Program-made: the position numbers and the translations under genes
Part shown: positions 1 to 64,000 of the stretch, one piece after another
Layout: every line of letters begins with the position of its first letter
How positions within the stretch are numbered: position 1 is the first letter of the stretch
Source: a virus
IMG/VR virus record: IMGVR_UViG_3300035698_018668
Location: 1 to 64,000 of that record
Length of the DNA stretch: 64,000 nucleotides
Direction: 5' to 3' (one strand)
The notes under the pieces: model-generated
What the model was told of the DNA's origin: nothing
Seen by the model: the letters and a program-made list of their open reading frames with translations, nothing else
Database searches by the model: none

Positions 1-2
1 CT

Positions 3-509
3 CTTGGTGAGGGGTTAGCTGCCCAATTTTTAAAACTGAAAGTTTCTTTCCAATCCGAGGGGATATCGCGGTATTACTCGGAAACTATTCGATTGGAAAA
101 AGACCTTCCTATTTTCGTCACTCCTGAGCAGGTTCGTAACTTTCTGGGGGTTTCCGATCGAGAGTTAGAACTTGAAGAAATAGACCTCTACGCCAGCTAT
201 ATAAGCGTTGCTGAAATACTAGGGGACTTGCTCGTCATCGATGACAACACGGTTGCTGATTTTAATAACCTCATTATGTACCACGCAGCGTTGGTTAACT
301 GTTTTAGCTTAGAGCTAAGACTACTTAAGAGTACAGCCATCGATGATGTGAAGAAGACTAGACTAAGCAAAGGTAACTTAAAACCTTTCATAGAAGAGAT
401 TTCATCCAAGTACAATACGCTGCTTGCCAAGTTTGACCCCGAGCAAGAGATTGAGCCTACCCAGTTAGTTGAAGTGGTTGCCAGAACAGATTTATTTACA
501 GGTGCTTAG
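3..509 (+). CDS. head-tail connector-like protein, 5' end outside window
   Basis: The reading frame is open from the first bases of the window, so the gene starts upstream; a TTG near base 93 is just an internal Leu codon. The visible 168 residues are mostly helical and acidic, with a central segment (around YASYISVAEILGDLL) of the kind found in small head-tail adaptor proteins. The position, directly before other small connector-sized genes and the tail tube, supports a head-tail joining role. No catalytic motif is seen. The functional call is from context; that the frame is coding is well supported by tight packing with the next gene. Confidence 0.6.
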   Translation, partial: LGEGLAAQFLKLKVSFQSEGISRYYSETIRLEKDLPIFVTPEQVRNFLGVSDRELELEEIDLYASYISVAEILGDLLVIDDNTVADFNNLIMYHAALVNCFSLELRLLKSTAIDDVKKTRLSKGNLKPFIEEISSKYNTLLAKFDPEQEIEPTQLVEVVARTDLFTGA

Positions 510-511
510 TA

Positions 512-1000
512 ATGGATTTAACAATCAAAGTTTGGAAGGACAACACTAAACTGGGGGTGGTGGTTACCAAGCCAAATGAAAACACTTTAACAATGATGCC
601 GGTGCGAAGTCTTATTTATGTACAAAAGAAATATGGACTGAAATCCGGGGATATTCTCTGCAAAGTTAGAAACAAACCACATTTCATATTGGCCAGCCAT
701 CATGAAACCGAAGAAATGGACGTTTTGCTAGGACTTCGAGTCAATACGATGGCTGAAGTTAAGAAGCAATATAGCGGTACACATCCAACAACCGGAATGC
801 CAACGGGGCAATTCAACATGATGTTGATTACGATACCCGCAGTTTTACAGGTTGGGGTTATTCAGGATGAAAAAAGCCTTCAGACGGACAACTCTGTTTA
901 CTATGTTGCTGAAAGACTCAGCAAAGATGATGTCATCGAGGGCAGAAATATTCACAGTATTCAGGAAATAGCAGGGCTCTTCCGCGTTGAAGTGAGGTAA
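512..1000 (+). CDS. head-tail joining / neck protein, putative
   Basis: A 162-aa protein starting 2 bases after the previous stop, with AGGTG about 8 bases before the ATG. It is rich in beta-type segments and has no transmembrane segment, signal peptide or enzyme motif. Size and position between a connector-like gene and the tail terminator-like gene suggest a neck (stopper) protein, but I do not recognise the family; the role is inferred only from gene order. Confidence 0.55.
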   Translation: MDLTIKVWKDNTKLGVVVTKPNENTLTMMPVRSLIYVQKKYGLKSGDILCKVRNKPHFILASHHETEEMDVLLGLRVNTMAEVKKQYSGTHPTTGMPTGQFNMMLITIPAVLQVGVIQDEKSLQTDNSVYYVAERLSKDDVIEGRNIHSIQEIAGLFRVEVR

Positions 1001-1003
1001 CTC

Positions 1004-1972
1004 ATGAAACAGGTTGGGGCCACGTCCGCTTTCGTTATTCAGTTAGATGCGTTTATGACCGGCGTTTCAGTTGGCAACGCAGCTTTTGTGCAAGCCAAAG
1101 CGGAGGCGGCGGCTGAAGAGTTTTTCAAGCGCTACTTTAAAAACATGCCCGGTTATTTAGATAGTCTTTCAGAAACACTTCAGAGCCACGGCGGGGATAG
1201 CAATGCTTTCGGGTTTAATTACTCAAACCCGCTGACGTATCGATGGATAGTTAAGAAGAATCCAAGCTTACGTTTTATTAAGAAATCTTCAGCCTTGGCC
1301 GCAGATAAAAAAAAGAACCCAGGGGATAAAAGTTATAAGCCTAAATTGTGGCGGGGACTGACTGTTCAAGGGTCCCTAGTTCGCCAGAAACTGAAGCTGA
1401 GTGACCAACTAAAAGGCTTGGCTAGAAATAGCGAGAATGCCTCCAAAAAAATGGTATCCGCCCTGGGTGGCGTTAATCTTAAAACGGTAACCGGGGGGGG
1501 CGCTTTGAGGCCTAGTGTTTCAGTCGGTGCGGATGGTAGGCCCAGAAATACGAAAAGTGGAAAGCGGGTTAACTGGGTTGATGCGGTTCGTCCTGAAGTG
1601 AATGCTTATTTGAATAAGACCGACTTATCTAAAGAGCCAAGATTGACTCAGACGGGGAAGGGCATTGTTGAAATAAAAGGGGCTAAAGGTAACTTCTCCG
1701 TGCAGCGAGCACTATACCGAGGCGCTTTCTCAGTGCTGGGAAATATTTCCTTTTTAGACAAGCTAGACAAGATGGGGCCGGGTCGCACGGACTTCGATTA
1801 CATTCAGACCTTAAAAAGTGCCAAGCTGATTAATAGAGCGATGGTGGGCAAGCTCAAGGGATTGAAATACTATGGCCATGACTACCCTGAAATGATGTTA
1901 GGGTATTATTTAGCGGGCAATGATAGGAACACAGACTTAACTGAAATTTTAAAGGAAATGCTCAATGGCTGA
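1004..1972 (+). CDS. putative neck/tail-completion protein
   Basis: A 322-aa basic protein with GAGGT 6 bases before the ATG. The N-terminus (residues 20-50) is Ala-rich and helical, the middle is Lys/Arg- and Gly-rich, and the C-terminus is helical. It overlaps the next start by 8 bases, so the two are probably translationally coupled. Its slot corresponds to HK97-gp10-like tail completion proteins, but it is about twice their length and I see no diagnostic motif. Virion role inferred from context. Confidence 0.55.
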   Translation: MKQVGATSAFVIQLDAFMTGVSVGNAAFVQAKAEAAAEEFFKRYFKNMPGYLDSLSETLQSHGGDSNAFGFNYSNPLTYRWIVKKNPSLRFIKKSSALAADKKKNPGDKSYKPKLWRGLTVQGSLVRQKLKLSDQLKGLARNSENASKKMVSALGGVNLKTVTGGGALRPSVSVGADGRPRNTKSGKRVNWVDAVRPEVNAYLNKTDLSKEPRLTQTGKGIVEIKGAKGNFSVQRALYRGAFSVLGNISFLDKLDKMGPGRTDFDYIQTLKSAKLINRAMVGKLKGLKYYGHDYPEMMLGYYLAGNDRNTDLTEILKEMLNG

Positions 1973-2411
1973 TTACAAAAACATTCAAGCGTCACTATTA
2001 AAATATTGTTCGGAGAAGGCTACCTTTCTGAATACTCATTTTGGCGGAACTTTTGTGGCCACAAATTTAGATGCTTACTTGGATGAGAACGGCTTGCCTA
2101 CTGAGAACATAATAGGGCTTGAGTCTTTGACGGTTGCGGCAGCTAATGATGCTCAGCCAACGGTGGTATTTAGTGCCGCAATTACGGTTGCCACTTCAGC
2201 AGATCCGAATCTGATGAATTTAAGTGATGTGATAGATGGGATATTTGACGATTTCAAACCAACAAAAGAAGTGCGTATATTTGATGTGCACACTGGGTTA
2301 ACCGTAGGACATGCGATTACGTTAGATGACACCCGTGTGATGCCAGTTCAAAAGTCTTCAAAATCTAAGATCTTCCAATCTGTCGTCTTCGAAGCGGCCT
2401 TAGTTTACTAG
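1965..2411 (+). CDS. tail terminator-like protein, putative
   Basis: A 148-aa protein with AAGGAA before an ATG that overlaps the previous gene. It has an alpha/beta pattern and lies directly before the tail tube gene, the usual site of the tail terminator in siphoviruses. Its 3' end overlaps by 12 bases the 3' end of the leftward gene at 2400-2732, so the two genes converge. Family not recognised from motif; role inferred from synteny. Confidence 0.55.
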   Translation: MADYKNIQASLLKYCSEKATFLNTHFGGTFVATNLDAYLDENGLPTENIIGLESLTVAAANDAQPTVVFSAAITVATSADPNLMNLSDVIDGIFDDFKPTKEVRIFDVHTGLTVGHAITLDDTRVMPVQKSSKSKIFQSVVFEAALVY

Positions 2412-2732
2412 CTCCTCCGCTTCAGTTAGCTCATGTATTACAGTGGCTAGGGTCACTTGAAAAGCTTGGGGTCGGGTGTATAGTGTACTACGGCAGAACT
2501 TATTGAGTTTCTCTAATTCTGAATCAGAGAGTCTTAAAGTAAAGCTTTTCAACGTACCGGATAAATCTACAGAAGACATATCTGTTATTTGTGGTTTATT
2601 GGTAAAGAAGTAGTCTAACATCGTACGTATTTTTGATGCTGTATTTGGCTCATCTATAGGCAGATTTTTAACTGCTTCGTAAACTACTCCGGGGAGCGTG
2701 ACTGGTACTGGGTTATTTCTCGATATCATCAT
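2400..2732 (-). CDS. ribbon-helix-helix-like DNA-binding protein, counter-oriented
   Basis: A 110-aa protein on the strand opposite to the whole tail operon, inserted between the tail terminator-like and tail tube genes. The C-terminal half (around FTLRLSDSELEKLNKFC) has the short beta strand plus two helices of Arc/CopG-type repressors. AGGA precedes a tandem ATG-ATG start. Its 5' end faces a 55-base gap that holds an imperfect dyad and the leader of the tail tube gene. I infer an autoregulatory or late-gene regulator, or a moron; the fold call is by eye. Confidence 0.6.
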   Translation of the reverse strand: MMISRNNPVPVTLPGVVYEAVKNLPIDEPNTASKIRTMLDYFFTNKPQITDMSSVDLSGTLKSFTLRLSDSELEKLNKFCRSTLYTRPQAFQVTLATVIHELTEAEELVN

Positions 2733-2751
2733 AACTAGGTCCTCGTTAGTA

Positions 2752-2769
2752 AGGTATTAATAATAACCT
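2752..2769. promoter_or_regulatory. imperfect dyad between RHH gene and tail tube gene
   Basis: AGGT-ATTAATAATA-ACCT is an imperfect inverted repeat between the divergent starts of the ribbon-helix-helix gene (2732) and the tail tube gene (2788). Position and symmetry fit an operator for the neighbouring regulator. No promoter hexamers are clear enough to call. Confidence 0.3.
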
Positions 2770-2787
2770 AAAATTTGGAGATTGACG

Positions 2788-3624
2788 ATGGCCGGTGACG
2801 CTAAATCAACTAACTTTATGCTGGGTACTGCCACAGTAATGCTCGGCACCCCGGAAGAACTATACGCGCTAAACCCTGTAGCCCACAGCTTAGGCTTAGT
2901 AAAGAATTTTAACATCGATGCTTCGAAAACCACTACGGACCTTCAGGGTGGCCGAACCAACGAAATCATCATGACATTGACCACAGGTGCTGAAACTCGT
3001 TGCACTTTTGAAATGTATGAATACACTGAAAAGAACATTGCTTACGCTCTAGGTCTTGAAGGGTCTGGATTGGTAGCTGTTTCGGGGGATGCTTTTGTGT
3101 CGTCTTCGTCAGCTACTTTCTCAGCTGGATCGATAGAGATTTCGGTTGCGGATGGCCTAGGTCAGGACCTTAGTGCGGGGGATACTGTTAGTTTGCGTAA
3201 TTCAGATGATGAGAATATTATTATCGGTACGGTAACTGCAGTTTCTGGAATTGCCACTGGAACGGCTTCTGGCGGCACAGCATCGATTACGATAGCGGTA
3301 CCGGATACGACCTTAGCCACTGCGTTACCTGTAGGTACTGAAGTATCTCAAGTAACATCCCTTGATGTTGGTTCTACTGACGTTGACCGTGATTATTCGG
3401 CGAAGATAACTGGCCAGTTGGCAAACGGTAAATGGGTAACGTTATTGTTCCCGAAAATCCGTATTAGCTCGGGTTTATCTATGGCGTTCTCAACGGATCA
3501 GTTTGGCAACATCCCGTTTGAGTTTAAGCCCCTAAAACCATCTTTGGTGGATAGCAACTACGCGGCGTTCAAAGGCCGTTCAGGAACTATCAGCATTGAC
3601 TCGGTAAAAGCCCCACTGGCGTAA
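2788..3624 (+). CDS. major tail tube protein
   Basis: A 278-aa protein. The N-terminus (LGTATVMLGTP, then SLGLVKNFNIDASKTTTDLQ) and the following Thr-rich beta stretch resemble siphovirus tail tube subunits. Residues about 95-190 form a Gly/Ser/Thr-rich, Ala/Val-alternating insert that may be a surface Ig-like domain. The start is the ATG that ends a copy of the recurrent leader (TTTGGAGATTGACGATG), not the TTG two codons earlier. It is followed by a strong terminator, consistent with a highly expressed single structural gene. Confidence 0.75.
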   Translation: MAGDAKSTNFMLGTATVMLGTPEELYALNPVAHSLGLVKNFNIDASKTTTDLQGGRTNEIIMTLTTGAETRCTFEMYEYTEKNIAYALGLEGSGLVAVSGDAFVSSSSATFSAGSIEISVADGLGQDLSAGDTVSLRNSDDENIIIGTVTAVSGIATGTASGGTASITIAVPDTTLATALPVGTEVSQVTSLDVGSTDVDRDYSAKITGQLANGKWVTLLFPKIRISSGLSMAFSTDQFGNIPFEFKPLKPSLVDSNYAAFKGRSGTISIDSVKAPLA

Positions 3625-3654
3625 TGTAATCCAAGGTTAAAGTGATGTACTATT

Positions 3655-3681
3655 AAAGGTCTCAGATTGAGACCTTTTTTT
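3655..3681 (+). terminator. rho-independent terminator after tail tube gene
   Basis: A 10-bp perfect stem, AAAGGTCTCA paired with TGAGACCTTT, a 3-base loop and a run of seven T. It lies between the tail tube gene and the tail chaperone gene, so it can lower transcription of downstream tail genes relative to the tube. Confidence 0.9.
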
Positions 3682-3700
3682 ATACCTACAGGAATTGACG

Positions 3701-4066
3701 ATGCAAATGAATAACCCCTCTCCACGATTCGAAGTTACCTTTAACAATACTAAAAAAGAAGTGTTTATGAGCTTCGGCCTAGTGAATACGATTGCCGGAA
3801 TGTTTGAAGACATGAGCCAGCTTACTGAGGCATTTACCAACCCACATGTCCGAGGCGCTCTGGTGGTTGAATGCTTATCAGAGCGCAATGAAAATGGCGG
3901 TCTAGTAAAAGAAATAGATTTGAATACACTGGGCATAGAAACAGAGCATTTATTTGAATTCCTTACTTGGGTGGAGGCCCACGTTTCTGATTTTTTTACT
4001 CAGAGTTTGGTAAGGGCGACGAGCTCGATGCGGAAAAAAGCTCAGGGAATGAAAGAAAAACCCTAG
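3701..4066 (+). CDS. tail assembly chaperone, short form (lambda gpG-like role)
   Basis: A 121-aa acidic protein between tail tube and tape measure genes, the invariant place of tail assembly chaperones. The start is the ATG ending a recurrent leader copy (CAGGAATTGACGATG). Near its end the frame runs through a T-TTT-TTT heptamer (3991-3997) in the right phase for -1 slippage; a second, overlapping frame then continues to 4353. The short form ends in a Lys-rich tail at 4066. Chaperone identity is from gene order and frameshift architecture. Confidence 0.75.
   Translation: MQMNNPSPRFEVTFNNTKKEVFMSFGLVNTIAGMFEDMSQLTEAFTNPHVRGALVVECLSERNENGGLVKEIDLNTLGIETEHLFEFLTWVEAHVSDFFTQSLVRATSSMRKKAQGMKEKP
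3991..3997 (+). other. -1 frameshift slippery heptamer T TTT TTT
   Basis: In the zero frame the codons read gat-ttt-ttt-act, so the heptamer is X-XXY-YYZ with X and Y both T. The -1 frame has a TGA at 3988-3990, just upstream, and is open from there to 4353. A shift here therefore makes a 217-aa fusion. A second A-run at 4033-4038 is a poorer candidate because the phase gives mismatched re-pairing. Confidence 0.75.
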
Positions 4067-4353
4067 AGAGTTTTTCAACTTGGTACGAAGAGCTCACCTT
4101 TGATGAAAAAATGTGTGTCGTATTCAAAACCGTTCCTAGTCGGTTGAACACTTTCTTTTGGAAGTATACGAAAGTTGATGTTCAGTGCGAGATAAAGCTG
4201 CAGCTGGGATTAAAAACGATTGAGATGACACAGCAATATGAAAATATGCTGAAGGTCGCAGGGGCAATTTTCGGAGAATCCGAAGACGATAAGCCCAAAC
4301 CACCTAAAGACGAAGCAGAGGCCATGGCGCAGTTCGCCGCTCTAGGCCTTTAA
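3997..4353 (+). CDS. tail assembly chaperone C-terminal frame (lambda gpGT-like), expressed by -1 frameshift
   Basis: This frame adds about 118 residues to the first 99 of the upstream gene after slippage at 3991-3997. It contains the TFDEKMCVVFKTVPSRLNTFF segment and ends just before the tape measure leader. The first ATG (4111) has no Shine-Dalgarno sequence, and well-formed coding continues upstream of it to the slip site, so an independent start is unlikely. By analogy with lambda gpGT, the fusion should bind the tape measure and recruit tube subunits. Confidence 0.75.
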   Translation, partial: YSEFGKGDELDAEKSSGNERKTLESFSTWYEELTFDEKMCVVFKTVPSRLNTFFWKYTKVDVQCEIKLQLGLKTIEMTQQYENMLKVAGAIFGESEDDKPKPPKDEAEAMAQFAALGL

Positions 4354-4370
4354 AAATTTGGAGATTGACG

Positions 4371-7300
4371 ATGAGTACCGGTAACCGTATTAAGCAAACC
4401 CTGTTGAATGTTGGTGTTGACCCGAAAGGCATCAAAGACCTAGACAGAATGGTCAAGCAGTTTCAGGCTTTAGAGAAAGCCATGAAAGACGCGGGCAAGT
4501 CTTTAAAAGATGCGGTTCCAGAAATCACAAAAGACAATTTGAAAAAGGGTGGTACCCCTGTAGATATAGGTCAAACCACCCAGTATCGTAAATTGTTAGA
4601 TGCTCAAAAACAAAATATTAAGGGTGTTAGTAATCAATTCGTAAGCGACATTGTTAATAACAAAGGTTTAGGCTTAACTAGAAGTCAGAAAGCTGACGTA
4701 CAACGTTCGTTCAATAACACCTTCAAAGAAATGATGGGGGATTTCACAGGGAGCCTAAAAAAACAGGTAAAAGCCCAGCGTAAAACCCTAAACGATTTCT
4801 ATACTCAGGAGTTTAATAAGCGTCCGGAGATTGCTCGTCGTACTCCGCTAACTCAAAACCAAGCCCGCAGTTTACGCGGGAATGAGTTACAAGCTGGCCT
4901 AGAGGCCACAAAAGTGCAGCTTAGAGGTGCGCGAGCGGGGCTTTCTTTTGCCCAAAAGAACGAAGGAAATGACAAGTTACTTACGCAAGCAAACTCTGAA
5001 ATTAAGCGCTTAAGTAAAAACCTGAAGCTAGGTAACGAGAGATTCGAAGACCAAACTCGGATACTTAGAAAACAATCCAACGTTGCAGCCAAGGCGGGAT
5101 TTAAAGACCCAGCATTAGCCCGTTCAACGAGTTTCTTTTATAACGATCAGTTTAGAAGAAACCCAGCCACAAGTCGCTTGCCCGCTATCGATGGAAGCTC
5201 TTTAGGAACTCTTGGGGCTGGGGACCTTAGAGCGCAGATAGCCAGCCAGAAACTATTACTCAAAGGGGCCAACAGCGCCCGAGATATTGGCCAAGAAACC
5301 CGCAACACTAAGCTTGAGAGTCAGGCCTCACGCTCAATTAAAAGCCTAAGTGAAAACTTAGACAAAGCCACGCTTAGATTAAAAGAGCTAGAGAAAGCGG
5401 CTAGAGATGCTGCAGCTGCCGAGAAGAGAGCAACTACGGCTGAAACTCGTAAAGTTAATCAGCAATCCAAAGAACAACTTCGCCCAACGGACCAGCAACG
5501 CCGAGTCAATAACGCGATGGAGCGAAACAAACAAAACTCAGTGAATCGAAACATCGATGGGGGGGCCGGTCTTTTTAGACAGCAAGCCTCCCTCTTAAGA
5601 AACTATGCTGTTCTTGGTGGCGGCGTTGCTGCTGGCGCAGGAGCCGTCAGTTTCGCCGTCGAGCTACAAAAAGAATTCAAACAGCTGCAATCAATCGTTG
5701 CATTGACGAATACTGAAATGACGGAACTTGAGGAAACCTTAATTGGGGTTTCAGAGAAAACCAAGTTTAGTGCATTGGATGTAACTCAAGCGGCGGTAAC
5801 CTTAGGTCAAGCAGGTCTAGGAAAGAACGATATTGGCAACGCAATAGAAGGTGTGACGCTTTTCGCCACTGCGGTAGGTTCTGACCTTAAGTCAGCAGTA
5901 GACCTCGCTACGTCAACTCTAGGGGTCTTTAACAAGGACTCTTCGGAGATGGTCAACATCGTCGATAAGATGACGACTGCGGTGAACAGCTCAAAACTTA
6001 ACTTGGATAAGCTTGCCTTAGGTCTTCAGTACTCAGGTAACTTGGCAGCACAATCGAATGTGAGCTTTGAGGAGACGGTTTCGGCCTTGGCAGCGATGGC
6101 CAACTCAGGTATTCGTTCGGGCTCAACGCTAGGTACCGGCTTACGTCAAATTATTATTGCTTTGCAAAAGCCGAGCGCGGAATTTAAGGATATTATTGGT
6201 GGCCTTGGTCTTACAATGGACCAACTTGATATATCCTCGCGCGGATTAGTGCCAACCTTGAAGCTACTTGCGGATGAGGGTTTTACCGTCAGGGATGCGA
6301 TGAAATCGATGCAGGTTAGAGCGGCCTCTGCTTTCGGGGCTTTTGCCAACAACATTGATGTTGCCGATGAGTTGCAAAAGAAAATGCGACTGAGCGGCTC
6401 AGCCACGCAAGCTAACGCCGTACAAATGACAGCCCTAGCCTTTCAGTTGGAAAGACTATATTCCATCATGAAGTCAATCGCGTTCAACGCTTTTGAGCCC
6501 GTGATTAATAGCTTAACTAAGTTGGTTGAGAAGACCGGCGATTGGTTAAGTCAGCTTAGGGAGATGAAAGGACTTATATCCTTAATCGGCCCAGGCCTTG
6601 CTATTTATGCTACGGCTGTTGGTGCACGCTCAGTCGGAAGACTTGGCGTGGGTCTTTTGAGCGGTGGGGCGAGTCTTCTTGGCGGTGCGGCTATCGGCGG
6701 TGGTAAAAAGGCCAGCCCCGAGTCGCGCACGATGGGTAAACTGGCCACGGCTATTTCTGGACGCGGGGGCCTATTAAGTGTCTTAGGCGGATTATCCCGC
6801 TTACTATCTTTCTTGCCAGGTTTTGGTATTGCTGTTGCTGCCGGTACGGCGGGGGTCCTAGCCTATAATGCTTTAGATTCTCAAGAGCGCAGCCGTGACC
6901 GAGTGGATACGACTCAAGCGCGTATCAATGAAAACGATTCTGACATTGAAACTTATGAGGCCCGGGTCACTAAAATAAATGCCGCAATTATTGAGTTGAT
7001 GGATAACCAACACTTGCTTGCGGATGATAAGGAGCTTAACCGCCGTATCCAGCGTTTGAATGATGACTTTAAGCTTCAGGGTTTATACCTTGATGATAAT
7101 GTCACCAGTTACGCAAACCTAATCGATAAGATGAAGGAGTTTAGAAACGAAGCCATTGAGAATAGGGATGTGCTTACGTTTAGAGACCGTGATTCTTTCT
7201 TGGAGAACAACAAAGCGGTTATCGATGAGCTGTTTAGTAATGACCAAGAAAGCGAAACTATTTTGGATAGTCGTTTCGATCGTTTGATCAATCAAACGGA

Positions 7301-9878
7301 TCCGAACGCTGACGGCGCAAGAAATAATGTCAGGAGTCCTGCTTTTGGAGACAGAAGAAACGTTAGAGGCAATAGTAGGAAATCCACCCCTTTAGATTTC
7401 TTAAACACAATATTCCCAGACTTTGACACGCAACTTTCAGGCATTAACAAAAATCTAGCTCTTGCCCGAGACGGCGGGGATGGTTCTTTAGGCGCTTCGG
7501 GAAAAGCCGTTGAAGACTTAAACACGCTCGTTTCTGAATTAACGACCTTTGTGAATGGCGGAAAAATAACTCAAGAGAAATTACTTGCCCAAGTGTTCGG
7601 GGACGATGAGTCCTTATCTAAGAAGAGAAGTAAGGACCTTATTAAGGAGGTCTTGAACAGTCTTCAACAGCGCCAGCAAGCAGCCAACAAAGTTCAAGGG
7701 AACCTCAAGCAGTTTGATGATTCCAATGAAACCAAGATACGGCAGGAGACGCTTAGAAAGAAAACGATTACTGATGGCCCGGGTGAGCAGGTTATTCAAA
7801 TTAAGGAGGAGTTTCAATCTGCTTTTGAGGAAGTTATAAAAAAGAATCAAGATACCCCAGATGCAGAGCAAGACTATATTGCGCTTTATGATTCCGTTGA
7901 ATTACTCGCGGCTAAAGCGGATAAAGAACTTGACGCGATAACTGAAGCAGCTGAGGCCATGGCTCGTCAGTTAGTTGAGCCAGGAACCGAAGAAGAAGTG
8001 AATAAGCGGGCTCGAAAACTATTGCGAGAAACGCGTTTCAACGCACTAGCTGCTACAGCAGAGTCAAACGTTAATGATGCTCAAAGACAAGCTGCAGAGC
8101 TTGCCACGCCAGATGTTAACTTCAGATTCAGCCAGCAGGAAAAAGGGCTGGCTAACTTAATTTCCCCGCTTGAAGTTAGATTACGTGACAGTCTGGATAT
8201 CGAGGAAAGTGGCGAGCTAATCAATAAAATAATGGAGTACTACCGTCAGAAGGTAGATATTGAAACGGCTAGACTTGTATTTGATTCCAAGAAGGGTAAG
8301 GGGCTATCCGGCGAAGCTTTAGAAGTGCGAAATCGTGAAGCTGAAATAGACAAGCGAACCAAACTAGGGGAACTCAATTCCATTGCTTCAAAGAATCAAA
8401 GCAGAGTTGATATTGGAAACGCATTAACCACCGCTTATGAAGGGGATGGCCAGCTTAATCTCAGTCGTACTAAATTCTCAGACGATGACCTATCAAAACA
8501 AATTACTAATTTTGTGGGGGCGGTTAAAACTACGATCGCTGACGAGTTGAAAACCTCTGAAAACCGAGCGGATATAGTCGGGAATACTTCCGCGCTTCGT
8601 AAAGTCGATGCGGAACGCTCCTTAGAACTTGGAGAGAATGAAGCTTACACCGGAAGAGCCCGACGCAGAAATATCGCGGACAGCGAATCTTCAATTGATG
8701 AGGTCAGCATCTTAGATGCTCAGTCTATTGATATTAGACGTAGAGCCTTAGCTTCCGCTATTGCGGATTACCAAAAGTTAATTGAAATACTCAATAGCCA
8801 AGTCGTCAACAACGAAGACCTAGCTAAAGGAAAATCTAAAACCGCAGCGATAAAGCAAGTTGCAGACCTTGAAAAATTAGTTACTAATCAGAAAAAATCC
8901 CTGATTGACCTAGATTCTCAAGCAGCGGAATCAGCGGAAGGCGTAGACAAGTTCGGACGGACCCTTACCAGCCTAAAGCGAGACCTAGAAGGTGGCAGCT
9001 ACGACACGAACCGTCAGAGAAAGATTAAAGCTCAGGTATATGGCACAAGCTATACCCCAATCGGGGAGACTGTTGCAGATAATACGTATGCCGAGAATGA
9101 GTCGGGAGGCTTAGGTACTAAATTAACTAATGGTTTCAATGGGGCCCTTGAAGAGCTCAACATTGAGTTCTCAAACTTTGATGCTATAAGCACTTCGATT
9201 GAGGGTTTGACGGACTTAGCGAAGGGCATGGGCGACACTTTTGCCAATGCTTTTACTCAGTTTGCTACAGGGGCTTTGAGCGCTGAGGAAGCAACTAAAC
9301 AACTGTTCGCATCTATGCTTCAATCGATGCTGAATATTGTGGCTCAGTCTGCATTCAAGCAGTTATTGTCCACGGTGTTTGGGAGTCTTGCAGGGGGTAC
9401 TCTTGGGGGAGAAACAACTGGCGGTGGTGGCGGGGTAATGGGACCCCCCCCTCCTCCTACGGGTTATACGGGCGGTGAAGTAATGGCCGGAGGGGCCATC
9501 GGTCGCGGTTATTATGGTGGGGGTTTAATTAGTTCCGGGATAGGTAGCCGAGATTCTACGAATGCTCGGGTTGCCCGAGGGGAGTTTATCCTGCGTAAGA
9601 AAGCGGTAGACGCTTTGGGGGTTGATACGGTGCGAGCTCTTAACTCAGGGGATCCGAATATCATCGCCAAGCAAACCAGCAAAGTAGATGCGGGCACAAT
9701 GCCAACGACTCAGGATAGTTCTGGCGGAGGTAAGACGGTAAACATGTATGTGGTCACTCCAGACCAAGTACCTCAGAACTTAGGCCCAAATGATGTAGTG
9801 CATGCCGTCAGTGATAACTTGATGCGGGGGGGCTCTTTGAAGACCTTAATTAAACGAATTAACATGGATACTTTATAA
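4371..9878 (+). CDS. tail tape measure protein, TP901 type
   Basis: A 1835-aa protein, by far the longest in the tail-shaft module. Residues 1-400 are charged and helical, as for a coiled rod. About 410-720 holds the TP901-type core (ELQKEFKQLQSIVALTNTEM, then TKFSALDVTQAAVTLGQAG). Hydrophobic segments follow at about 730-840, then a long charged helical region, and a Gly-rich C-terminus with a polyproline stretch. It sets tail length and is ejected during DNA entry. The start is the ATG closing a recurrent leader copy. The length suggests a tail of very roughly 250-280 nm if 1.5 Angstrom per residue holds. Confidence 0.95.
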   Translation: MSTGNRIKQTLLNVGVDPKGIKDLDRMVKQFQALEKAMKDAGKSLKDAVPEITKDNLKKGGTPVDIGQTTQYRKLLDAQKQNIKGVSNQFVSDIVNNKGLGLTRSQKADVQRSFNNTFKEMMGDFTGSLKKQVKAQRKTLNDFYTQEFNKRPEIARRTPLTQNQARSLRGNELQAGLEATKVQLRGARAGLSFAQKNEGNDKLLTQANSEIKRLSKNLKLGNERFEDQTRILRKQSNVAAKAGFKDPALARSTSFFYNDQFRRNPATSRLPAIDGSSLGTLGAGDLRAQIASQKLLLKGANSARDIGQETRNTKLESQASRSIKSLSENLDKATLRLKELEKAARDAAAAEKRATTAETRKVNQQSKEQLRPTDQQRRVNNAMERNKQNSVNRNIDGGAGLFRQQASLLRNYAVLGGGVAAGAGAVSFAVELQKEFKQLQSIVALTNTEMTELEETLIGVSEKTKFSALDVTQAAVTLGQAGLGKNDIGNAIEGVTLFATAVGSDLKSAVDLATSTLGVFNKDSSEMVNIVDKMTTAVNSSKLNLDKLALGLQYSGNLAAQSNVSFEETVSALAAMANSGIRSGSTLGTGLRQIIIALQKPSAEFKDIIGGLGLTMDQLDISSRGLVPTLKLLADEGFTVRDAMKSMQVRAASAFGAFANNIDVADELQKKMRLSGSATQANAVQMTALAFQLERLYSIMKSIAFNAFEPVINSLTKLVEKTGDWLSQLREMKGLISLIGPGLAIYATAVGARSVGRLGVGLLSGGASLLGGAAIGGGKKASPESRTMGKLATAISGRGGLLSVLGGLSRLLSFLPGFGIAVAAGTAGVLAYNALDSQERSRDRVDTTQARINENDSDIETYEARVTKINAAIIELMDNQHLLADDKELNRRIQRLNDDFKLQGLYLDDNVTSYANLIDKMKEFRNEAIENRDVLTFRDRDSFLENNKAVIDELFSNDQESETILDSRFDRLINQTDPNADGARNNVRSPAFGDRRNVRGNSRKSTPLDFLNTIFPDFDTQLSGINKNLALARDGGDGSLGASGKAVEDLNTLVSELTTFVNGGKITQEKLLAQVFGDDESLSKKRSKDLIKEVLNSLQQRQQAANKVQGNLKQFDDSNETKIRQETLRKKTITDGPGEQVIQIKEEFQSAFEEVIKKNQDTPDAEQDYIALYDSVELLAAKADKELDAITEAAEAMARQLVEPGTEEEVNKRARKLLRETRFNALAATAESNVNDAQRQAAELATPDVNFRFSQQEKGLANLISPLEVRLRDSLDIEESGELINKIMEYYRQKVDIETARLVFDSKKGKGLSGEALEVRNREAEIDKRTKLGELNSIASKNQSRVDIGNALTTAYEGDGQLNLSRTKFSDDDLSKQITNFVGAVKTTIADELKTSENRADIVGNTSALRKVDAERSLELGENEAYTGRARRRNIADSESSIDEVSILDAQSIDIRRRALASAIADYQKLIEILNSQVVNNEDLAKGKSKTAAIKQVADLEKLVTNQKKSLIDLDSQAAESAEGVDKFGRTLTSLKRDLEGGSYDTNRQRKIKAQVYGTSYTPIGETVADNTYAENESGGLGTKLTNGFNGALEELNIEFSNFDAISTSIEGLTDLAKGMGDTFANAFTQFATGALSAEEATKQLFASMLQSMLNIVAQSAFKQLLSTVFGSLAGGTLGGETTGGGGGVMGPPPPPTGYTGGEVMAGGAIGRGYYGGGLISSGIGSRDSTNARVARGEFILRKKAVDALGVDTVRALNSGDPNIIAKQTSKVDAGTMPTTQDSSGGGKTVNMYVVTPDQVPQNLGPNDVVHAVSDNLMRGGSLKTLIKRINMDTL

Positions 9879-9879
9879 T

Positions 9880-10272
9880 ATGGCCTTGCAAACTTTTAAT
9901 TTTCCGTACCACTCAGTGCAAACTGAATACCCCAACAGAGGGCTTTCGGTGGCCCTGGGGGGCGGCTGGGAATATACCGTTAAACCAAACACGCCGATAG
10001 CGGTAGATTTAACCCTAACTTTTGCTGCGATGAAACGCTTTGATGAGGGCTTAGTGCTGACCGACCGACAAGAGGATATCAGCCTTGCTCGTCTTGAAAC
10101 ATTCTACAGAGAACATGAGATGCACGAATACTTTTTGTATGAGCACCCAAATTTAGGTAATATGGTTGTTAAGTTTTCAGCCCCGTTGGTCGTTCCTCCG
10201 GGGACTATTGGCGGAGATGGGGCCGTATTAAACCTGACTTTTCGGTTAAAACAGAGGTCAATAGGTTACTAA
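9880..10272 (+). CDS. minor tail protein, lambda gpM-like
   Basis: A 130-aa beta-rich protein starting 2 bases after the tape measure stop, with only a weak GGA, so probably coupled. It includes TFAAMKRFDEGLVL and a long beta C-terminus ending LTFRLKQRSIGY, as in short minor tail proteins placed between tape measure and gpL. It probably forms part of the distal tail adaptor. Family call by size, position and beta pattern. Confidence 0.65.
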   Translation: MALQTFNFPYHSVQTEYPNRGLSVALGGGWEYTVKPNTPIAVDLTLTFAAMKRFDEGLVLTDRQEDISLARLETFYREHEMHEYFLYEHPNLGNMVVKFSAPLVVPPGTIGGDGAVLNLTFRLKQRSIGY

Positions 10273-10305
10273 TTAACCTTTTATCAATTAAATGAATAAA
10301 ATAGC

Positions 10306-10334
10306 TTGTAAATGGGCTTAAGTATAGGTAATCT
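10306..10334 (+). promoter_or_regulatory. candidate sigma70-type promoter
   Basis: TTGTAA and TAATCT are separated by exactly 17 bases in the 195-base gap after the M-like gene. Both hexamers are imperfect. It would drive the tail-tip genes, but a terminator hairpin (10386-10419) lies between it and the next start. Confidence 0.3.
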
Positions 10335-10367
10335 ACACTCCGGTTAGCTTGCTACGGTAAGTTGATT

Positions 10368-10379
10368 ATCGTCAATTCC
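10368..10379 (-). repeat. orphan antisense copy of the recurrent start leader
   Basis: The minus strand reads GTTGGAATTGACGATAATC, a full match to the leader consensus, but the start codon is lost (ATA) and no leftward reading frame follows. GTTGAT/ATCAAC arms flank it. It is probably the remnant of a leftward gene once present here, or a leader acting without a gene. Confidence 0.6.
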
Positions 10380-10385
10380 AACATC

Positions 10386-10419
10386 AACCCCGCATTCATC
10401 GTGTGGGGTTTCTTTGTTT
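10386..10419 (+). terminator. terminator-like hairpin before the gpL-like gene
   Basis: The arms AACCCC and GGGGTT, with extra CA/TG pairing, are followed by the T-rich TCTTTGTTT. The stem is short and the loop long, so efficiency may be moderate. Confidence 0.5.
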
Positions 10420-10467
10420 ATAGCCTGGAATAAGTTAGACTCAGGTTTAAAATTTGGAGAATTGACG

Positions 10468-10956
10468 ATGCCGGAAATTAGCGCAACTTTTAAAGAGGAA
10501 ACTCAAAGCCTCTCACCTACAAAACCTCTTACGTTTATAGAAATTCTTTTCGAAGACCATCTAGCCAACAACATTGCGCTGCGCTTTACCGATGGCGATA
10601 CTGTTAATTGGAAGGGCCAAACCTGGTCTAATCAACCTTTTAAAATGACGTCGATAATTAAGTCCTCTTCAGGGGAAGTTACCCGCCCAAAGCTCACTCT
10701 TCCGAATGACCAAGGGTTGTTCTCAGCTTACGTTTCTAAAAAGGTTCTGGACTTCGCAGAGGTTAATTCCTTTAAATGTTCTCCCTTGGAGCTGGATACC
10801 TTTGACGGGTTTCAACAAAGTTTTGTGGTATCTCATGTTGTCAGCTTATCTCAAGAAGCAATCACTATGGAATTAAGAAGAGCGAGTGATGGCAATAATT
10901 TTCGGTTACCCCCTAAGCGATATACTCAACCAGAATTCCCAACGGTGATCGTATGA
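10468..10956 (+). CDS. minor tail protein, lambda gpL-like
   Basis: A 162-aa protein in the slot of lambda gpL, immediately before the NlpC/P60-type gene. The pattern FIEILFEDHLANNIALRFTD, a Trp-containing early beta segment, and a C-terminus with Arg and Pro (LPPKRYTQPEFP) fit gpL/DUF2163-like tail-tip proteins. The single conserved-type Cys (in FKCSPLEL) is not enough to claim the Fe-S cluster of gpL. The start is the ATG at the end of a leader copy; the next gene overlaps by 4 bases. Confidence 0.65.
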   Translation: MPEISATFKEETQSLSPTKPLTFIEILFEDHLANNIALRFTDGDTVNWKGQTWSNQPFKMTSIIKSSSGEVTRPKLTLPNDQGLFSAYVSKKVLDFAEVNSFKCSPLELDTFDGFQQSFVVSHVVSLSQEAITMELRRASDGNNFRLPPKRYTQPEFPTVIV

Positions 10957-11435
10957 TTAGTGAGCTCTTTAAGCTGGTTGGAAAGCCGTATGCTGAAGGT
11001 TATCAAGATTGCTATACCTTGGCTCAAAAGTATTACCTTCAGCAGTTTAATATCCAGCTGACGAATTATGCTCGTCCGAATAACTGGCATCATGTTACAG
11101 GCTTTAATTTGTTTGACCGATTTTTTGAGGCTGAGGGTTTTCAGGACACAGGGAATAACGCCCATAATGTAAAAGTGGGGGATGCGTTGTTAATCAATAT
11201 TGCCCGGAGCGCCTGTACGAATCATGTGGCTATTTACGTTGGCCAAAATAAGATTTTGCATCACCTACAAGGTCAGAATTCTAAAATGGAGCCGTATTCA
11301 GACCGTTGGCGCTTTAGAGTAAAGCGAGTTTTGAGGACTCCTGCAGCGCATTATGGAAACGATTTAACTTCACTTTCTAGTTTTTACAATCAGTTGCCTC
11401 CAACCATCAAGAGCCGCCTAAAGAATGAAAATTAA
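10953..11435 (+). CDS. tail-tip NlpC/P60 peptidase
   Basis: A 160-aa protein with the NlpC/P60 layout: catalytic Cys20 in QDCYTLAQKYY, His91 in NHVAIYVGQ and a polar third residue near His103/His104. It probably cuts peptidoglycan stem peptides during tail penetration. It corresponds to the C-terminal domain of lambda gpK, but here it is a separate gene and comes before the JAB gene, the reverse of the gpK domain order. ATGA overlap upstream and 11-base overlap downstream indicate coupling. Confidence 0.85.
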   Translation: MISELFKLVGKPYAEGYQDCYTLAQKYYLQQFNIQLTNYARPNNWHHVTGFNLFDRFFEAEGFQDTGNNAHNVKVGDALLINIARSACTNHVAIYVGQNKILHHLQGQNSKMEPYSDRWRFRVKRVLRTPAAHYGNDLTSLSSFYNQLPPTIKSRLKNEN

Positions 11436-11769
11436 ACTTGCTAAGTTACACAGCTATTGGGTGCCTGATATTGAGCGATGTGGATTTGTTTTAACAACGG
11501 GCGAAATCCTTGAGGCCGAGAATATCCACAATAACCCAGCCGAGGAATTTGAAATATGTCCTTCCGAATTTGAGAGTTATACGGATAGAGTTGCAGCGGT
11601 TTGGCACTCGCACCCAATTACAAATGCCAACTTGAGCCTTGCAGACTACGACACCTTTGATAACTTTAGGAACCTAACGCATATTATTGTCGGCCAGCAT
11701 GAGGTTATCAGTTACAAATTTAAAAATTCTGTATTACTAATAGACGAGGTTTACCGTGGTAACAATTAA
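11425..11769 (+). CDS. JAB/MPN (JAMM) metallopeptidase, tail tip
   Basis: A 114-aa protein with a perfect JAMM signature: His61-x-His63-x7-Ser71-x2-Asp74 (HSHPITNANLSLAD), and a likely N-terminal Glu near residue 17. JAMM domains are zinc isopeptidases or peptidases; in tailed phages they form the N-terminal half of gpK. It overlaps both neighbours by 11-14 bases. The split and swapped arrangement relative to lambda gpK is unusual but both active sites look intact. Confidence 0.85.
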   Translation: MKIKLAKLHSYWVPDIERCGFVLTTGEILEAENIHNNPAEEFEICPSEFESYTDRVAAVWHSHPITNANLSLADYDTFDNFRNLTHIIVGQHEVISYKFKNSVLLIDEVYRGNN

Positions 11770-12487
11770 TCTAACCGGTTTCGATAATAGCATTCCCAAG
11801 ACCATTAAACTTGAGGCCAGAACTTACAAAGAGGCCCTTGAAGGGCTTAAGTTATTCGATTTCTTCAATCCTATAAAGCAGACAAAGCGATTTATTTGTG
11901 AGGTATCCGAGTGCAACGAGGCACAAAAGTTTACTTCAGATATTAAGAATGGCGTAATGACTTTGGTATGTAACGAAACCGTAAAACAAAAGCAACTTAG
12001 GGGGGCGGGGAATAGAAACGTACGTTTTGTAATTGGCGTCATCCTGATTGTTACTGCGGTTATATTAACTTCGGGTATGGCCCTTGCGGAGATACCCTGG
12101 TATATGACTGTGATGTTCAATGTGGGTGTCAGTTTGGTTCTTGGCGCTATTATTGAGCTGATAACAGAACCCGGTTCTGGAGATGCTAACAAGCGGCAAA
12201 GTCGCTCGGCTAGAACATACCCAAACACAGTGGAATCGGGAACCCCGATAGCCTTGATATTTGGTACCCACCGTTTCGGGGGGCATATCTTTAGCGTCAA
12301 TATTGAGTCCGCCAACGGTTCGGATGTCTATTTCAGTAAGTTTGCCGAAAATCTTTGGGTCAATATAGACCCCAACCGCCGGGACTCTTGGGATATGGTC
12401 TATAGAAATGCTGACACAAAGGAAACAGGCCTTCAAGAATGGGAGGGTTATTTAAGGACCCAAATCGGGGGGTACCAGATACCTTAA
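11756..12487 (+). CDS. tail assembly protein, lambda gpI-like
   Basis: A 243-aa protein starting at GTG inside the 3' end of the JAB gene. The N-terminal ~75 residues form a ubiquitin-like segment (KEALEGLKLFDFF), followed by an Arg/Gly linker and two adjacent hydrophobic segments at about residues 88-140, the layout of gpI proteins. A longer than usual C-terminus contains NTVESGTPIALIFGTHRFGG, a motif resembling the start of J proteins (parsimony with pre-J segments). It assists assembly of the tail tip with J. Confidence 0.75.
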   Translation: MVTINLTGFDNSIPKTIKLEARTYKEALEGLKLFDFFNPIKQTKRFICEVSECNEAQKFTSDIKNGVMTLVCNETVKQKQLRGAGNRNVRFVIGVILIVTAVILTSGMALAEIPWYMTVMFNVGVSLVLGAIIELITEPGSGDANKRQSRSARTYPNTVESGTPIALIFGTHRFGGHIFSVNIESANGSDVYFSKFAENLWVNIDPNRRDSWDMVYRNADTKETGLQEWEGYLRTQIGGYQIP

Positions 12488-12553
12488 AAAGAAACTGAGT
12501 GATATAGTACAGGCCTACAATTTAAATATGACGATGATTAACTAGGAGCACCC

Positions 12554-15500
12554 ATGAAATATAAGGGTAGTGGCGGCGGAGGACCGTCTGATAAGTCAGA
12601 CACTTTATTTTCTACGGATGCTTTTGAAATCCTTTTAGGTATTGCTGAAGGACCTATATTTGGTATAGCTGGGGACACCCCAGAAGAAAAGCTGCAGAAT
12701 ATTTTTATTAATGATACGCCTATCTTTGATACGAATAATGTCGATAATTTCGATGAAAGCCAATTACTCATCCGTTTTGAAAAAGGGTTAGAAGTTACTG
12801 CTGCGGAAGACCCTGAGTTTGGGCAAACTCCAATTCGGTATATTTTTGATGGTGCAACGGTTAACCAATCAGTTGGCTCGCAATTACTTTTTGAGGTCCC
12901 GATTTCAAAAACGACCCCGCTAATTACTGGCGGGTTTGACCGTATTCAAGTTAGAATTTTGGTGTCCTCCCTTGTCAGATACACCGATGATGGCGCTAGA
13001 ACTCATGAAGTGGATTTTGACATAAAATGCACAAAGGTTGGAGCTACAACTTGGACCCTCGAAAGTCACAATATTTCAGGGAAAACTACAGGTAGTGGAT
13101 TTACTCGGGAGTACACGATAATCGTACCCCGAACTGTGGGGACTGAAGCCTACGAAATTGAAGTAGTAAAGCGCACCAACGATGAAGATGATGATAAGAG
13201 GGACTCCCAAATATATTGGCAGTCTTACGACCTAATCAGCTCGAAAGGGGACGCCTATTCAAACGATGAAACCCCCTATAGTGACCCGAGTTTAGAGTAT
13301 CATCCGGGAACCTCGATGCTGCATTTTTCAGGGGTTCTAGGGCAGCAATTAAATTCTGTCCCGACAATCAATGCGAACTACCGAGGGCTAATGTGCTCGG
13401 TACCCTCAAACTACACTCCGGAAACTAAAACCTATGATGAAACATCCGCATGGGACGGCACCTTTAGCGCTGAGAAATACCCCACGGATAATCCAGTTTG
13501 GTTGGCTCATGAGCTAATCACAAACCTGCGTTTCGGCGCAGTTAGGTATAACCCAAAAATAAAGGTCAACCGCTACTCTTGGTATGAAAAAGCAAAGTAT
13601 GCCGATGGCTATAATGCGATTACTGGGGTTAAAGATTTAAACGACCCAATCTCAGGGGCTCAGCAAGTTGCGCGGTACACCTTCAACGCCGTATTGACCG
13701 ACCCAAGCAACGGCATTAAATTCGTTAATCAGATACTGGCAACGGCCTATTTCCTCGCCGTAGAAGATGAGCTTGGTGAAATCAAGCTTTATGCCGACAT
13801 GCCTTCTTTGCCTGTAGAGACCCTCACCCCTGAAATGTGCGTTCAAGTGACAGGACAGAGTGAGTTTTTATATTCTTACTCGCCTCTTAAAGAGCGCAGC
13901 AATGAAGTCAAAGCCAGTTACATCGACAAGGACAATGAGTACGTAACGCAGTATTTGGGGGCTATAAGAGATGAGGATGCTATTGCCAAGTACGGGCTAA
14001 ACTCAACGGAGTTCACTGCGCTAGGAACCACCACTTCGTGGGAATGCTATCGCAAGATGTATTTGATGCTGTCCTCAATGCTGTCCGAAGTTGAAATCGT
14101 TACTTTTACGTTGCCCCTTGCAGGAATTCAATTCAGCATATTTGAAGTGGTTAATATTATTGACCCCGTGATGGGGTATGGCCTTTCAGGTCGAATTATT
14201 TCCCTTAATTATGCCTCTCGAAAGATAAGTGTCCGGGACCCATTATTCATTGATGAAACTGGGATTTACACCGTAAAAATTCAGGGCCTAACGCAAACCC
14301 ACGAATACACAACCTTTATATCTCTGGACAAAGAAGGAATCCCGCTATTTGAATTTACGTTGAACGCGGACCTCCCTCCTCAAGTTGAGCTTGCAGAGTA
14401 CCCAGTGGTGCGTATCGAGAACCCAATAAATTCAACGAAGACTGTTGGCCTTCCTAAGCCTTATCGCATCACGAACATTGAAGAGAGCGATGATAAGGGC
14501 ATCGACATGTATGTTATTAGTGCTGTTGAGGTTAATCCTAACAAGCACACTGACGCGGATTTACTGACCCAGAGTGTCACGCCCCAATATAATTTCTTCA
14601 GGTCTAAGCCACTTAAGAAGGTCCAGAACCTACAAGTTGTTGACCAGAGCACGGTGCGAACGCTAAAAGGGGCGAATAACAGCCTCTGGATAAGTTGGGA
14701 TGAGCAAGAAGACCGCCCACTTGGAACGCTTTATAATATTGAGGTGATAACCGATAGTATATCTGGGGCGAACCAGACCTACATCACGTCTGAGAACTTT
14801 GCAGAAATTAAAGGTTTGGACTTTGGTAATATTATTATCCAAGTGACCGCTGAAGCTAATTCTGTCTCAGGGCCTTCAGCATTCGTTAAGTGGGAAATTG
14901 TGAGGGTTAACGCTGGGGACTTAACATTATCTTCAGCTGTTCCGGTGATAAATGCCGCCCTAAATGGGTTTGTATTGAACGCGGACTTAGAGCTCCCCTA
15001 TGCGTTTAGCAATAACCCAAATGAGGTAATCGACCTGCTTAAAGTCGGGTATATCGATCGCGTTTTCTGCCAGCTCTTTGACATCTCAGGAACGGGGAAT
15101 GTTTACCTTGGTGAGTTCTTTTCTAAGAACGGAGAGTTTAATCTCACGGCCAGCCAAATAAGACAGGTACTGAAGAATCCGGAGGTACTCCCCGATGAGC
15201 TGCAGCTGCGCTTTCATTTTGAGGACTCGGTTAGAGACCGCTATCCAGGTACTTCAAATTTGGATTTTACTTATGTGATCCAAACGGTAGGGACTATAAC
15301 CGGCGTGGTACTCTCCGCTTTAGACAGTGATTATTCTGAGTACCAAGCGGATTGGGATAGTACGCACTTTGGCTACGATGTGACATTATTTGAGAATGAT
15401 GGGAAGACTGTTGTTTTCAAAACTACCGTGTTTACTAACAGCCTCAATCTACCGACCTTAGATCCAAGCAAGAATTATAAATTTGTTATTCAAGGGTTCT

Positions 15501-18500
15501 CAGAAGCTTACGTTTATAGTGTGGCACAAACCACGCAGCTAAACGCACCTACGGAAGTAACCCCGTTAGCCTCGCCGGATATTAAAGTACTCGCGGGAAG
15601 CATTGTATTAACGCCCCCAAGCATTGTAAAAAGCAATCGGGTTTATCAATTCAAGTACAACACCGTAAATAATATTAATACGGCCCTAGATGGTGTCAGT
15701 GGCAACGCCTTAACGATTAACAACGTGATAGGCGGGCAAACTTACTACTTCTGGTATAGAAGCTCGTCTGAGGCCGGTGTGGGCTCTTGGAGAACTACTT
15801 CTGCAGTTGGGCAAGAGCAAACGCTTTATGATTGGAAGGTGTGGGCTAATGATGCAGCGGGGGCTGGAATTTCTGTGGTTGAGGGGGATAGGCCTTATGT
15901 GGGTATCAGCTCAGGCCATACAACATCCACGCCAGTAATTACCGACCCAAGCATTTACACCTTCATCTTAAAGAAGGGTGAGAAGGGTGATGAGGGGATA
16001 CTCCCAGCCCCAACTGGGAATCCAGGGCTTTTTGCAAACGACACGCACCTCGGTTATCACGATGGAACTAATTGGGCAACTTACTTTGATAGCGCAGGTA
16101 GGCTTTATCTAAACGGGTCCAGTGACTTAACCAGTTTCTTCTACTTTGACGGCGGGGATATGCGCCTGACAGGGTTTGGAGATTTCGATGGTGGTCTTCG
16201 AGCTGACTTAGACGGGGCTTATATTGGTGTGGGTCGTGAACCTGCTGCGGACTATAGCGGGGGTTTTGCTACTTCCGCAACTTTTGCGGAAGCGATAATG
16301 GGCTTTGGTTTGCAGTATATTAAAGCCACAGTCCAAGGCATCTTCATGGAGGGGGATGTGTATGTAAACAACACATTGCTTACCGATATTGTGGCTAGTG
16401 GCGCGAATAACAGCACTATTTCTATCAGTGCCGGAGACTGTTTGACTACAGGCGGGAGCTTCACGCTCAATCAAAGCTCTAATAAAACAATTACCATCGA
16501 CCATGGTTCTCTGGCGGCTTCAATAGACTATGGCGTAAAAAACAGTCTAGCCGTAATCAACTTCATATCTCAAGACAGTTTTGGACATCTAAAGTCAGCC
16601 GAAACGATAGACCTAGCTGCAGAGTTTGCTAAGTATATTCCGAAAACTTCGATTAACACTTCAGCCACCTCTACGAGCAGTACTACGGTTGCTGCTTCTA
16701 GCGCTCTTAGGAGCGTGTATTTGACCGCTAATGATGCCTTACCTAAAAGTGGTGGTTCCTTAACGGGTAACCTCAGTATGGGGTCTAATAATGTTATATT
16801 TACTAGCACGTATGGACTTCAGTCTACTGGACCGTGGTTGAAGCTAAGTACTGCTCATGGATATATCGAATTTGGGCCAGCTAATGCTACTTATGCTCAT
16901 ATTTATACTGACCGACCTAATTTTTATTTTAATAAAGAATTACAAGTATTAGGTAAAGAAGTATACCACGCAGGGAATATCCCAACGTGGGACCAAGACA
17001 CTACGGGTACGGCTGCTAATGCGAACCAACTAGCAGGTAATCAAGCAAGTTACTACAATCATCGTAATTATAATGATGTAACCAACTACTTAGGTGGTTA
17101 TTATGTATCCGGGGGCTCTGAGAAACCTAACGGCTCTTTATTTGGTTCTGGTAGATTAAAGCTTGCAATGCTTGCAGGTTCAAACTTAGGAGTCGTCGGT
17201 ACGTGGCATGATGTTCTATGGTTAAGTGGTTACTCTGGCGGGGATGTTAAGACCTCTACAGCATTAAGCTTTAGTAAAAACACATCAGGCGTTCCAGTTG
17301 TTAACATCTTACAGCAAGCATTTGATGCTCCGGCTTGGGGTACTCCTTATGAGATATATCATACAGGTAACATTCCAACGTGGGATCAGAGTACAACGGG
17401 TAATGCAGCAACGGCAACAAATTTAGCGAATATACCTACGAGTTTTAACGGTACGTATCCTATGGTCGTTAATGCCAGCGGTACGCTATATAGTGATGCC
17501 GGAGTTACTTTTAGAGGTTCCGACAACACGCTAACTTGTACTAACTTTGCGGGCAACGCGTCAACAGTGACTGATGGTGTTTATCTCAACGCTAACAACG
17601 TCCTGAATGGTAACAATGAGTTTAGTAGCACTGACACAAGTGGTAATTATGGTACTGCGGGTATAGAACTACGTGAAGTTGGGCGTGTTGGCAATGCCCA
17701 AAGTGTTCCTGCTTACGCACCGGCATTATCCTTTCACTGGGGACAGCGAGTACAGGGTCGTTTAGCATTACACTCCGATAGTAGGTTTCATTTTACAGAT
17801 GGAGGAACACACACTACTTATAAAGATGTTCAAGCAAGGACTTTTTATGGTGCTTTAAATGGTAATGCCACAACAGCCTCAACAGCTTCTAAGGTCACAT
17901 TTAATGCAGCAGACACTTCTAATAATAACTGGAAGGTTCTTTGGGGTAACAGCTCAGACTACGTCTATCAAACTGCGGGGTTCACATTTAACCCTTCTAA
18001 AGGTGAGTTACAAGTTGGAGGGGATATTGTCTGTGGTACAGACGTTAGAGTGCAAGGTACAGGTTCAAATACTGCTCCTGCTACTGATGACTTGATGTTA
18101 AGCGGGTATGGTCTTATGGGCAACCGTGGAAATATTTACATCACGAATAGCTCAGGGGATGTGTCAATTGGTTCAGGGAATGTACATGGTTCATCTACAA
18201 AGTTAATTATTAGTAACAACTCTGTCAACATATATAATAGTAACTTACTGATAGGTGGAACTGAGGTAATTGCGGCTAATAGGGCAGCTACGTTTCCTTC
18301 CGTACAACTAGGCTCTATAGTTTTAAGCGAGAGTACTGATAGCAGTGGATTACTTAGGATATCTGATGCTACTACAACTTGGTCAGGGATACAGATAGGA
18401 AATAACACTGAAGATTTGTGGTCATTTATGGCTGACGGTGATACCGCTGGTATATACAACGACTCAACTAATGAATGGCACATCCTGTTTGCCGACAATG

Positions 18501-18895
18501 GGGCTACTCAACTACACCACAATGCGGTTTCTAGGTTGCAAACCACTTCGTCTGGGGTAAACGTGACGGGCATTGTAACTGCAAGTGGAACAATAACGGG
18601 CTCTGACGCAATAGCTACTTCTGATAGAAGGCTGAAAGAAAATTTAGTTAAAATAGAAGACCCAATTGGTAAGCTGAATGCTATTAATGGGTATACGTTT
18701 AACTGGATTAGTAACCCTGACGAACGGGTTGCTCACACGATAGCTCAAGAGGTTGAAGCTGTATACCCTGAAGCTGTAAAGACTAATGAAGAGGGTACTA
18801 AGCACGTATCCTTATCAGCAGAAATAGCCTTACTAATTGAAGTGTGTAAAGCACAGCAAAAAGAAATTGACGAACTGAAAAGGAAAGTTAGTTAA
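12554..18895 (+). CDS. tip attachment protein J fused to long tail fibre with S74-type chaperone
   Basis: A 2113-aa protein with AGGAG 6 bases before ATG. The first ~800 residues are J-like (Gly-rich start, IAEGPIFGI, FNDTPI-type segment, fibronectin-like repeats). A short GEKGDEG collagen-like piece near 1140 leads to fibre-type repeats, including two units with the shared phrase HAGNIPTWDQDTTG / HTGNIPTWDQSTTG. The last ~90 residues (SDRRLKENLVKIEDPIGKL, then a terminal coiled coil) are the intramolecular chaperone of the peptidase S74 family, which trimerises the fibre and then cuts itself off. It should determine receptor binding. One polypeptide thus joins hub and fibre. Confidence 0.9.
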   Translation: MKYKGSGGGGPSDKSDTLFSTDAFEILLGIAEGPIFGIAGDTPEEKLQNIFINDTPIFDTNNVDNFDESQLLIRFEKGLEVTAAEDPEFGQTPIRYIFDGATVNQSVGSQLLFEVPISKTTPLITGGFDRIQVRILVSSLVRYTDDGARTHEVDFDIKCTKVGATTWTLESHNISGKTTGSGFTREYTIIVPRTVGTEAYEIEVVKRTNDEDDDKRDSQIYWQSYDLISSKGDAYSNDETPYSDPSLEYHPGTSMLHFSGVLGQQLNSVPTINANYRGLMCSVPSNYTPETKTYDETSAWDGTFSAEKYPTDNPVWLAHELITNLRFGAVRYNPKIKVNRYSWYEKAKYADGYNAITGVKDLNDPISGAQQVARYTFNAVLTDPSNGIKFVNQILATAYFLAVEDELGEIKLYADMPSLPVETLTPEMCVQVTGQSEFLYSYSPLKERSNEVKASYIDKDNEYVTQYLGAIRDEDAIAKYGLNSTEFTALGTTTSWECYRKMYLMLSSMLSEVEIVTFTLPLAGIQFSIFEVVNIIDPVMGYGLSGRIISLNYASRKISVRDPLFIDETGIYTVKIQGLTQTHEYTTFISLDKEGIPLFEFTLNADLPPQVELAEYPVVRIENPINSTKTVGLPKPYRITNIEESDDKGIDMYVISAVEVNPNKHTDADLLTQSVTPQYNFFRSKPLKKVQNLQVVDQSTVRTLKGANNSLWISWDEQEDRPLGTLYNIEVITDSISGANQTYITSENFAEIKGLDFGNIIIQVTAEANSVSGPSAFVKWEIVRVNAGDLTLSSAVPVINAALNGFVLNADLELPYAFSNNPNEVIDLLKVGYIDRVFCQLFDISGTGNVYLGEFFSKNGEFNLTASQIRQVLKNPEVLPDELQLRFHFEDSVRDRYPGTSNLDFTYVIQTVGTITGVVLSALDSDYSEYQADWDSTHFGYDVTLFENDGKTVVFKTTVFTNSLNLPTLDPSKNYKFVIQGFSEAYVYSVAQTTQLNAPTEVTPLASPDIKVLAGSIVLTPPSIVKSNRVYQFKYNTVNNINTALDGVSGNALTINNVIGGQTYYFWYRSSSEAGVGSWRTTSAVGQEQTLYDWKVWANDAAGAGISVVEGDRPYVGISSGHTTSTPVITDPSIYTFILKKGEKGDEGILPAPTGNPGLFANDTHLGYHDGTNWATYFDSAGRLYLNGSSDLTSFFYFDGGDMRLTGFGDFDGGLRADLDGAYIGVGREPAADYSGGFATSATFAEAIMGFGLQYIKATVQGIFMEGDVYVNNTLLTDIVASGANNSTISISAGDCLTTGGSFTLNQSSNKTITIDHGSLAASIDYGVKNSLAVINFISQDSFGHLKSAETIDLAAEFAKYIPKTSINTSATSTSSTTVAASSALRSVYLTANDALPKSGGSLTGNLSMGSNNVIFTSTYGLQSTGPWLKLSTAHGYIEFGPANATYAHIYTDRPNFYFNKELQVLGKEVYHAGNIPTWDQDTTGTAANANQLAGNQASYYNHRNYNDVTNYLGGYYVSGGSEKPNGSLFGSGRLKLAMLAGSNLGVVGTWHDVLWLSGYSGGDVKTSTALSFSKNTSGVPVVNILQQAFDAPAWGTPYEIYHTGNIPTWDQSTTGNAATATNLANIPTSFNGTYPMVVNASGTLYSDAGVTFRGSDNTLTCTNFAGNASTVTDGVYLNANNVLNGNNEFSSTDTSGNYGTAGIELREVGRVGNAQSVPAYAPALSFHWGQRVQGRLALHSDSRFHFTDGGTHTTYKDVQARTFYGALNGNATTASTASKVTFNAADTSNNNWKVLWGNSSDYVYQTAGFTFNPSKGELQVGGDIVCGTDVRVQGTGSNTAPATDDLMLSGYGLMGNRGNIYITNSSGDVSIGSGNVHGSSTKLIISNNSVNIYNSNLLIGGTEVIAANRAATFPSVQLGSIVLSESTDSSGLLRISDATTTWSGIQIGNNTEDLWSFMADGDTAGIYNDSTNEWHILFADNGATQLHHNAVSRLQTTSSGVNVTGIVTASGTITGSDAIATSDRRLKENLVKIEDPIGKLNAINGYTFNWISNPDERVAHTIAQEVEAVYPEAVKTNEEGTKHVSLSAEIALLIEVCKAQQKEIDELKRKVS

Positions 18896-20112
18896 TGGCT
18901 ATATTTACAGTAAATGTGTTTTATGAGTTTGGAGAAGGCGGTGGAATTTCAGCTACCACCACCGACAATCTCAGCGCAATGGCGCGTGGAGATTACCTGC
19001 ACATGTATGGTGATTTTTCTGGACCCGGAACGAATAACATTTACGCTAGGGGATTTCAGTCGGGTGTTTGGACCAATACAGCCGATGTATTATTAAACTC
19101 AGGACAGACTACAATAAAGCGAATCAGCCTATCTGCTGCTGACGGTGCGAATGACATTGTATTGTTTACCCGAACTAACACTACGGGCGATAGCGTAGCT
19201 ATTACTGTTAGTGTTGCGGATGTTACGCCAGATACCTTTAATTGGAATAACGTATCTAATGTAGAGCCAAATACCGCGATTAATTTAGGGTCCCAACGGC
19301 TGTTAGGATTTAACCGCCCCTTGGGTGTTTCCGTAACTAACGGGTATCACTTAATTTACAGGGGCTCTCGTATAATTTATGGCGGCTCTGTAGAAAATAA
19401 TGACCTCTTAGAAATAAGAACCTCTGAATTTACTGACTATGGGCAATCAAAAACAGTGACGGTTTCTGTTGGCTCGGTACCGAGTAAAAATATAAGTGTT
19501 GCTGCGAGAACAGGTCCATTAATAGATCAACTAATTCCTTTAGGTATCACATCGGGCACCATAGCTTTAAAAGCAAGTTTGTTTAATTTCTTTGGTGGGG
19601 TAAGCCCGTCAAATGTCAAACTAACTGACTACTACAAAGGGGGTAATTATGTACCCACGATTTCTCAAAATTCAGCAGTGCCCACTTCCGGTCAAATTAA
19701 GTTAACTGACTTTTATGGCTCACACACAGCTTATTATTTTATCATTCCTCCTGTGGGTAAATCAGTTGAGGCCAATACAATTAGTGCGGCTCGCACTCTT
19801 ACTCTAGTTTGGGATAAAGGGTTTAGTGATTGGGAAATAGGTTTTGGGGCAGGGTTGGAAGCAACCGCGCAATACACGTTACAAGTGTCGGTGGATAACA
19901 ACGGAGCAGGTACGACAAGTCCGACCATAACCGGAGCTAGTGGCACATTCAGCACTGCTAACACTCGAATAACAATATCTCAAACTATGGCGCAAAGTAC
20001 CGAAAGACTAATTTCAGGCACGTTAACAATCGGGGCTAGAAATGTTATTGATGGTACCACACAGTCTATATCCAGAACGGTAGATTGGTCGCTCATATTT
20101 TATGGACCTTAA
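18895..20112 (+). CDS. tail fibre-associated protein
   Basis: A 405-aa protein with TAATG overlap to the fibre gene and AAGGAAAG upstream. It is beta-rich, Ser/Thr/Asn-rich and has two related segments near residues 235 and 265 (SNVKLTDYYKGG and GQIKLTDFYGS). The second type, GQIKLTDFYGS, is frequent in phage tail fibres and tip proteins. Probably a fibre accessory or receptor-binding subunit. Confidence 0.65.
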   Translation: MAIFTVNVFYEFGEGGGISATTTDNLSAMARGDYLHMYGDFSGPGTNNIYARGFQSGVWTNTADVLLNSGQTTIKRISLSAADGANDIVLFTRTNTTGDSVAITVSVADVTPDTFNWNNVSNVEPNTAINLGSQRLLGFNRPLGVSVTNGYHLIYRGSRIIYGGSVENNDLLEIRTSEFTDYGQSKTVTVSVGSVPSKNISVAARTGPLIDQLIPLGITSGTIALKASLFNFFGGVSPSNVKLTDYYKGGNYVPTISQNSAVPTSGQIKLTDFYGSHTAYYFIIPPVGKSVEANTISAARTLTLVWDKGFSDWEIGFGAGLEATAQYTLQVSVDNNGAGTTSPTITGASGTFSTANTRITISQTMAQSTERLISGTLTIGARNVIDGTTQSISRTVDWSLIFYGP

Positions 20113-20125
20113 GAGGATTACTTAA

Positions 20126-20476
20126 ATGGTAACAGCAACTTTTACAGACCCTCAAGGGCAGACGTGGACAAATGCGGTTATTAAGGCTGTTAACTTTTCG
20201 TTAGTCAGTAATGTACTCAAAGAAAGAACGCATGGCACGAGTGAGGTTTTTAGTTATACCGATGAACTGGATTCTTATTATGACATCCACACTCAATTTG
20301 CTTATTGGGCAAACCAAGCATCTTTAGATGCCAACAACCCCCCTTACATTTTAAGTAGGGAAAGTGCTTCACCTCCTTCGAACTGGTTTTGGTTTAGTAG
20401 TGAAGGTGTCGCGCCAATTGATTTAGATGCTATAGAACTAGCGTGTGAATCTTATTTAGTCACCCATATTTTATAA
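20126..20476 (+). CDS. tail-associated hypothetical protein, paralog A
   Basis: A 116-aa protein with AGAGGA upstream. It shares length and a motif order with the next gene: TDPQGQxW at the start, FxYWxxQ and PYIL in the middle, then AC..YL near the C-terminus. Both follow the fibre genes, suggesting a duplicated small fibre or adhesin component. No known family recognised. Confidence 0.6.
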   Translation: MVTATFTDPQGQTWTNAVIKAVNFSLVSNVLKERTHGTSEVFSYTDELDSYYDIHTQFAYWANQASLDANNPPYILSRESASPPSNWFWFSSEGVAPIDLDAIELACESYLVTHIL

Positions 20477-20493
20477 ACCACTGAGGATACACC

Positions 20494-20844
20494 ATGGATT
20501 TTTTAACAACCCACACGAATTACACGGACCCCCAAGGTCAGCTTTGGGCCGCGCCCGTATTCGGCATTTCGTATGCTACTGAAAACACTAATCAGAATGC
20601 GGGGGTAGCCTTAGACTTTGAAGATATGTTAACCCTAACGGAAACCATAAGTAAAAATAGAAATGTTAACGTACGTTTCTTTTACTGGCCGAGCCAAGAA
20701 ACCAAGGATACCGGGTATGCCCCCTACATTCTTGCGAATGTCTTAACTATGAGCTTCGACTTTAACGCTTCAGGTGTTGAGTACGAAAATCTTACCCTAA
20801 AAGAAGCTTGTTTTTATTACTTACAAAACACTATTTTAGCTTAA
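20494..20844 (+). CDS. tail-associated hypothetical protein, paralog B
   Basis: A 116-aa protein with GAGGA 7 bases before ATG. It is a diverged copy of the gene just upstream (TDPQGQLW, FFYWPSQE, PYIL, ACFYYL). The matching length and motif spacing argue for tandem duplication followed by divergence. Function unknown. Confidence 0.6.
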   Translation: MDFLTTHTNYTDPQGQLWAAPVFGISYATENTNQNAGVALDFEDMLTLTETISKNRNVNVRFFYWPSQETKDTGYAPYILANVLTMSFDFNASGVEYENLTLKEACFYYLQNTILA

Positions 20845-20867
20845 GTTATAGTCTCCGTGCTGTATTG

Positions 20868-20893
20868 AAGATAGCCCAAACTTGGGCTATCTT
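20868..20893 (+). terminator. 12-bp hairpin, terminator-like
   Basis: AAGATAGCCCAA pairs perfectly with TTGGGCTATCTT, with a 2-base centre, followed by only TTTAA. It closes the fibre gene group and lies immediately before a leader copy. The weak U-tract suggests a partial terminator or mRNA 3'-end/processing structure. Confidence 0.55.
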
Positions 20894-20918
20894 TAAGGTC
20901 CTAAAATTTGGATTGACG

Positions 20919-21458
20919 ATGATTAACGGAGCCCCTATGGCACATGTAATAGTTGAAGGCTTACCCCTAGACCCTTTTCGGGTTGGGTTCCCCAACCCCT
21001 ATAAAAAACCAGTCCGGTCAGATGTCTCTTTTGACCCCGTTAGAGTCCTACTAGCTGGGCTTTTTCTACTTAGCTGCTTCTTGTGGTGGGCGGTATTAGT
21101 CGCAGCCATGTCGGTTATTCAACTCCCGATTAGTATTCTTGCTATCTATCTGACCGAATCGGTTTTGTTTATTGGCGCGGATGGTCGACCACGTAAATTA
21201 TTTTGGAAAAAATATAGATATAATCTGTGGATTACCCAAGACCAGGCCGTCAATGCTATTCACGGCGGCAACATCGATATCCACCTCTCGAGTCGTATGG
21301 GCTATAACTCAAACATGAAACAATCCAAAACTTTCTGGTATATGGAACGATTCGTAAATTGGTTCTTCCTGGTTATCTTTAAACAAGACGACCACTGTTG
21401 GAGTGCCATTGAATTTGATGAAGTGCATGTTACTGATTTCGGGGGATCTAATGACTGA
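20919..21458 (+). CDS. membrane protein of unknown function
   Basis: A 179-aa protein with one or two hydrophobic segments at about residues 42-78 (LLAGLFLLSCFLWWAVLVAA and following) and a soluble, aromatic-rich C-terminus. The start chosen is the ATG ending a leader copy (TTTGGATTGACGATG); an ATG six codons later also has GGAG upstream. It overlaps the next gene by 8 bases. It lies upstream of the lysis genes; a lysis or superinfection role is possible but not shown. Confidence 0.6.
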   Translation: MINGAPMAHVIVEGLPLDPFRVGFPNPYKKPVRSDVSFDPVRVLLAGLFLLSCFLWWAVLVAAMSVIQLPISILAIYLTESVLFIGADGRPRKLFWKKYRYNLWITQDQAVNAIHGGNIDIHLSSRMGYNSNMKQSKTFWYMERFVNWFFLVIFKQDDHCWSAIEFDEVHVTDFGGSND

Positions 21459-22113
21459 AAAATATACTACCGTTCGAAGAGCTTTTTTAATACGCCTAGG
21501 GCATATCCTTAAAGGTATTTTCGTCCTCATCTACCCAACGTTCATTGCCACTCGGGATAACTTGGCCGAGTTGCCTTTTGGCTACGACCTTATCCATGGG
21601 AATAAAGAAGATGGATGGAATGGCAATATCGTAACGCGCCGCTTTTGGGACGGTCAAGGTTGGTGGCCATCCTATTTGGGGGTTGTATGGGATGAACTAA
21701 GCTTTATGAAGAAGTGGCGGTTAGGGTACCAGTGGTGTGCTATCCGAAACCCAGCTTGGAACGTTCGCTATCTTCCTTCGGCAAGCACAAGCGTCGACAC
21801 AATTGATGTTCTTCGATATTTACTTAGCGGCAATTGTGACCGCGTGGATAAAGAAAGCCAGGATAATTTATTTTATGACTTTGAGTTCTTAAATTCTGAC
21901 GGTGTTCATTATGGTTACTACCGTCACACCCGAATCTATTCACTCCCTGAGGTACGGATAGGCTCTTATATCTTAATCAAAGGGGGCGCTAGGTACCTTC
22001 ACAGACGTTGGGGTTTGAAAGTATACCCCCAATATTTTGGGGGAAAGGTTCCCCTTTACAAGCAACGTTCTGTCCCTATTTATCAGTTTGAAATTCTCAT
22101 ATTAAAAGGTTAA
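21451..22113 (+). CDS. hypothetical protein (DUF7338-like?)
   Basis: A 220-aa protein starting in the ATGACTGA overlap with the previous gene. It is Trp/Tyr-rich, with a hydrophobic N-terminal segment (about residues 15-32) and a distinctive GNKEDGWNGN and QWCAIRNPAWNVRY region. Similar short soluble phage proteins occur in late clusters; I think of DUF7338 but cannot verify. Function unknown. Confidence 0.55.
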   Translation: MTEKYTTVRRAFLIRLGHILKGIFVLIYPTFIATRDNLAELPFGYDLIHGNKEDGWNGNIVTRRFWDGQGWWPSYLGVVWDELSFMKKWRLGYQWCAIRNPAWNVRYLPSASTSVDTIDVLRYLLSGNCDRVDKESQDNLFYDFEFLNSDGVHYGYYRHTRIYSLPEVRIGSYILIKGGARYLHRRWGLKVYPQYFGGKVPLYKQRSVPIYQFEILILKG

Positions 22114-22119
22114 CCAGTT

Positions 22120-22815
22120 GTGAACGAAGATTTAACCCAGAATACCCCTCTACTCCGGAGGGCTGAAAAACACATTCATTGGAACTTATGGATCCCGATT
22201 ATCGTCGCGGTACTTGGGTGGCTTATGGTTTCGTTTGGTAACTCCGGGGACCAAGAGAAGCTTTATATCGAGACTAACGTGCTCTTAAGTAAACAGCTTG
22301 CGGAACAACGGATTGCCTTTAATGAGCAAATGGAGTCTCAATCCATAAGGTTTGAAAAAATTATTTCTAAATTAACGAAAGATAATATTGAATTAAAACT
22401 CCAATTAGTCCAAGTAAGCGCCGAGCTTAATATCAACATGAACAAAACAGAGCTTTATCAAAATGTACTTAACACATTACCTTTCCCCGCTTGGATAAAA
22501 CGGATGGATGCCGATGGCCAATTCAGGATGGTGATGATTAACGAACAGTTCACCAGCCAGTATGGGATTACCCCAAGTGAGTATGTTGGGCGCACTGATT
22601 TTCAGGTGCACCCTAAGGAGTTAGCCACTAAATATTTTGAAGCTGACCGTAAAGTACTCTCATCAGGTAAAGGATTCACCGAGTACGAAGTTAGTATTCA
22701 AGGGGGGGAGGAAGTTCAAACGCTAGTTTATAGATTCCTTTTTAACCTCCCGAATAATATAGATGGGGTGGCCGGGGTGGCCGTCACCCAAAAACTACTA
22801 AAGAGAAATCCATAA
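22120..22815 (+). CDS. membrane-anchored coiled-coil PAS-domain protein
   Basis: A 231-aa protein starting at GTG with AAAGG upstream. Residues about 20-40 (WIPIIVAVLGWLMVSFG) are one transmembrane helix, about 45-105 a coiled coil, and about 105-225 a PAS domain: NTLPFPAWIKR, then VMINEQFTSQYGITPSEYVG and the RTDFQVHPKELATKYFEAD phrase typical of PAS sensors. No kinase, cyclase or other output domain follows. PAS domains bind small ligands or haem, or dimerise. A phage copy beside late membrane and lysis genes could sense host state or partner a host kinase; this is inference. Confidence 0.75.
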   Translation: MNEDLTQNTPLLRRAEKHIHWNLWIPIIVAVLGWLMVSFGNSGDQEKLYIETNVLLSKQLAEQRIAFNEQMESQSIRFEKIISKLTKDNIELKLQLVQVSAELNINMNKTELYQNVLNTLPFPAWIKRMDADGQFRMVMINEQFTSQYGITPSEYVGRTDFQVHPKELATKYFEADRKVLSSGKGFTEYEVSIQGGEEVQTLVYRFLFNLPNNIDGVAGVAVTQKLLKRNP

Positions 22816-23459
22816 TGCAACTACACGACTTTAATACACTAGCCGAAGCACAAGCGCATATAGAGATAAACCCAGAACTGATTCATCGAGATACGATGAA
22901 TGGGATCCTAGGACTAGGTGGGGTCTATTCAGCAATGAAAAAGATCGCATTTACCGAAGGACATCCCGCGCAAAACGCAATGGATGCCTTTATGGACTCA
23001 TTAGAATTTAATTTTAAAAATGGTGAGCCAGGCAGTACAGGTGAAGTTCAGAAAACCGCGTTTGATAATTTAATCGCTGCGAATATAACAGTTGACATGG
23101 CGGGTACTGTCGTTCAAGTCTCGGCAGTACTGAACGCGCTAAAACCGGTTATATTAGCAAAAGCGAACCCTACAACTACCCCGTTTTTAAATAGAACCCA
23201 GCACGATTTTGATTTGGCGAAGGGTACAATTTCACGTACTCAAGTCACAGTTGAACAAGGTTTTTGCACTATCACAACATCAGCAGACGCACCAAGACAT
23301 AATCCCCAAATATACCGTCGAATTACTTTTACAAACGGTTCTTTTGAGTTCGTTAGAGTGGCAGGTTTTAGAGACGTAGAAGCTGCAAATACTTACCGGG
23401 TACAATGCCCGAACTTCCCTGATTTGTGGGTTGATGATGCGTATAATTTGGTGAGCTAG
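22815..23459 (+). CDS. hypothetical late protein
   Basis: A 214-aa protein overlapping the PAS gene stop by TAATG and ending 2 bases before the next ATG. No recognised motif; Ala-rich helical N-terminal half and beta C-terminal half. Tight spacing to the adhesin gene suggests it is co-expressed with it. Confidence 0.5.
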   Translation: MQLHDFNTLAEAQAHIEINPELIHRDTMNGILGLGGVYSAMKKIAFTEGHPAQNAMDAFMDSLEFNFKNGEPGSTGEVQKTAFDNLIAANITVDMAGTVVQVSAVLNALKPVILAKANPTTTPFLNRTQHDFDLAKGTISRTQVTVEQGFCTITTSADAPRHNPQIYRRITFTNGSFEFVRVAGFRDVEAANTYRVQCPNFPDLWVDDAYNLVS

Positions 23460-23461
23460 AA

Positions 23462-24925
23462 ATGGCGCATCGTCTATTTAAAGAAGTAAATGCAAACGGA
23501 TACGTAACCTCCCCAACTTTGGGTAATTTACTAACCGCAAGTACTGTATCAGTTGAGATAGATAATTTTACTTGGCCCGATGCCCAGTCGGGTTATATTT
23601 TTTCACAAGCCTCGGGTGTCAGTCAGCAAAGAGAACTAGGTCTTTATTTTTCAGGCAACGGATCTTTGGATTTGTATTTTGGCGGTAGTGATACAACGGT
23701 ACTTAGCTCGGCATACGTATCTCAAATTAAAGGGTTCCTAACAGATGTAGACGTTAAGTTTGAGATAGATATAACTAACTCTATCGTTCGGCTAACAATC
23801 GATAACGGTAATCCTTTAGCGGGCCCGTTTAATAAGGGAACAGCCAGAACAGAGGGTGTTCTTTTTAGATTTCAAGCGAGAGCATCAGACGACAACTCAG
23901 GCTCAACAGGAGGGAGTTATACAGCACCAATTGGCACCAAGATGGGCAACTCCAGAGTTTATATTGACGGTGTTTTAACAAGGAATTACGTTTCAGATGG
24001 CACTGGATCAACTTGGGAAGAAACCGTTGATTCAGGAGCTAGTGACGGCACTATACACTCGTTCCCAACCGACGGCAGCCAGTGGGAAGCCTATGGAATA
24101 GTTGCGACAAACACAGCACCCGTAGCAAATGCAGGTGCTGACCAGACCGATATTGAAGCAGGGGCAACAGTTACACTGGATGGCACATCATCTACCGATG
24201 CTGACTCAGATGCGATCACATATCTATGGACAGCACCGAGCGGGATAACTTTATCAAGCACTACATCTTCACAGCCTACGTTTACCGCACCGTCAACTAA
24301 CGCAGCTCAAAATCTTTCATTTGACTTAGTTGTAAATGATGGCACAGATAACAGTTCATCCGATACTGTTATTATTAGTGTATTAGCAGAAGCGTCACAA
24401 GGCACAGTCACGGGTGCTTATTTCTTACGTAATGAATTTAATTCAAACCAGTTAGTAAGAATAGATCCCGAAATAATTCTCGTAGGTAATTATCGAATCG
24501 AATACGACTTTGTTATTTATCAAGAAAGTAATGACCAAAAATTAATGGACTCATTAACCTCAGTTGATCGACTAGATGTTAACGTGAAGTCCAACGGTAA
24601 TTTAGATTCTAGAAATTATCTTGAATTTGAATTAGATGGAGTGCTAATAACTAATTTATCGTCTTATTATGGGACAAGAATAACACTCAATATTCAAAGA
24701 ACTGCAAATCAAACAGACACATCTAATGTTCGAGTAGGTACACTATTTGGGCGATATAATAACGAATATAACGCAAGTGTAGATTTTTACGGTATGAAAG
24801 TGTTTGATTCAAATAACACTTTAATCGCTCATTTAAAACCACCTACTGATGGGACTGGGGTAATATTACCTGATTCAGTCGGAACTTATGATGGTGACCT
24901 TGGCGGCTACCCTTCACCTCCTTGA
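23462..24925 (+). CDS. adhesin/fibre protein with PKD-like domain (upstream part of split frame)
   Basis: A 487-aa protein. Residues about 1-200 are a beta-sandwich resembling LamG/concanavalin-like modules, about 218-315 a PKD/cadherin-like Ig domain (PVANAGADQTDIEAGATVTL, then SFDLVVNDGTDNSSSDTV), then another LamG-like module. It ends at TGA 24923-24925 in exactly the frame of the next long coding stretch, which lacks a start signal. The stop context reads PSPP-TGA-VYYEEAG; a Trp codon would restore one ~1041-aa gene. Probably a virion adhesin. Confidence 0.7.
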   Translation: MAHRLFKEVNANGYVTSPTLGNLLTASTVSVEIDNFTWPDAQSGYIFSQASGVSQQRELGLYFSGNGSLDLYFGGSDTTVLSSAYVSQIKGFLTDVDVKFEIDITNSIVRLTIDNGNPLAGPFNKGTARTEGVLFRFQARASDDNSGSTGGSYTAPIGTKMGNSRVYIDGVLTRNYVSDGTGSTWEETVDSGASDGTIHSFPTDGSQWEAYGIVATNTAPVANAGADQTDIEAGATVTLDGTSSTDADSDAITYLWTAPSGITLSSTTSSQPTFTAPSTNAAQNLSFDLVVNDGTDNSSSDTVIISVLAEASQGTVTGAYFLRNEFNSNQLVRIDPEIILVGNYRIEYDFVIYQESNDQKLMDSLTSVDRLDVNVKSNGNLDSRNYLEFELDGVLITNLSSYYGTRITLNIQRTANQTDTSNVRVGTLFGRYNNEYNASVDFYGMKVFDSNNTLIAHLKPPTDGTGVILPDSVGTYDGDLGGYPSPP

Positions 24926-26587
24926 GTTTATTACGAAGAGGCCGGTGCTCCAGGGGTAACCCTTGATTTCACACCTATAGTTTTGCAGAGTAGTACCTCG
25001 GTTGAGAGCTTAGCTGTGTCGATGGACCTAGCAGTTACGTCAAACCCAACGCAAATTGTAACGGGCGTCCCAAGTCTAGCGGCCTCTTCGATTCTTACTT
25101 TTGATCCCCTTATAACCCAAACCCAAACTGAGGTCGAAACCCTGGGGATGGGGCAGCTAATTAGTTTAGATTCAATCCAGACGCAAATCTCAGTGGATAT
25201 TTCTAGCTTGAACGCCACCTTGTTGCTCGCATTTAACTCAAGCCCAACCCAAACCCAAACCGATGTCTCCAGCTTGGACGTCTCAATGATCCTTAACCTT
25301 GAGGCTAACAGCACCCAAACGGTGACTGAAGTTCCGAGCTTTAACGTCTCGATGCTTCTCCACCTTGTATCTAGCCCGACACAAACTATAACGGCGGTTC
25401 CTAATGCGGACATAACTCAGGTGCTAGGCCTGAGCTCAATCCAAACTCAGACGATAACAGATGTCCCGCTTTTAGATTTTTCCCAAGTAACCCTACTGCA
25501 ATCGGTGAGCACTGAAACAGTTTACCAAGTGCAAAGCCTAGCTCTTACCTCCCTCGCTAGTTTAGTGGGGGTACTAACCGAAAGCATTACTACGGTTGAG
25601 TCTTTGGATGCCACGGGCATAGTTTCCCTAACATCGGTTCAAACACAACAGCGAACCCAAGTAGAACCGATTCAAGTGGGCTATCAGCAAGCCTTGGAGG
25701 CGGTTCAGTCTCAGATTATTACCCAAGCTCAAACCTTGGACCTTATTAATGCTATCGCTTTTACCGCAAGCCCCACACAAACGATTGTCCAGAGTATCAG
25801 TTTAAGTTTGACTGCGGAGCTAAACCCTCTAGTCATTGCGGCGCAGGTTGTGACCTCGTTTGCTATGGTTAACGTCGCTCAAATACTGGCGCTTAACTCA
25901 GTGGCCACTCAGCAAATAACGCACGTAGAGGAGCTAAACTTAGCTTCTTTGGGGGGTTTGGTTGCCCAAATTCTTGAGATTGACACTACGGTTGTTGAGG
26001 CGGGTATTACCCAAACATTATCCTTATTTGCAGTGCAGACTCAGCAGGATGTTACCGTACCTATAGTGCAAACATCAGGGCTTCAAAGCTTAGCGGTGGC
26101 AACGGTTGAGGTGAATACCAAGACCGATTTGTTAACGCTATTAGACAATCTTAGCCTTATTGCAGTTGTTACCCAGCATGACACAACTGTAACTGGGTTG
26201 ACACTCGGCCAAACTTTATCAACTATGTCGGCTGAAACACAAACGGTTACTGAAGTTGAGCAAGTAGACCTTAACCTATTATTAAACTTTTTTAGTGGAA
26301 GCACTGAACAAGTAACGGAGGTTTCGGATTTAAACTTAGTACTCCAAGGGGGGTTAGATATTCCCCAGGTTGAGATAACTACAGATGTTATTTCAACGAT
26401 GTTGACTACCTTGCTCACCTTTAATAGTGTGCAAACGCAGCAATTAACCGAGGTGGAGATTCTGAATGTTATCTCTACTAATTTAGGGATAGATATTGGG
26501 AATATTATACCCCTGTCCCGAGCGACGATTTTTAATCTAACTCCAACAACTGAAACTTTCTTATTGACGATGAGGTTAACCGAATGA
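24926..26587 (+). CDS. repeat-rich C-terminal region in frame after TGA (readthrough product or broken adhesin)
   Basis: Open in the same frame as 23462-24925 from the base after its TGA, about 553 residues. It is built from roughly twenty ~23-residue repeats with the pattern S-x-x-TQT-x-T-x-V-x-x-L-x-V...L, probably a beta-solenoid or fibrous stalk. The first possible starts (TTG 24983, ATG 25021) have no Shine-Dalgarno sequence. I therefore favour TGA readthrough or a recent nonsense mutation over an independent gene. The intact, unmutated repeats argue against long-standing loss. It overlaps the next start by ATGA. Confidence 0.65.
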   Translation, partial: VYYEEAGAPGVTLDFTPIVLQSSTSVESLAVSMDLAVTSNPTQIVTGVPSLAASSILTFDPLITQTQTEVETLGMGQLISLDSIQTQISVDISSLNATLLLAFNSSPTQTQTDVSSLDVSMILNLEANSTQTVTEVPSFNVSMLLHLVSSPTQTITAVPNADITQVLGLSSIQTQTITDVPLLDFSQVTLLQSVSTETVYQVQSLALTSLASLVGVLTESITTVESLDATGIVSLTSVQTQQRTQVEPIQVGYQQALEAVQSQIITQAQTLDLINAIAFTASPTQTIVQSISLSLTAELNPLVIAAQVVTSFAMVNVAQILALNSVATQQITHVEELNLASLGGLVAQILEIDTTVVEAGITQTLSLFAVQTQQDVTVPIVQTSGLQSLAVATVEVNTKTDLLTLLDNLSLIAVVTQHDTTVTGLTLGQTLSTMSAETQTVTEVEQVDLNLLLNFFSGSTEQVTEVSDLNLVLQGGLDIPQVEITTDVISTMLTTLLTFNSVQTQQLTEVEILNVISTNLGIDIGNIIPLSRATIFNLTPTTETFLLTMRLTE

Positions 26588-26979
26588 ACTATAGCTCTTT
26601 CCAATACAAACAGGCTCCTAAAGCCGTCCTTGAAGCGTGTGATGAAATCGGGATTGTAAAGAACCCGCTTACCACAGATACCAACGCGGAGTTTACTGCT
26701 AAGGTTATCTGCACTACATCTATGTCTGCGGCTGATGTAGCAACGACCCTTGAGGCTGACCGTCGTGCTCGCTTTTCTGTGAATGGTAAAAGTGGTATTG
26801 ACCCAAGCGGTGCCGCGGTTGCCGCCACGGATGACATCTGTTTATTCTTTAGAAACACAACCGCAAGTCGCGTTGAGTTTGTCCAAGATATTACGGATAA
26901 AGACATTGCCAATGATGATGGGGATTTGTTAAATATCCCAGCGTCGATTCATTATGGAAATGACCCAACGCCAATTTAA
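26584..26979 (+). CDS. hypothetical late protein
   Basis: A 131-aa protein coupled by ATGA overlap to the repeat protein, with GAGGT upstream. No transmembrane segment or motif recognised. Probably a small structural or adhesin-associated protein because of its operon position. Confidence 0.5.
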   Translation: MNYSSFQYKQAPKAVLEACDEIGIVKNPLTTDTNAEFTAKVICTTSMSAADVATTLEADRRARFSVNGKSGIDPSGAAVAATDDICLFFRNTTASRVEFVQDITDKDIANDDGDLLNIPASIHYGNDPTPI

Positions 26980-26987
26980 GGTTCCCC

Positions 26988-27338
26988 ATGAAACTAACTT
27001 TGCCTGTCTACCCGGGTTCTTTGGGGGTAACCTCTTTTTTGGTGGGGTCCTTTACCGAGGGTAACCCGGCTACAACCAAAGTGGTCCCTTTAGCCGTGCG
27101 CGGGTTTAACCGTGTTGTGGCTGAGTTAGGGGTTTTAGTTTTAGATTCTTCAATTTCCCCCCAAGATATCTGGTTAGATTATGCGACCCAAGAAGTGCAT
27201 ATTCGTTTGGGTGCTTTAGGTCTAACTGTTGGGGACCGGGGGCTCTTAACCATTCGAATGTACCAGTATGGAGAGGCAACCCCTTTTATTCTCTGTGGCC
27301 CTTTTGAGTTTATGCAACTTACGTTAGTAACCCTTTAA
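26988..27338 (+). CDS. hypothetical late protein
   Basis: A 116-aa beta-rich protein with AAGG 7 bases before ATG, ending just before the endolysin region. I see no family match; hydrophobic content is strand-like, not membrane-like. Confidence 0.5.
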   Translation: MKLTLPVYPGSLGVTSFLVGSFTEGNPATTKVVPLAVRGFNRVVAELGVLVLDSSISPQDIWLDYATQEVHIRLGALGLTVGDRGLLTIRMYQYGEATPFILCGPFEFMQLTLVTL

Positions 27339-27373
27339 AAATTTAGCTTGATGATGTTTAGGAGAGACCTGGA

Positions 27374-27925
27374 ATGCCCACTTTTGTAAAACTATTTATC
27401 GACAACGTACTTGAGAAAGAAAAAGGGTATGTTGACCACGAGGATGACTCCGGGGGAGCCACAAACCACGGCATAATCGAAAGGGTTGCCCGAGAACATG
27501 GGTACACTGGGATGATGGAGGCTTTAAGTATTGAACAGGCCCGAGAAATTTATTACACCATCTATTTTAAGAAGCCGAAGCTGGATTTTCTTGCCGAGAT
27601 ATCGCAACCGATAGCAGAAGAAGTCTTTGATGCCGGCGTTAATATTGGGACCGCCAGAGCAATAATGTTCCTGCAACAGGCCCTGTCTGTGTTCAATAAA
27701 AGGGAGACTTTTTATAAGGACCTAGTTATTGACGGAAATCTAGGGCCTATGAGCTTAACCTCGTTAAGAATATTCCTTAGAGAACGTTCGGTGCATGGCG
27801 AGGAGGTTTTGCTAAAAGCCCTAAATTGTTACCAAGGCGAGTACTATCTAAGTCTCGCGCAGAAGTATGAGAAGAACGAGAGCTTCGTTTTCGGGTGGAT
27901 CAGAACTCGAGTAGCGCTTACTTAA
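27374..27925 (+). CDS. endolysin, GH108-type muramidase
   Basis: A 183-aa protein with AGGAG before ATG. The N-terminus has the glycoside hydrolase 108 signature: catalytic Glu16 in the EKGYV motif, followed by DDSGGATNHGI. A peptidoglycan-binding-like segment follows (VFDAGVNIGTARAIMFLQQAL, VIDGNLGPMSLTSL). There is no signal peptide, so export should need the adjacent holin. It cleaves the beta-1,4 bond of the glycan strand at lysis. Confidence 0.92.
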   Translation: MPTFVKLFIDNVLEKEKGYVDHEDDSGGATNHGIIERVAREHGYTGMMEALSIEQAREIYYTIYFKKPKLDFLAEISQPIAEEVFDAGVNIGTARAIMFLQQALSVFNKRETFYKDLVIDGNLGPMSLTSLRIFLRERSVHGEEVLLKALNCYQGEYYLSLAQKYEKNESFVFGWIRTRVALT

Positions 27926-27943
27926 CTATAGAGGAAATTGATG

Positions 27944-28522
27944 ATGAGCGATTGGAAAAAAGTATTAGCCGCAACTGCCCCAGACCTTGCTCGGTTTATC
28001 GGCGGCCCTCTAGGGGGGGTTGCAACCCAGTTTCTAGTAGATCAATTTTTACCTGAAGAAGCCGCTGCCGCCGTGCGGGATTCAACCAATCCCTTAACTT
28101 CGGAGAAAGCCTTATCTGGGGCCTTGGCCACTGCCAGCCCAGAAACCTTAGTGAAGTTAAAAGAGGTGGCGGCTGATTTTAAGGTTAAAATGAAGGACCT
28201 TGAGATTAAAGAGAGCGCACTCTATATCGAGGATACTAAGGATGCCCGCACCCTCGCTAAACAAACTTCAATGGCTCCGCAGTTGTCGATAACCGCATTA
28301 TTTATTTTAGGGTACTTTGGGATTGTCTCTGGGGTTATTTTTACCGAGCTTACTTTAAGCAATGAAGTTATTTTATTACTGGGCGTTATGACCTCCGCCA
28401 TCCCACAAATACTAAGTTTTTGGTTTGGTACTAGTAAGGGCTCCCAAGATAAAAATAATTTCCAAGGAGTTCAAAATGAATTGGCTCAATATAAAGGCAC
28501 AAAAATTAAAGAATTGGGGTAG
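27944..28522 (+). CDS. holin, three-TM family (GTA_holin_3TM-like)
   Basis: A 192-aa protein directly after the endolysin. It has an N-terminal amphipathic part (LARFIGGPLGGVATQFLVDQ), a charged helical middle and C-terminal hydrophobic helices at about 115-165 (ITALFILGYFGIVSGVIF and VILLLGVMTSAIPQILSFWFG), the arrangement of the 3-TM holin family. GAGGAAATTGATG precedes two adjacent ATGs; I take the second, by analogy with the leader in other genes. It forms the membrane lesion that releases the endolysin. Confidence 0.8.
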   Translation: MSDWKKVLAATAPDLARFIGGPLGGVATQFLVDQFLPEEAAAAVRDSTNPLTSEKALSGALATASPETLVKLKEVAADFKVKMKDLEIKESALYIEDTKDARTLAKQTSMAPQLSITALFILGYFGIVSGVIFTELTLSNEVILLLGVMTSAIPQILSFWFGTSKGSQDKNNFQGVQNELAQYKGTKIKELG

Positions 28523-28595
28523 TTTAGGGCGGTTTTTAAGGAACCCTATGTTCCTAGATACACGCCAAAATCCGCTTGGTTGAGCTATCCATCGC

Positions 28596-28657
28596 CTGAC
28601 TTGAAATCAGACGAAGAGTCAAATCTTCCAGAGGTTCGAATCCTCTACTCTCCGCCA
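28596..28657 (+). tRNA. 3' part of tRNA-Ser(UGA): predicted attP core
   Basis: An anticodon stem-loop with CTTGAAA loop (anticodon TGA), a long class II variable arm (GAAGA/TCTTC), a perfect T arm (AGAGG-TTCGAAT-CCTCT), the acceptor strand ACTCTCC, discriminator G and encoded CCA. The expected 5' strand GGAGAGT is absent: the 26 bases before the anticodon stem do not form an acceptor or a good D arm. A 3' tRNA piece beside an integrase gene is the normal look of attP; integration would rebuild the host tRNA-Ser. Confidence 0.8.
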
Positions 28658-28663
28658 TTTTAG

Positions 28664-28690
28664 AAGGCCTGTAGCGATACAGGCCTTTTT
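28664..28690 (+). terminator. strong terminator closing the late operon
   Basis: AAGGCCTGTA pairs with TACAGGCCTT around a GCGA loop, followed by T. It lies directly after the tRNA piece, so it may have come with the host tRNA. It separates the converging late and integrase transcripts. Confidence 0.85.
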
Positions 28691-28705
28691 CGTTTCTGAA
28701 GGCTT

Positions 28706-28738
28706 AGGAACATTTTAGGAACATTCTCAAGGAACATT
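28706..28738. repeat. three direct repeats AGGAACATT, candidate integrase arm sites
   Basis: AGGAACATT occurs at 28706, 28717 and 28730, spaced 11 and 13 bases, between the attP core and the integrase stop codon. Short direct repeats flanking the core are typical of integrase arm-binding sites. Confidence 0.55.
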
Positions 28739-29775
28739 TATTTAGGTAGGGGCGCCAAATCCCCAAAAGTGGCGGGAACCTGCTGTAATTTTCGGTCGTA
28801 ATCCATCGTTTGACGAACATTTGTGTGTCCAGCAATCAATTTTTTCTCTTCTAAGCTGCCTTCTTGGTCAGAAATACTTTTTGCTTTTAAATCGTGAAAG
28901 TGTATATCCATTTGTGATACTGAATCAAAGTTACATTCATTTACTGAATGTTCTTTAGCTTGCTCAAATTGACGTTGAATTCCTCGCACTTGGTAATTTG
29001 ATCCATTTACTTTATGAATAAGAAAAATAGACACTCTATTCTCCTTAATGGGGAGTTTTAGAGCTTGGTTTACGGCTTGCTGCAATCGAGGGCTCCATTG
29101 TTTTAGCTGAGCCTTACCTGTTTTGGATTGGACTATCGTGATGCCCTCAGGAGAAAGCTGAGAACGTTTAAGGTTAATTACATCCGTAATACGAGCCATA
29201 CATAAATACGACAGCTCCATTGCAACCTGAAGCTGGGGCATCGCATGTTTATATATCGTGGCATACTCATGGTGGGTTACATATCGAGTTCGCTTCCGCT
29301 CCTTTAACTTCTTGATACCTTGGCTTGGGGTACCGGTGAGGTAACCTTGCTCCCTAGCATACCTTAGCACTGTCCCTATAAAAGAAACGTGCCTATTCCC
29401 TTGTACAACAGAATCTCGTTTCTTAACCAAGAGGTTTCTCCACTGAACTATGTGGTGCGTTTGAATTGCGTCTGGGCTCATCTTACCAAAGGCAAGCACG
29501 ACTTCAGACTTGTAGTAGCCATAATCTAATTGAGTTCGAGAGGAGAGGGCTTTGAACTCCTCGGTAGCACAGAATTCTTCAACGAGGGAACGAACATTGA
29601 ATGAACCCTCAAGCTCACTCAATATTCTGTCATAGGCTAGGAGAACGTCCCTACGAGAACCATCAGCAGGACATAGTTTATAACGTTTGCCGTTACGAAT
29701 TGGGCGGTATACAAAGTAGTTTCCGTTAATTGATACTTTCGGTGGCCACCAATCGACCGTTTTGTTAATTGTCAT
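28738..29775 (-). CDS. int: tyrosine site-specific integrase
   Basis: A 345-aa tyrosine recombinase. There is an arm-binding N-terminus, a SAM-like domain at about 60-155, and a catalytic domain with Arg195 (ARITDVINL), Lys218 (beta-hairpin), His294-x-x-Lys297 (HDLKAKS), His317 (GHTNV) and nucleophile Tyr326 (TMDYDRK). The second catalytic Arg (HxxR) is Lys here. It should integrate the phage at tRNA-Ser through the neighbouring attP. Its 3' end faces attP; it is the last gene of the leftward block, 15 bases after a DUF4224-like gene. Confidence 0.93.
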   Translation of the reverse strand: MTINKTVDWWPPKVSINGNYFVYRPIRNGKRYKLCPADGSRRDVLLAYDRILSELEGSFNVRSLVEEFCATEEFKALSSRTQLDYGYYKSEVVLAFGKMSPDAIQTHHIVQWRNLLVKKRDSVVQGNRHVSFIGTVLRYAREQGYLTGTPSQGIKKLKERKRTRYVTHHEYATIYKHAMPQLQVAMELSYLCMARITDVINLKRSQLSPEGITIVQSKTGKAQLKQWSPRLQQAVNQALKLPIKENRVSIFLIHKVNGSNYQVRGIQRQFEQAKEHSVNECNFDSVSQMDIHFHDLKAKSISDQEGSLEEKKLIAGHTNVRQTMDYDRKLQQVPATFGDLAPLPK

Positions 29776-29790
29776 CGTCTCTTCCGTTAA

Positions 29791-30024
29791 TTATAAATGT
29801 CCGAACGAGGGGTGACTCTCCTCCGTTCTTCTGGGCGCTGCGTTGGTGGCGGCGTTATTTTTATTTAAGCTCAGCCACGTCACTTTCAGCTTATTGTTTT
29901 TGGTTTCAAAGTACGGGATTCGGTTATTATCTAGTACTCGCTTTTGAACCTTTGGGTACTTAGCCCCGGTTAATTCAATCAGTTCATTCTCGGTTAAAAA
30001 CTTGCATTCGTTTGTATTTTCCAT
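29791..30024 (-). CDS. DUF4224-like small protein, probable integrase partner / excisionase
   Basis: A 77-aa protein with the compact winged-helix-like pattern FLTENELIELTGAKYPKVQ, then RVLDNNRIPYFETKNNKLKV of DUF4224 proteins, which usually sit beside integrases. The start is the ATG at the end of a leader copy (TAGGAATTGACGATG). Its tail is basic and low-complexity. A role in controlling excision direction is inferred from family context. Confidence 0.75.
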   Translation of the reverse strand: MENTNECKFLTENELIELTGAKYPKVQKRVLDNNRIPYFETKNNKLKVTWLSLNKNNAATNAAPRRTEESHPSFGHL

Positions 30025-30043
30025 CGTCAATTCCTAATTGTTA

Positions 30044-30057
30044 GGGGCATAAGCCCC
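30044..30057 (-). terminator. intergenic hairpin before DUF4224 leader
   Basis: On the minus strand GGGGC-TTAT-GCCCC follows the SbcC-like stop codon and directly precedes the leader of the next gene. The following bases lack a long U-run, so it may be an mRNA-end or processing hairpin rather than an efficient terminator. Confidence 0.45.
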
Positions 30058-30063
30058 CTTAAA

Positions 30064-32097
30064 CTATACTGCTATTACAGACTCTGCGTCCAACTCTTTA
30101 TGGCTGGCTTGAATCACTTGGCCGATTTGCGGGGTGATTCGGGTGATACAATCCCAAGTGTGCCTGGCTCGGTCATCGTCCATGGCCGAGTCTATCTCAT
30201 CGAGGAGCATCAAAGGCAGCACCTTATGCGTCAAGATTCTTCCTAGGGCAATCCTGAGCGTTAGGTTTGCCAAGTCCTTACCCGACCCGCTGAGCGTTCT
30301 TAACGGTTGGCCGTCGACGTTAACCTCAAAGTCAGATCCAATCTCAACGGCTTGGAACTCCCCTGCAGTCATCTCGGACATTAAGTGTGAAGCCACAATA
30401 TTCAAGCTCGGTACCAAATGGCTTTGCACTCGAGCTTTAACTTCTTTAATCGCAGCTCTAGCCTTATTGTACTGGTCAGCTTGGTCTCGCTTAACTTCAA
30501 GCTCTGCTTGTTTTTCATCGTACTTGACCTTGGCTTGTTCAAACGCCGCTAACTGCTCAGCGTAGCTCTTTGACGTCCAAATTTGATTCTGAACAGCAGT
30601 AATCGCCTTGTGAAGATTATGGCTGCTATTGTCATAGTCCGCCAAAATCTTATTAATTATCCCTTGGGCTTCATCATACTCGGTTTTTGCTTTCTCAAAC
30701 GCAGCCATGTTTACTTTATAACTATTCAAGTTAGTGTTGTATGCCAACAACTGAGCGTTATATTGCTTTTTAGTCTTATCGACACTGGCCCGCCAGTTTG
30801 AAAGCTGGTCAAGGTACAAGCTTTTCATTTGAGATTCCCGCTGCAGGAAGGCTTTCAAATTAGACTCATACAGGCTCACTTCATTCTGGTGATTGCGAAT
30901 GAGGTTAATCGTGTCACGCACCACGGCAATGTTGCATTCTTTATATTCAGCTTCAGTCTTTTCAAAATCGGCCGCAATCTTAACTTGAGCATCTGCGCTG
31001 TCCCACTCAGCCACGGTCATTTTGGGCGTAGCTTCACGGAAAGCTTTTTCTTTCTTTAAGCTCTCAATCTCAGCGTTAAGGTAAAAGTGGTGCCCACACT
31101 TCGGGCAATCTACTTCACTAGCATCCTGTAGCTCTTTGATTCTAGTCCAGTGGGTGAACTCGTCCCAGTGACGAGCCAGCTTATCCCGGTCGTCTTTGTA
31201 CGAGGCTAATATTTTAGGCACCGTAGTATCAATCTTAGCCTCTAGTTCGAGGTATCGATTCTCTAAAGGCAGTAGAGCGGATAACTTACCCTGCATGGCA
31301 ACATCTAAGCCACTAAGCTGCTGACTTGTCGAAGGTAAGCCGTTCGGGGCCTTAGGAGCGACAGGGCGAGCATCTGCCACTTTCATCTCAGTCGGCTCGT
31401 CGGGATACCCGGGCTCTATTGGGGCTGAAGGTTGGCTTGGCTCTGAGGGGTTTTTCTTACCCGCATAATCAGAATACGCATCTAGCAAGCCTTGCAATGC
31501 GGTTAAGCGGCCTTCGCACTTAGTTGGATCAAAGTCTAGCTTAGCTGGGCCATTAGGAACAACTAGTACGCTCTGGATGGCGTCTATTTCAGTTCTCAAG
31601 TTCTTGGCTTTTTGAGCCACTCGATTCGATAAGCTGTCCATCTGAGTAAGACCTGCAACGGAATCAATCATCTGCTTTCTTTCAGTTGGACGCATATCCG
31701 CAAGCGCTTGGATATCCCCTTGGGCACACCAGTGAGCAATACGAAATACATTGAAGTCGTAACCTAAGTTTCGAGTCACCCAATTATTTACTGGGCTGTT
31801 TCCTGAAGCAATCTGCTCACCTTTCAACGACACCGTGGCCCCGCTTTTAGTGCGGTCGATTTCGTAAGTGGTTTCTTTAATCCCCACCGTTAAATGGACC
31901 TTCATCTTTTTATAGTCCGAAGCCACACCGCGAAGGGCTTTATTCCCAAACAAGGAGAAGGCAATCATCTCAAAATTTAAGCTCTTACCTTGGCCGTTTT
32001 TACCTGTGATAAGCGTAGAGCCCCCCGTAAGGTTAAGGTCTTGGGCCATTTCACGCCCATTTGAAAACGTTAATTTATATTTTAATTTGCTAATCAT
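30064..32097 (-). CDS. SbcC/Rad50/gp46-like recombination ATPase
   Basis: A 677-aa SMC-like ATPase: Walker A GKNGQGKS (32-39), long coiled coil, zinc-hook CPKC near residue 331, returning coiled coil, ABC signature LSGSGKD near 600 and Walker B LMLLDEID near 630. Shorter than bacterial SbcC, closer to phage T4 gp46 and T5 D13. It works with the SbcD-like nuclease, whose gene it overlaps by ATGA, in DNA-end processing for recombination-dependent replication. Confidence 0.92.
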   Translation of the reverse strand: MISKLKYKLTFSNGREMAQDLNLTGGSTLITGKNGQGKSLNFEMIAFSLFGNKALRGVASDYKKMKVHLTVGIKETTYEIDRTKSGATVSLKGEQIASGNSPVNNWVTRNLGYDFNVFRIAHWCAQGDIQALADMRPTERKQMIDSVAGLTQMDSLSNRVAQKAKNLRTEIDAIQSVLVVPNGPAKLDFDPTKCEGRLTALQGLLDAYSDYAGKKNPSEPSQPSAPIEPGYPDEPTEMKVADARPVAPKAPNGLPSTSQQLSGLDVAMQGKLSALLPLENRYLELEAKIDTTVPKILASYKDDRDKLARHWDEFTHWTRIKELQDASEVDCPKCGHHFYLNAEIESLKKEKAFREATPKMTVAEWDSADAQVKIAADFEKTEAEYKECNIAVVRDTINLIRNHQNEVSLYESNLKAFLQRESQMKSLYLDQLSNWRASVDKTKKQYNAQLLAYNTNLNSYKVNMAAFEKAKTEYDEAQGIINKILADYDNSSHNLHKAITAVQNQIWTSKSYAEQLAAFEQAKVKYDEKQAELEVKRDQADQYNKARAAIKEVKARVQSHLVPSLNIVASHLMSEMTAGEFQAVEIGSDFEVNVDGQPLRTLSGSGKDLANLTLRIALGRILTHKVLPLMLLDEIDSAMDDDRARHTWDCITRITPQIGQVIQASHKELDAESVIAV

Positions 32098-33107
32098 TCT
32101 GCGTCCCCTTCTTCAGATGTTAGGAATTCATCCCATAGCTCTTTGGTAGTCACTTCAGTACAGCCATATTCTTTAAAAGTGTTGTTAAAGATAGAGCCTA
32201 AATCAAATGTAGCTAAGTCGACGTCAATATTTGGGGCTTCAATATCTTGGACTCGTTTTACTGCCAAGCTTAAGCAATTAATTTCCGACAGCGGGGCTTC
32301 ATCCTTCGTAAGCAATAGTCTCAAATTTTTATCTTTGAAAGCGTCTATATCCTTACTCAGAGCGCTCTTAACGCTAGGTAGGGACTCAGTGATATATAAG
32401 TTGCCTTCAGGGTCCTCAGCGTGATTGTACGGTTGCATCGAGCCAACTACCCATAAAGGCACACCTTCGGTTGTCTTAGTCACCTGAGGGGTGTGATAGT
32501 GGCCTGTGACCACGCCCACGGCCTGAGCCAGAAGCTTGCTAGGTACCAGGTTCTCAGTTGAGGAACTATCTTCACCAAAGCTGTTAATATCCCAGTGGCC
32601 AAAGGCCCAGAAATCCGTAACACTGGAATCTACTTCGCCAGCAATCGCTTCAGCATTTTTAAACGGATGCCACGGGTAGAACACCAGAGTCACATCTTCA
32701 AAAGACATGACCCGGGCAGCATCATCAACAACGGTGATGTTCTTACAAACCGAGACTAGTACCGTGAACACATCAAAACTGGACTTTAAGTCTTTTTGAC
32801 GGGAAGCATCATGGTTGCCTTGAAGAATAATAAACTGTGTTTTCTTGTGTCGATTAGCGGCGGCAATGTATGTTTTTGCTGCGAACAAGATATCCTCTTC
32901 TGGTACCCGAAACGCATTGAACAAATCCCCGACGCAGACGTGCACCTTTATCTCAGCACTGAGGTTAAGATTACTCTTGAAGTCTTTACGCACCGTCGTC
33001 TCTCTTTCACCTAAGCGGTTAAGAGGTACGCCCGTCTTGAATTTCTTTGCTAAGTGGGGGTCGCCTAAGACCTGAATAAAATCAGGTAGGTTAATTTGGT
33101 TTTTCAT
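32094..33107 (-). CDS. SbcD/Mre11/gp47-like nuclease
   Basis: A 337-aa calcineurin-like phosphoesterase with metal-binding motifs in order: GDPH (15-18), GDLF (60-63), GNHD (97-100), GHWD (~175) and GHYH (~206). It is the nuclease subunit paired with the SbcC-like ATPase. The start is two bases beyond a leader copy (AATTGACGACATG), one of the shifted-start examples. A C-terminal ~80-residue tail probably binds the ATPase. Confidence 0.92.
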   Translation of the reverse strand: MKNQINLPDFIQVLGDPHLAKKFKTGVPLNRLGERETTVRKDFKSNLNLSAEIKVHVCVGDLFNAFRVPEEDILFAAKTYIAAANRHKKTQFIILQGNHDASRQKDLKSSFDVFTVLVSVCKNITVVDDAARVMSFEDVTLVFYPWHPFKNAEAIAGEVDSSVTDFWAFGHWDINSFGEDSSSTENLVPSKLLAQAVGVVTGHYHTPQVTKTTEGVPLWVVGSMQPYNHAEDPEGNLYITESLPSVKSALSKDIDAFKDKNLRLLLTKDEAPLSEINCLSLAVKRVQDIEAPNIDVDLATFDLGSIFNNTFKEYGCTEVTTKELWDEFLTSEEGDAE

Positions 33108-33131
33108 GTCGTCAATTCCTGAGTGATGGTT

Positions 33132-33599
33132 TTATGTAAAATCGTTTTTTACGCGGTAGGGTTTAAGCTCTTGATGGTTCATCGAGCGTTTCTTTTTATC
33201 TTGTTCTAAGATTTTCCTAAAGGGAACCATATACCATTCATCGATTTCCATTAGGTGAATACAAACTAAATACATGCCACCATTTATGGTGGTCTTAGTA
33301 GCCGCTTTCCACTGCGAAGCCTGAAGGGTAGAGAAAGCAAAATTGGTTCTGTTTTTTACACTTTTAATTTCAGCATAAAAGGTTATCTTGGAAAAAGTGA
33401 CTAGAAAGTCTGAAGGTTTTTCTTGTACCGCGAGGCGGTCTTTTTGGGGATTTCCTCCGGCTCGAACCTTTACCCCACGTAAACTCTTTTTGAAGTTAAC
33501 ATCGGCATAGTCTTCGAAACGGTAAACCATGGCTTGCTTTGCTTTGAAGGCATCTTCAAAAATTTTCTCTGAAGGCTTACCTGTATTTCGTAGTGTCAT
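33132..33599 (-). CDS. RecU-like / PD-(D/E)XK nuclease
   Basis: A 155-aa protein. KPSEKIFEDAFKA at the start, KPSDFLVTF for the motif II Asp, and TFYAEIKSVKNR for the E-x-K match the PD-(D/E)XK core of RecU-type Holliday junction resolvases (also seen in phage recombination modules). It sits beside SbcCD. The start is the ATG closing a leader copy; an ATG four codons upstream lies inside the leader (MELTM) and is rejected. Confidence 0.75.
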   Translation of the reverse strand: MTLRNTGKPSEKIFEDAFKAKQAMVYRFEDYADVNFKKSLRGVKVRAGGNPQKDRLAVQEKPSDFLVTFSKITFYAEIKSVKNRTNFAFSTLQASQWKAATKTTINGGMYLVCIHLMEIDEWYMVPFRKILEQDKKKRSMNHQELKPYRVKNDFT

Positions 33600-33642
33600 C
33601 GTCAATTCCATATTGTAGGTCGTATTTTGTACCTGCTAAAGT

Positions 33643-34116
33643 TTACCGTTTTTTCCCAGAATTTCCAGTATTTACAATAATTCTTTTCTGGACCCCTCCA
33701 CGCCTACTGAGTCTCTTAGCAGCCATATACTCTGGGTGTCTTAAAACCAAAGTCTCTTGCGCTTTTGAAGACTCCGTTGCAGAGACAATACCGTCAGGGC
33801 GTCCCCACAAATTCCAACGTTTGGTATTCGCTTTCATGTTGCTTAAATACTTAATGCTATTCACATGATACCCAATGGCGCGATATAGCTCTTTTGAACT
33901 CATCGCCTTAGGGGATATGATTCCCCGGATTTGTTGGTATATGTTTTTACTTAAGGGCTTTCTAAGAGAAAGCTTGTAATGGTTGGTCCTACAAGTAAAG
34001 ACGACAAAAAACCAAGCGGATCTTTCATCGTCAAACTCAAGTCTTTTGGAATTAAATTTTTGATTTACACCCGCAAGAGCCACAATATCCAGCCCCTTGT
34101 TATCTTTTTTGAACAT
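33643..34116 (-). CDS. FinO/ProQ-domain RNA chaperone
   Basis: A 157-aa basic protein. Residues about 45-115 read RKPLSKNIYQQIR, then SSKELYRAIGYHVNSIKYL, MKANTKRWNLWGRPDGIVSA: the FinO/ProQ pattern (KPL...I, L..AL..Y..S..YL, K.G..R.DL.G.P.G.V). The C-terminus is Arg/Lys-rich. These proteins bind RNA hairpins with 3' tails and assist sRNA-mRNA pairing. The start at 34116 has TGGGG upstream and a leader-like end (AAGTCGATG); a longer hydrophobic N-terminal extension upstream is possible but less likely. Confidence 0.8.
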   Translation of the reverse strand: MFKKDNKGLDIVALAGVNQKFNSKRLEFDDERSAWFFVVFTCRTNHYKLSLRKPLSKNIYQQIRGIISPKAMSSKELYRAIGYHVNSIKYLSNMKANTKRWNLWGRPDGIVSATESSKAQETLVLRHPEYMAAKRLSRRGGVQKRIIVNTGNSGKKR

Positions 34117-34192
34117 CGACTTAACCCCAGCAATTAAAGTAATTATTACTCTAAAGAATACTATCATATCGTTAAGGGCTTGACACGGTTAA

Positions 34193-37100
34193 TCAAGCTG
34201 ATATTTGTAAATCTGTCTTAAATCTTTCGTTTAGTTTTTCGACAAAGGCTAGTTTCAACTCCTCGGGCAACGCTTGGATATACTGATATAGGAACGACCT
34301 TTCAGTAGACCCGCTTAGCTGAGCGTAGTAATAGGACTCCACTACTTGCGGCAGCTCCTCAACGTCCTTAAAGAAAACACTCTTCGAAGTCTTCAAGGCT
34401 CTCAAACAGTCCTCAGTCAAGAGCCGAACACGCCACTCGTTCAAGGTGTACCAAGTTTCGCCCTCAGTTCTATGTCTTGTTAACTTCAACCCAAGAGAAC
34501 TAAGCACACGTGAAACAAAGCTAAGCTTATCTTTTTCTTCCTTGGTTGAAGGAAGAGCCATGCCATGCAGTATTTTTAATTCATGCTCACACATCCCAAG
34601 GTACTTATAAGCTTTCAACCGGTCTTTGTTCGTTAAGCTTCGGCCATCATAAGTAGGCACCCCGTTTAAGAACTTCAACCCAAACAATTCTAAAAATCCG
34701 GTTAGTACATCATAAAGCTCATGGAACGCGGTCTTCTCAATATCGGCCCGTTTATCGTTAACTCGGTTTATAATATCCAAGTAAACTAAATGCTTCCTAT
34801 CTGCGGACAGCATCAGGAACTTTCTACGCGCCCCTATGGCTTGATTAGACAGGATGATTACCGAATTTAATTGTTCACAATCTTCTTCAAACCCAAAGAA
34901 ATTAGCTTGTCTTTTTTTAAACAGCTCACGTTTTTCATCTGGGCTGTGGACTTGCTCTTTTTCCAACTCTCCGTGGCGCTCATCATCAATCAAGGGGGTT
35001 TCTATTAAGCGGTCTTTCTCTATTTCCTTAATTGTTTCGTTGAGCAACTTCATATCTTTGTTGAATTCAGCCCCAGCACCTTCGTCAATCAAGTAATTAT
35101 TCGATAACTCGTAACCTTCAGCTTTCAATTGAGCGATGATATTTGTTAAGAACTCATTCTTCTGGATATTCTCCATGGACGTGAGGTGTGTGTACCAATT
35201 ACCCCAACCATAATCGTTGTAGCTAAAAGCCTGAGTAGCAATATCGAATTCAATAACTTCGGTTATGCGTACCTTTGCGTCGAGTATTTTCTTCTTGCCG
35301 TTCACCTCGTCCATAAAGATTTCAGTTAGGTCGGTCGGGCGTTTTCCGGAATGATCTAAAACAACCATGTGGAAATCCTGGCAACCTCGAACTCGAGCCA
35401 TATGCTGAGAACAATCCGTAGGCAAGTTGTTAGCTCTTTTCGTAAAATAACCAAACGTATGCTTAAACAGAGGTTTACCCTCAACCATATTAATTGAGTG
35501 CCCCGTCCCCATCGAGGGTGAGGACAAGAATATATCACTCGGCCTGAGCTGGTTGTTCAAGTCCTTGATAAATTCTTGGGTCTCTTCCAACTGCGAGTTG
35601 TTACTTGTGATCGTAATTACTCGGCGACCGGAAACTTCAGTAATGAAATGCTCGGGCTCTATAAGCGGGTCTCCCCCTAAACAATTAATCAGCAAGCTGG
35701 CCTTTTTAATTACGTCCGCTTTTGAATTCGACGCATAGAAAACGCCTTCTTGGTCTTTAATAGAAACATTCACCAATTCATTCATGAACGAATTTTGGTC
35801 CGGCTTACCACCCTCAAACTGATAGCTTTTTATATTTCTCCCTTGCTCTTTTGCGGGGCGATATAAATTTTCGATAACGTTAATCGGGGTCTTTTCAGAC
35901 AGGATGCCAAAATCTTTATTAGTAATCAGCTTCACATACTCTTCGTTTAAATCGGCATCCATACAAATAATGTACTTAGCCCGGCTTAGAATCTCTCTAA
36001 GCACTTTTAAACATGCCGCTGGTCTATCAACCGTGTTGGCTTTTAAAGCCCGTAGCATCTGCGTCACTTCATCAAACACAACCACATCGTAGTTGTTCCC
36101 CTGTAGCTTATAGATTGAGTTAAGGCAAATGCCTAACTTGGGGGCAATTCTTAAGCTACGTCCTTCTTTAAAGCTCACATCGTTGTAATCTTCACAGCCG
36201 AACACTTTAGACAACGAGCCCACCAATGAAACCAAGTGAGCACAAGCAAGTACTCGGGTCCCCTTTGGCAAGTGCTTAACTACGTTAGCTACCCCGAAGG
36301 TTTTTCCTGTGCCTTTATCCGATTTTATGTACGTCACACCTGGACGCAAATCCACGTTAGAAAGATACTGCTGGTCTACAATAATAGGTACTTGCGCAAG
36401 GTGGCCAATCGTTGTGTTCTCAGCGTGTTTCTTGGCAGTGTAAACCGCAATCGCTTTACGTAGTTCAAAAGTTCGACCCCCTTCAATAAAGGAATGAATA
36501 ATCGGGTGGAAGTCATTCCCTTTGCTTCGGTTTGCATAGAACTTCGCTTTTGAATAACCTTTGTCGGGTCTCAAGGGATCGGCCAATGAAGCTTGGTCAA
36601 ACTGGTCTGCATTAATAAATGCCTCAAATACCGTGACTTCTCTGCCGTCTTCAAACTCCAACATATCGTCAGGGTGAATAATTAATTGCTCCCGATTGAT
36701 AGCAATTTCTTCAGCCTGAGCCCAAGATAATTTCTTACCCGTTAAGTGCGCTTGGTTAACTAACCTAGACGTTGTTTTGTGTCTTAGGTCTACAACCTTT
36801 TCCTGAATTGCGTTTGTGTTCTTGGCTTGAGCGACTATCTGTCGGACTTGCTTTTGTTCTGGGGGGGTTAAACTTTTTACTTTCTGGGTATTTAAAACGG
36901 TATGCTGTTTTAAAGTATATTCGGCCTTCGGAAGGTCTTGATAGAAGTCTTCCTTCTCCTCGATATAAGCCCCAGCCTCAAAACACAATCTTTCGTTCTG
37001 ATATACCGAGGTATCTAACGGTACGCGTGCTAATTTTGAACCACTGCTAGAAATCTTAATATAACCTAAACCAGCAAGCCAGCAGCGACCCTCTAAGGCT

Positions 37101-37705
37101 TCCGCCATTCTTGAAACATCGCTGCCTTTGTTGACCTCCATGTAAATATGGAACCCATTTGCGGGCACAATACATTCGTTATCTTCTTTGTTATACAAGC
37201 CTCGGCTCGTTGAATATGTCCTTACATAACTGGTTTTATTCAGTTCTAGCTCTGGACAGGCCTTACCCAAGTAGCTTAAAAATTCTTCAGGGCACTCAAT
37301 TTTGTGCGGCTCGTCTGGGTCAGGGTCGTAATCAAAAATAATAAACGAACTGGCGCTTGAAATCATCGACTTTGAACTTCGGGTACCATAAAGGCCCGTC
37401 TCGTCTCGATGAATAGGGTAGTCATATTTTCTAGCTTCAAACTCCGTCACCGATAATATTTGAATCTCTTCATCCAAACCAATCTCAAAACTACCAAGGG
37501 CAAAACACTCATTGATTGTTAGGGAGGTGATGAAGTCGGGGAGGTTTTCTAAGGTGGTTAAAACCGTTCGAGCCACCCCGGAGTACATCTTCGGGGCGTC
37601 GGATTTTATCTTTCCGTGCTCTTTAAATAACGTTTTCGTAAGTACGCCTTTTGTATTTTTAAATACAGTCAACGCAATGGTGTTGCTCTTCGGTTGCTTG
37701 CTCAT
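34193..37705 (-). CDS. replication protein: AEP-type primase fused to SF2 origin-binding helicase
   Basis: An 1170-aa protein. The N-terminus has archaeo-eukaryotic primase motifs: FIIFDYD with Asp125/Asp127 and GFHIYMEV near 182. Then a helicase core: Walker A SDKGTGKTF near 465, DEVT box near 543, SPSMGTGHSI and motif VI QHMARVRG near 768. The layout matches CyRepA1/OBP-like plasmid and phage replication proteins. It probably opens the origin and primes synthesis. The start is the ATG after the variant leader TATGACGATG. Confidence 0.85.
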   Translation of the reverse strand: MSKQPKSNTIALTVFKNTKGVLTKTLFKEHGKIKSDAPKMYSGVARTVLTTLENLPDFITSLTINECFALGSFEIGLDEEIQILSVTEFEARKYDYPIHRDETGLYGTRSSKSMISSASSFIIFDYDPDPDEPHKIECPEEFLSYLGKACPELELNKTSYVRTYSTSRGLYNKEDNECIVPANGFHIYMEVNKGSDVSRMAEALEGRCWLAGLGYIKISSSGSKLARVPLDTSVYQNERLCFEAGAYIEEKEDFYQDLPKAEYTLKQHTVLNTQKVKSLTPPEQKQVRQIVAQAKNTNAIQEKVVDLRHKTTSRLVNQAHLTGKKLSWAQAEEIAINREQLIIHPDDMLEFEDGREVTVFEAFINADQFDQASLADPLRPDKGYSKAKFYANRSKGNDFHPIIHSFIEGGRTFELRKAIAVYTAKKHAENTTIGHLAQVPIIVDQQYLSNVDLRPGVTYIKSDKGTGKTFGVANVVKHLPKGTRVLACAHLVSLVGSLSKVFGCEDYNDVSFKEGRSLRIAPKLGICLNSIYKLQGNNYDVVVFDEVTQMLRALKANTVDRPAACLKVLREILSRAKYIICMDADLNEEYVKLITNKDFGILSEKTPINVIENLYRPAKEQGRNIKSYQFEGGKPDQNSFMNELVNVSIKDQEGVFYASNSKADVIKKASLLINCLGGDPLIEPEHFITEVSGRRVITITSNNSQLEETQEFIKDLNNQLRPSDIFLSSPSMGTGHSINMVEGKPLFKHTFGYFTKRANNLPTDCSQHMARVRGCQDFHMVVLDHSGKRPTDLTEIFMDEVNGKKKILDAKVRITEVIEFDIATQAFSYNDYGWGNWYTHLTSMENIQKNEFLTNIIAQLKAEGYELSNNYLIDEGAGAEFNKDMKLLNETIKEIEKDRLIETPLIDDERHGELEKEQVHSPDEKRELFKKRQANFFGFEEDCEQLNSVIILSNQAIGARRKFLMLSADRKHLVYLDIINRVNDKRADIEKTAFHELYDVLTGFLELFGLKFLNGVPTYDGRSLTNKDRLKAYKYLGMCEHELKILHGMALPSTKEEKDKLSFVSRVLSSLGLKLTRHRTEGETWYTLNEWRVRLLTEDCLRALKTSKSVFFKDVEELPQVVESYYYAQLSGSTERSFLYQYIQALPEELKLAFVEKLNERFKTDLQISA

Positions 37706-37750
37706 CGTCATACCCAAATTGTAGGGGGCGCTCTCACACCCCAAGTAACA

Positions 37751-38338
37751 CTATAAACCCGTTAAATCTGCCTCAGTGTAATCGATACTCTTGAGGACTT
37801 TACCCACGGGATGCGACTTGCCATTTATATCCGTGGAGGCTTCTTTAACCTTAACCCTAAACTGCTTCTGGGCCCCAAAGTCTACCGCTTCAGAGCCAAC
37901 GTTAACCCCTAAGTCTTGGTAGAACTTTAGGGAGGCGTTAATATTCTCAGCAGTACAGATTTTTGAAAGATTGCTCGCGTGTACAATATCCCAAGCTTGC
38001 AGAAAATCAAACCCCAAGGCATCTGCAGCTCTTAAATTGGACTCTAAAATTTGGTCAAAAAAAGCATTGTTTTGAGCGCTTTTTGCTTGGCTTGGAACCA
38101 TCTCTACGATGTGACCCATAAGCACATAAACAGTATCAACAATGCCGTCTATTTTAAGCACTCGGCTCTCGGCTAAAGCAAGCTCAATGAACTCTTCGCA
38201 ATACAGTTCCAAGTGTAACCCCTTGGTATCCCAGTGTGTCCCGGTTTGAACTGGCAACCCGAATAACCGTCTGAACTCACAAATGTCTTTATACAGCGTT
38301 ATAAATATTTCTTCGGTTAACTTCATCTTAGTTGTCAT
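37751..38338 (-). CDS. MazG-like all-alpha NTP pyrophosphohydrolase
   Basis: A 195-aa helical protein with EEFIELALAESRVLKIDGIVDTVYVLMG, the E-x-x-E...D-x-x-D metal site of the all-alpha NTP-PPase (MazG/HisE) superfamily. It should hydrolyse NTPs or dNTPs to monophosphates, cleaning or biasing nucleotide pools. Leader copy (AGGAATTGACGATG) sets the start. The C-terminal 70 residues form a further domain seen in phage MazG-like proteins. Confidence 0.8.
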   Translation of the reverse strand: MTTKMKLTEEIFITLYKDICEFRRLFGLPVQTGTHWDTKGLHLELYCEEFIELALAESRVLKIDGIVDTVYVLMGHIVEMVPSQAKSAQNNAFFDQILESNLRAADALGFDFLQAWDIVHASNLSKICTAENINASLKFYQDLGVNVGSEAVDFGAQKQFRVKVKEASTDINGKSHPVGKVLKSIDYTEADLTGL

Positions 38339-38348
38339 CGTCAATTCC

Positions 38349-38567
38349 TTAAAGTGGTGAGCCGTTATTCAAGGCCTCAATATTATCTTCTCGGGCCCTG
38401 CTAGGACCCGAGTGTTCTCCTGTAGCTTGCTCCCAAGCTAAGCGGGCCTCTTCAGCCTCTATCCTTTGATTCTCGGCTTCAATTTTGTAGTCTCTTACAG
38501 CTTTAACAATGCCGAGGATAAACACCGGCACAGAAAGCCAAACTACAATAAGGTAAAGGGTATCCAT
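38349..38567 (-). CDS. small membrane protein
   Basis: A 72-aa protein with an N-terminal transmembrane helix (YLIVVWLSVPVFILGIVKAV) and a highly charged helical C-terminus. It overlaps the DnaQ-like stop by TGATG. No family recognised. Confidence 0.6.
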   Translation of the reverse strand: MDTLYLIVVWLSVPVFILGIVKAVRDYKIEAENQRIEAEEARLAWEQATGEHSGPSRAREDNIEALNNGSPL

Positions 38568-39148
38568 CAGGTGGCCTCGCTAAGTATCTTCAACACCATT
38601 CTACGGGTTAAATCTACGTCAGCTTTAGCCCTGTGCAGTTTCCCCTCAGGGTGAACCCCCTCAAGGGCAGCCGCCTCAATAAGCTTGAACCATTTGTTTT
38701 GTTTTCTCATGAAATCAAAAATCTTGGCTCGCTTACTATATTCCGTCATGGCGCAAAAATAATCATCATACCCAAACTTTGGGTCTACAACATCGCCAAG
38801 GGCGTTTGAACTTTGGATCATTAAGTTAATGTCGAACTTTGCATTGTAAGCAACCGCAACATTGCCGTTCGAAATGTGTTGAATCTGCTCAGCTACATCT
38901 CTCCAGCTTGGGGCGTCCTTAACCTCAGCCTCACTAATCCCGTGGACGTTGAAAGCGCCTTCAGTAATCGGCCCCATCGGTTTTACTAGCGTGTCGACTA
39001 GCACGGTTCCGTCTCTATCCATCACGCAGATTTCACATATTTCTGCGGATGGACCTAGTCCGGTGGTTTCTGTATCAAATACATGAAACGGTCTATTAAT
39101 TAAATAATCGAATGGTTGTGGCATTCTAAGTACCCTCGCTGTCTTCAT
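38567..39148 (-). CDS. DnaQ-like 3'-5' exonuclease
   Basis: A 193-aa DEDD exonuclease: Exo I FHVFDTETTGLG (Asp25, Glu27), Exo II around AYNAKFDINLM, Exo III HRAKADVDLT. It may proofread or degrade nucleic acid. The family A polymerase nearby has its own exonuclease domain. Two starts are possible, this ATG (GGGGA upstream) and one 8 codons later (GAGGG upstream); the overlap with the small gene upstream does not decide. Confidence 0.88.
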   Translation of the reverse strand: MKTARVLRMPQPFDYLINRPFHVFDTETTGLGPSAEICEICVMDRDGTVLVDTLVKPMGPITEGAFNVHGISEAEVKDAPSWRDVAEQIQHISNGNVAVAYNAKFDINLMIQSSNALGDVVDPKFGYDDYFCAMTEYSKRAKIFDFMRKQNKWFKLIEAAALEGVHPEGKLHRAKADVDLTRRMVLKILSEAT

Positions 39149-39332
39149 TGTTCTTCCCCAATAGTTCGTGGTGAGGTTCTACCTCAGAAAGCGCCAATTC
39201 CAACAATTTGTTCTTTAAGATTATAGCTTGAATTTGTTCAATTAATATTCTTTTATCACATAAACTGCCACAGCACTCTTCCACTTCGGGGGCCATTTGC
39301 TTTAAAATAAAGGGAAACTGTTCTTTAGACAC
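39126..39332 (-). CDS. small hypothetical protein
   Basis: A 68-aa protein starting at GTG with GGAG 7 bases upstream, inside the last codons of the polymerase gene. It has a CCGSLCDK Cys cluster and a helical, acidic C-terminus. A TTG two codons earlier is too close to the Shine-Dalgarno site. Unknown function. Confidence 0.55.
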   Translation of the reverse strand: MSKEQFPFILKQMAPEVEECCGSLCDKRILIEQIQAIILKNKLLELALSEVEPHHELLGKNNEDSEGT

Positions 39333-42222
39333 CTTCAATCTCCTCTCTACCTGCCATCAGGTAATCCACAACCTTCAATCTATCTTCCTTGCTTAATAAC
39401 GTACCTACTGTTGAATCCTCTAACACACCTTCAAGCCTAGGGGCTTCATCTAGCTCTATCTGTCCATACGGAGCTTTAACAGGGTGATACGGCTCTAGGG
39501 TTGCCCCCATCGATATCGTCCCGTCCAGCTTCAACCAGTTAACTAAATCAGGATGGTCACACATAACATCTAAAATAATCTGACTGAACTCGATAGCTTG
39601 GCTGTGATGCACACTGAAAACTAATTCATCGTGAATCGGCATGATAAAGAATGCGTCCCACTTTGAATTCACCGCATTGATTATCGCATCCAGTTTCAAA
39701 ATACTTCGCTTGGTTAAGGTAGCGCAGCCACCTTGAATCTTAGCGTTTACCGCTTGGTTACCTGAGCGGCGTTGTATCTTCTTCGCTGCCAAGTGGCCAA
39801 AATTAGAAATATCTGAATCGCCATACGCATCCCACTTTGAAGTGAAAGCAAAATACCAATCCATCGTACCTTCATAACGAACTCGAGTATGGCCATCAAA
39901 GATACGCACCGCCCCGTTATTGTTAATCTCTTGAATGGTTTCAAGTCTCCAGTTCTCCGCCACTTTAAAGGTGCTTCGATAGTTATCCGTACCAGCCCAA
40001 ACCTCATCCATAGTCCAGTTCAATTTATCTTGAATAGTCATCAACGAGCCCGAGTACCAGTACCCAAAGTTGCTTGGTTTTCCGGCACTACCACGCCAGA
40101 ACTTCATTACTTCGTAAGGCTTCAGCTCTTTGTTCTTAACTGGATCAATAAATATTTTGTGGTAATTCGCTTTAGCGTGGGTAATAACATCCTCATTCCC
40201 ATTGTTAATATCCAGCAGCACTTGCTCAGTGAAGTTTGGATAGTTAACTTTAAGCGCTGAAACTGCCGCGCCTCTATGCAAGTCTTGATACGGCTTTTGT
40301 CCATAAGCTTCAAAGAATTTAGGGTCATGAGAGGCTTCGCCAATTAGCACCAATTCAACCTGAGACCAATCCACCGCAATTAACAAATGCTCTTCGTTGT
40401 GAGGTAAAAAGAAACCCCGAACATACGTTGATTCGCCGCTCTTCCCCAACTGCATTGTGTTGGGGTTCTGCGCTGCCATTCTTCGAGTGTTTAGCTTTGA
40501 ACTCACAATCGGATACATGCGTTTAGTTTCTGGGTCGGTCAATAATCGATATGAGTTGACGAATAACTTAATACGCTGGTCAATCCCCGCGATATTATTT
40601 AAGCAATCAAGTACTCGACAAACTAATTCATTGTTGTAGCTTGCTGAAACGTGTTCAGCTAAGCTCTGTCTAACAAGAGTCTCCATACCTTGATACTCGT
40701 TGTATCTCTTCCAGTACTTCAACCAAAGTTCAGGCTCCTCGGATAGTCTAAGAGCCGTCTCTTTCATTTTTCCCCGCGCCTCGACATCCGTTTTTATTTC
40801 GCCTTTGATGTGTACAAAGGGGAGGAGGCATAGATCATGCAGTAGCACTCGAATCCCCATGTAGTAAGACGGGTTAAAAACCAAATCAAGGTCGGCTTTC
40901 TTGCGAATAACTTCCTCATCAACGAGCCAGTTATTAATTACTGAACCTGAGGTTAGGCTGGCCAAGCGAAGAGCAATGTCGTCTCTGGCCAACGCTGCGT
41001 CATCAAAATATTCAGTCCCGTATTCTTCTAGGAGCTCGTTGTAGCCTTCAAGCATGTTGGTAATCTTTTTACGGTGAGTAATATAGGCATCGCCTTCCTT
41101 ACCCAAATACCACTTTGCTTGTTTCGGATCCTGAATCATTTTAACAGACGGCCCAGAACCAAATCTAAAGCTCTTTAAGGCATCACATAGGTCACGAATG
41201 GCACAAGTGTAATTAAATCGCTCAGCTTCGTTTCTAACCTCAATCGCGGGCAAGTTTACACGCCAACCTCGTTTCCAACTGTCAGCAAAAATATAAGCCA
41301 TCGGATTTTCTTGAGTGAAGAAGGTATTAATAACCTGGGGGTTATTTTTCTGCATGAAGTCCAGCAGCCAATCAAACAAACGAACACACCAATAAGCATC
41401 ATCCGCACCATAGTGAAGAATTTCTTCCCCGGTAACCAAACCCATATGAGCTCGACCTAGGAGTGAGTCCTTGAACTCGGTTTGCTTGTAGTTAAATATT
41501 CCGCTGGTGATTTTCTTAAGCGCATACCCATAAGACAGGTTATAAACATAACCGTTGTAACTGTGCTCAGCTCTTGAAGTAATGCTCACAACTTGGTTAA
41601 GAACTTCAAATTGTTGGCTCGTCAGTTTCTGGCCGCTGACATAACCACTGAATTGTTTCTTAATCCTAGGGAGTAGCGTAACCATGCCACCAAGGTCTGA
41701 AGCTTTGAACTTCTCAATGTCGTAGGTATCGGCATTGTAAGCAGAAACACACATCTGCAGGGTGTCGATATAGTTCTTTCCAAGGTCAACCCCAAAGTAC
41801 TTATCGCACATCGTGTTTTCAAAAGGGTAGTTGTGTATCACCAAAGTGCCCGCATCTCTAAGACGCTTAACTGACTCAGTGACTTTAGCCAAACCGATTT
41901 GGTTTTCAACGTCAGCATGCTTGTGATTTACGTAATAAACCACGCCTTCGCCTTTCACGTAGAACGAGAACCCTGTCACGGTAGTTCGGTTAACGTCAAA
42001 GACTAATTTTTTAGCACTTTTGTACTTCTCTGATTTAGGATCAATATTCATGAACTTGTTCAAGCCCTCATGACGGTCAGCGTCATGCGTCTCGATATCG
42101 AACCCAATCAGAGGGTTTTTTGTCGATTCAATTCTGGCTAAAGCAATCTCTAGCACTTCTATATTGCGAGCATCGATTAACTGTTCAACGATACCCGTGA
42201 ACTCGTTTAGTTGGCTTATCAT
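39325..42222 (-). CDS. family A DNA polymerase with 3'-5' exonuclease domain
   Basis: A 965-aa protein. Exonuclease motifs: IGFDIETHD near residue 40, VIHNYPFEN (Exo II), HYGADDAYW (Exo III). Polymerase motif A VDWSQVELVLIGEASHD near 625, motif B WRGSAGKPSNFGYWYSG, motif C MPIHDELVF near 865. No 5' nuclease domain; that is the next gene upstream. It is longer than Klenow-type enzymes, with inserts before motif A. Main replicative polymerase of the phage. Start follows the leader AAGGATTGACGATG. Confidence 0.95.
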   Translation of the reverse strand: MISQLNEFTGIVEQLIDARNIEVLEIALARIESTKNPLIGFDIETHDADRHEGLNKFMNIDPKSEKYKSAKKLVFDVNRTTVTGFSFYVKGEGVVYYVNHKHADVENQIGLAKVTESVKRLRDAGTLVIHNYPFENTMCDKYFGVDLGKNYIDTLQMCVSAYNADTYDIEKFKASDLGGMVTLLPRIKKQFSGYVSGQKLTSQQFEVLNQVVSITSRAEHSYNGYVYNLSYGYALKKITSGIFNYKQTEFKDSLLGRAHMGLVTGEEILHYGADDAYWCVRLFDWLLDFMQKNNPQVINTFFTQENPMAYIFADSWKRGWRVNLPAIEVRNEAERFNYTCAIRDLCDALKSFRFGSGPSVKMIQDPKQAKWYLGKEGDAYITHRKKITNMLEGYNELLEEYGTEYFDDAALARDDIALRLASLTSGSVINNWLVDEEVIRKKADLDLVFNPSYYMGIRVLLHDLCLLPFVHIKGEIKTDVEARGKMKETALRLSEEPELWLKYWKRYNEYQGMETLVRQSLAEHVSASYNNELVCRVLDCLNNIAGIDQRIKLFVNSYRLLTDPETKRMYPIVSSKLNTRRMAAQNPNTMQLGKSGESTYVRGFFLPHNEEHLLIAVDWSQVELVLIGEASHDPKFFEAYGQKPYQDLHRGAAVSALKVNYPNFTEQVLLDINNGNEDVITHAKANYHKIFIDPVKNKELKPYEVMKFWRGSAGKPSNFGYWYSGSLMTIQDKLNWTMDEVWAGTDNYRSTFKVAENWRLETIQEINNNGAVRIFDGHTRVRYEGTMDWYFAFTSKWDAYGDSDISNFGHLAAKKIQRRSGNQAVNAKIQGGCATLTKRSILKLDAIINAVNSKWDAFFIMPIHDELVFSVHHSQAIEFSQIILDVMCDHPDLVNWLKLDGTISMGATLEPYHPVKAPYGQIELDEAPRLEGVLEDSTVGTLLSKEDRLKVVDYLMAGREEIEGV

Positions 42223-42240
42223 CGTCAATCCTTAAAGGAA

Positions 42241-42268
42241 ATAAAGCCCCATGAGCGCGGGGCTTTAT
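42241..42268 (-). terminator. intergenic terminator-like hairpin before polymerase gene
   Basis: A 10-bp perfect stem ATAAAGCCCC/GGGGCTTTAT followed on the minus strand by TTCCTTTAAGG and then the polymerase leader. It lies just after the 5'-nuclease stop. It may give a 3' end for the upstream mRNA while allowing some readthrough. Confidence 0.6.
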
Positions 42269-42281
42269 AAGGGTCATGGGG

Positions 42282-43091
42282 TTACATGACCATTGGGTTT
42301 TCTAGCTGTATCGCGTTGAGTATTTCTTGCGCTACTTGGGGGTTGAAATTAGGGACTGTCATGCCTTTGCTTAACTGCTCACTACTAATAGGGATGAAGT
42401 CAATCACTTGCCAGTAAGTCAGTAAGTCTTCTCGCTGAGAAAATAGGTTCTTAGCCTTAGCTGGGGTTAAGCCTAACTTTTCTTTAGCCTCGGTCTCCGT
42501 CAATTCTAGGTTACCTAGGATAAAGTCTTCAAAGTTGCACTTTTGAGCATCGCTGAGCTTTTCAAACGTCCCGTGGCCAAACCCTTTCAAGCCTAGAATA
42601 TTATCCGCTTTATCTCCTACAAGGGTTTTATATAAGCGAATATCGTCCTGCTTGAAGCCTTCTAACTTAGGTGCCATATACCCGAGTTCGATAGTGTCAT
42701 CAATTAATAACTGGCGAAAATCTTGGTCGTTAGATTCAATTCTGATTGTCGTTTCTGGACTCTTTGAACGACAGATTGCAGCAATTAAATCATCCCCCTC
42801 AAACCCTTCGAGCTCAACCTGTATCGATTTTGAAAGCCCTATCAAGGTTTTAAACGTATTCATAAAAACATGAAAAGAGTCCACGCTTTCAGGCTCATCT
42901 TGTTTTACCTTGTAAGTCGGCATAATTTTTTGCCTTGCAGATTTAGCATGTTTGCCATCCCAAACCCATATCAAGGTTTCGTTGGCGGGTACCGAGCATG
43001 CTTGAACAAATAACTGGGTTACTACCGTGGGACCCTCAGATTCAAACTGGCGGCGGAGGAAGTTATTACCATCGATTAAATTAATTTTCAT
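42282..43091 (-). CDS. 5'-3' exonuclease / flap endonuclease
   Basis: A 269-aa FEN-family nuclease: NLIDGNNFLRR, IWVWDGKHAKSARQK, the acidic cluster ELEGFEGDDLIAA, ESNDQDFRQL and the helix-3-turn-helix segment VGDKADNILGLKGFGHGT. It resembles T5 D15 and removes primers and flaps, providing the activity absent from the adjacent polymerase. The start is 2 bases past a leader copy (TTGACGATATG). Confidence 0.93.
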   Translation of the reverse strand: MKINLIDGNNFLRRQFESEGPTVVTQLFVQACSVPANETLIWVWDGKHAKSARQKIMPTYKVKQDEPESVDSFHVFMNTFKTLIGLSKSIQVELEGFEGDDLIAAICRSKSPETTIRIESNDQDFRQLLIDDTIELGYMAPKLEGFKQDDIRLYKTLVGDKADNILGLKGFGHGTFEKLSDAQKCNFEDFILGNLELTETEAKEKLGLTPAKAKNLFSQREDLLTYWQVIDFIPISSEQLSKGMTVPNFNPQVAQEILNAIQLENPMVM

Positions 43092-43116
43092 ATCGTCAAT
43101 TCCAAATTGTTAAAAG

Positions 43117-43132
43117 GGGGGCCGAAGCCCCC
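43117..43132 (-). terminator. intrinsic terminator before the 5'-nuclease gene
   Basis: Minus strand GGGGGC-TTCG-GCCCCC with a UUCG tetraloop followed by CTTTTAAC, and directly after it the next leader. One of the best examples of the hairpin-plus-leader intergenic module. Confidence 0.7.
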
Positions 43133-43153
43133 AATCAAAAGTTAATTACTGTA

Positions 43154-44092
43154 TTAAGCTTCGAGTTTCCACTTAAGGACGCCCCAATCATTTCCGTTGT
43201 GAGAAATTTCCTCATTTAGGAGTTTTGCTTTTACAGTTTGACCCACCAAACCCGCTTTCGCTACAGACTGATAGAAATCATACCATTCAGACCACCCTGT
43301 CTTCGGCGTTGTATACCCAATTTCTGTGCCCTTAGGAGCGATAACTTCACCGCCCGATACGGCATCTTCTAATAGGACCATCGGTACCAAAGCAGCATCA
43401 TAAGGAACATTTGGGCGCTGTGGGTTATTGCTTGAATGATATGCGGCAGCAACCGCCATGTGCCAAGGCTTGCCGTCACTACCTTTTATACCATCAGCAG
43501 TGTGCACGTAAGTTGTTGACGTCCCAGCCCCGATACGAACCATCTTAACTAGCTGGAACCCTGAGTTCTGGTTCATGTCGATAGCCACCATCATAGACTC
43601 AATCATCTTCTTTTTAGCACTGCCTAGGCTCATGCCGTATTCGGATGTTTTTACCCAATCGCCCACACCCATTTGAGGCTTCTCCGCTGTTTCCATGGTC
43701 ATTGGACCCATAGGTTGAGCTAGAGCAGCAATCTCAGGAGGGAGGTGAGCTAGAGAGTTATTCGGAGCTGATTGGGATTGCCCAATGTTAGCGACCGTCG
43801 GGTTAATCAACTGGCCTTGTGCTGCCTGTTGGTTCTGGCCTTGGGCTTGTTGATTAACTGGTGTTGCAGAAGCTTGTTGCTGTTGAGCGGCGGCGGCAAC
43901 CGCAGCTTGAGCCGCAGCTAAATCACGTTGTGCTTTTTCTGCAGCAGCCAGCGCAGCAGCAACTGGGTCTGGAGTGGTTTGTGTCTCTTGAGGTTCAACC
44001 GCAGCACCTGTGTTAATGGGGTCTGCACTTTGTTGAGTTGTAGTTGCTTCAGCGGTAGCTTGCTTTATTAGGTCTTCAATATTTTGATTCAT
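43154..44092 (-). CDS. hypothetical protein with Ala/Gln-rich N-terminus, possible ssDNA-binding role
   Basis: A 312-aa protein. Residues about 20-100 are low-complexity Ala/Gln/Pro, followed by a folded C-terminal ~180 residues with aromatic and beta content and no motif I recognise. It has its own promoter-like region, a leader copy (TTTGGAAATGACGATG) and a terminator after it, suggesting abundant expression. Position between helicase and nuclease genes would suit a single-stranded DNA-binding protein, but the usual SSB order (OB fold first, acidic tail last) is not seen. Confidence 0.55.
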   Translation of the reverse strand: MNQNIEDLIKQATAEATTTQQSADPINTGAAVEPQETQTTPDPVAAALAAAEKAQRDLAAAQAAVAAAAQQQQASATPVNQQAQGQNQQAAQGQLINPTVANIGQSQSAPNNSLAHLPPEIAALAQPMGPMTMETAEKPQMGVGDWVKTSEYGMSLGSAKKKMIESMMVAIDMNQNSGFQLVKMVRIGAGTSTTYVHTADGIKGSDGKPWHMAVAAAYHSSNNPQRPNVPYDAALVPMVLLEDAVSGGEVIAPKGTEIGYTTPKTGWSEWYDFYQSVAKAGLVGQTVKAKLLNEEISHNGNDWGVLKWKLEA

Positions 44093-44194
44093 CGTCATTT
44101 CCAAATTGTAGTTTTAAATTAATCGATTCAATTTTTTTAGATTAGTAATATTCTCGATTGTAGTTTATGTGTTTAAGGTCACCACCCGTTGCTA

Positions 44195-44222
44195 ATAATA
44201 CCCTAGTAGGTATCAATTGCAA
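44195..44222 (-). promoter_or_regulatory. candidate promoter with internal inverted repeat
   Basis: Minus strand TTGCAA, 16-base spacer, TATTAT. The inverted repeat ATACC-CTAGTA-GGTAT (44198-44213) covers the -10 and spacer, as an operator would. It would drive the abundant-looking gene at 43154-44092, about 100 bases downstream. Confidence 0.45.
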
Positions 44223-44228
44223 CCTCAT

Positions 44229-44260
44229 ACCCTAAAAAATAGTTATTTATTTTTTAGGGT
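44229..44260 (-). terminator. AT-rich terminator hairpin
   Basis: A 13-bp stem, ACCCTAAAAAATA with TATTTTTTAGGGT, overlapping the stop codon of the 98-aa gene. It ends the helicase operon just before the promoter-like sequence at 44195. Confidence 0.6.
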
Positions 44261-44539
44261 TATTTCTGCACGTGCTATCTTAGCGTATTCTTCAATTAAG
44301 GTCACAAATTGTTCAAGCCCGGCGTCTAAATTTTTTCTAGCTTTAGCGTCCAGGCCTTCAAACTCTTTAGCCATTTTCCAGAACGTAAACTGCACTTGCG
44401 CTGACTCCGGATTGTCTTCATTAACTGAAGAGCCCGCAGCTATAACCCCGGCCACGGCAGCAATCATAGGGCGTATTAATTCTTTTGGGATTTTGCTCGC
44501 TTCAATCCCGACTATGCTAGGTACGTCAATCTTACTCAT
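44243..44539 (-). CDS. hypothetical helical protein
   Basis: A 98-aa protein coupled by ATGA overlap to the SNF2-type helicase gene. It is mostly helical with an Ala/Val/Ile-rich segment at about 25-37 that is too short and polar-flanked to call a membrane helix. Function unknown; perhaps a helicase partner. Confidence 0.55.
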   Translation of the reverse strand: MSKIDVPSIVGIEASKIPKELIRPMIAAVAGVIAAGSSVNEDNPESAQVQFTFWKMAKEFEGLDAKARKNLDAGLEQFVTLIEEYAKIARAEITLKNK

Positions 44540-46026
44540 TTTCCACTCGCCTCTATTATTTTATTAATTAGGTCAACATCCACCCCATCTTCCACTTTCA
44601 ATCTGTCAGCGGCCTTCGCTTTTAATTTCTTGGAAATATAAATATCCATCCCTTTTCTATACACCAATACAGTAATTCTTAACGCCGTATCCCGCACTCC
44701 ACGCATCGCTCTTCGATAGTTTTGAATGAAGGTAGAGTCTTGCCAATCTAAGGAACAAAACACCACGTGGTCAACATGAGGCCAGTTAAAGCCCACCCCA
44801 GCCACCCGAGGCGAACAAACAAGCACCTGAAGCTTTCCTTCTCTAAATAGTTTATCAATGTCGCCTCGCCTAGTCGTAACTGACCCATTAATAATATCCG
44901 CAGTCATCCCAACTTTGACAGCCACATCCCTAAGCTTTTTGTGGTTTGACACAGCGGTCTCGAATAACACAAGCGGCTTTCCTGAGCTTTTGTGGTCTTC
45001 AAGTATCGTTTTTAAATGGGTCTCTTTTGAATCTGTTTCGTGCGGCTTTATATTGTATTTCTCGGGGCACTGCATAATATCAATACACTTGGCCAGTGCC
45101 ACGCCCTTATTTGCGGCCTCCAAGAACCCCTCATCCAGTTCAGTGATACCTCGCTCTTCGATTTCTTTATACATCCGATATTGCTTAGTCGACATGGTGC
45201 ACATCTGAATATATATCAGCTTCTTCTCAGCGCCATAGGCTTCTTCAAACGTGGTTCTTGCTGAGTGCTTACCCAGTATTGCTTTTAAGCGATCGTGATT
45301 TTTCCAAGCAAACGGAGTACCCCATTCATCACACATAGCATGCCATACCATGAAGTTCTGATACGTAGGGTAATAGTTCGGGTTGATAACATTTATCAGC
45401 GGAAATGCTGAGTTTAGTCTTCCGTCAATCAAGGTGCCTGTCATGGCCAAATGTGGGCCGCCCCGTTTTAGGAATCGATAATACTCATACGTTCGCATTG
45501 ACCCATCAAAACGCTTGAAGAATGAATTCCACGCACAATGCGTCGAGAATCCTAAGTGGTGCTCATCTGAGCACAAGGTCAACGTGTCCGGGAACGCATC
45601 TCTTATCATTTCCCAGTTATTCCCAAAGCCTGTGAATCCCATCAAAAATACACGGGTATTCTTATTGGCCAGCTGCTGGGCTCTTTGCTTTCGTGTGCCA
45701 TCAATAATAATTACTTGATCCGGACTGAGGTTTGACCACAGCAAGAGCTCAAAGTAATTTTTGATTAATAGTGACTTAGGCATCGTCCAAATAACCCGAC
45801 CTTCTTTCTGGCGCTGGTAAATCCAAAGGGCTGCGGTAGGAGACTTACCCGTGCCGGCCTCAGATAAATCCCCGAATCTTTCTTGGCCCAAACTCATCGC
45901 CAGGTTTTTCATTTGGTATGGGCGTAATTTTAAGCTTTGACGCTGCTCTTCAATGTTTGCGAATGAAAACTCAGCGTCATTACACGGTTGGTTCGGGACT
46001 TTTTTCGGTTTCTGTATAATCTGCAT
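44536..46026 (-). CDS. SNF2/SF2-type DNA helicase
   Basis: A 496-aa protein with Q-like LRPYQMKNLAMS, Walker A EAGTGKSPTA (58-62), SDEHH in motif II near 140, LAMTGTLIDG (motif III) and the C-terminal helicase motifs VLVCSPRVAGVGFNWP and QNYRRAMRGVRD. Phages with this polymerase set often carry such a remodeller for replication restart or recombination. The start lies within the upstream HTH gene, overlapping it by 47 bases, behind the variant leader TTAACGACGATG. Confidence 0.88.
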   Translation of the reverse strand: MQIIQKPKKVPNQPCNDAEFSFANIEEQRQSLKLRPYQMKNLAMSLGQERFGDLSEAGTGKSPTAALWIYQRQKEGRVIWTMPKSLLIKNYFELLLWSNLSPDQVIIIDGTRKQRAQQLANKNTRVFLMGFTGFGNNWEMIRDAFPDTLTLCSDEHHLGFSTHCAWNSFFKRFDGSMRTYEYYRFLKRGGPHLAMTGTLIDGRLNSAFPLINVINPNYYPTYQNFMVWHAMCDEWGTPFAWKNHDRLKAILGKHSARTTFEEAYGAEKKLIYIQMCTMSTKQYRMYKEIEERGITELDEGFLEAANKGVALAKCIDIMQCPEKYNIKPHETDSKETHLKTILEDHKSSGKPLVLFETAVSNHKKLRDVAVKVGMTADIINGSVTTRRGDIDKLFREGKLQVLVCSPRVAGVGFNWPHVDHVVFCSLDWQDSTFIQNYRRAMRGVRDTALRITVLVYRKGMDIYISKKLKAKAADRLKVEDGVDVDLINKIIEASGK

Positions 46027-46345
46027 CGTCGTTAATTCCAATCTTCGAACTTTTTTTAACGTCCATTAAGTTAATTAAGTTATTGAGTACCTTCTGGTCT
46101 TCGCCCTGGGCAATCAGCGTTAAGATATTAATCAAGTCACTTTCCAGAGTTGGGAATACCTCAGTAATAGGTATCTCTATGCCCTGCATTACCCTTAACA
46201 CTTGTCTAAACTCGTAAGGATTAGCTATAGAACGGGATAATGCGGGTTGCTTAACCCCAAGCTTTTTCGCCAGCTCAACTTGACTTATTTTATTCTTCTT
46301 CATGAACTTTTTAATTACTGCGGCTTTCGCTCTAAAAACGGTCAT
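45980..46345 (-). CDS. XRE-family HTH regulator
   Basis: A 121-aa protein with a Cro/CI-type HTH at about residues 12-65 (IKKFMKKNKISQVELAKKLGVKQPALSRSI split across the two helices), GGAG 8 bases before ATG. The C-terminal half is helical then acidic. The 47-base overlap with the helicase start could couple regulator and helicase expression. A lysogeny role is possible but no clear divergent promoter pair surrounds it. Confidence 0.75.
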   Translation of the reverse strand: MTVFRAKAAVIKKFMKKNKISQVELAKKLGVKQPALSRSIANPYEFRQVLRVMQGIEIPITEVFPTLESDLINILTLIAQGEDQKVLNNLINLMDVKKSSKIGINDDADYTETEKSPEPTV

Positions 46346-46368
46346 TCCGGAACTCCAATATTTATAAC

Positions 46369-47058
46369 TTAGGCGGCTTTGAACAAGCCTTCTTTTTTAC
46401 AATAGTCAGCAATTAATTTTGCTCCTAAATGCTCAAGCGGTAGAGATACTAATTCGGCCAAACTTATTTGATTAAAAATAGTTGTTTTAATTCTCTGGAC
46501 TTCTCTTGGCAAAATTAGGTCTGAAGGGCCCACCAGTATTAAGGTTCTGGGCGTTGTCTTCCCTAGAATAGCGAGCTGCTTAACCAATTCCAGAGACTCA
46601 CTATCGACCCCAGTTAGCACCATTGGATGAATGTTTGTGTCATTCATCTGGCTAAAGATAGAGCTTTTATTGAGCGTCCAAATTGGCTTGCTGCAGGTGT
46701 GCAACGGAGATGAAAGCTTTTCCAGTGCCGTTATCCAAAGTTCACAATCGTCCAACGCATCCTCAGACAAGAAATAGGTTTTTCCGTTCGGTATCGGGAG
46801 CATTGCTTGTGTTAGCTGGTCTTCAAAAATGTGGTCAAAAATACTTTGATGTTTGTTGCTTAGATTTCTTCGGCCTAGGTAGGGGTTTACCAGATGAGGG
46901 CAATAGTTTTTCAAATGTTTTACGCTGAGCCCAGACTTAACTTTATCGCCTAAACCTAAAAACTCCATTCCATACGGAAAGTTATCTTGGAAGAGGAAGT
47001 TTACACCTCGGTCGCTTTCGTGGATGCCGTAGTAGGGCAATTTCTTAATATCATTCAT
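46369..47058 (-). CDS. hypothetical protein
   Basis: A 229-aa protein with leader copy TAGGAATTGACGATG setting the start. It contains a TPRTLILVGPSDLILP strand-like segment but no P-loop. Unknown family; in operon with the HTH gene that follows 24 bases later. Confidence 0.55.
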   Translation of the reverse strand: MNDIKKLPYYGIHESDRGVNFLFQDNFPYGMEFLGLGDKVKSGLSVKHLKNYCPHLVNPYLGRRNLSNKHQSIFDHIFEDQLTQAMLPIPNGKTYFLSEDALDDCELWITALEKLSSPLHTCSKPIWTLNKSSIFSQMNDTNIHPMVLTGVDSESLELVKQLAILGKTTPRTLILVGPSDLILPREVQRIKTTIFNQISLAELVSLPLEHLGAKLIADYCKKEGLFKAA

Positions 47059-47080
47059 CGTCAATTCCTAATTGTTGGGG

Positions 47081-47314
47081 TTAAAACTCCCCGGAGACCA
47101 CAGTAGATACTGAGGTATCAAAAAATTCTGCTAATTTAATCAGCTCCGAAAGTCGCAACTCTTTGGTGCCAACTAATATCTTATCAAAAGAACGCTCTTT
47201 ACACCCCATGATTTTTAATAATTCGTGTTTTCTACTGGAATCTAGGTTCATGCTCCAATGTTGATCCAAACGCATTCCTATCAATCTGTGTGTGGATGAA
47301 AGAGCATTATTCAT
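47081..47314 (-). CDS. small HTH (Cro/XRE-like) protein, putative
   Basis: A 77-aa protein whose last 45 residues (HELLKIMGCKERSFDKIL, then LRLSELIKLAEFFDTSVSTV) follow the XRE five-helix pattern. It overlaps the upstream gene by TAATG. With the XRE gene at 45980 it is one of two possible regulators of the leftward block. Confidence 0.6.
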   Translation of the reverse strand: MNNALSSTHRLIGMRLDQHWSMNLDSSRKHELLKIMGCKERSFDKILVGTKELRLSELIKLAEFFDTSVSTVVSGEF

Positions 47315-47628
47315 TAGTGTTTAACCATTGCTGCTGTTGAAGCTCGAATAGTGTCGACACTTTTTTCATCCGGATAAAACCCAGTGTGCTCGAAATATTT
47401 TACGGCCTCCTGGAGTTTCTTCAAATTATCAACCTCAGCGGGCTCCACTAAAGCATCTCCCAGCACTTCAACCGCTCTACCATTCATGGCCTCAATGCAC
47501 TCAATTAGCAAGTATAAATCTTCTGAGCTGTAGGAATGTTTCAGTTGGATAACATACTCGGTGTATATGTTATAAAGGGCCTTTAGCTTAATGTCCTCTA
47601 CTAAATCTATGCTTTTTTTCACTCTCAT
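47314..47628 (-). CDS. hypothetical helical protein
   Basis: A 104-aa helical protein, GAGG 6 bases before ATG, overlapping the small HTH gene. No motif recognised. Confidence 0.5.
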   Translation of the reverse strand: MRVKKSIDLVEDIKLKALYNIYTEYVIQLKHSYSSEDLYLLIECIEAMNGRAVEVLGDALVEPAEVDNLKKLQEAVKYFEHTGFYPDEKSVDTIRASTAAMVKH

Positions 47629-47635
47629 AAATACC

Positions 47636-48256
47636 TCAGGTTAATTCAAATATAGTTTGTGGCTGGTTAGAGTCACGTTGTTTTTTCTGATTGTTCACCC
47701 CCGATAAATAACGCAACGGGAGTCCTACTTTATGGCAGAAGTACTCAGCATATTTATTTTTTAAGGCTAGATACTCCTGATAGTTTTCTTGGTTCACGGC
47801 CTCCTTAGGGCGGGGACCATAAATCTCCTCGAAGTAAGGATAGCAATGCTCAGGCAAATGCCAATACTGAGAAGGGTAATGGTATATCGGATTACAACAA
47901 TCCGAGAAATCCGATTTGACTGTCTTATGCTTTCCCGCAGGAAACGTTGGAAAACAGGCTAGTAAATAATCGGGGTATATTAAGGCCCAAGACGCAGTAG
48001 CAGGGGATAGTTGAATTCGATGGTACTTGATACTCAACATAATCAACCCTCGCTTAGCTTCTAGTAAACCCCAATCCTCACAAACACGCATATCTTTTCG
48101 GGCCTTGAGAATATCTCGCTGCCAATTGATATTTGGAAATTCACGCTCGTAAAATCTAACTAACCGTTCGTGAACAATACCGATGAACGGGTAGTGATAC
48201 TCTTTCGTCCATTTGATTATTGCCATACGGCGGCGAAAAAACTGTGTCTTGGTCAT
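47636..48256 (-). CDS. hypothetical protein
   Basis: A 206-aa protein rich in Tyr, His, Pro and Trp, with a basic N-terminus and a DCCNPIYHYP segment. The start is 2 bases after a leader copy (GGGATTGACGATATG), which is preceded by the longest of the GTGTTC palindromes. Unknown family. Confidence 0.5.
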   Translation of the reverse strand: MTKTQFFRRRMAIIKWTKEYHYPFIGIVHERLVRFYEREFPNINWQRDILKARKDMRVCEDWGLLEAKRGLIMLSIKYHRIQLSPATASWALIYPDYLLACFPTFPAGKHKTVKSDFSDCCNPIYHYPSQYWHLPEHCYPYFEEIYGPRPKEAVNQENYQEYLALKNKYAEYFCHKVGLPLRYLSGVNNQKKQRDSNQPQTIFELT

Positions 48257-48269
48257 ATCGTCAATCCCT

Positions 48270-48297
48270 TAAGAGGTGTTCACGTGAACACCTCTTA
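48270..48297. promoter_or_regulatory. GTGTTC-N4-GAACAC palindrome, copy 1 (28-bp dyad)
   Basis: Core GTGTTCACGTGAACAC at 48276-48291, extended to 14-bp arms (TAAGAG...CTCTTA). It lies between the ArdC stop and the leader of the next leftward gene. Confidence 0.8.
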
Positions 48298-48310
48298 GAC
48301 TTCGTTTAAA

Positions 48311-49234
48311 TTAAGCAGACTTCTCTAGCGGAAGTTCTTCTTCAAGCTCAGCTTTAATAGGCTCAATCAAAAGCTCACAGGCTTTTCTAGCGCTCGAAGC
48401 TGCCGTTAAAATAGCTTTCTTATCCGTCTTCAGTACGTTTATCCAAGAGTTAAGATACGCGGCATGCTGAAGGGTTCTGAGCGGTCTATCTAACTGCACC
48501 GCCAAGAACGCGCTGCCCATCTCAGCAACCAATTCCTCAAAAGCATAAGCGTGGTCCCCAAAACGTTTTCCAAACTCTCTACCTAAACGGTCTTTGTGAC
48601 CGGTCCAGTGCGTCATCTCATGCCCTAAGGTCTCATCAAAGGTATTCGCGTCCTCAAACTTAGACTGCTCAGGCATTTGAATAAAGTCTCGGCTTGGGCT
48701 GAAGAAAGCTTTATCCCCGCCATAACGCAAGTCAATATTGTGTAGGCCGGCAATCTTAGTCATGTCTGTAGTCGTTAACACTTCACGCTCAATCGCGGGG
48801 AATTTTGACTCATCCACGCCCTCTACCTGAGCAAGGTTGTAAACATAGAAGTGTTTCAAAATTGGAAATGTTGACTTGTTGCCATCCTCATCCTCACGCT
48901 TAATAATATTGAAAAATATAATAAAGTGTCCCTTAGTATAATTCTCGCGCGGGATAGTACCCCCAAGCTGCTTCACTTGGTTACCGGTCAAATACTGCTG
49001 AGTTGGATAGTTAAAGCCCACGGCTTGAAGCAGCAACACGTTCAAGCCTGTGTAAGGTCGTCCACTGACTGCATTGTGGGGGATTTGAAGGTCCTGGGCT
49101 TTTTCTGCGCCTTTCTTCCAAGGTCTAATCCAAGGGATGCGGCCCGCCTCTAAGGCCTCGACAATAATGTCGGTAGCTACTTGATAACGGTCAAAGGTAG
49201 TTTTATTTTTTGCACTAGTGATTTTCTTAGTCAT
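48311..49234 (-). CDS. ArdC-like antirestriction protein
   Basis: A 307-aa protein with an ArdC-type ssDNA-binding N-terminus (DRYQVATDIIVEALEAGRIPW, then AVSGRPYTGLNVLLL) and a zincin-like metallopeptidase motif GHEMTHWTGH near residue 202 with a downstream Glu in FEELVAEMG. ArdC proteins protect incoming DNA against host restriction. The start is 2 bases past a leader copy (TTGACGACATG). Confidence 0.9.
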   Translation of the reverse strand: MTKKITSAKNKTTFDRYQVATDIIVEALEAGRIPWIRPWKKGAEKAQDLQIPHNAVSGRPYTGLNVLLLQAVGFNYPTQQYLTGNQVKQLGGTIPRENYTKGHFIIFFNIIKREDEDGNKSTFPILKHFYVYNLAQVEGVDESKFPAIEREVLTTTDMTKIAGLHNIDLRYGGDKAFFSPSRDFIQMPEQSKFEDANTFDETLGHEMTHWTGHKDRLGREFGKRFGDHAYAFEELVAEMGSAFLAVQLDRPLRTLQHAAYLNSWINVLKTDKKAILTAASSARKACELLIEPIKAELEEELPLEKSA

Positions 49235-49287
49235 GTCGTCAATTCCCAATTTTTTGTAGTTAATTAAATTTTGGTGTTGCTTTGAAG

Positions 49288-49307
49288 AGGGTAGCCGAAG
49301 CTACCCT
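49288..49307 (-). terminator. intergenic hairpin before ArdC gene
   Basis: Minus strand AGGGTAGC-TTCG-GCTACCCT with a UUCG loop, overlapping the stop of the small membrane gene, followed by CTTC. The U-run is poor, so it may be a partial terminator. Confidence 0.5.
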
Positions 49308-49531
49308 TTATTTTCTTGCTGTCTTCTTGATTGATAACAATTATCTATCTCAGTACATCGCTTCATTTGCTTGTGAATGAAAAACACACTCAACCCTAAA
49401 ATAGGTAATACTAATACCGGGGTTATTTGCGTACTTAACAAGATAAACAGAAGTAACAAGATAACGGCTGCAATGCCGTATCCATCTGTATACCTGCGGC
49501 TGGTTAACTCTGGAGGGAGGTTAGTTTTCAT
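49301..49531 (-). CDS. small membrane protein
   Basis: A 76-aa protein with one long or two short hydrophobic segments (AAVILLLLFILLSTQI and VLVLPILGLSVFFI) and a basic tail. The start is 2 bases past a leader copy (GGAATTGACGATATG); the longer upstream frame includes the leader and is rejected. Confidence 0.6.
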   Translation of the reverse strand: MKTNLPPELTSRRYTDGYGIAAVILLLLFILLSTQITPVLVLPILGLSVFFIHKQMKRCTEIDNCYQSRRQQENKG

Positions 49532-49616
49532 ATCGTCAATTCCAAGTTGTCTCGACTTTATTTGCCGAACGAATAAGTTACCTTGATATGCGTTCAGAAT
49601 CAAGCGCATCTCAAAC

Positions 49617-49898
49617 CTACATCGATTCAGTTATCTTAAATACGACTTGCTCTTTTTCCAGCTTGATTTCGCCCTTAAGGTTGCAAAATAACTTTAGGCC
49701 TTCGGCTTCATCGGCTTTGTTTTTGTAAGTCATAGAGCCGTACTCATTGCAGCGCATTTCTATTAAGTCCGCTGGGGCTTGATAGACGCTTACGTTTTCG
49801 TATCGGCCATTTATCTTGGCTTGTTTACAGGCCTCTAGGAGTGAGGTTCCTGAGCCCCAATTGCCGGACTCTGCTATTACTAAGTGTTGTGTGTTCAT
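49617..49898 (-). CDS. hypothetical protein
   Basis: A 93-aa alpha/beta protein. Its start is 3 bases past a leader copy (TTGACGATTATG), showing that the leader is kept even when its own ATG is not used. Pattern of small accessory phage proteins; function unknown. Confidence 0.55.
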   Translation of the reverse strand: MNTQHLVIAESGNWGSGTSLLEACKQAKINGRYENVSVYQAPADLIEMRCNEYGSMTYKNKADEAEGLKLFCNLKGEIKLEKEQVVFKITESM

Positions 49899-49917
49899 AA
49901 TCGTCAATTCCTAATTG

Positions 49918-50358
49918 TTAATTTAAAGGGGTGTACTTACCATCTTCTGTTTGCCCAATACACAGCTCCACACCTAAGGCATAAGCGGTTCTAGCAATCG
50001 CAAAGACGACATCCTCGGTGCTTTTCTCATGCACCGGTACCGGATATAAGGCACCTAAATTTCCAGCGGTCTTATAACCTAATTCCGTGTTCGGGTAGTC
50101 CGCTCGGAAAATAACTATTTCAGCAGCTATCTTTTGCGCTAACTTCTGCTTTCGAAGCTCCTCTCTAAGTCGCCAAGCATATTGAATGCCGTCCCCCATC
50201 TCATCAATCATATGCGTTAGCCATTCTTCTGGGCTTAGGTCTGGGCGGTCCATCGTAACGCCATACTTTTCCCAGCCCACATTGCTGCGAGCATCAAAGT
50301 AAGCTTTTATTTCTTCGGTGACCTTTACTTCAGGGCACGGGTTAGTTTGTCCTGGCAC
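49918..50358 (-). CDS. MazG-like / dATP-dGTP pyrophosphohydrolase-like protein
   Basis: A 146-aa protein starting at GTG with AGGAG 8 bases upstream. WEKYGVTMDRPDLSPEEWLTH, then MIDEMGDGIQYAWRL, resembles the short phage MazG-like proteins with an E-x-x-D helix. A second nucleotide-pool enzyme besides the one at 37751. Confidence 0.6.
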   Translation of the reverse strand: MPGQTNPCPEVKVTEEIKAYFDARSNVGWEKYGVTMDRPDLSPEEWLTHMIDEMGDGIQYAWRLREELRKQKLAQKIAAEIVIFRADYPNTELGYKTAGNLGALYPVPVHEKSTEDVVFAIARTAYALGVELCIGQTEDGKYTPLN

Positions 50359-50360
50359 TT

Positions 50361-50576
50361 TTATACTCCTAATTTTTTAAGACGCTCAGTTCCAGCGTCA
50401 GTTATTTTGTAAATGATGGTGTCTCGAGACTGTCCGGCATAGCTTAGTAAGCCTTTGCGTTTGGAATCTCGGCACTTGGTTCTGGTTGGTCCTTCTTTGA
50501 ATCTGTATTTATGAACAGCGAAACCGTCTGGGTGAGAGGCGATTTCTAAAATACGGGCTTCGTCTAATTGTTTCAT
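50361..50576 (-). CDS. small winged-helix-like protein
   Basis: A 71-aa basic protein starting in an ATGA overlap with the cupin-like gene. The pattern TKCRDSKRKGLLSYAG and IYKITDAGTERLKKLG resembles winged-helix proteins with a terminal recognition wing. No clear family. Confidence 0.5.
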   Translation of the reverse strand: MKQLDEARILEIASHPDGFAVHKYRFKEGPTRTKCRDSKRKGLLSYAGQSRDTIIYKITDAGTERLKKLGV

Positions 50577-51058
50577 GAGGATAAATACTCCCAATATTTA
50601 AGCTTCACACCTTCAACTAGAAATCCCCAAGTTCCTCGGTATTTGCCGGTCACAAACATGGTGTAAGCCCCTTCAGGAGAAACCCTAGAAATCCTGTGAT
50701 ACTCATTGAAGTTTAGCTTCGCCGTGTCCCCAGCATATCTCAAGATATTTTTCTCATTTTCACGTTCTTCAAAGTACCAACCTTTTAAAATGAAAGTGCG
50801 GGCATTCCAAGGGTGGTCATGAAGGTGACGATCAGAATCGGGCTTAACAATTTTATGAATGCGAATAGATATCGGGCACCATGGATGCTTGAGGCCTTTG
50901 GTGTCTCTATTCAGAGGGTTGAAAAGCCAGTACCGCTCCATATAAAGCTCCTTATCTTTGGCACCGTAAATATGCTGATACGGGGTTTTAATGGCTCTGT
51001 TTAAAAGGTAGTTAAATACCGGTTTGGTGCTTAATAGTTTGGCTACTAATTTAATCAT
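50573..51058 (-). CDS. cupin-fold protein
   Basis: A 161-aa protein with His78-x-His80-x-His82 in DRHLHDHPWN, followed by TFILKGWYFEE, the metal-binding strand pair of a cupin. Such proteins are common in phage accessory regions with the same YMERYWLFN lead-in; substrate unknown. Leader copy TAGGAAATTGACGATG sets the start. Confidence 0.7.
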   Translation of the reverse strand: MIKLVAKLLSTKPVFNYLLNRAIKTPYQHIYGAKDKELYMERYWLFNPLNRDTKGLKHPWCPISIRIHKIVKPDSDRHLHDHPWNARTFILKGWYFEERENEKNILRYAGDTAKLNFNEYHRISRVSPEGAYTMFVTGKYRGTWGFLVEGVKLKYWEYLSS

Positions 51059-51078
51059 CGTCAATTTCCTAATTGTAA

Positions 51079-51095
51079 TACAGGGGATCCCTGTA
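51079..51095. repeat. intergenic hairpin TACAGGG/CCCTGTA
   Basis: A 7-bp stem with a 3-base loop, between the MT-A70 stop and the cupin leader. On the plus strand it is followed by a T-run, on the transcribed minus strand by TTACAATT, so it is not a typical terminator for these genes. Confidence 0.4.
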
Positions 51096-51103
51096 GATTT
51101 TTT

Positions 51104-51664
51104 CTAATTATTTAAAACGGGGATGTGGATTGAGTTTTCGGCTTGGTCTCCAAAAACATCCCAACCCTCAAATTTTTGCCTCGCAAACATTTCAAGACGG
51201 GGAACATCTCCCACTAACTCAACGCACAACTTTCTAAAGTGGTCGGGTTTTTCTGAGTGGGCCATTATTGCTTTGGTTTGTACGGCCCGGATCGATCGAT
51301 TTCTTACTTTGATTTTTCCTCGGGTAGCTATTATTGCAGATTCAGAACCGGCTCGGGTGTAAAAACCCATTCCAAAATAACGTTTATTTTTCTTTGTTAG
51401 CTTTCGCCAAATAATACCGTTCATATTTTTTACGGTGAAGCCCCAAGAGCGAACCAAATCCAAAGCTTCCTGAGGCATAGCACCAACCCACCACATAACC
51501 AGAACGCAGTTTATATCTGCAATTGATTCAACATCTAAACGTTTTAAATCCTCAATACCTGTAACTCGGTACTGCTTAGCCGCTCCTGAGTTCATACTAC
51601 CGCCGGTTTTTTTATTACTAAATTGCCATGGGGGATCAGCATAAATCAATTGATACTTTTTCAT
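51104..51664 (-). CDS. MT-A70 family adenine methyltransferase
   Basis: A 186-aa protein with DPPW (10-13) at the N-terminus in YADPPWQFSNK and the remaining MT-A70 pattern (VLVMWWVGAMPQEAL, HSEKPDHFRKL, ELFAR-like LEMFARQKFEGW). It should transfer methyl from SAM to adenine N6 in DNA, giving protection from restriction or regulation. The start is the ATG of a leader copy; longer upstream frames lack a ribosome site. Confidence 0.88.
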   Translation of the reverse strand: MKKYQLIYADPPWQFSNKKTGGSMNSGAAKQYRVTGIEDLKRLDVESIADINCVLVMWWVGAMPQEALDLVRSWGFTVKNMNGIIWRKLTKKNKRYFGMGFYTRAGSESAIIATRGKIKVRNRSIRAVQTKAIMAHSEKPDHFRKLCVELVGDVPRLEMFARQKFEGWDVFGDQAENSIHIPVLNN

Positions 51665-51674
51665 CGTCAATTTC

Positions 51675-51869
51675 CTAATTTTTAACCCAATCCCAACCAA
51701 GCATCTCTTTGTGATTCTTGATATGTTCGGGTGTTGGTTGAACGTACATTGCAAACTGCATACATTGGTAGCCCCCGGAACCAATTACCCAGTAACCTAC
51801 GGGTTTTGGTGGAGACTGAATGCAAAAGGTTGCTGCGTTTGTGTTTACTATTGTGATATCCCTACTCAC
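51675..51869 (-). CDS. small hypothetical protein
   Basis: A 64-aa protein overlapping the upstream gene by ATGA and ending 11 bases before the MT-A70 start. No motif recognised; packing supports a real gene. Confidence 0.45.
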   Translation of the reverse strand: MSRDITIVNTNAATFCIQSPPKPVGYWVIGSGGYQCMQFAMYVQPTPEHIKNHKEMLGWDWVKN

Positions 51870-52036
51870 GATTTCAAATCCTTCTTAACTGTCTTGGCAT
51901 GTTCTTCAGCGTCTTCTTTGCTCAAGCCGTGACAACAAATAGTATCTCTCTTAAAGGGGTGGGAGATAACAACCCCATAGCCTTCGGCAAAGGGCCAAAT
52001 CGTTTTCATTACTTTTACACTGGTTAAAATGCTCAT
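51866..52036 (-). CDS. small hypothetical protein
   Basis: A 56-aa protein, ATG with GAGA upstream, starting 1 base after the previous stop. It has an aromatic-rich centre and a basic C-terminus. A longer version beginning at a TTG four codons earlier is less likely. Confidence 0.45.
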   Translation of the reverse strand: MSILTSVKVMKTIWPFAEGYGVVISHPFKRDTICCHGLSKEDAEEHAKTVKKDLKS

Positions 52037-52037
52037 A

Positions 52038-52217
52038 CTATCTCTCAACTTCTGGATGATCGGCTGATGTGGTAACTACTGCTTGACCCCACGGATGATT
52101 CATTATTATCCAGTGAGCTTTTAGATATGCTACACATTTGTAGCGATAACCTTTCTTACTGTGATACTCAAGCGTACTTTTAAGGTTAAGCAAAGCGTGA
52201 ACGTAGTATCTAGTCAC
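52038..52217 (-). CDS. small hypothetical protein (59 aa)
   Basis: Starts at GTG in a GTGA overlap with the upstream gene, with GAGGTG 6 bases before it. It encodes a basic, His- and Tyr-rich protein beginning MTRYYVHALLNLKSTLEYH. It exactly fills the gap between two neighbours, which supports it. Confidence 0.6.
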   Translation of the reverse strand: MTRYYVHALLNLKSTLEYHSKKGYRYKCVAYLKAHWIIMNHPWGQAVVTTSADHPEVER

Positions 52218-52588
52218 TTTGACACCTCGCTTGCTTGTTTGGTTAGCAAAGATTTTAAATAATAAAAGTGACTGTCTTTCAGTGAGTTCGCATTATCGAA
52301 CAAGAAATTGTGTAAGTCTTTTTGCTTTCTCTCAAGCTCCGAAATATGCTTATCTTTAGCTTCAACCTCCTCTCTAAGTGTAATTATTTCGTTTATGTCT
52401 GCGAGTGATTGAATCTCCCATGAATGCTCCTCGCCAGACAATTCTAAATCTGTGTATTTTTGTTTAATCGGATTCCATAAATACCAATCTTCAGATTCAT
52501 TTAAAACGTAACCCATAATTGAAACGTAATCAGCTGTTTTTGGCGCACCATCCCGAATAGCTTTAAGTTCTTGTGTTGTTTGTTTCAT
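52214..52588 (-). CDS. Ea22-like coiled-coil accessory protein, putative
   Basis: A 124-aa protein: variable N-terminal part, then SLADINEIITLREEVEAKD and a coiled coil. The SLADI-plus-coiled-coil part recurs in the gene at 53966-54466. Such modular phage early proteins resemble Ea22/Ead types. ATGA overlap with upstream gene. Confidence 0.5.
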   Translation of the reverse strand: MKQTTQELKAIRDGAPKTADYVSIMGYVLNESEDWYLWNPIKQKYTDLELSGEEHSWEIQSLADINEIITLREEVEAKDKHISELERKQKDLHNFLFDNANSLKDSHFYYLKSLLTKQASEVSK

Positions 52589-52803
52589 CGCTTTATATAC
52601 CTTTTTTCATTCACTAAAGAGTCAAGCTGATTACAGTACTTCACAAAATCTACATCAAAAGACACGTATCTAGTAACCACTCTGTCAAAAGTAAACAAAC
52701 CAAATAAATAAAACTCCCTAAAAATTAAATCAAAGCAATGAGTGTTTATTACTGCACAATCAATTTGATAATTTATTAGCTCACGTTTAAAAAATGGTTT
52801 CAT
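52585..52803 (-). CDS. small hypothetical protein
   Basis: A 72-aa protein rich in Phe, Tyr and Cys, starting at the ATG that ends a repeated junction sequence (52801-52823). Unknown function. Confidence 0.5.
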   Translation of the reverse strand: MKPFFKRELINYQIDCAVINTHCFDLIFREFYLFGLFTFDRVVTRYVSFDVDFVKYCNQLDSLVNEKRYIKR

Positions 52804-52823
52804 TAGCCTTTACCCTCTAGTTG
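52801..52823 (-). repeat. gene-junction cassette, copy 1
   Basis: Minus strand CTAGAGGGTAAAGGCTAATG spans the last codons of the upstream gene (LEGKG-stop), a Shine-Dalgarno site GAGGG and the next ATG. Nearly identical copies are at 53964-53986 and 53665-53687. Confidence 0.7.
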
Positions 52824-53234
52824 TTCTTCAATTTCAAATGTTCCATTGTCGTTTAGCTCAATTAATTGGTAAGTTGCATTAGGAACGCTAACAGCCTGTT
52901 GAATTACAACTTGTAAACCAACTTCGGTGCTTTCACAAAAATAACTCTCAAACACATCTCTAACGTCAAACTGACATTCATCAGGATTTTCAGCGTCCCA
53001 AAACATATTTGGATTTTTTGCATTAGCTAACTGCTCTTCAAGCTCTGCAATACGCTCCAATGCCCTAGTGCCAACATCTATACAGCAGTCATCTTCTGTG
53101 GCAACTGAAGTAGTTAATTGTGGTTTTTTATTCCACTCCCACTTTGCTATTTCTAGCGCCTCGTCTTCACTGTCAGCTTCAATAATTTGATACCCTCTAC
53201 CGTGTTCAGTATTCCACTTTATGAGGTGTTTCAT
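52803..53234 (-). CDS. hypothetical protein
   Basis: A 143-aa acidic protein. The N-terminal 45 residues (IKWNTEHGRGYQIIEADSEDEALEIAKWEW) look like a small alpha/beta domain, followed by a short coiled coil. Ends with QLEGKG, encoded by the junction cassette, as does the gene at 53966. Confidence 0.5.
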   Translation of the reverse strand: MKHLIKWNTEHGRGYQIIEADSEDEALEIAKWEWNKKPQLTTSVATEDDCCIDVGTRALERIAELEEQLANAKNPNMFWDAENPDECQFDVRDVFESYFCESTEVGLQVVIQQAVSVPNATYQLIELNDNGTFEIEEQLEGKG

Positions 53235-53401
53235 TAGTCTTGCCTCTTAACTTTAACAACAATACCTTTGTTATAAAGCATCTCTATCATCTGATTAGCT
53301 GTAGCAACTAATTGTTCTGTTGATATTTCTTTGTTGTCAAAAGTCAGTTGCATAGCACTAACCGCCCATCCTTTCGGTGATATATCTTTATATTCAAACA
53401 T
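53234..53401 (-). CDS. small hypothetical protein (55 aa)
   Basis: Starts in a TAATG overlap at 53401 and stops in another at 53234. It encodes MFEYKDISPKGWAVSAMQLT and onward to a basic C-terminus. It fills the gap between flanking genes exactly, which makes it a real gene in spite of its size. Confidence 0.6.
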   Translation of the reverse strand: MFEYKDISPKGWAVSAMQLTFDNKEISTEQLVATANQMIEMLYNKGIVVKVKRQD

Positions 53402-53667
53402 TAGTCTTTACCCCCTTTATCTATACAGAGTCTAAGCATTGATAATATATCCGAAATATTTTCACAGCCTCCTATTAAATCAATCATACCGTCTTCGGCT
53501 TTCCCGCTAGTGAAATTAACTGACGAATTTGCTTTTTGAATTCGCTCTGGCATATCTAAAATCTTAGCTTCTAAACTGCGAATAATTAGCAAGACTCGTT
53601 CTTTTGTCATTACTTCTGATTCAAACAAGTCACACAGTGTCAGGTCTTTAAAATTTTGCATGTTCAT
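53401..53667 (-). CDS. hypothetical protein
   Basis: An 88-aa helical protein starting at the ATG of junction copy 2. No motif recognised. Confidence 0.5.
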   Translation of the reverse strand: MNMQNFKDLTLCDLFESEVMTKERVLLIIRSLEAKILDMPERIQKANSSVNFTSGKAEDGMIDLIGGCENISDILSMLRLCIDKGGKD

Positions 53668-53687
53668 TAGACTTTACCCTCTAGTTA
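53665..53687 (-). repeat. gene-junction cassette, copy 2
   Basis: Minus strand CTAGAGGGTAAAGTCTAATG. The upstream gene already stops just before it, so here the cassette is pure intergenic sequence, not coding. Confidence 0.65.
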
Positions 53688-53966
53688 TTAAAATTGATAA
53701 ATATCATGGTCATGACATATTTGATTTATTGTGGGTATAGCTCTAAAAACTGAGAACTCACCCTCCCACATACCCTTTGTTTTGCTGTAAGCGTCACCTT
53801 TTAGTATTTTGCATTTTTGTCGTCTAGCCTTAACCAGTTCACGCTTTTCTGTAAAGCTAAGTTCATCAATGAAATCGCATAAGCTGTTATTAACCCACAC
53901 ACACGCATCACACTCATAATCTTTCCGCGCAATTTGTAAATTGGTACTTTCAAAGTTCCAAGTCAT
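53688..53966 (-). CDS. hypothetical Cys-containing protein
   Basis: A 92-aa protein starting in junction copy 3, with ARKDYECDACVWV, possibly half of a zinc site (further Cys in SLCDF and KCKIL). No family assigned. Confidence 0.5.
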   Translation of the reverse strand: MTWNFESTNLQIARKDYECDACVWVNNSLCDFIDELSFTEKRELVKARRQKCKILKGDAYSKTKGMWEGEFSVFRAIPTINQICHDHDIYQF

Positions 53967-53986
53967 TAGCCTTTACCCTCTAGTTG
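53964..53986 (-). repeat. gene-junction cassette, copy 3
   Basis: Minus strand CTAGAGGGTAAAGGCTAATG, identical over 20 bases to copy 1, again coding LEGKG-stop of the upstream gene and the next start. Confidence 0.7.
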
Positions 53987-54466
53987 TTTAGTTATCTCCA
54001 TAGACAAGTTCTTAGCCCCATAACTACCGATATTTTTGTAAATAGTTTCTAGCATTGTCCTGCACTCCTTTAACAACTCATTTGAACTAGCTAACTGCTC
54101 TTTAAAATCCTCAGTGGCTTTTTTTATACCTCTTTTTTCTCCGCTTACCATTAATGAGTGTAGATTTTTATTTATGCTAAGTTCACTAGCTAACTGCTCG
54201 CGTAAGGAGTCAATCTCTTTCAACTGGTCTATCTGTTTTTGTATGTCAGCGAGTGAGCGCATATTTATAATTGCATCAATACAAACGCTATCACTGTCTA
54301 CTGCAATAAATTTGTTATCATCTTCACTAAAAATTGCTATTTCGTTTATCATCATGCAGTCGTCTAAATAAATATCTTTATTGACTGGTGCTTCCAATTG
54401 CGCGAAATAACTCATGCTTTCTGGCTTACCCGCAATAATACTTTCTAGCGTTTGTAGTTCATTCAT
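53966..54466 (-). CDS. Ea22-like coiled-coil accessory protein, putative
   Basis: A 166-aa protein starting in a TGATG overlap with GGAG upstream. MRSLADIQKQIDQL and a coiled coil parallel the gene at 52214, and its end (KQLEGKG) matches that at 52803, so this gene looks like a mosaic of modules shared with its neighbours. Confidence 0.5.
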   Translation of the reverse strand: MNELQTLESIIAGKPESMSYFAQLEAPVNKDIYLDDCMMINEIAIFSEDDNKFIAVDSDSVCIDAIINMRSLADIQKQIDQLKEIDSLREQLASELSINKNLHSLMVSGEKRGIKKATEDFKEQLASSNELLKECRTMLETIYKNIGSYGAKNLSMEITKQLEGKG

Positions 54467-55026
54467 CAGTCTGCACTCCCTATGCAATAGCCGTTTTCGA
54501 TAAGTCTGTTGTACTCATACGTAGCGCCTCTTGACTCACTTATAATTTTCTTATATTGCTCAGTACTCAACGGCTTAACTTTGGATTTTGTATAGCCAGC
54601 TTCATACAAGACTTTGGCTATTTCTTTGCAGGTCTGAAAAGGTAAATCATGTTGGATACCGTTAATCGTCACCCAAGTTTCTACATGACAAGCAATCATT
54701 GCCATATCTTCAATCTCTTCTTGCTTTGCTGTATTTTCTGGTGGTAGGGGTTTGAACTCTAAATCTTCAATTTTACCCACACGCTCTACACATGACGTAG
54801 AGGTATAAACTGCGGTGTATTGCCCTAAAAATAATATCTCGCATTCTTCAAACTCATTTAAGTGTAATGATAAGTTGTTAACTAAACACTTCTCACCCAC
54901 TGGCGGAAACTCTCCGCGCTCATGCCATGATTTAGGCTTATTCAATTCTGCTACTTTCTCCATAGCGACTTTTAGTTCTTCTTCTTTTTTAGCATCCCAA
55001 ACTGCGCTTTCAGTTAGTTTTTTCAC
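54466..55026 (-). CDS. hypothetical protein
   Basis: A 186-aa protein starting at GTG in a GTGA overlap. It has an N-terminal coiled coil, a middle domain (SWHERGEFPPVGEKCLV, like DUF551-type phage proteins) and a helical C-terminus. Function unknown. Confidence 0.5.
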   Translation of the reverse strand: MKKLTESAVWDAKKEEELKVAMEKVAELNKPKSWHERGEFPPVGEKCLVNNLSLHLNEFEECEILFLGQYTAVYTSTSCVERVGKIEDLEFKPLPPENTAKQEEIEDMAMIACHVETWVTINGIQHDLPFQTCKEIAKVLYEAGYTKSKVKPLSTEQYKKIISESRGATYEYNRLIENGYCIGSAD

Positions 55027-55277
55027 GCTTTAAACCCCGCTTTACAATAATTCCAAAGCTCGATAGCGCCAGAACCAAACATGGCCACTACCCCTACAGC
55101 AAATAAGATTAAGACTAGGCCTATAAGAAAGGGAACTACACCCCAGCTCATGGACATCACAAAACCGAGCATCTGGCGCTCGATGTAGTTATCATTAGCC
55201 GCATACCAATACAGGTTGTAAATAAACACCAACAAGTAAATCCAGCCCGCTAGTTCAAGGTAGTTTTCAATGCTCAT
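55023..55277 (-). CDS. small membrane protein, two or three TM helices
   Basis: An 84-aa protein with hydrophobic helices at about 8-25 and 42-70 (VVPFLIGLVLILFAVGVVAMF). Overlaps both neighbours. Unknown function. Confidence 0.6.
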   Translation of the reverse strand: MSIENYLELAGWIYLLVFIYNLYWYAANDNYIERQMLGFVMSMSWGVVPFLIGLVLILFAVGVVAMFGSGAIELWNYCKAGFKA

Positions 55278-55788
55278 AGTCGTTGGCCAAGTCTTGAAAA
55301 ATTAATCTTGCTGCCTTACAAAAGGTCAGCGCGTCCTCTAGGGTAGGGTCCTCTTTGTTGACGTGCGGTTGGTCTATTAAACCCTGTAACACTGCATTGT
55401 GTCCTACTAGAAACTGTCTTTCTCCCAATTCCGAATCACAAATAGCGTGAATTAAAGCTCGGGACTCCCCATAACGAGCTTCAAAATGAATATCGCTGGC
55501 TAAGAGCGTTAAATTCGATTCTTTTAGATTCATGCTTTCACTAGGGTAAACCCCGATCGAGATAAGGAATGCTAAGCGTTGTGCAATATCCGGCAGCATG
55601 GCAGTGTAACCAGAAACACAGGCGCTGGAATTACAGAAATGCTTAGGATTATCATTTTCATCAAATTCAGCCTCACTAACATAGTCCGACATCTCCAGCT
55701 TGCAGCCTTCTGATTTTATCGCTTTTTGAAGCGCCGGAATGAACAACAAATTAAGCACGTGAACGCATTTTTCATATTTATTAAACAT
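55267..55788 (-). CDS. hypothetical protein
   Basis: A 173-aa protein overlapping both neighbours by 8-11 bases. CNSSACVSGYTAMLPDIAQRL is its most distinct segment, reminiscent of small phage proteins of unknown role. No assignment. Confidence 0.5.
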   Translation of the reverse strand: MFNKYEKCVHVLNLLFIPALQKAIKSEGCKLEMSDYVSEAEFDENDNPKHFCNSSACVSGYTAMLPDIAQRLAFLISIGVYPSESMNLKESNLTLLASDIHFEARYGESRALIHAICDSELGERQFLVGHNAVLQGLIDQPHVNKEDPTLEDALTFCKAARLIFQDLANDYEH

Positions 55789-56398
55789 GGCTTTCTCCTT
55801 GGGTTACTTCTTTGGTGGCTTGGTACTTTTGGATACCAAATGTGATAGCTCGACAAGCCCAAATAAAACGTCGACTCAATCTAAAACAGTTGTAAACTTC
55901 AAAATCCATGAAACAAATGTTGTAAGCGTTATCTTCGTTTATTTCTGATATCTCGTGCCAAGCCTCATTCTCATGGCGGACGTGGCTTAGTCGGTCGTTT
56001 AAGAACTCAATTTGCTCTGCTTTCTCTTCGGGGTCGTCAGAAACGGCAGCGTACTCAATGGCTGACTTTAAGAAGTCCTCCTCATCAAACTCAGTTACCT
56101 TAGAGTACATATCCTCAGAAGTGACTTTCTCACTCCAGTACTCAGGGTTAATGCTCTTTGAAGTGCTATTGGGCATGAAGAAATCAAACATGTCTTTCAG
56201 TCTTGAGAAGGTGTAGGTACCCATATCTCCGGTGTAGGCCAAATGATTTGGCCACGTGACAATTTCAAACCAGCGGTTTGAGCTTTCAGGGTCGCGTAAT
56301 TTGATGTGGCGGTATACACCATCATCTTTAAGGATTTGTATTTCATGCTTGTCGACATTCTCGGCAAAGCTTTCTGCTGTTGGTTGGTAGCTGTCCAT
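55781..56398 (-). CDS. hypothetical protein
   Basis: A 205-aa acidic protein. Leader copy TAGGAATTGACGATG sets the start, with a GTGTTC palindrome about 36 bases further upstream. No motif recognised. Confidence 0.5.
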   Translation of the reverse strand: MDSYQPTAESFAENVDKHEIQILKDDGVYRHIKLRDPESSNRWFEIVTWPNHLAYTGDMGTYTFSRLKDMFDFFMPNSTSKSINPEYWSEKVTSEDMYSKVTEFDEEDFLKSAIEYAAVSDDPEEKAEQIEFLNDRLSHVRHENEAWHEISEINEDNAYNICFMDFEVYNCFRLSRRFIWACRAITFGIQKYQATKEVTQGESHV

Positions 56399-56433
56399 CG
56401 TCAATTCCTAATTGTTTTTGTTAATTAAAAGGC

Positions 56434-56455
56434 GAAGTGTTCACGTGAACACTTC
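56434..56455. promoter_or_regulatory. GTGTTC-N4-GAACAC palindrome, copy 2
   Basis: Core 56437-56452, perfect 22-bp dyad, touching the stop codon of the upstream gene. Confidence 0.8.
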
Positions 56456-56658
56456 TAGGTTCTTTTCGAGTAGTCTCGAACTTGAATGATTGAGATACGC
56501 CCTACAGGGCCCACTCGAGATTCCCGCACTTGTTTTCGGGTAGCAGCCTCAGCCTCAGACGCATCGCTCGCCTTGGTATGCGTCATATAGGTCTTTCCGC
56601 CAATGGAGTAGCGAACTTCAAAGACCTTAGTTACTTCTGGCTCTTTTACATCAAACAT
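56455..56658 (-). CDS. small hypothetical protein
   Basis: A 67-aa beta-rich basic protein with leader copy AGGAATTGACGATG. Pattern FEVRYSIGGKTYMTH and DASEAEAATRKQV suggests a small alpha/beta domain. Unknown. Confidence 0.55.
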   Translation of the reverse strand: MFDVKEPEVTKVFEVRYSIGGKTYMTHTKASDASEAEAATRKQVRESRVGPVGRISIIQVRDYSKRT

Positions 56659-56674
56659 CGTCAATTCCTCTTTT

Positions 56675-57328
56675 TTAAACGTACAACGGTGACTTAGTGA
56701 TACGCACAATTTTTGCGTATACCTTACAAGTCGGAAAGGTATTAGGACCTAAATTCTCCAACTCCTCATAACAGCCTCTACCTTCGTATTTGAAGCTTTG
56801 AGGAACAAGAGCCACCATCACACCATCAGCAGAAAGAAGTATCTCTAGCATTTGCATATGGCGCTTTATTTTGCGAAAGGGTGGGTTGGTGATTATCTTG
56901 TCAAACTTAAAAGGATCCAGAATTATAAATTCTTCGAAATACTCCTCTAACGAGCTTTGATAACATTGCAAATGCTTGCTTTCAAAACGCTCGTTAAAAT
57001 AGTTTGTTAGTTGATAGGTAATCTCCACAGCAGTGATAATTTTTGGATCAAAACCTTGGGCAATACATGCCGCAACTAAATTACCCGTGCCGCAGCTAGG
57101 CTCCAATAAAATACTATCCTCCTCCGAGCCCAAGTACTGAGCCATACGCAAAGCAACGTCAGGCGGTGTGCAGTGAGCCTCAAACGAGGCATCCACTGTA
57201 GGCACCGGAGTCACTTTCACGGTGTTGACCTCAGCCGTTAGGTTGGAGGTGTCAAAATAAACACGCTTAGCACCCGCAGGTTTTTTGAAAGTCAGGGCGC
57301 GTTGAGCGCCCCCAATTTCATCACGCAT
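56675..57328 (-). CDS. SAM-dependent adenine-type DNA methyltransferase
   Basis: A 217-aa protein with motif I EPSCGTG (76-82) and catalytic motif IV NPPF (148-151), the order of class I N6-adenine methyltransferases. No target-recognition domain is obvious. Overlaps the DUF3560 gene by 8 bases. The start is the ATG of a variant leader (GTGTGACGATG). Confidence 0.85.
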   Translation of the reverse strand: MRDEIGGAQRALTFKKPAGAKRVYFDTSNLTAEVNTVKVTPVPTVDASFEAHCTPPDVALRMAQYLGSEEDSILLEPSCGTGNLVAACIAQGFDPKIITAVEITYQLTNYFNERFESKHLQCYQSSLEEYFEEFIILDPFKFDKIITNPPFRKIKRHMQMLEILLSADGVMVALVPQSFKYEGRGCYEELENLGPNTFPTCKVYAKIVRITKSPLYV

Positions 57329-58709
57329 CGTCACACTCCTTAATCAAAATTGAGTCCGTGTTACCCGGCATGTCGTGAATCTTTGAATCCGTAAGACTCA
57401 CAACTACCCATTCACGGTCCCAATGGTTTTTAGTCTTCACCAAAGGATTTAAGCAGCACTTGATTCTAAAGGTGCCACAGGCTGATTTACGCACTCCTTT
57501 GTAATCCGAATAGATGTTTTTGTATTGCTCTTTGGTGAGCTCAATCATCGGCTCATAACGGTCGCTGCCATAAGCTTTTACTTTTATCGCTTGGATATCC
57601 GTAGCCTCCAGATTTAATATTGGCTGCGGGGCCGCTTTCTTGGCAGGTACCGAATAATATAAATCCTTCATCAGCTGGCGAACTTCAGCATCATCCAGTT
57701 CAATACAATAATTATCCTCCGCAATTTGCATGGGTAGCTTAGCGGTGCTCTCAATCTCCCAACCAAAATCAGTGGCTCTAGCTTTAGGAGACTCAGCGCC
57801 ATGAGTACGAGCAAAGGTCTGAATAATCGCTGGCGTTAATTTACCTTCAAACACTGGCACTTCCCACAATTGAGATTGCTCATAAGCAATACGGTTTAGT
57901 AGGTGCAGGATGGTGAGCTTAATCACTCGAGAGTTTTTACGTTTAGCCCAGAATTCTTGCATCTGCGGAATAAACTCTTCAACCGTAATTTCGCCATCCT
58001 CAAGCTTGCTGTAAGAACCCCAAGGCGAAAGGTGTGAAAAACCTGAAGCATTGTGTATCAAGGCATCGCGCTTTTCACAGGCTTCACGGCCCGCCATTTT
58101 ATCCCAGAAATCCATCGCCGTGCTCGCTTCATTTAGCTTGCGCTGCTGAGTTCTTAGGTCTTTTAATAACGTATCAATACGGCGAATTATCACGCCTGTG
58201 GACGTCTTATAATTTACGTGGTGCTGGATACCTTCGATTCGGTATCTCCAGTAGCCCACAGCATCCGCAGAACGCTCAGCTAATTCTTTAGCTCGCTCTT
58301 GCTGTGTGGCGGCTTTCTCAGCTTTACGTTGTGAATGATGTCCCGCTAAGACAGGCTGATTGCCCATCGAGCTGGCTAAGTTGTTGGCCAGCTGCTCAAA
58401 GCCCCTAGCCTCAGATTTTCTCTTCTCAGCAAGTAAGGTTAAACGCGCAGCTTTAATTTCCGCCCGCTCAGCTAAACTCATTTCTTCAGCGTCAATGGTC
58501 TCTGCCAATTGCAACACGAAGTCTTGAGCTGAAACTCGCCAATGGGCATAAAATAATTCTTGTTTAGGAGCCCAACGAAAGCCTAATGCTTTAGCTTGCT
58601 CATAGAGCTCTTGCGGCAATCTTTCGCTGGCAGTAAAACGGAGTTTGTTATCTTCAGGGGAGTAGGTAGCATTAAACTCAATACCTTGAGTATGTTCTGT
58701 ATTTATCAT
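57321..58709 (-). CDS. DUF3560 family protein
   Basis: A 462-aa protein. The N-terminal third (ALGFRWAPKQELFYAHW, then QPVLAGHHSQRKAEKA and AVGYWRYRIEGI) is DUF3560, a domain common on plasmids and phages near ArdC and methyltransferases. Long helical stretches follow. The C-terminal 80 residues form a separate unknown domain. Function not established; context suggests anti-restriction. Confidence 0.8.
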   Translation of the reverse strand: MINTEHTQGIEFNATYSPEDNKLRFTASERLPQELYEQAKALGFRWAPKQELFYAHWRVSAQDFVLQLAETIDAEEMSLAERAEIKAARLTLLAEKRKSEARGFEQLANNLASSMGNQPVLAGHHSQRKAEKAATQQERAKELAERSADAVGYWRYRIEGIQHHVNYKTSTGVIIRRIDTLLKDLRTQQRKLNEASTAMDFWDKMAGREACEKRDALIHNASGFSHLSPWGSYSKLEDGEITVEEFIPQMQEFWAKRKNSRVIKLTILHLLNRIAYEQSQLWEVPVFEGKLTPAIIQTFARTHGAESPKARATDFGWEIESTAKLPMQIAEDNYCIELDDAEVRQLMKDLYYSVPAKKAAPQPILNLEATDIQAIKVKAYGSDRYEPMIELTKEQYKNIYSDYKGVRKSACGTFRIKCCLNPLVKTKNHWDREWVVVSLTDSKIHDMPGNTDSILIKECDDA

Positions 58710-58724
58710 CGTCAATTCCTAGGG

Positions 58725-58740
58725 GTGTTCAGGTGAACAC
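58725..58740. promoter_or_regulatory. GTGTTC-N4-GAACAC palindrome, copy 3
   Basis: GTGTTCAGGTGAACAC: arms intact, centre AGGT. It directly abuts the leader of the DUF3560 gene. Confidence 0.75.
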
Positions 58741-58758
58741 TTATTGTTAATTAAAGTA

Positions 58759-58778
58759 AGTCGGGGCGAACCCCGACT
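58759..58778 (-). terminator. terminator-like hairpin upstream of DUF3560 gene
   Basis: AGTCGGGG-TTCG-CCCCGACT on the minus strand, then TACTTTAATT. An 8-bp GC-rich stem with UUCG loop but a broken U-run. Confidence 0.55.
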
Positions 58779-58819
58779 AGGGTGTTAAATTATATTACTT
58801 TGAGAAATAATTCAAGCTT

Positions 58820-59425
58820 TTAGGCTGTCATTAACTCTTCGAACTTCTTGATTTTTTCAACTGGCACTAATTCACCGGCTTTGCTTTTTGCTTTCTCAGG
58901 GAGGTACTTGTCCAGCGCTGTGGTTGACTTTCTTAGTTGCGCCACTGTGTTCACTGAATCAAGAATGTCCCATACTTCATGGACCAAATTTTTAGCGGGC
59001 TTTCTCAATGCGTCGTACTCCTCGATTAAGCCTTTTATTTTGGCGTTAACATCGAAAGTAACAACCCCGGTGGAATTCGGGGATATTAGTTTTAAACCAA
59101 GGATGCCTACATAGAAATCGAGCCCGTATCTTACAGATTTTCCTCTTTCTACATTAATCCATACATCTTTGGCCTTTAATTCATAATCCTCACGCATCTT
59201 CACCGAACAAGAGCGAATATAATTACCCATCGCTTCTATTTGGGGTTCCGAAAAAGCAACCGCTAAACACTCTTTAAACCTGAGAGTGTTAAGGCCATAT
59301 TTTTTTTCCATCTGAGCCCTCACTTCTTTGGTTATCTTCACGTCAAGCGCCTGTATTTTTGATCCAATCTTATCTTTCAAAACGTCTCGTACTATTTTGT
59401 CACAAACTGCATGTGTTAATCGCAT
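58820..59425 (-). CDS. hypothetical protein, Nmad5-like
   Basis: A 201-aa basic protein. MRLTHAVCDKIVRDVL at the start and the helical-then-beta layout resemble Nmad5 (nucleotide modification associated) phage proteins, but I rate this weakly. The start is 2 bases past a leader copy (GGAATTGACGATATG). Confidence 0.5.
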   Translation of the reverse strand: MRLTHAVCDKIVRDVLKDKIGSKIQALDVKITKEVRAQMEKKYGLNTLRFKECLAVAFSEPQIEAMGNYIRSCSVKMREDYELKAKDVWINVERGKSVRYGLDFYVGILGLKLISPNSTGVVTFDVNAKIKGLIEEYDALRKPAKNLVHEVWDILDSVNTVAQLRKSTTALDKYLPEKAKSKAGELVPVEKIKKFEELMTA

Positions 59426-59444
59426 ATCGTCAATTCCTTGTTGG

Positions 59445-59460
59445 GTGTTCACGTGAACAC
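59445..59460. promoter_or_regulatory. GTGTTC-N4-GAACAC palindrome, copy 4
   Basis: A perfect core with GG/CC flanks, 20-35 bases before the start of the Nmad5-like gene. Confidence 0.8.
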
Positions 59461-59472
59461 CCTTAGTTAAAA

Positions 59473-60786
59473 TTATCTATGGGTGAAATATAAATCATCA
59501 CCGGCTATTTTGTATTGGGACGCTAGGTGGACGTTAAAATACGTTTCAACGTCGATGTACTGCATGAGCTCAAGATTCTCTAGCTGCACAACCAAGCTTT
59601 GGTCTAAAACTCCGTCTGTAACAAAGTCATATGCTGATTTGTAACAACCGATATAATCCCTGTCTAAATTCTCGAGCATGAATTGGTCCTGAGCCATAAC
59701 TTCCGCCTCAAGCAAATCCAGCTTGGCATCTGAGTTGCCATCGACCCAATAGTTACCCCCAAAGTCTAACGGCATCACGTATTCGATTTTTTGGTTGTCG
59801 ATGTAAGCTTTACCTTCCTGCGAATAGGCTAAAAAATATTCGGGGATGTTGAAAACTCTGTGGACGTAAAGCACCTCACCAAAGCTCGTATTAAAGCGCT
59901 CTGCATACTCCTCCAGAATTTCCTCAGCCTCACTGTATAGCTCCCCCATGTTATCACGCTCACTGAGACTCAGACGCAGCGTTATCTCAATGTTTGCTGG
60001 GGCCGCTGAAGGGATTAGGAATTCCACAATCGGCTCGTTGTTATTTATCCGATCATCCCAATCATCCTCATCATCCTCGTGGAAGATACCCACCTTCGGG
60101 TATACCTTAGGTTCTGGGGGTTGCTCCGGAGCACAAGGGGGTGCTACAGGGGGTACGTTATCTGAAAAATATTCCCAACGGTCAACCCAAGCTTCACCCA
60201 GATAATTAAATTCCAGCTTAAAAATATTTTGTAGCCCGCCGACTACATCGTGGTCCAAGAAATCAGAGCCATACTCCATAAAGTTGTATTTTGGCGTCTG
60301 GTAAATTAAATCCTTGGCCTTAGTGGGGAGGCCATGCTCGAGAAAATAATTAATTCGCATCGCTGCGGCCACCGGACCCGGTCCTAGGCCATCCCAACCT
60401 GGGTAGCAAATGAAGTCATACACCCACGTTCGATAATCCTCTAACAAGCACGAAAAATCGAAGTACGTATCCAGCACATTCTCAGCATCCCAAAAGTCAG
60501 GTTGTTCGCCGGTCACGCTGACAAGTGAGTTTCTCAAGTCATAGCAAAAGGCAAACGCATTTCGCTTAATCAAAGCTAAATCCATCCCATCGGTAAGACG
60601 GTCGTAACTCACAGGGTTACACTTAGAATTAATGTAACTGTCCCAGTTCTTATTCTCATACTGGGCGACCTCTACGCCGGTGTTTAAGTGCTTAGAAAGC
60701 TTGGTTAAATTATCCATCGCTGTCTGAGAAAGTAACTTACTCGCCAGCACATGGGGTTCTCTAATTCTGGGCATTTTATTTTTCAT
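59473..60786 (-). CDS. hypothetical protein with Pro-rich linker
   Basis: A 437-aa acidic protein. Two parts are joined by a Pro-rich linker near 213-232 (PPVAPPCAPEQPPEPKVYP) and an Asp-rich stretch. No known motif. The start is 2 bases past a leader copy (GGAATTGACGCTATG). Confidence 0.55.
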   Translation of the reverse strand: MKNKMPRIREPHVLASKLLSQTAMDNLTKLSKHLNTGVEVAQYENKNWDSYINSKCNPVSYDRLTDGMDLALIKRNAFAFCYDLRNSLVSVTGEQPDFWDAENVLDTYFDFSCLLEDYRTWVYDFICYPGWDGLGPGPVAAAMRINYFLEHGLPTKAKDLIYQTPKYNFMEYGSDFLDHDVVGGLQNIFKLEFNYLGEAWVDRWEYFSDNVPPVAPPCAPEQPPEPKVYPKVGIFHEDDEDDWDDRINNNEPIVEFLIPSAAPANIEITLRLSLSERDNMGELYSEAEEILEEYAERFNTSFGEVLYVHRVFNIPEYFLAYSQEGKAYIDNQKIEYVMPLDFGGNYWVDGNSDAKLDLLEAEVMAQDQFMLENLDRDYIGCYKSAYDFVTDGVLDQSLVVQLENLELMQYIDVETYFNVHLASQYKIAGDDLYFTHR

Positions 60787-60822
60787 AGCGTCAATTCCTA
60801 ATTTTATTTGTTAATTGCAGAA

Positions 60823-60838
60823 GTGTTCACAGGAACAC
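60823..60838. promoter_or_regulatory. GTGTTC-N4-GAACAC palindrome, copy 5
   Basis: GTGTTCACAGGAACAC: arms intact, centre ACAG. Next to the stop of the 69-aa gene. Confidence 0.7.
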
Positions 60839-60839
60839 C

Positions 60840-61049
60840 TCAAAGTTTATTATCTATCTCTAAAAGCTCAGCCTTTGAGGATTCTAAAATTCTCTCGATT
60901 GTTCTCGCTAACCCCACAGCTGTTTTACTGCCCCAAGTGGTGTCATAAAATCCATCCACGGGCTTTTTAAGCTTCAACATCTTGGCAATTACTTTGCCGC
61001 GAAACGCTAAAAGCGAGAGGCTCGCCTCAACTTTATTTACTGTACTCAT
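60840..61049 (-). CDS. small hypothetical protein
   Basis: A 69-aa basic helical protein. Its upstream sequence (AAGGATTAATTATG) may be a decayed leader. Unknown function. Confidence 0.5.
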   Translation of the reverse strand: MSTVNKVEASLSLLAFRGKVIAKMLKLKKPVDGFYDTTWGSKTAVGLARTIERILESSKAELLEIDNKL

Positions 61050-61058
61050 AATTAATCC

Positions 61059-61985
61059 TTAAAAATTAATAGGAGATTGGAAAACCGTTCGGGTTCTGTC
61101 CATTGGCTTGGTGTAGTAAAAATCAAACTTGCCATCAAACACACCCTTGAATCGGGTCTCCACAGGGTCATCCGAATATCTCTGAATGTAGGTACTGCAA
61201 TGCTCTTGCTTGACCACAATACCCTTAATTTCATGGGGGTTTGAACGCAGCGATTCCACATCCCACAGCAATAAATCCATCGGATAGCCCCGCGTAAACC
61301 ATTCTGGGTTATGCGAATAATCTTGAATTACCCGAGCTACCATTCTAGGCACTGCATGGCCTTGAAGCGTTAACAAGGCTCGCAAATACTTTGAAAATGC
61401 TCGCAGCATCTCAAGAATAGGCTCCATTTTCGTGTCGCAATAGAAAATATACCCTGCCGTGGTGTAGCCCATACCTTGGGGCATTAAGCATTTCGCTCGC
61501 AGGGCCTCAATTTCAGTCATGATGACCATGAAGTTAGTTACGATCGCCGATAGTTTTCCGTGGTGCGCTGGAAACTTTCTCGGGCCTCGATAACCTTTGC
61601 TGCTAGACCCTGAGTTACGAGAAAAAACACCCTCAATCCCATCTACTATCCTGGACTCTAATTTATCGAACAGCTCAGCATTGAAAAGCCATTGCTTATT
61701 CGCCTCGCCATCCTCATTCAAAGGGGCCATAAAACCCCTTCGAACCTCAAATACCCGGTCTCTGAAACTAGGAACTGAAGTAGCCCAATAGGGTAAATCC
61801 ATTGCAAAATCAGCTTGCAATTTATATCCAACAGACTCCAGTTCAGGATATTGAAAGTCCTTAATTTCTAGCAGGGCAATAAATTTTTTCTGACTGAATA
61901 GCGTCGCAATTTGATAAAACGGACGACAGAAATCCTCAACTTTTATTTGCTCGTTCTCCCGAGCCTTAGCGAAACTGTAACTCAT
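61059..61985 (-). CDS. hypothetical protein
   Basis: A 308-aa protein coupled by overlap to the gene at 61982. Contains a Gly/Ser/Arg stretch (RNSGSSSKGYRGPRKF). No family recognised. Confidence 0.5.
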   Translation of the reverse strand: MSYSFAKARENEQIKVEDFCRPFYQIATLFSQKKFIALLEIKDFQYPELESVGYKLQADFAMDLPYWATSVPSFRDRVFEVRRGFMAPLNEDGEANKQWLFNAELFDKLESRIVDGIEGVFSRNSGSSSKGYRGPRKFPAHHGKLSAIVTNFMVIMTEIEALRAKCLMPQGMGYTTAGYIFYCDTKMEPILEMLRAFSKYLRALLTLQGHAVPRMVARVIQDYSHNPEWFTRGYPMDLLLWDVESLRSNPHEIKGIVVKQEHCSTYIQRYSDDPVETRFKGVFDGKFDFYYTKPMDRTRTVFQSPINF

Positions 61986-62767
61986 GATAATTGCTCCAAA
62001 GGTAGTTCTAATTGCGTTATATGGTGAGTGAAATTAGGCACCACGTATTCTTCAAACATCTCGGCATAGGCGATATCGCCATAAAAACCCCAACAAGAGT
62101 CAACCTCCTCGCCCTTGTGCTCCAAGGTAAAACCCCAAATATTGCCGGTTAAGTAATCATCCCAAACCTTAACGTCTGACGTTATCCAACCCTGAACACG
62201 CTCCTCAGTCTTGGCCGAAATACGCTGGACACTTAAATTTTCACGCACCACGGCTTTGCTCTGGCAAGCAAATCCCACGACCCCAGAATCCCAGCGACAA
62301 GAAAAGGAACTGGTTGAAATGGTGATACCTGAATGGTCATAGATATAAACCCACGTCCAAACATACAGAGATGAAAACAACTCCTGAAGTCTCTCAAAAA
62401 CATCCGCCCCACTTACTAGGCGCTCCTCTAAGCCATAGAAATAACTTTCAACGTCATAATTTACCTTGTCTTGGATCAAGTCCATCATCGCCGCTCTAAC
62501 GTCTGAGTAGTTATGCTTTAGGCCAATATTGTAGCGCCTGTGAAAAGTATAAAGCTGAGTGACCAGCTCCATTTCACAGGGCGGATCCATGCAGTCGGTC
62601 TCTCTCACAAACTCCAACTTCCAATCGCCTTGGGCTTGGAATTCATAACTTTCCTCAGAGGTGAAATTATTTTGGAAAACCGCCTCCACAAGAGCGGGGA
62701 GGGCATTGTGTAGGGCCGTTACTTTAGGTAAAACCCGATTTTTTATTGCTTGTATTTCAGTATTCAT
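61982..62767 (-). CDS. hypothetical protein
   Basis: A 261-aa acidic, Trp/Tyr-rich protein. The start is 2 bases past a leader copy (GGAATTGACGATATG), with a palindrome just upstream. Unknown function. Confidence 0.5.
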   Translation of the reverse strand: MNTEIQAIKNRVLPKVTALHNALPALVEAVFQNNFTSEESYEFQAQGDWKLEFVRETDCMDPPCEMELVTQLYTFHRRYNIGLKHNYSDVRAAMMDLIQDKVNYDVESYFYGLEERLVSGADVFERLQELFSSLYVWTWVYIYDHSGITISTSSFSCRWDSGVVGFACQSKAVVRENLSVQRISAKTEERVQGWITSDVKVWDDYLTGNIWGFTLEHKGEEVDSCWGFYGDIAYAEMFEEYVVPNFTHHITQLELPLEQLS

Positions 62768-62795
62768 ATCGTCAATTCCTAAGGTTGTTTTGAAG

Positions 62796-62811
62796 TGTTC
62801 ATGTGAACACT
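62796..62811. promoter_or_regulatory. GTGTTC-N4-GAACAC palindrome, copy 6
   Basis: GTGTTCATGTGAACAC: arms intact, centre ATGT, about 30 bases before the start at 62767. Confidence 0.75.
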
Positions 62812-62828
62812 CCAGTTAAGTTAATTAG

Positions 62829-63074
62829 TTACCTAGCAGGGTCTAGCAAGCGAATAAAGACCCAAGGTTTACCTTTGGGGCGGTGGTACCATTCTCCAGT
62901 TTCTTGCAACACGGGCAGCACTTCAGTTTCAAAGCAAAAGCCCCGCCGAGCACAAAAACTTTTAGCGACTCGCTCACCCGTTTTCTGAGGCATCACTTGT
63001 CGGGCCCATTTGTATTTCTCTGAAAAACGGACTTGTAAGCCTATTTGTAGGCGCATTCCAGTTATGATCCCCAT
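62829..63074 (-). CDS. small hypothetical protein
   Basis: An 81-aa strongly basic protein, AGGTGA upstream of ATG, following the 48-aa gene by 3 bases. Unknown. Confidence 0.5.
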   Translation of the reverse strand: MGIITGMRLQIGLQVRFSEKYKWARQVMPQKTGERVAKSFCARRGFCFETEVLPVLQETGEWYHRPKGKPWVFIRLLDPAR

Positions 63075-63077
63075 AAA

Positions 63078-63224
63078 TCACCTAAAACCTAACGTTAAAG
63101 GGGTCAAATTGGAACGCTGAGCTACTTTCTCGCGCTTTTTGATATATCCTACGCTGGAACGAACGCGAGGCTTTAAAAGCTCGCACAGGGCTTTTTCTCT
63201 TTTTTCTAATTCAAGCAGATTCAC
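63078..63224 (-). CDS. small hypothetical protein (48 aa)
   Basis: Starts at GTG in a GTGA overlap with the upstream gene, with the strong ribosome site GGAGGAA. It encodes a basic helical peptide beginning MNLLELEKREKALCELLK. Packing and Shine-Dalgarno support it although it is very short. Confidence 0.6.
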   Translation of the reverse strand: MNLLELEKREKALCELLKPRVRSSVGYIKKREKVAQRSNLTPLTLGFR

Positions 63225-63547
63225 GCGGATTCCTCCAACTGACAAGACCAAACATATTCCCCCACGCCATTCTCAACGTGAAACTCATCCGCCACGCCAA
63301 ACAATCGAATGTTGCTGGCCGTAGGTGCTGCAAAATTGAGGTTTCGAAAGTTAAAGGGCTTGTCTTCCCACAAGGCAGCATTCAGCAACATGCACGGCAA
63401 ACCATCCAAAGTAATGTCTATGAGTAGGCCATAGGCTTTGTCTAAGCTCATGTAACGCGCTTTCTTGTTGCTTGAATAGAAGAGTACTGCTTTAGGGAGT
63501 TCTGTCGCTTGAGAGGGCTCCCAAGCAAGCTTGTGTATTGTTTTCAT
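63221..63547 (-). CDS. hypothetical protein, first gene of the leftward operon in the window
   Basis: A 108-aa protein. The start is the ATG of a leader copy (TTTGGAATTGACGATG); an ATG four codons upstream is inside the leader. A -10-like TATAAT and a palindrome lie just upstream. No family recognised. Confidence 0.55.
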   Translation of the reverse strand: MKTIHKLAWEPSQATELPKAVLFYSSNKKARYMSLDKAYGLLIDITLDGLPCMLLNAALWEDKPFNFRNLNFAAPTASNIRLFGVADEFHVENGVGEYVWSCQLEESA

Positions 63548-63574
63548 CGTCAATTCCAAATTATTGGTTAGTTA

Positions 63575-63603
63575 ATTATATTTTGCCGAAGTGTTCACGT
63601 GAA
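63575..63603 (-). promoter_or_regulatory. candidate leftward early promoter with operator
   Basis: Minus strand TTCACG, 17-base spacer, perfect TATAAT (63575-63580). The -35-like hexamer is inside the palindrome at 63591-63606, so a bound protein would block the promoter. The other palindromes lack a matching -10. Confidence 0.5.
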
Positions 63604-63606
63604 CAC
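63591..63606. promoter_or_regulatory. GTGTTC-N4-GAACAC palindrome, copy 7
   Basis: A perfect 16-bp dyad GTGTTCACGTGAACAC overlapping the candidate -35 of the leftward operon. Confidence 0.8.
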
Positions 63607-64000
63607 CCCGACAACCCAGCTAGAGTAGCATCCCCCTAAAACCCAACGCAACTACTTCTCAATACCCCAAACTCCAGACTCGAACAACAATTGAAAACCT
63701 AGACGCGAGATTTATTTGTTGCATGGCCTTTTGTTTGCGTGAACCTAAACGAATTTAGGTATAGGTATTCATAAAATAAATTGGGCAGGGGGGTTTTGAG
63801 TCATGCCCTTTTCTTTTTAGTTTCTTGAAACTTTAAACTAACGGTTTCAATAGAAAAAGTTTAGGCTTTTCTTTTGGTTTTCTGCCACGCTCGCAGTTTA
63901 TGTTATCATTCATAATCTATTAAAGAGTAAAAGTTTATTGACAAGATTTTTTTTTCCTTGAGTTAGCTTATAGAAATAGAGCTTAGAGAATTTTGTTCTA
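63607..64000. other. non-coding AT-rich control region
   Basis: About 390 bases with no gene I can support. It holds two stem-loops or operators, CCTAAA-CGAA-TTTAGG (63744-63759) and AGTTTC-TT-GAAACT (63819-63832), a GGGCA/TGCCC hairpin followed by TTTTCTTTTT (63783-63817), a perfect TTGACA (63938-63943) without a well-placed -10, and poly-T tracts. It could be a promoter/operator region or replication origin; the sequence alone does not decide. Confidence 0.4.

What the first reader, a model, noticed from the sequence alone, without database searches (positions are those of the whole stretch)
23462..26587. Adhesin split by one in-frame TGA: readthrough or fresh nonsense mutation
23462-24925 and the repeat region to 26587 are in the same frame and separated only by TGA 24923-24925. 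The second part has no ribosome site at its first starts. Reading the TGA as Trp gives PSPP-W-VYYEEAG, a natural join. Other genes in the window use TGA as stop, so the code is standard. Readthrough could make short and long adhesins, or the phage recently lost its stalk.
Basis: seen in the sequence. Interest (0 to 1): 0.65.

Follow-up and report, generated by a model that had tools for sequence, protein, structure and literature searches.

The report
Phage adhesin gene interrupted by TGA
In an uncultured marine-type phage, one stop codon has replaced a nearly invariant tryptophan codon at the joint between the head and stalk of a tail adhesin; this is most likely a recent, slightly leaky nonsense mutation, and the same gene is unbroken in every related phage examined.

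Summary
In detail: 23462-24922 and 24926-26584 form one frame of 1,041 codons, split only by TGA 24923-24925. In about ten related phages the same slot holds one unbroken gene, a lectin-like head followed by a repeat stalk. The TGA falls on the Trp that closes the head domain (W in 24 of 25 other copies; one has Leu). The aligner puts the stop in that column even when it is coded X. The stalk is an indel-free 22-residue repeat; its array starts before the first possible start codon, which has no ribosome site. The genetic code is standard and there is no suppressor tRNA. No relative carries a stop here, so conservation does not support programmed readthrough. Best reading: a recent TGG-to-TGA nonsense mutation in an ancestrally single gene, probably leaky because Trp-tRNA misreads UGA and would restore the original residue. 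Assembly error is unlikely (another record is identical over 23.4 kb) but not excluded: that record ends before the adhesin. Two surprises: the TGA sits at a mosaic joint where related phages swap heads and stalks, and codon composition changes there (third-position GC 0.28 to 0.45).

The parts
22815..23459 (+). Gene directly upstream; its homologue precedes the adhesin gene in Alteromonas phages R9Y2, R9Y3 and P24, in Slickus01 and in several uncultured phages
23462..24922 (+). Adhesin head, 487 codons: lectin-like domain 1 (aa 1-216), PKD/Ig-like domain (aa 217-309), lectin-like domain 2 (aa 310-487, last strand cut off by the stop)
   Evidence: PKD by Pfam; lectin-like fold of domain 2 from the model, weak matches to LamG and other lectin folds, and family resemblance
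24110..24388 (+). PKD/Ig-like domain inside the head
   Evidence: K319L-like_PKD E 1.7e-10
24872..24943 (+). Closing motif of the head, DSVGTYDGDLGGYPSPP-[TGA]-VYYEEA, equivalent to DTVGGNDGTLVNFPTDNSQ-W-VFYDDG of relatives
24923..24925 (+). In-frame TGA at the near-invariant Trp codon (W in 24 of 25 other sequences, Leu in one)
24926..24958 (+). End of the head domain and linker (VYYEEAGAPGV)
24959..26509 (+). Stalk: half a unit, then an indel-free array of 22-residue units
   Evidence: autocorrelation at lags 22 and 44; unit scores
26444..26584 (+). C-terminal end (QLTEVEILNV...) resembling the C-termini of relatives' adhesins (QLTEAEILHV...)
26585..26587 (+). Terminal TGA, overlapping the ATG of the next gene
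26584..26979 (+). Downstream gene; its homologues follow the adhesin gene in P24 and uncultured phages

Best explanation
23462-26587 is one ancestral gene for a tail adhesin: two lectin-like domains and a PKD domain (head) followed by a 22-residue-repeat stalk. A G-to-A substitution turned the tryptophan codon TGG that closes the second lectin-like domain into TGA. Most ribosomes should now stop at 24925 and make a 487-residue head lacking its last strand and its stalk. A minority probably read UGA as Trp by near-cognate misreading and make the full 1,041-residue adhesin with the original residue restored. Shown here: single-gene ancestry, position at the conserved Trp, absence of a start for the second part, and no stop at this codon in any relative examined. 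Inferred: that the change is recent and real, and that some readthrough occurs.
For: The syntenic gene is one ORF with head plus repeats in L002, L003, L014, L019-L022 and phages P24, R9Y2 and R9Y3, and about 20 further relatives of the head domain show the same build. The stop falls in a column that is Trp in 24 of 25 other sequences, also when coded X. Domain 1 of the same protein has the same motif with Trp (FPTDGSQWEAYG). The TGG-to-TGA change is one transition. The stalk is intact: 553 codons with no second stop and a phase-true 22-residue period. The array begins with a half unit at 24959, before the first possible start at 24983; the half unit scores 2.91 against a maximum of 2.08 over the whole head. 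The code is standard, with no suppressor tRNA. Literature: UGA is the leakiest stop in E. coli and is read mainly as Trp, a G after the stop raises readthrough (here TGA-G), and low temperature raises it too (PMC11126739). C-terminal Pro slows termination (PMC7246954, citing Hayes 2002); here the stop follows Pro-Pro.
Against: Only one record covers the TGA, so its age and frequency are unknown. Only 12 of 383 possible nonsense substitutions in the gene lie within 5 codons of this joint (3%), so a random mutation at the domain boundary is a mild coincidence, counted after the fact. If the stalk is essential, a strict nonsense allele should not dominate an assembly.
Confidence: 0.57

Rival explanations
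1. Programmed readthrough: the TGA is kept by selection so that the phage makes many short heads and a few long, stalked adhesins, as in the Qbeta coat/A1 pair.
For: UGA-G context after Pro-Pro and Trp as the expected inserted residue; intact stalk with no second stop; stop placed at the head/stalk joint (3% by chance); Qbeta precedent, UGA read as Trp at about 1/15 (PMC8067240).
Against: No relative has a stop here. No stable RNA structure follows the TGA (z = +0.81). The short product would lack the closing strand of its last domain (model). Its head codons are diverged from all relatives, so no conservation of the signal can be shown.
Confidence: 0.2
2. Sequencing or assembly error, or a minor allele taken into the consensus: the phage has TGG.
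For: Metagenome contig, single record over the TGA; the ancestral codon is one transition away.
Against: A second record, from another sample by its name (G001, IMGVR_UViG_3300022822_000041), is identical to this contig over 18,003 + 5,370 bases without one mismatch, so the consensus is reliable. It stops at window 20556, before the adhesin.
Confidence: 0.13
3. Two separate genes: a complete head protein, and a stalk protein started inside 24926-25150, perhaps by re-initiation.
For: Same-frame neighbouring genes occur elsewhere in the window; an ATG at 25148 has a purine-rich stretch upstream.
Against: No start for 57 nt after the stop, weak or absent ribosome sites at the first starts, and the repeat array begins before any start. 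All relatives have one gene.
Confidence: 0.06
4. TGA is reassigned or efficiently suppressed in the host, so the protein is normally full length.
For: Reading TGA as Trp restores the conserved residue.
Against: Many other genes in the window stop at TGA, and no other gene of at least 100 codons shows a comparable in-frame extension; no tRNA gene in the window.
Confidence: 0.04

Closest known systems
Adhesin gene of Alteromonas phage P24 (AZU97340) and its relatives in R9Y2/R9Y3 (UNA02094, UNA02149)
   Same: Lectin-like head closed by the Trp motif, repeat stalk; preceded by a homologue of the window's 22815 gene, and in P24 followed by a homologue of the 26584 gene
   Different: Theirs is one unbroken ORF with TGG, has a single head domain and no PKD domain, and the repeat sequence differs
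Qbeta coat/A1 readthrough pair
   Same: One UGA in frame with a long extension; Trp would be the residue inserted
   Different: In Qbeta the stop is the normal end of the coat protein and A1 production is demonstrated; here relatives have a Trp codon and no readthrough has been measured
Laboratory phage lambda, stf gene broken by a frameshift (Hendrix and Duda 1992, as cited in PMC10721106)
   Same: Tail-fibre gene broken by one small mutation while the rest of the frame is intact
   Different: Frameshift selected in the laboratory; here a nonsense codon in an environmental phage

Membership tests
Lectin-head/repeat-stalk tail adhesin (P24-like) | Gene order: 22815-type gene upstream, 26584-type gene downstream | tested here: met
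Lectin-head/repeat-stalk tail adhesin (P24-like) | Head closed by the Gly-Asn-Asp-Gly ... Phe-Pro ... Trp-Val-Phe-Tyr motif | tested here: met
   Motif present in both head domains; in domain 2 the Trp codon is TGA
Lectin-head/repeat-stalk tail adhesin (P24-like) | C-terminal repeat stalk with shared C-terminal end | tested here: met
   22-residue period; C-terminal QLTEVEIL resembles QLTEAEIL. The profile match of the repeats themselves is weak (probability 46%)
Lectin-head/repeat-stalk tail adhesin (P24-like) | One uninterrupted reading frame | tested here: not met
   TGA at 24923; all other complete genes examined are uninterrupted
LamG domain (Pfam) | Pfam LamG profile match | tested here: not met
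   one search lists no LamG match for the head; the fold assignment rests on weak structural matches, so 'lectin-like' is used
Programmed stop-codon readthrough (as Qbeta A1) | Stop followed by a long in-frame extension without its own start | tested here: met
Programmed stop-codon readthrough (as Qbeta A1) | Stop conserved in relatives | tested here: not met
   W in 24 of 25 other sequences and Leu in one
Programmed stop-codon readthrough (as Qbeta A1) | Both products present at a set ratio | not testable with these tools
   Needs mass spectrometry or ribosome profiling
Alternative genetic code (TGA = Trp) | TGA codons inside many genes, few TGA stops | tested here: not met
Nonsense-mutated gene | Stop where relatives have a sense codon one substitution away | tested here: met

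The most novel reading that the evidence does not exclude
A double-stranded DNA phage uses leaky UGA decoding as Trp, at the mosaic joint where its relatives swap adhesin heads and stalks, to make stalkless and stalked adhesins from one gene, perhaps with more of the long form in cold or starved hosts.
Probability: 0.17. Interest if true: 0.7.

Novelty: new member of a known kind. Interest (0 to 1): 0.42.

Why it matters
If it is only a nonsense mutation, it is a snapshot of a phage losing or remodelling its adhesin in nature, like laboratory lambda with its fibres. If readthrough makes functional long adhesin, a DNA phage would tune its receptor-binding apparatus by translational leakiness, and an environmental stop codon would be nearly silent because UGA misreading restores the very residue lost. 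In either case the comparison exposes a head/stalk mosaic joint in a family of marine phage adhesins that are annotated only as hypothetical proteins.

Tried and rejected
Direct search for copies of either half in viral contigs and phage records: none, or only the PKD domain. Search for the joint itself with any codon at the TGA: none. Prokaryote genomes: two scans with the downstream gene found no relatives, and an alignment of head domains was too diverged to search with. Near-identical second record: found, but it ends before the adhesin. RNA structure after the TGA: none better than shuffles. Suppressor tRNA: none. Structure across the joint: too poor to use (mean pLDDT 42). BLAST between head domains 1 and 2 as whole domains: not significant; only the closing motif is clearly shared. 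Recoding to selenocysteine was not pursued, because relatives have Trp.

Full report
WHAT IS THERE. The frame that starts at ATG 23462 runs 487 codons to TGA 24923-24925 and continues in the same frame for 553 codons to a second TGA at 26585-26587. A run of 553 stop-free codons is expected with a chance near 1e-13 from the base composition, and the codon usage of the second part fits the phage's other genes in this frame. The first starts after the TGA are TTG 24983, GTG 25016 and ATG 25022. Their pairing with the 16S rRNA tail is +0.6, -2.7 and -2.7 kcal/mol, against a median of -3.9 for 17 genes of the window. Many genes of the window end in TGA, and no other TGA-ended ORF of at least 100 codons has a same-frame extension beyond 37 codons. 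No tRNA gene was found in the window.

WHAT THE GENE IS. The first part has a PKD/Ig-like domain at residues 217-309 (Pfam E 1.7e-10) between two lectin-like domains. No Pfam LamG match was obtained. The fold of domain 2 is inferred from an AlphaFold2 model with an alignment of relatives (mean pLDDT 77), with weak matches to LamG, sialidase-lectin and galectin folds (best E 0.009). The second part is a repeat array of exactly 22 residues per unit, running some 22 units without an insertion or deletion (autocorrelation peaks at 22 and 44; unit scores). Its C-terminal end, QLTEVEILNV, resembles QLTEAEILHV and similar C-termini in relatives. The profile match between the repeats of the window and those of relatives is weak (46%), so the stalk is placed mainly by position, periodicity and its end.

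RELATIVES. The gene after the adhesin (26584-26979) and the gene before it (22815-23459) led to syntenic loci in uncultured phages and in isolated Alteromonas and Alishewanella phages. In P24, R9Y2, R9Y3, L002, L003, L014 and L019-L022 the adhesin slot holds one unbroken gene with an N-terminal head domain and a C-terminal repeat stalk; L015 and L016 are cut by contig ends or lack the same head. A further scan gave 29 loci of the head domain, and those with a complete gene show the same build.

THE CODON. Relatives' heads close with a motif such as DTVGGNDGTLVNFPTDNSQWVFYDDG. The window has DSVGTYDGDLGGYPSPP-TGA-VYYEEAG. In an alignment of 26 sequences in which the TGA was coded X, the aligner placed it in the Trp column: W in 24 of the 25 others (23 from relatives, one from the window's own domain 1), Leu in one, L068. 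Some of these sequences are close to each other, so 24 is not a count of independent events. In the model this Trp begins a predicted strand at the end of the domain body (residues 175-178), so the stop cuts into the head domain as well as removing the stalk. Trp has only the codon TGG, so a single G-to-A transition explains the TGA.

ONE GENE, NOT TWO. The 22-residue array starts with a half unit at 24959, which scores above every stretch of the head (2.91 against a maximum of 2.08). The first possible start codon is 24983, already inside the array. A separate stalk gene would therefore begin in mid-repeat without a ribosome site.

A MOSAIC JOINT. DNA comparison of relatives shows that the Trp motif lies at a joint where modules are exchanged. 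L020 and L021 share a stalk (93.7% identical) from 3 nt before the Trp codon onward, with unrelated heads. L041 and L054 share a head (96%) up to 27 nt after it, with unrelated stalks. Many pairs share only an island of about 50-140 nt that spans the codon (also for R9Y2/R9Y3). In the window, third-position GC changes from 0.28 to 0.45, with a likelihood plateau at codons 472-516; the TGA is codon 488, and the change far exceeds permutations (LLR 15.9 against a maximum of 7.5). The head may thus be a recent import, although the different amino-acid make-up of the stalk could contribute to the shift.

HOW IT PROBABLY WORKS. Most ribosomes should stop and release a 487-residue product without the stalk. 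UGA is the leakiest stop in E. coli and is read mainly as Trp; a G directly after the stop and low temperature both raise readthrough there (PMC11126739). C-terminal Pro slows termination (PMC7246954). The context here is Pro-Pro-UGA-G. Some full-length protein with the ancestral Trp is therefore expected; the amount is unknown, and the transfer from E. coli to this host is an inference. No stimulating RNA structure was found after the TGA.

RECENT MUTATION, PROGRAMMED SIGNAL OR ERROR. No relative has a stop at this codon, which argues against an old programmed signal. The intact stalk says that the change is young or that some long product is still made. The joint position is mildly unexpected for a random nonsense mutation (12 of 383 possible nonsense substitutions lie within 5 codons), but this was counted after the fact. 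Error is unlikely, because a second record (G001, IMGVR_UViG_3300022822_000041) is identical over 18,003 and 5,370 bases. That record ends at window 20556, so the TGA itself rests on a single record. I put recent leaky nonsense mutation at 0.57, programmed readthrough at 0.20, artefact at 0.13, separate genes at 0.06 and recoding at 0.04.

KNOWN OR NEW. It is a new case of known kinds: a broken tail-fibre gene (lambda stf) or, if shown by experiment, UGA readthrough with Trp (Qbeta A1). It is not filed as programmed readthrough, because conservation of the stop was tested and not met.

Noticed in passing
L020/L021, L041/L054, L005/L008 and others around the Trp codon: Short DNA homology islands (about 50-140 nt) spanning the head-closing motif join unrelated heads to unrelated stalks: a mosaic joint for adhesin module exchange.
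   Followed up: partly
window 24992-26509: Stalk repeats keep a 22-residue period with no indel over some 22 units, with a stronger 44-residue periodicity; a beta-solenoid-like stalk is possible but was not modelled with confidence.
   Followed up: partly
window 33105-62779, minus strand: A start-site box GGAATTGACGATATG, or close to it, precedes several genes of the right arm: 10 matches against 0.65 expected.
   Followed up: no
window 22120-22815: A PAS-domain protein with an N-terminal hydrophobic segment lies in the tail-gene cluster just upstream of the adhesin (PAS_4, E 7e-9).
   Followed up: no
window 2554-20556 and 58631-64000: Record IMGVR_UViG_3300022822_000041 is identical to the window here and runs across the ends of this record with about 10 kb extra, so the phage genome is probably circular or circularly permuted and about 76 kb.
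   Followed up: partly
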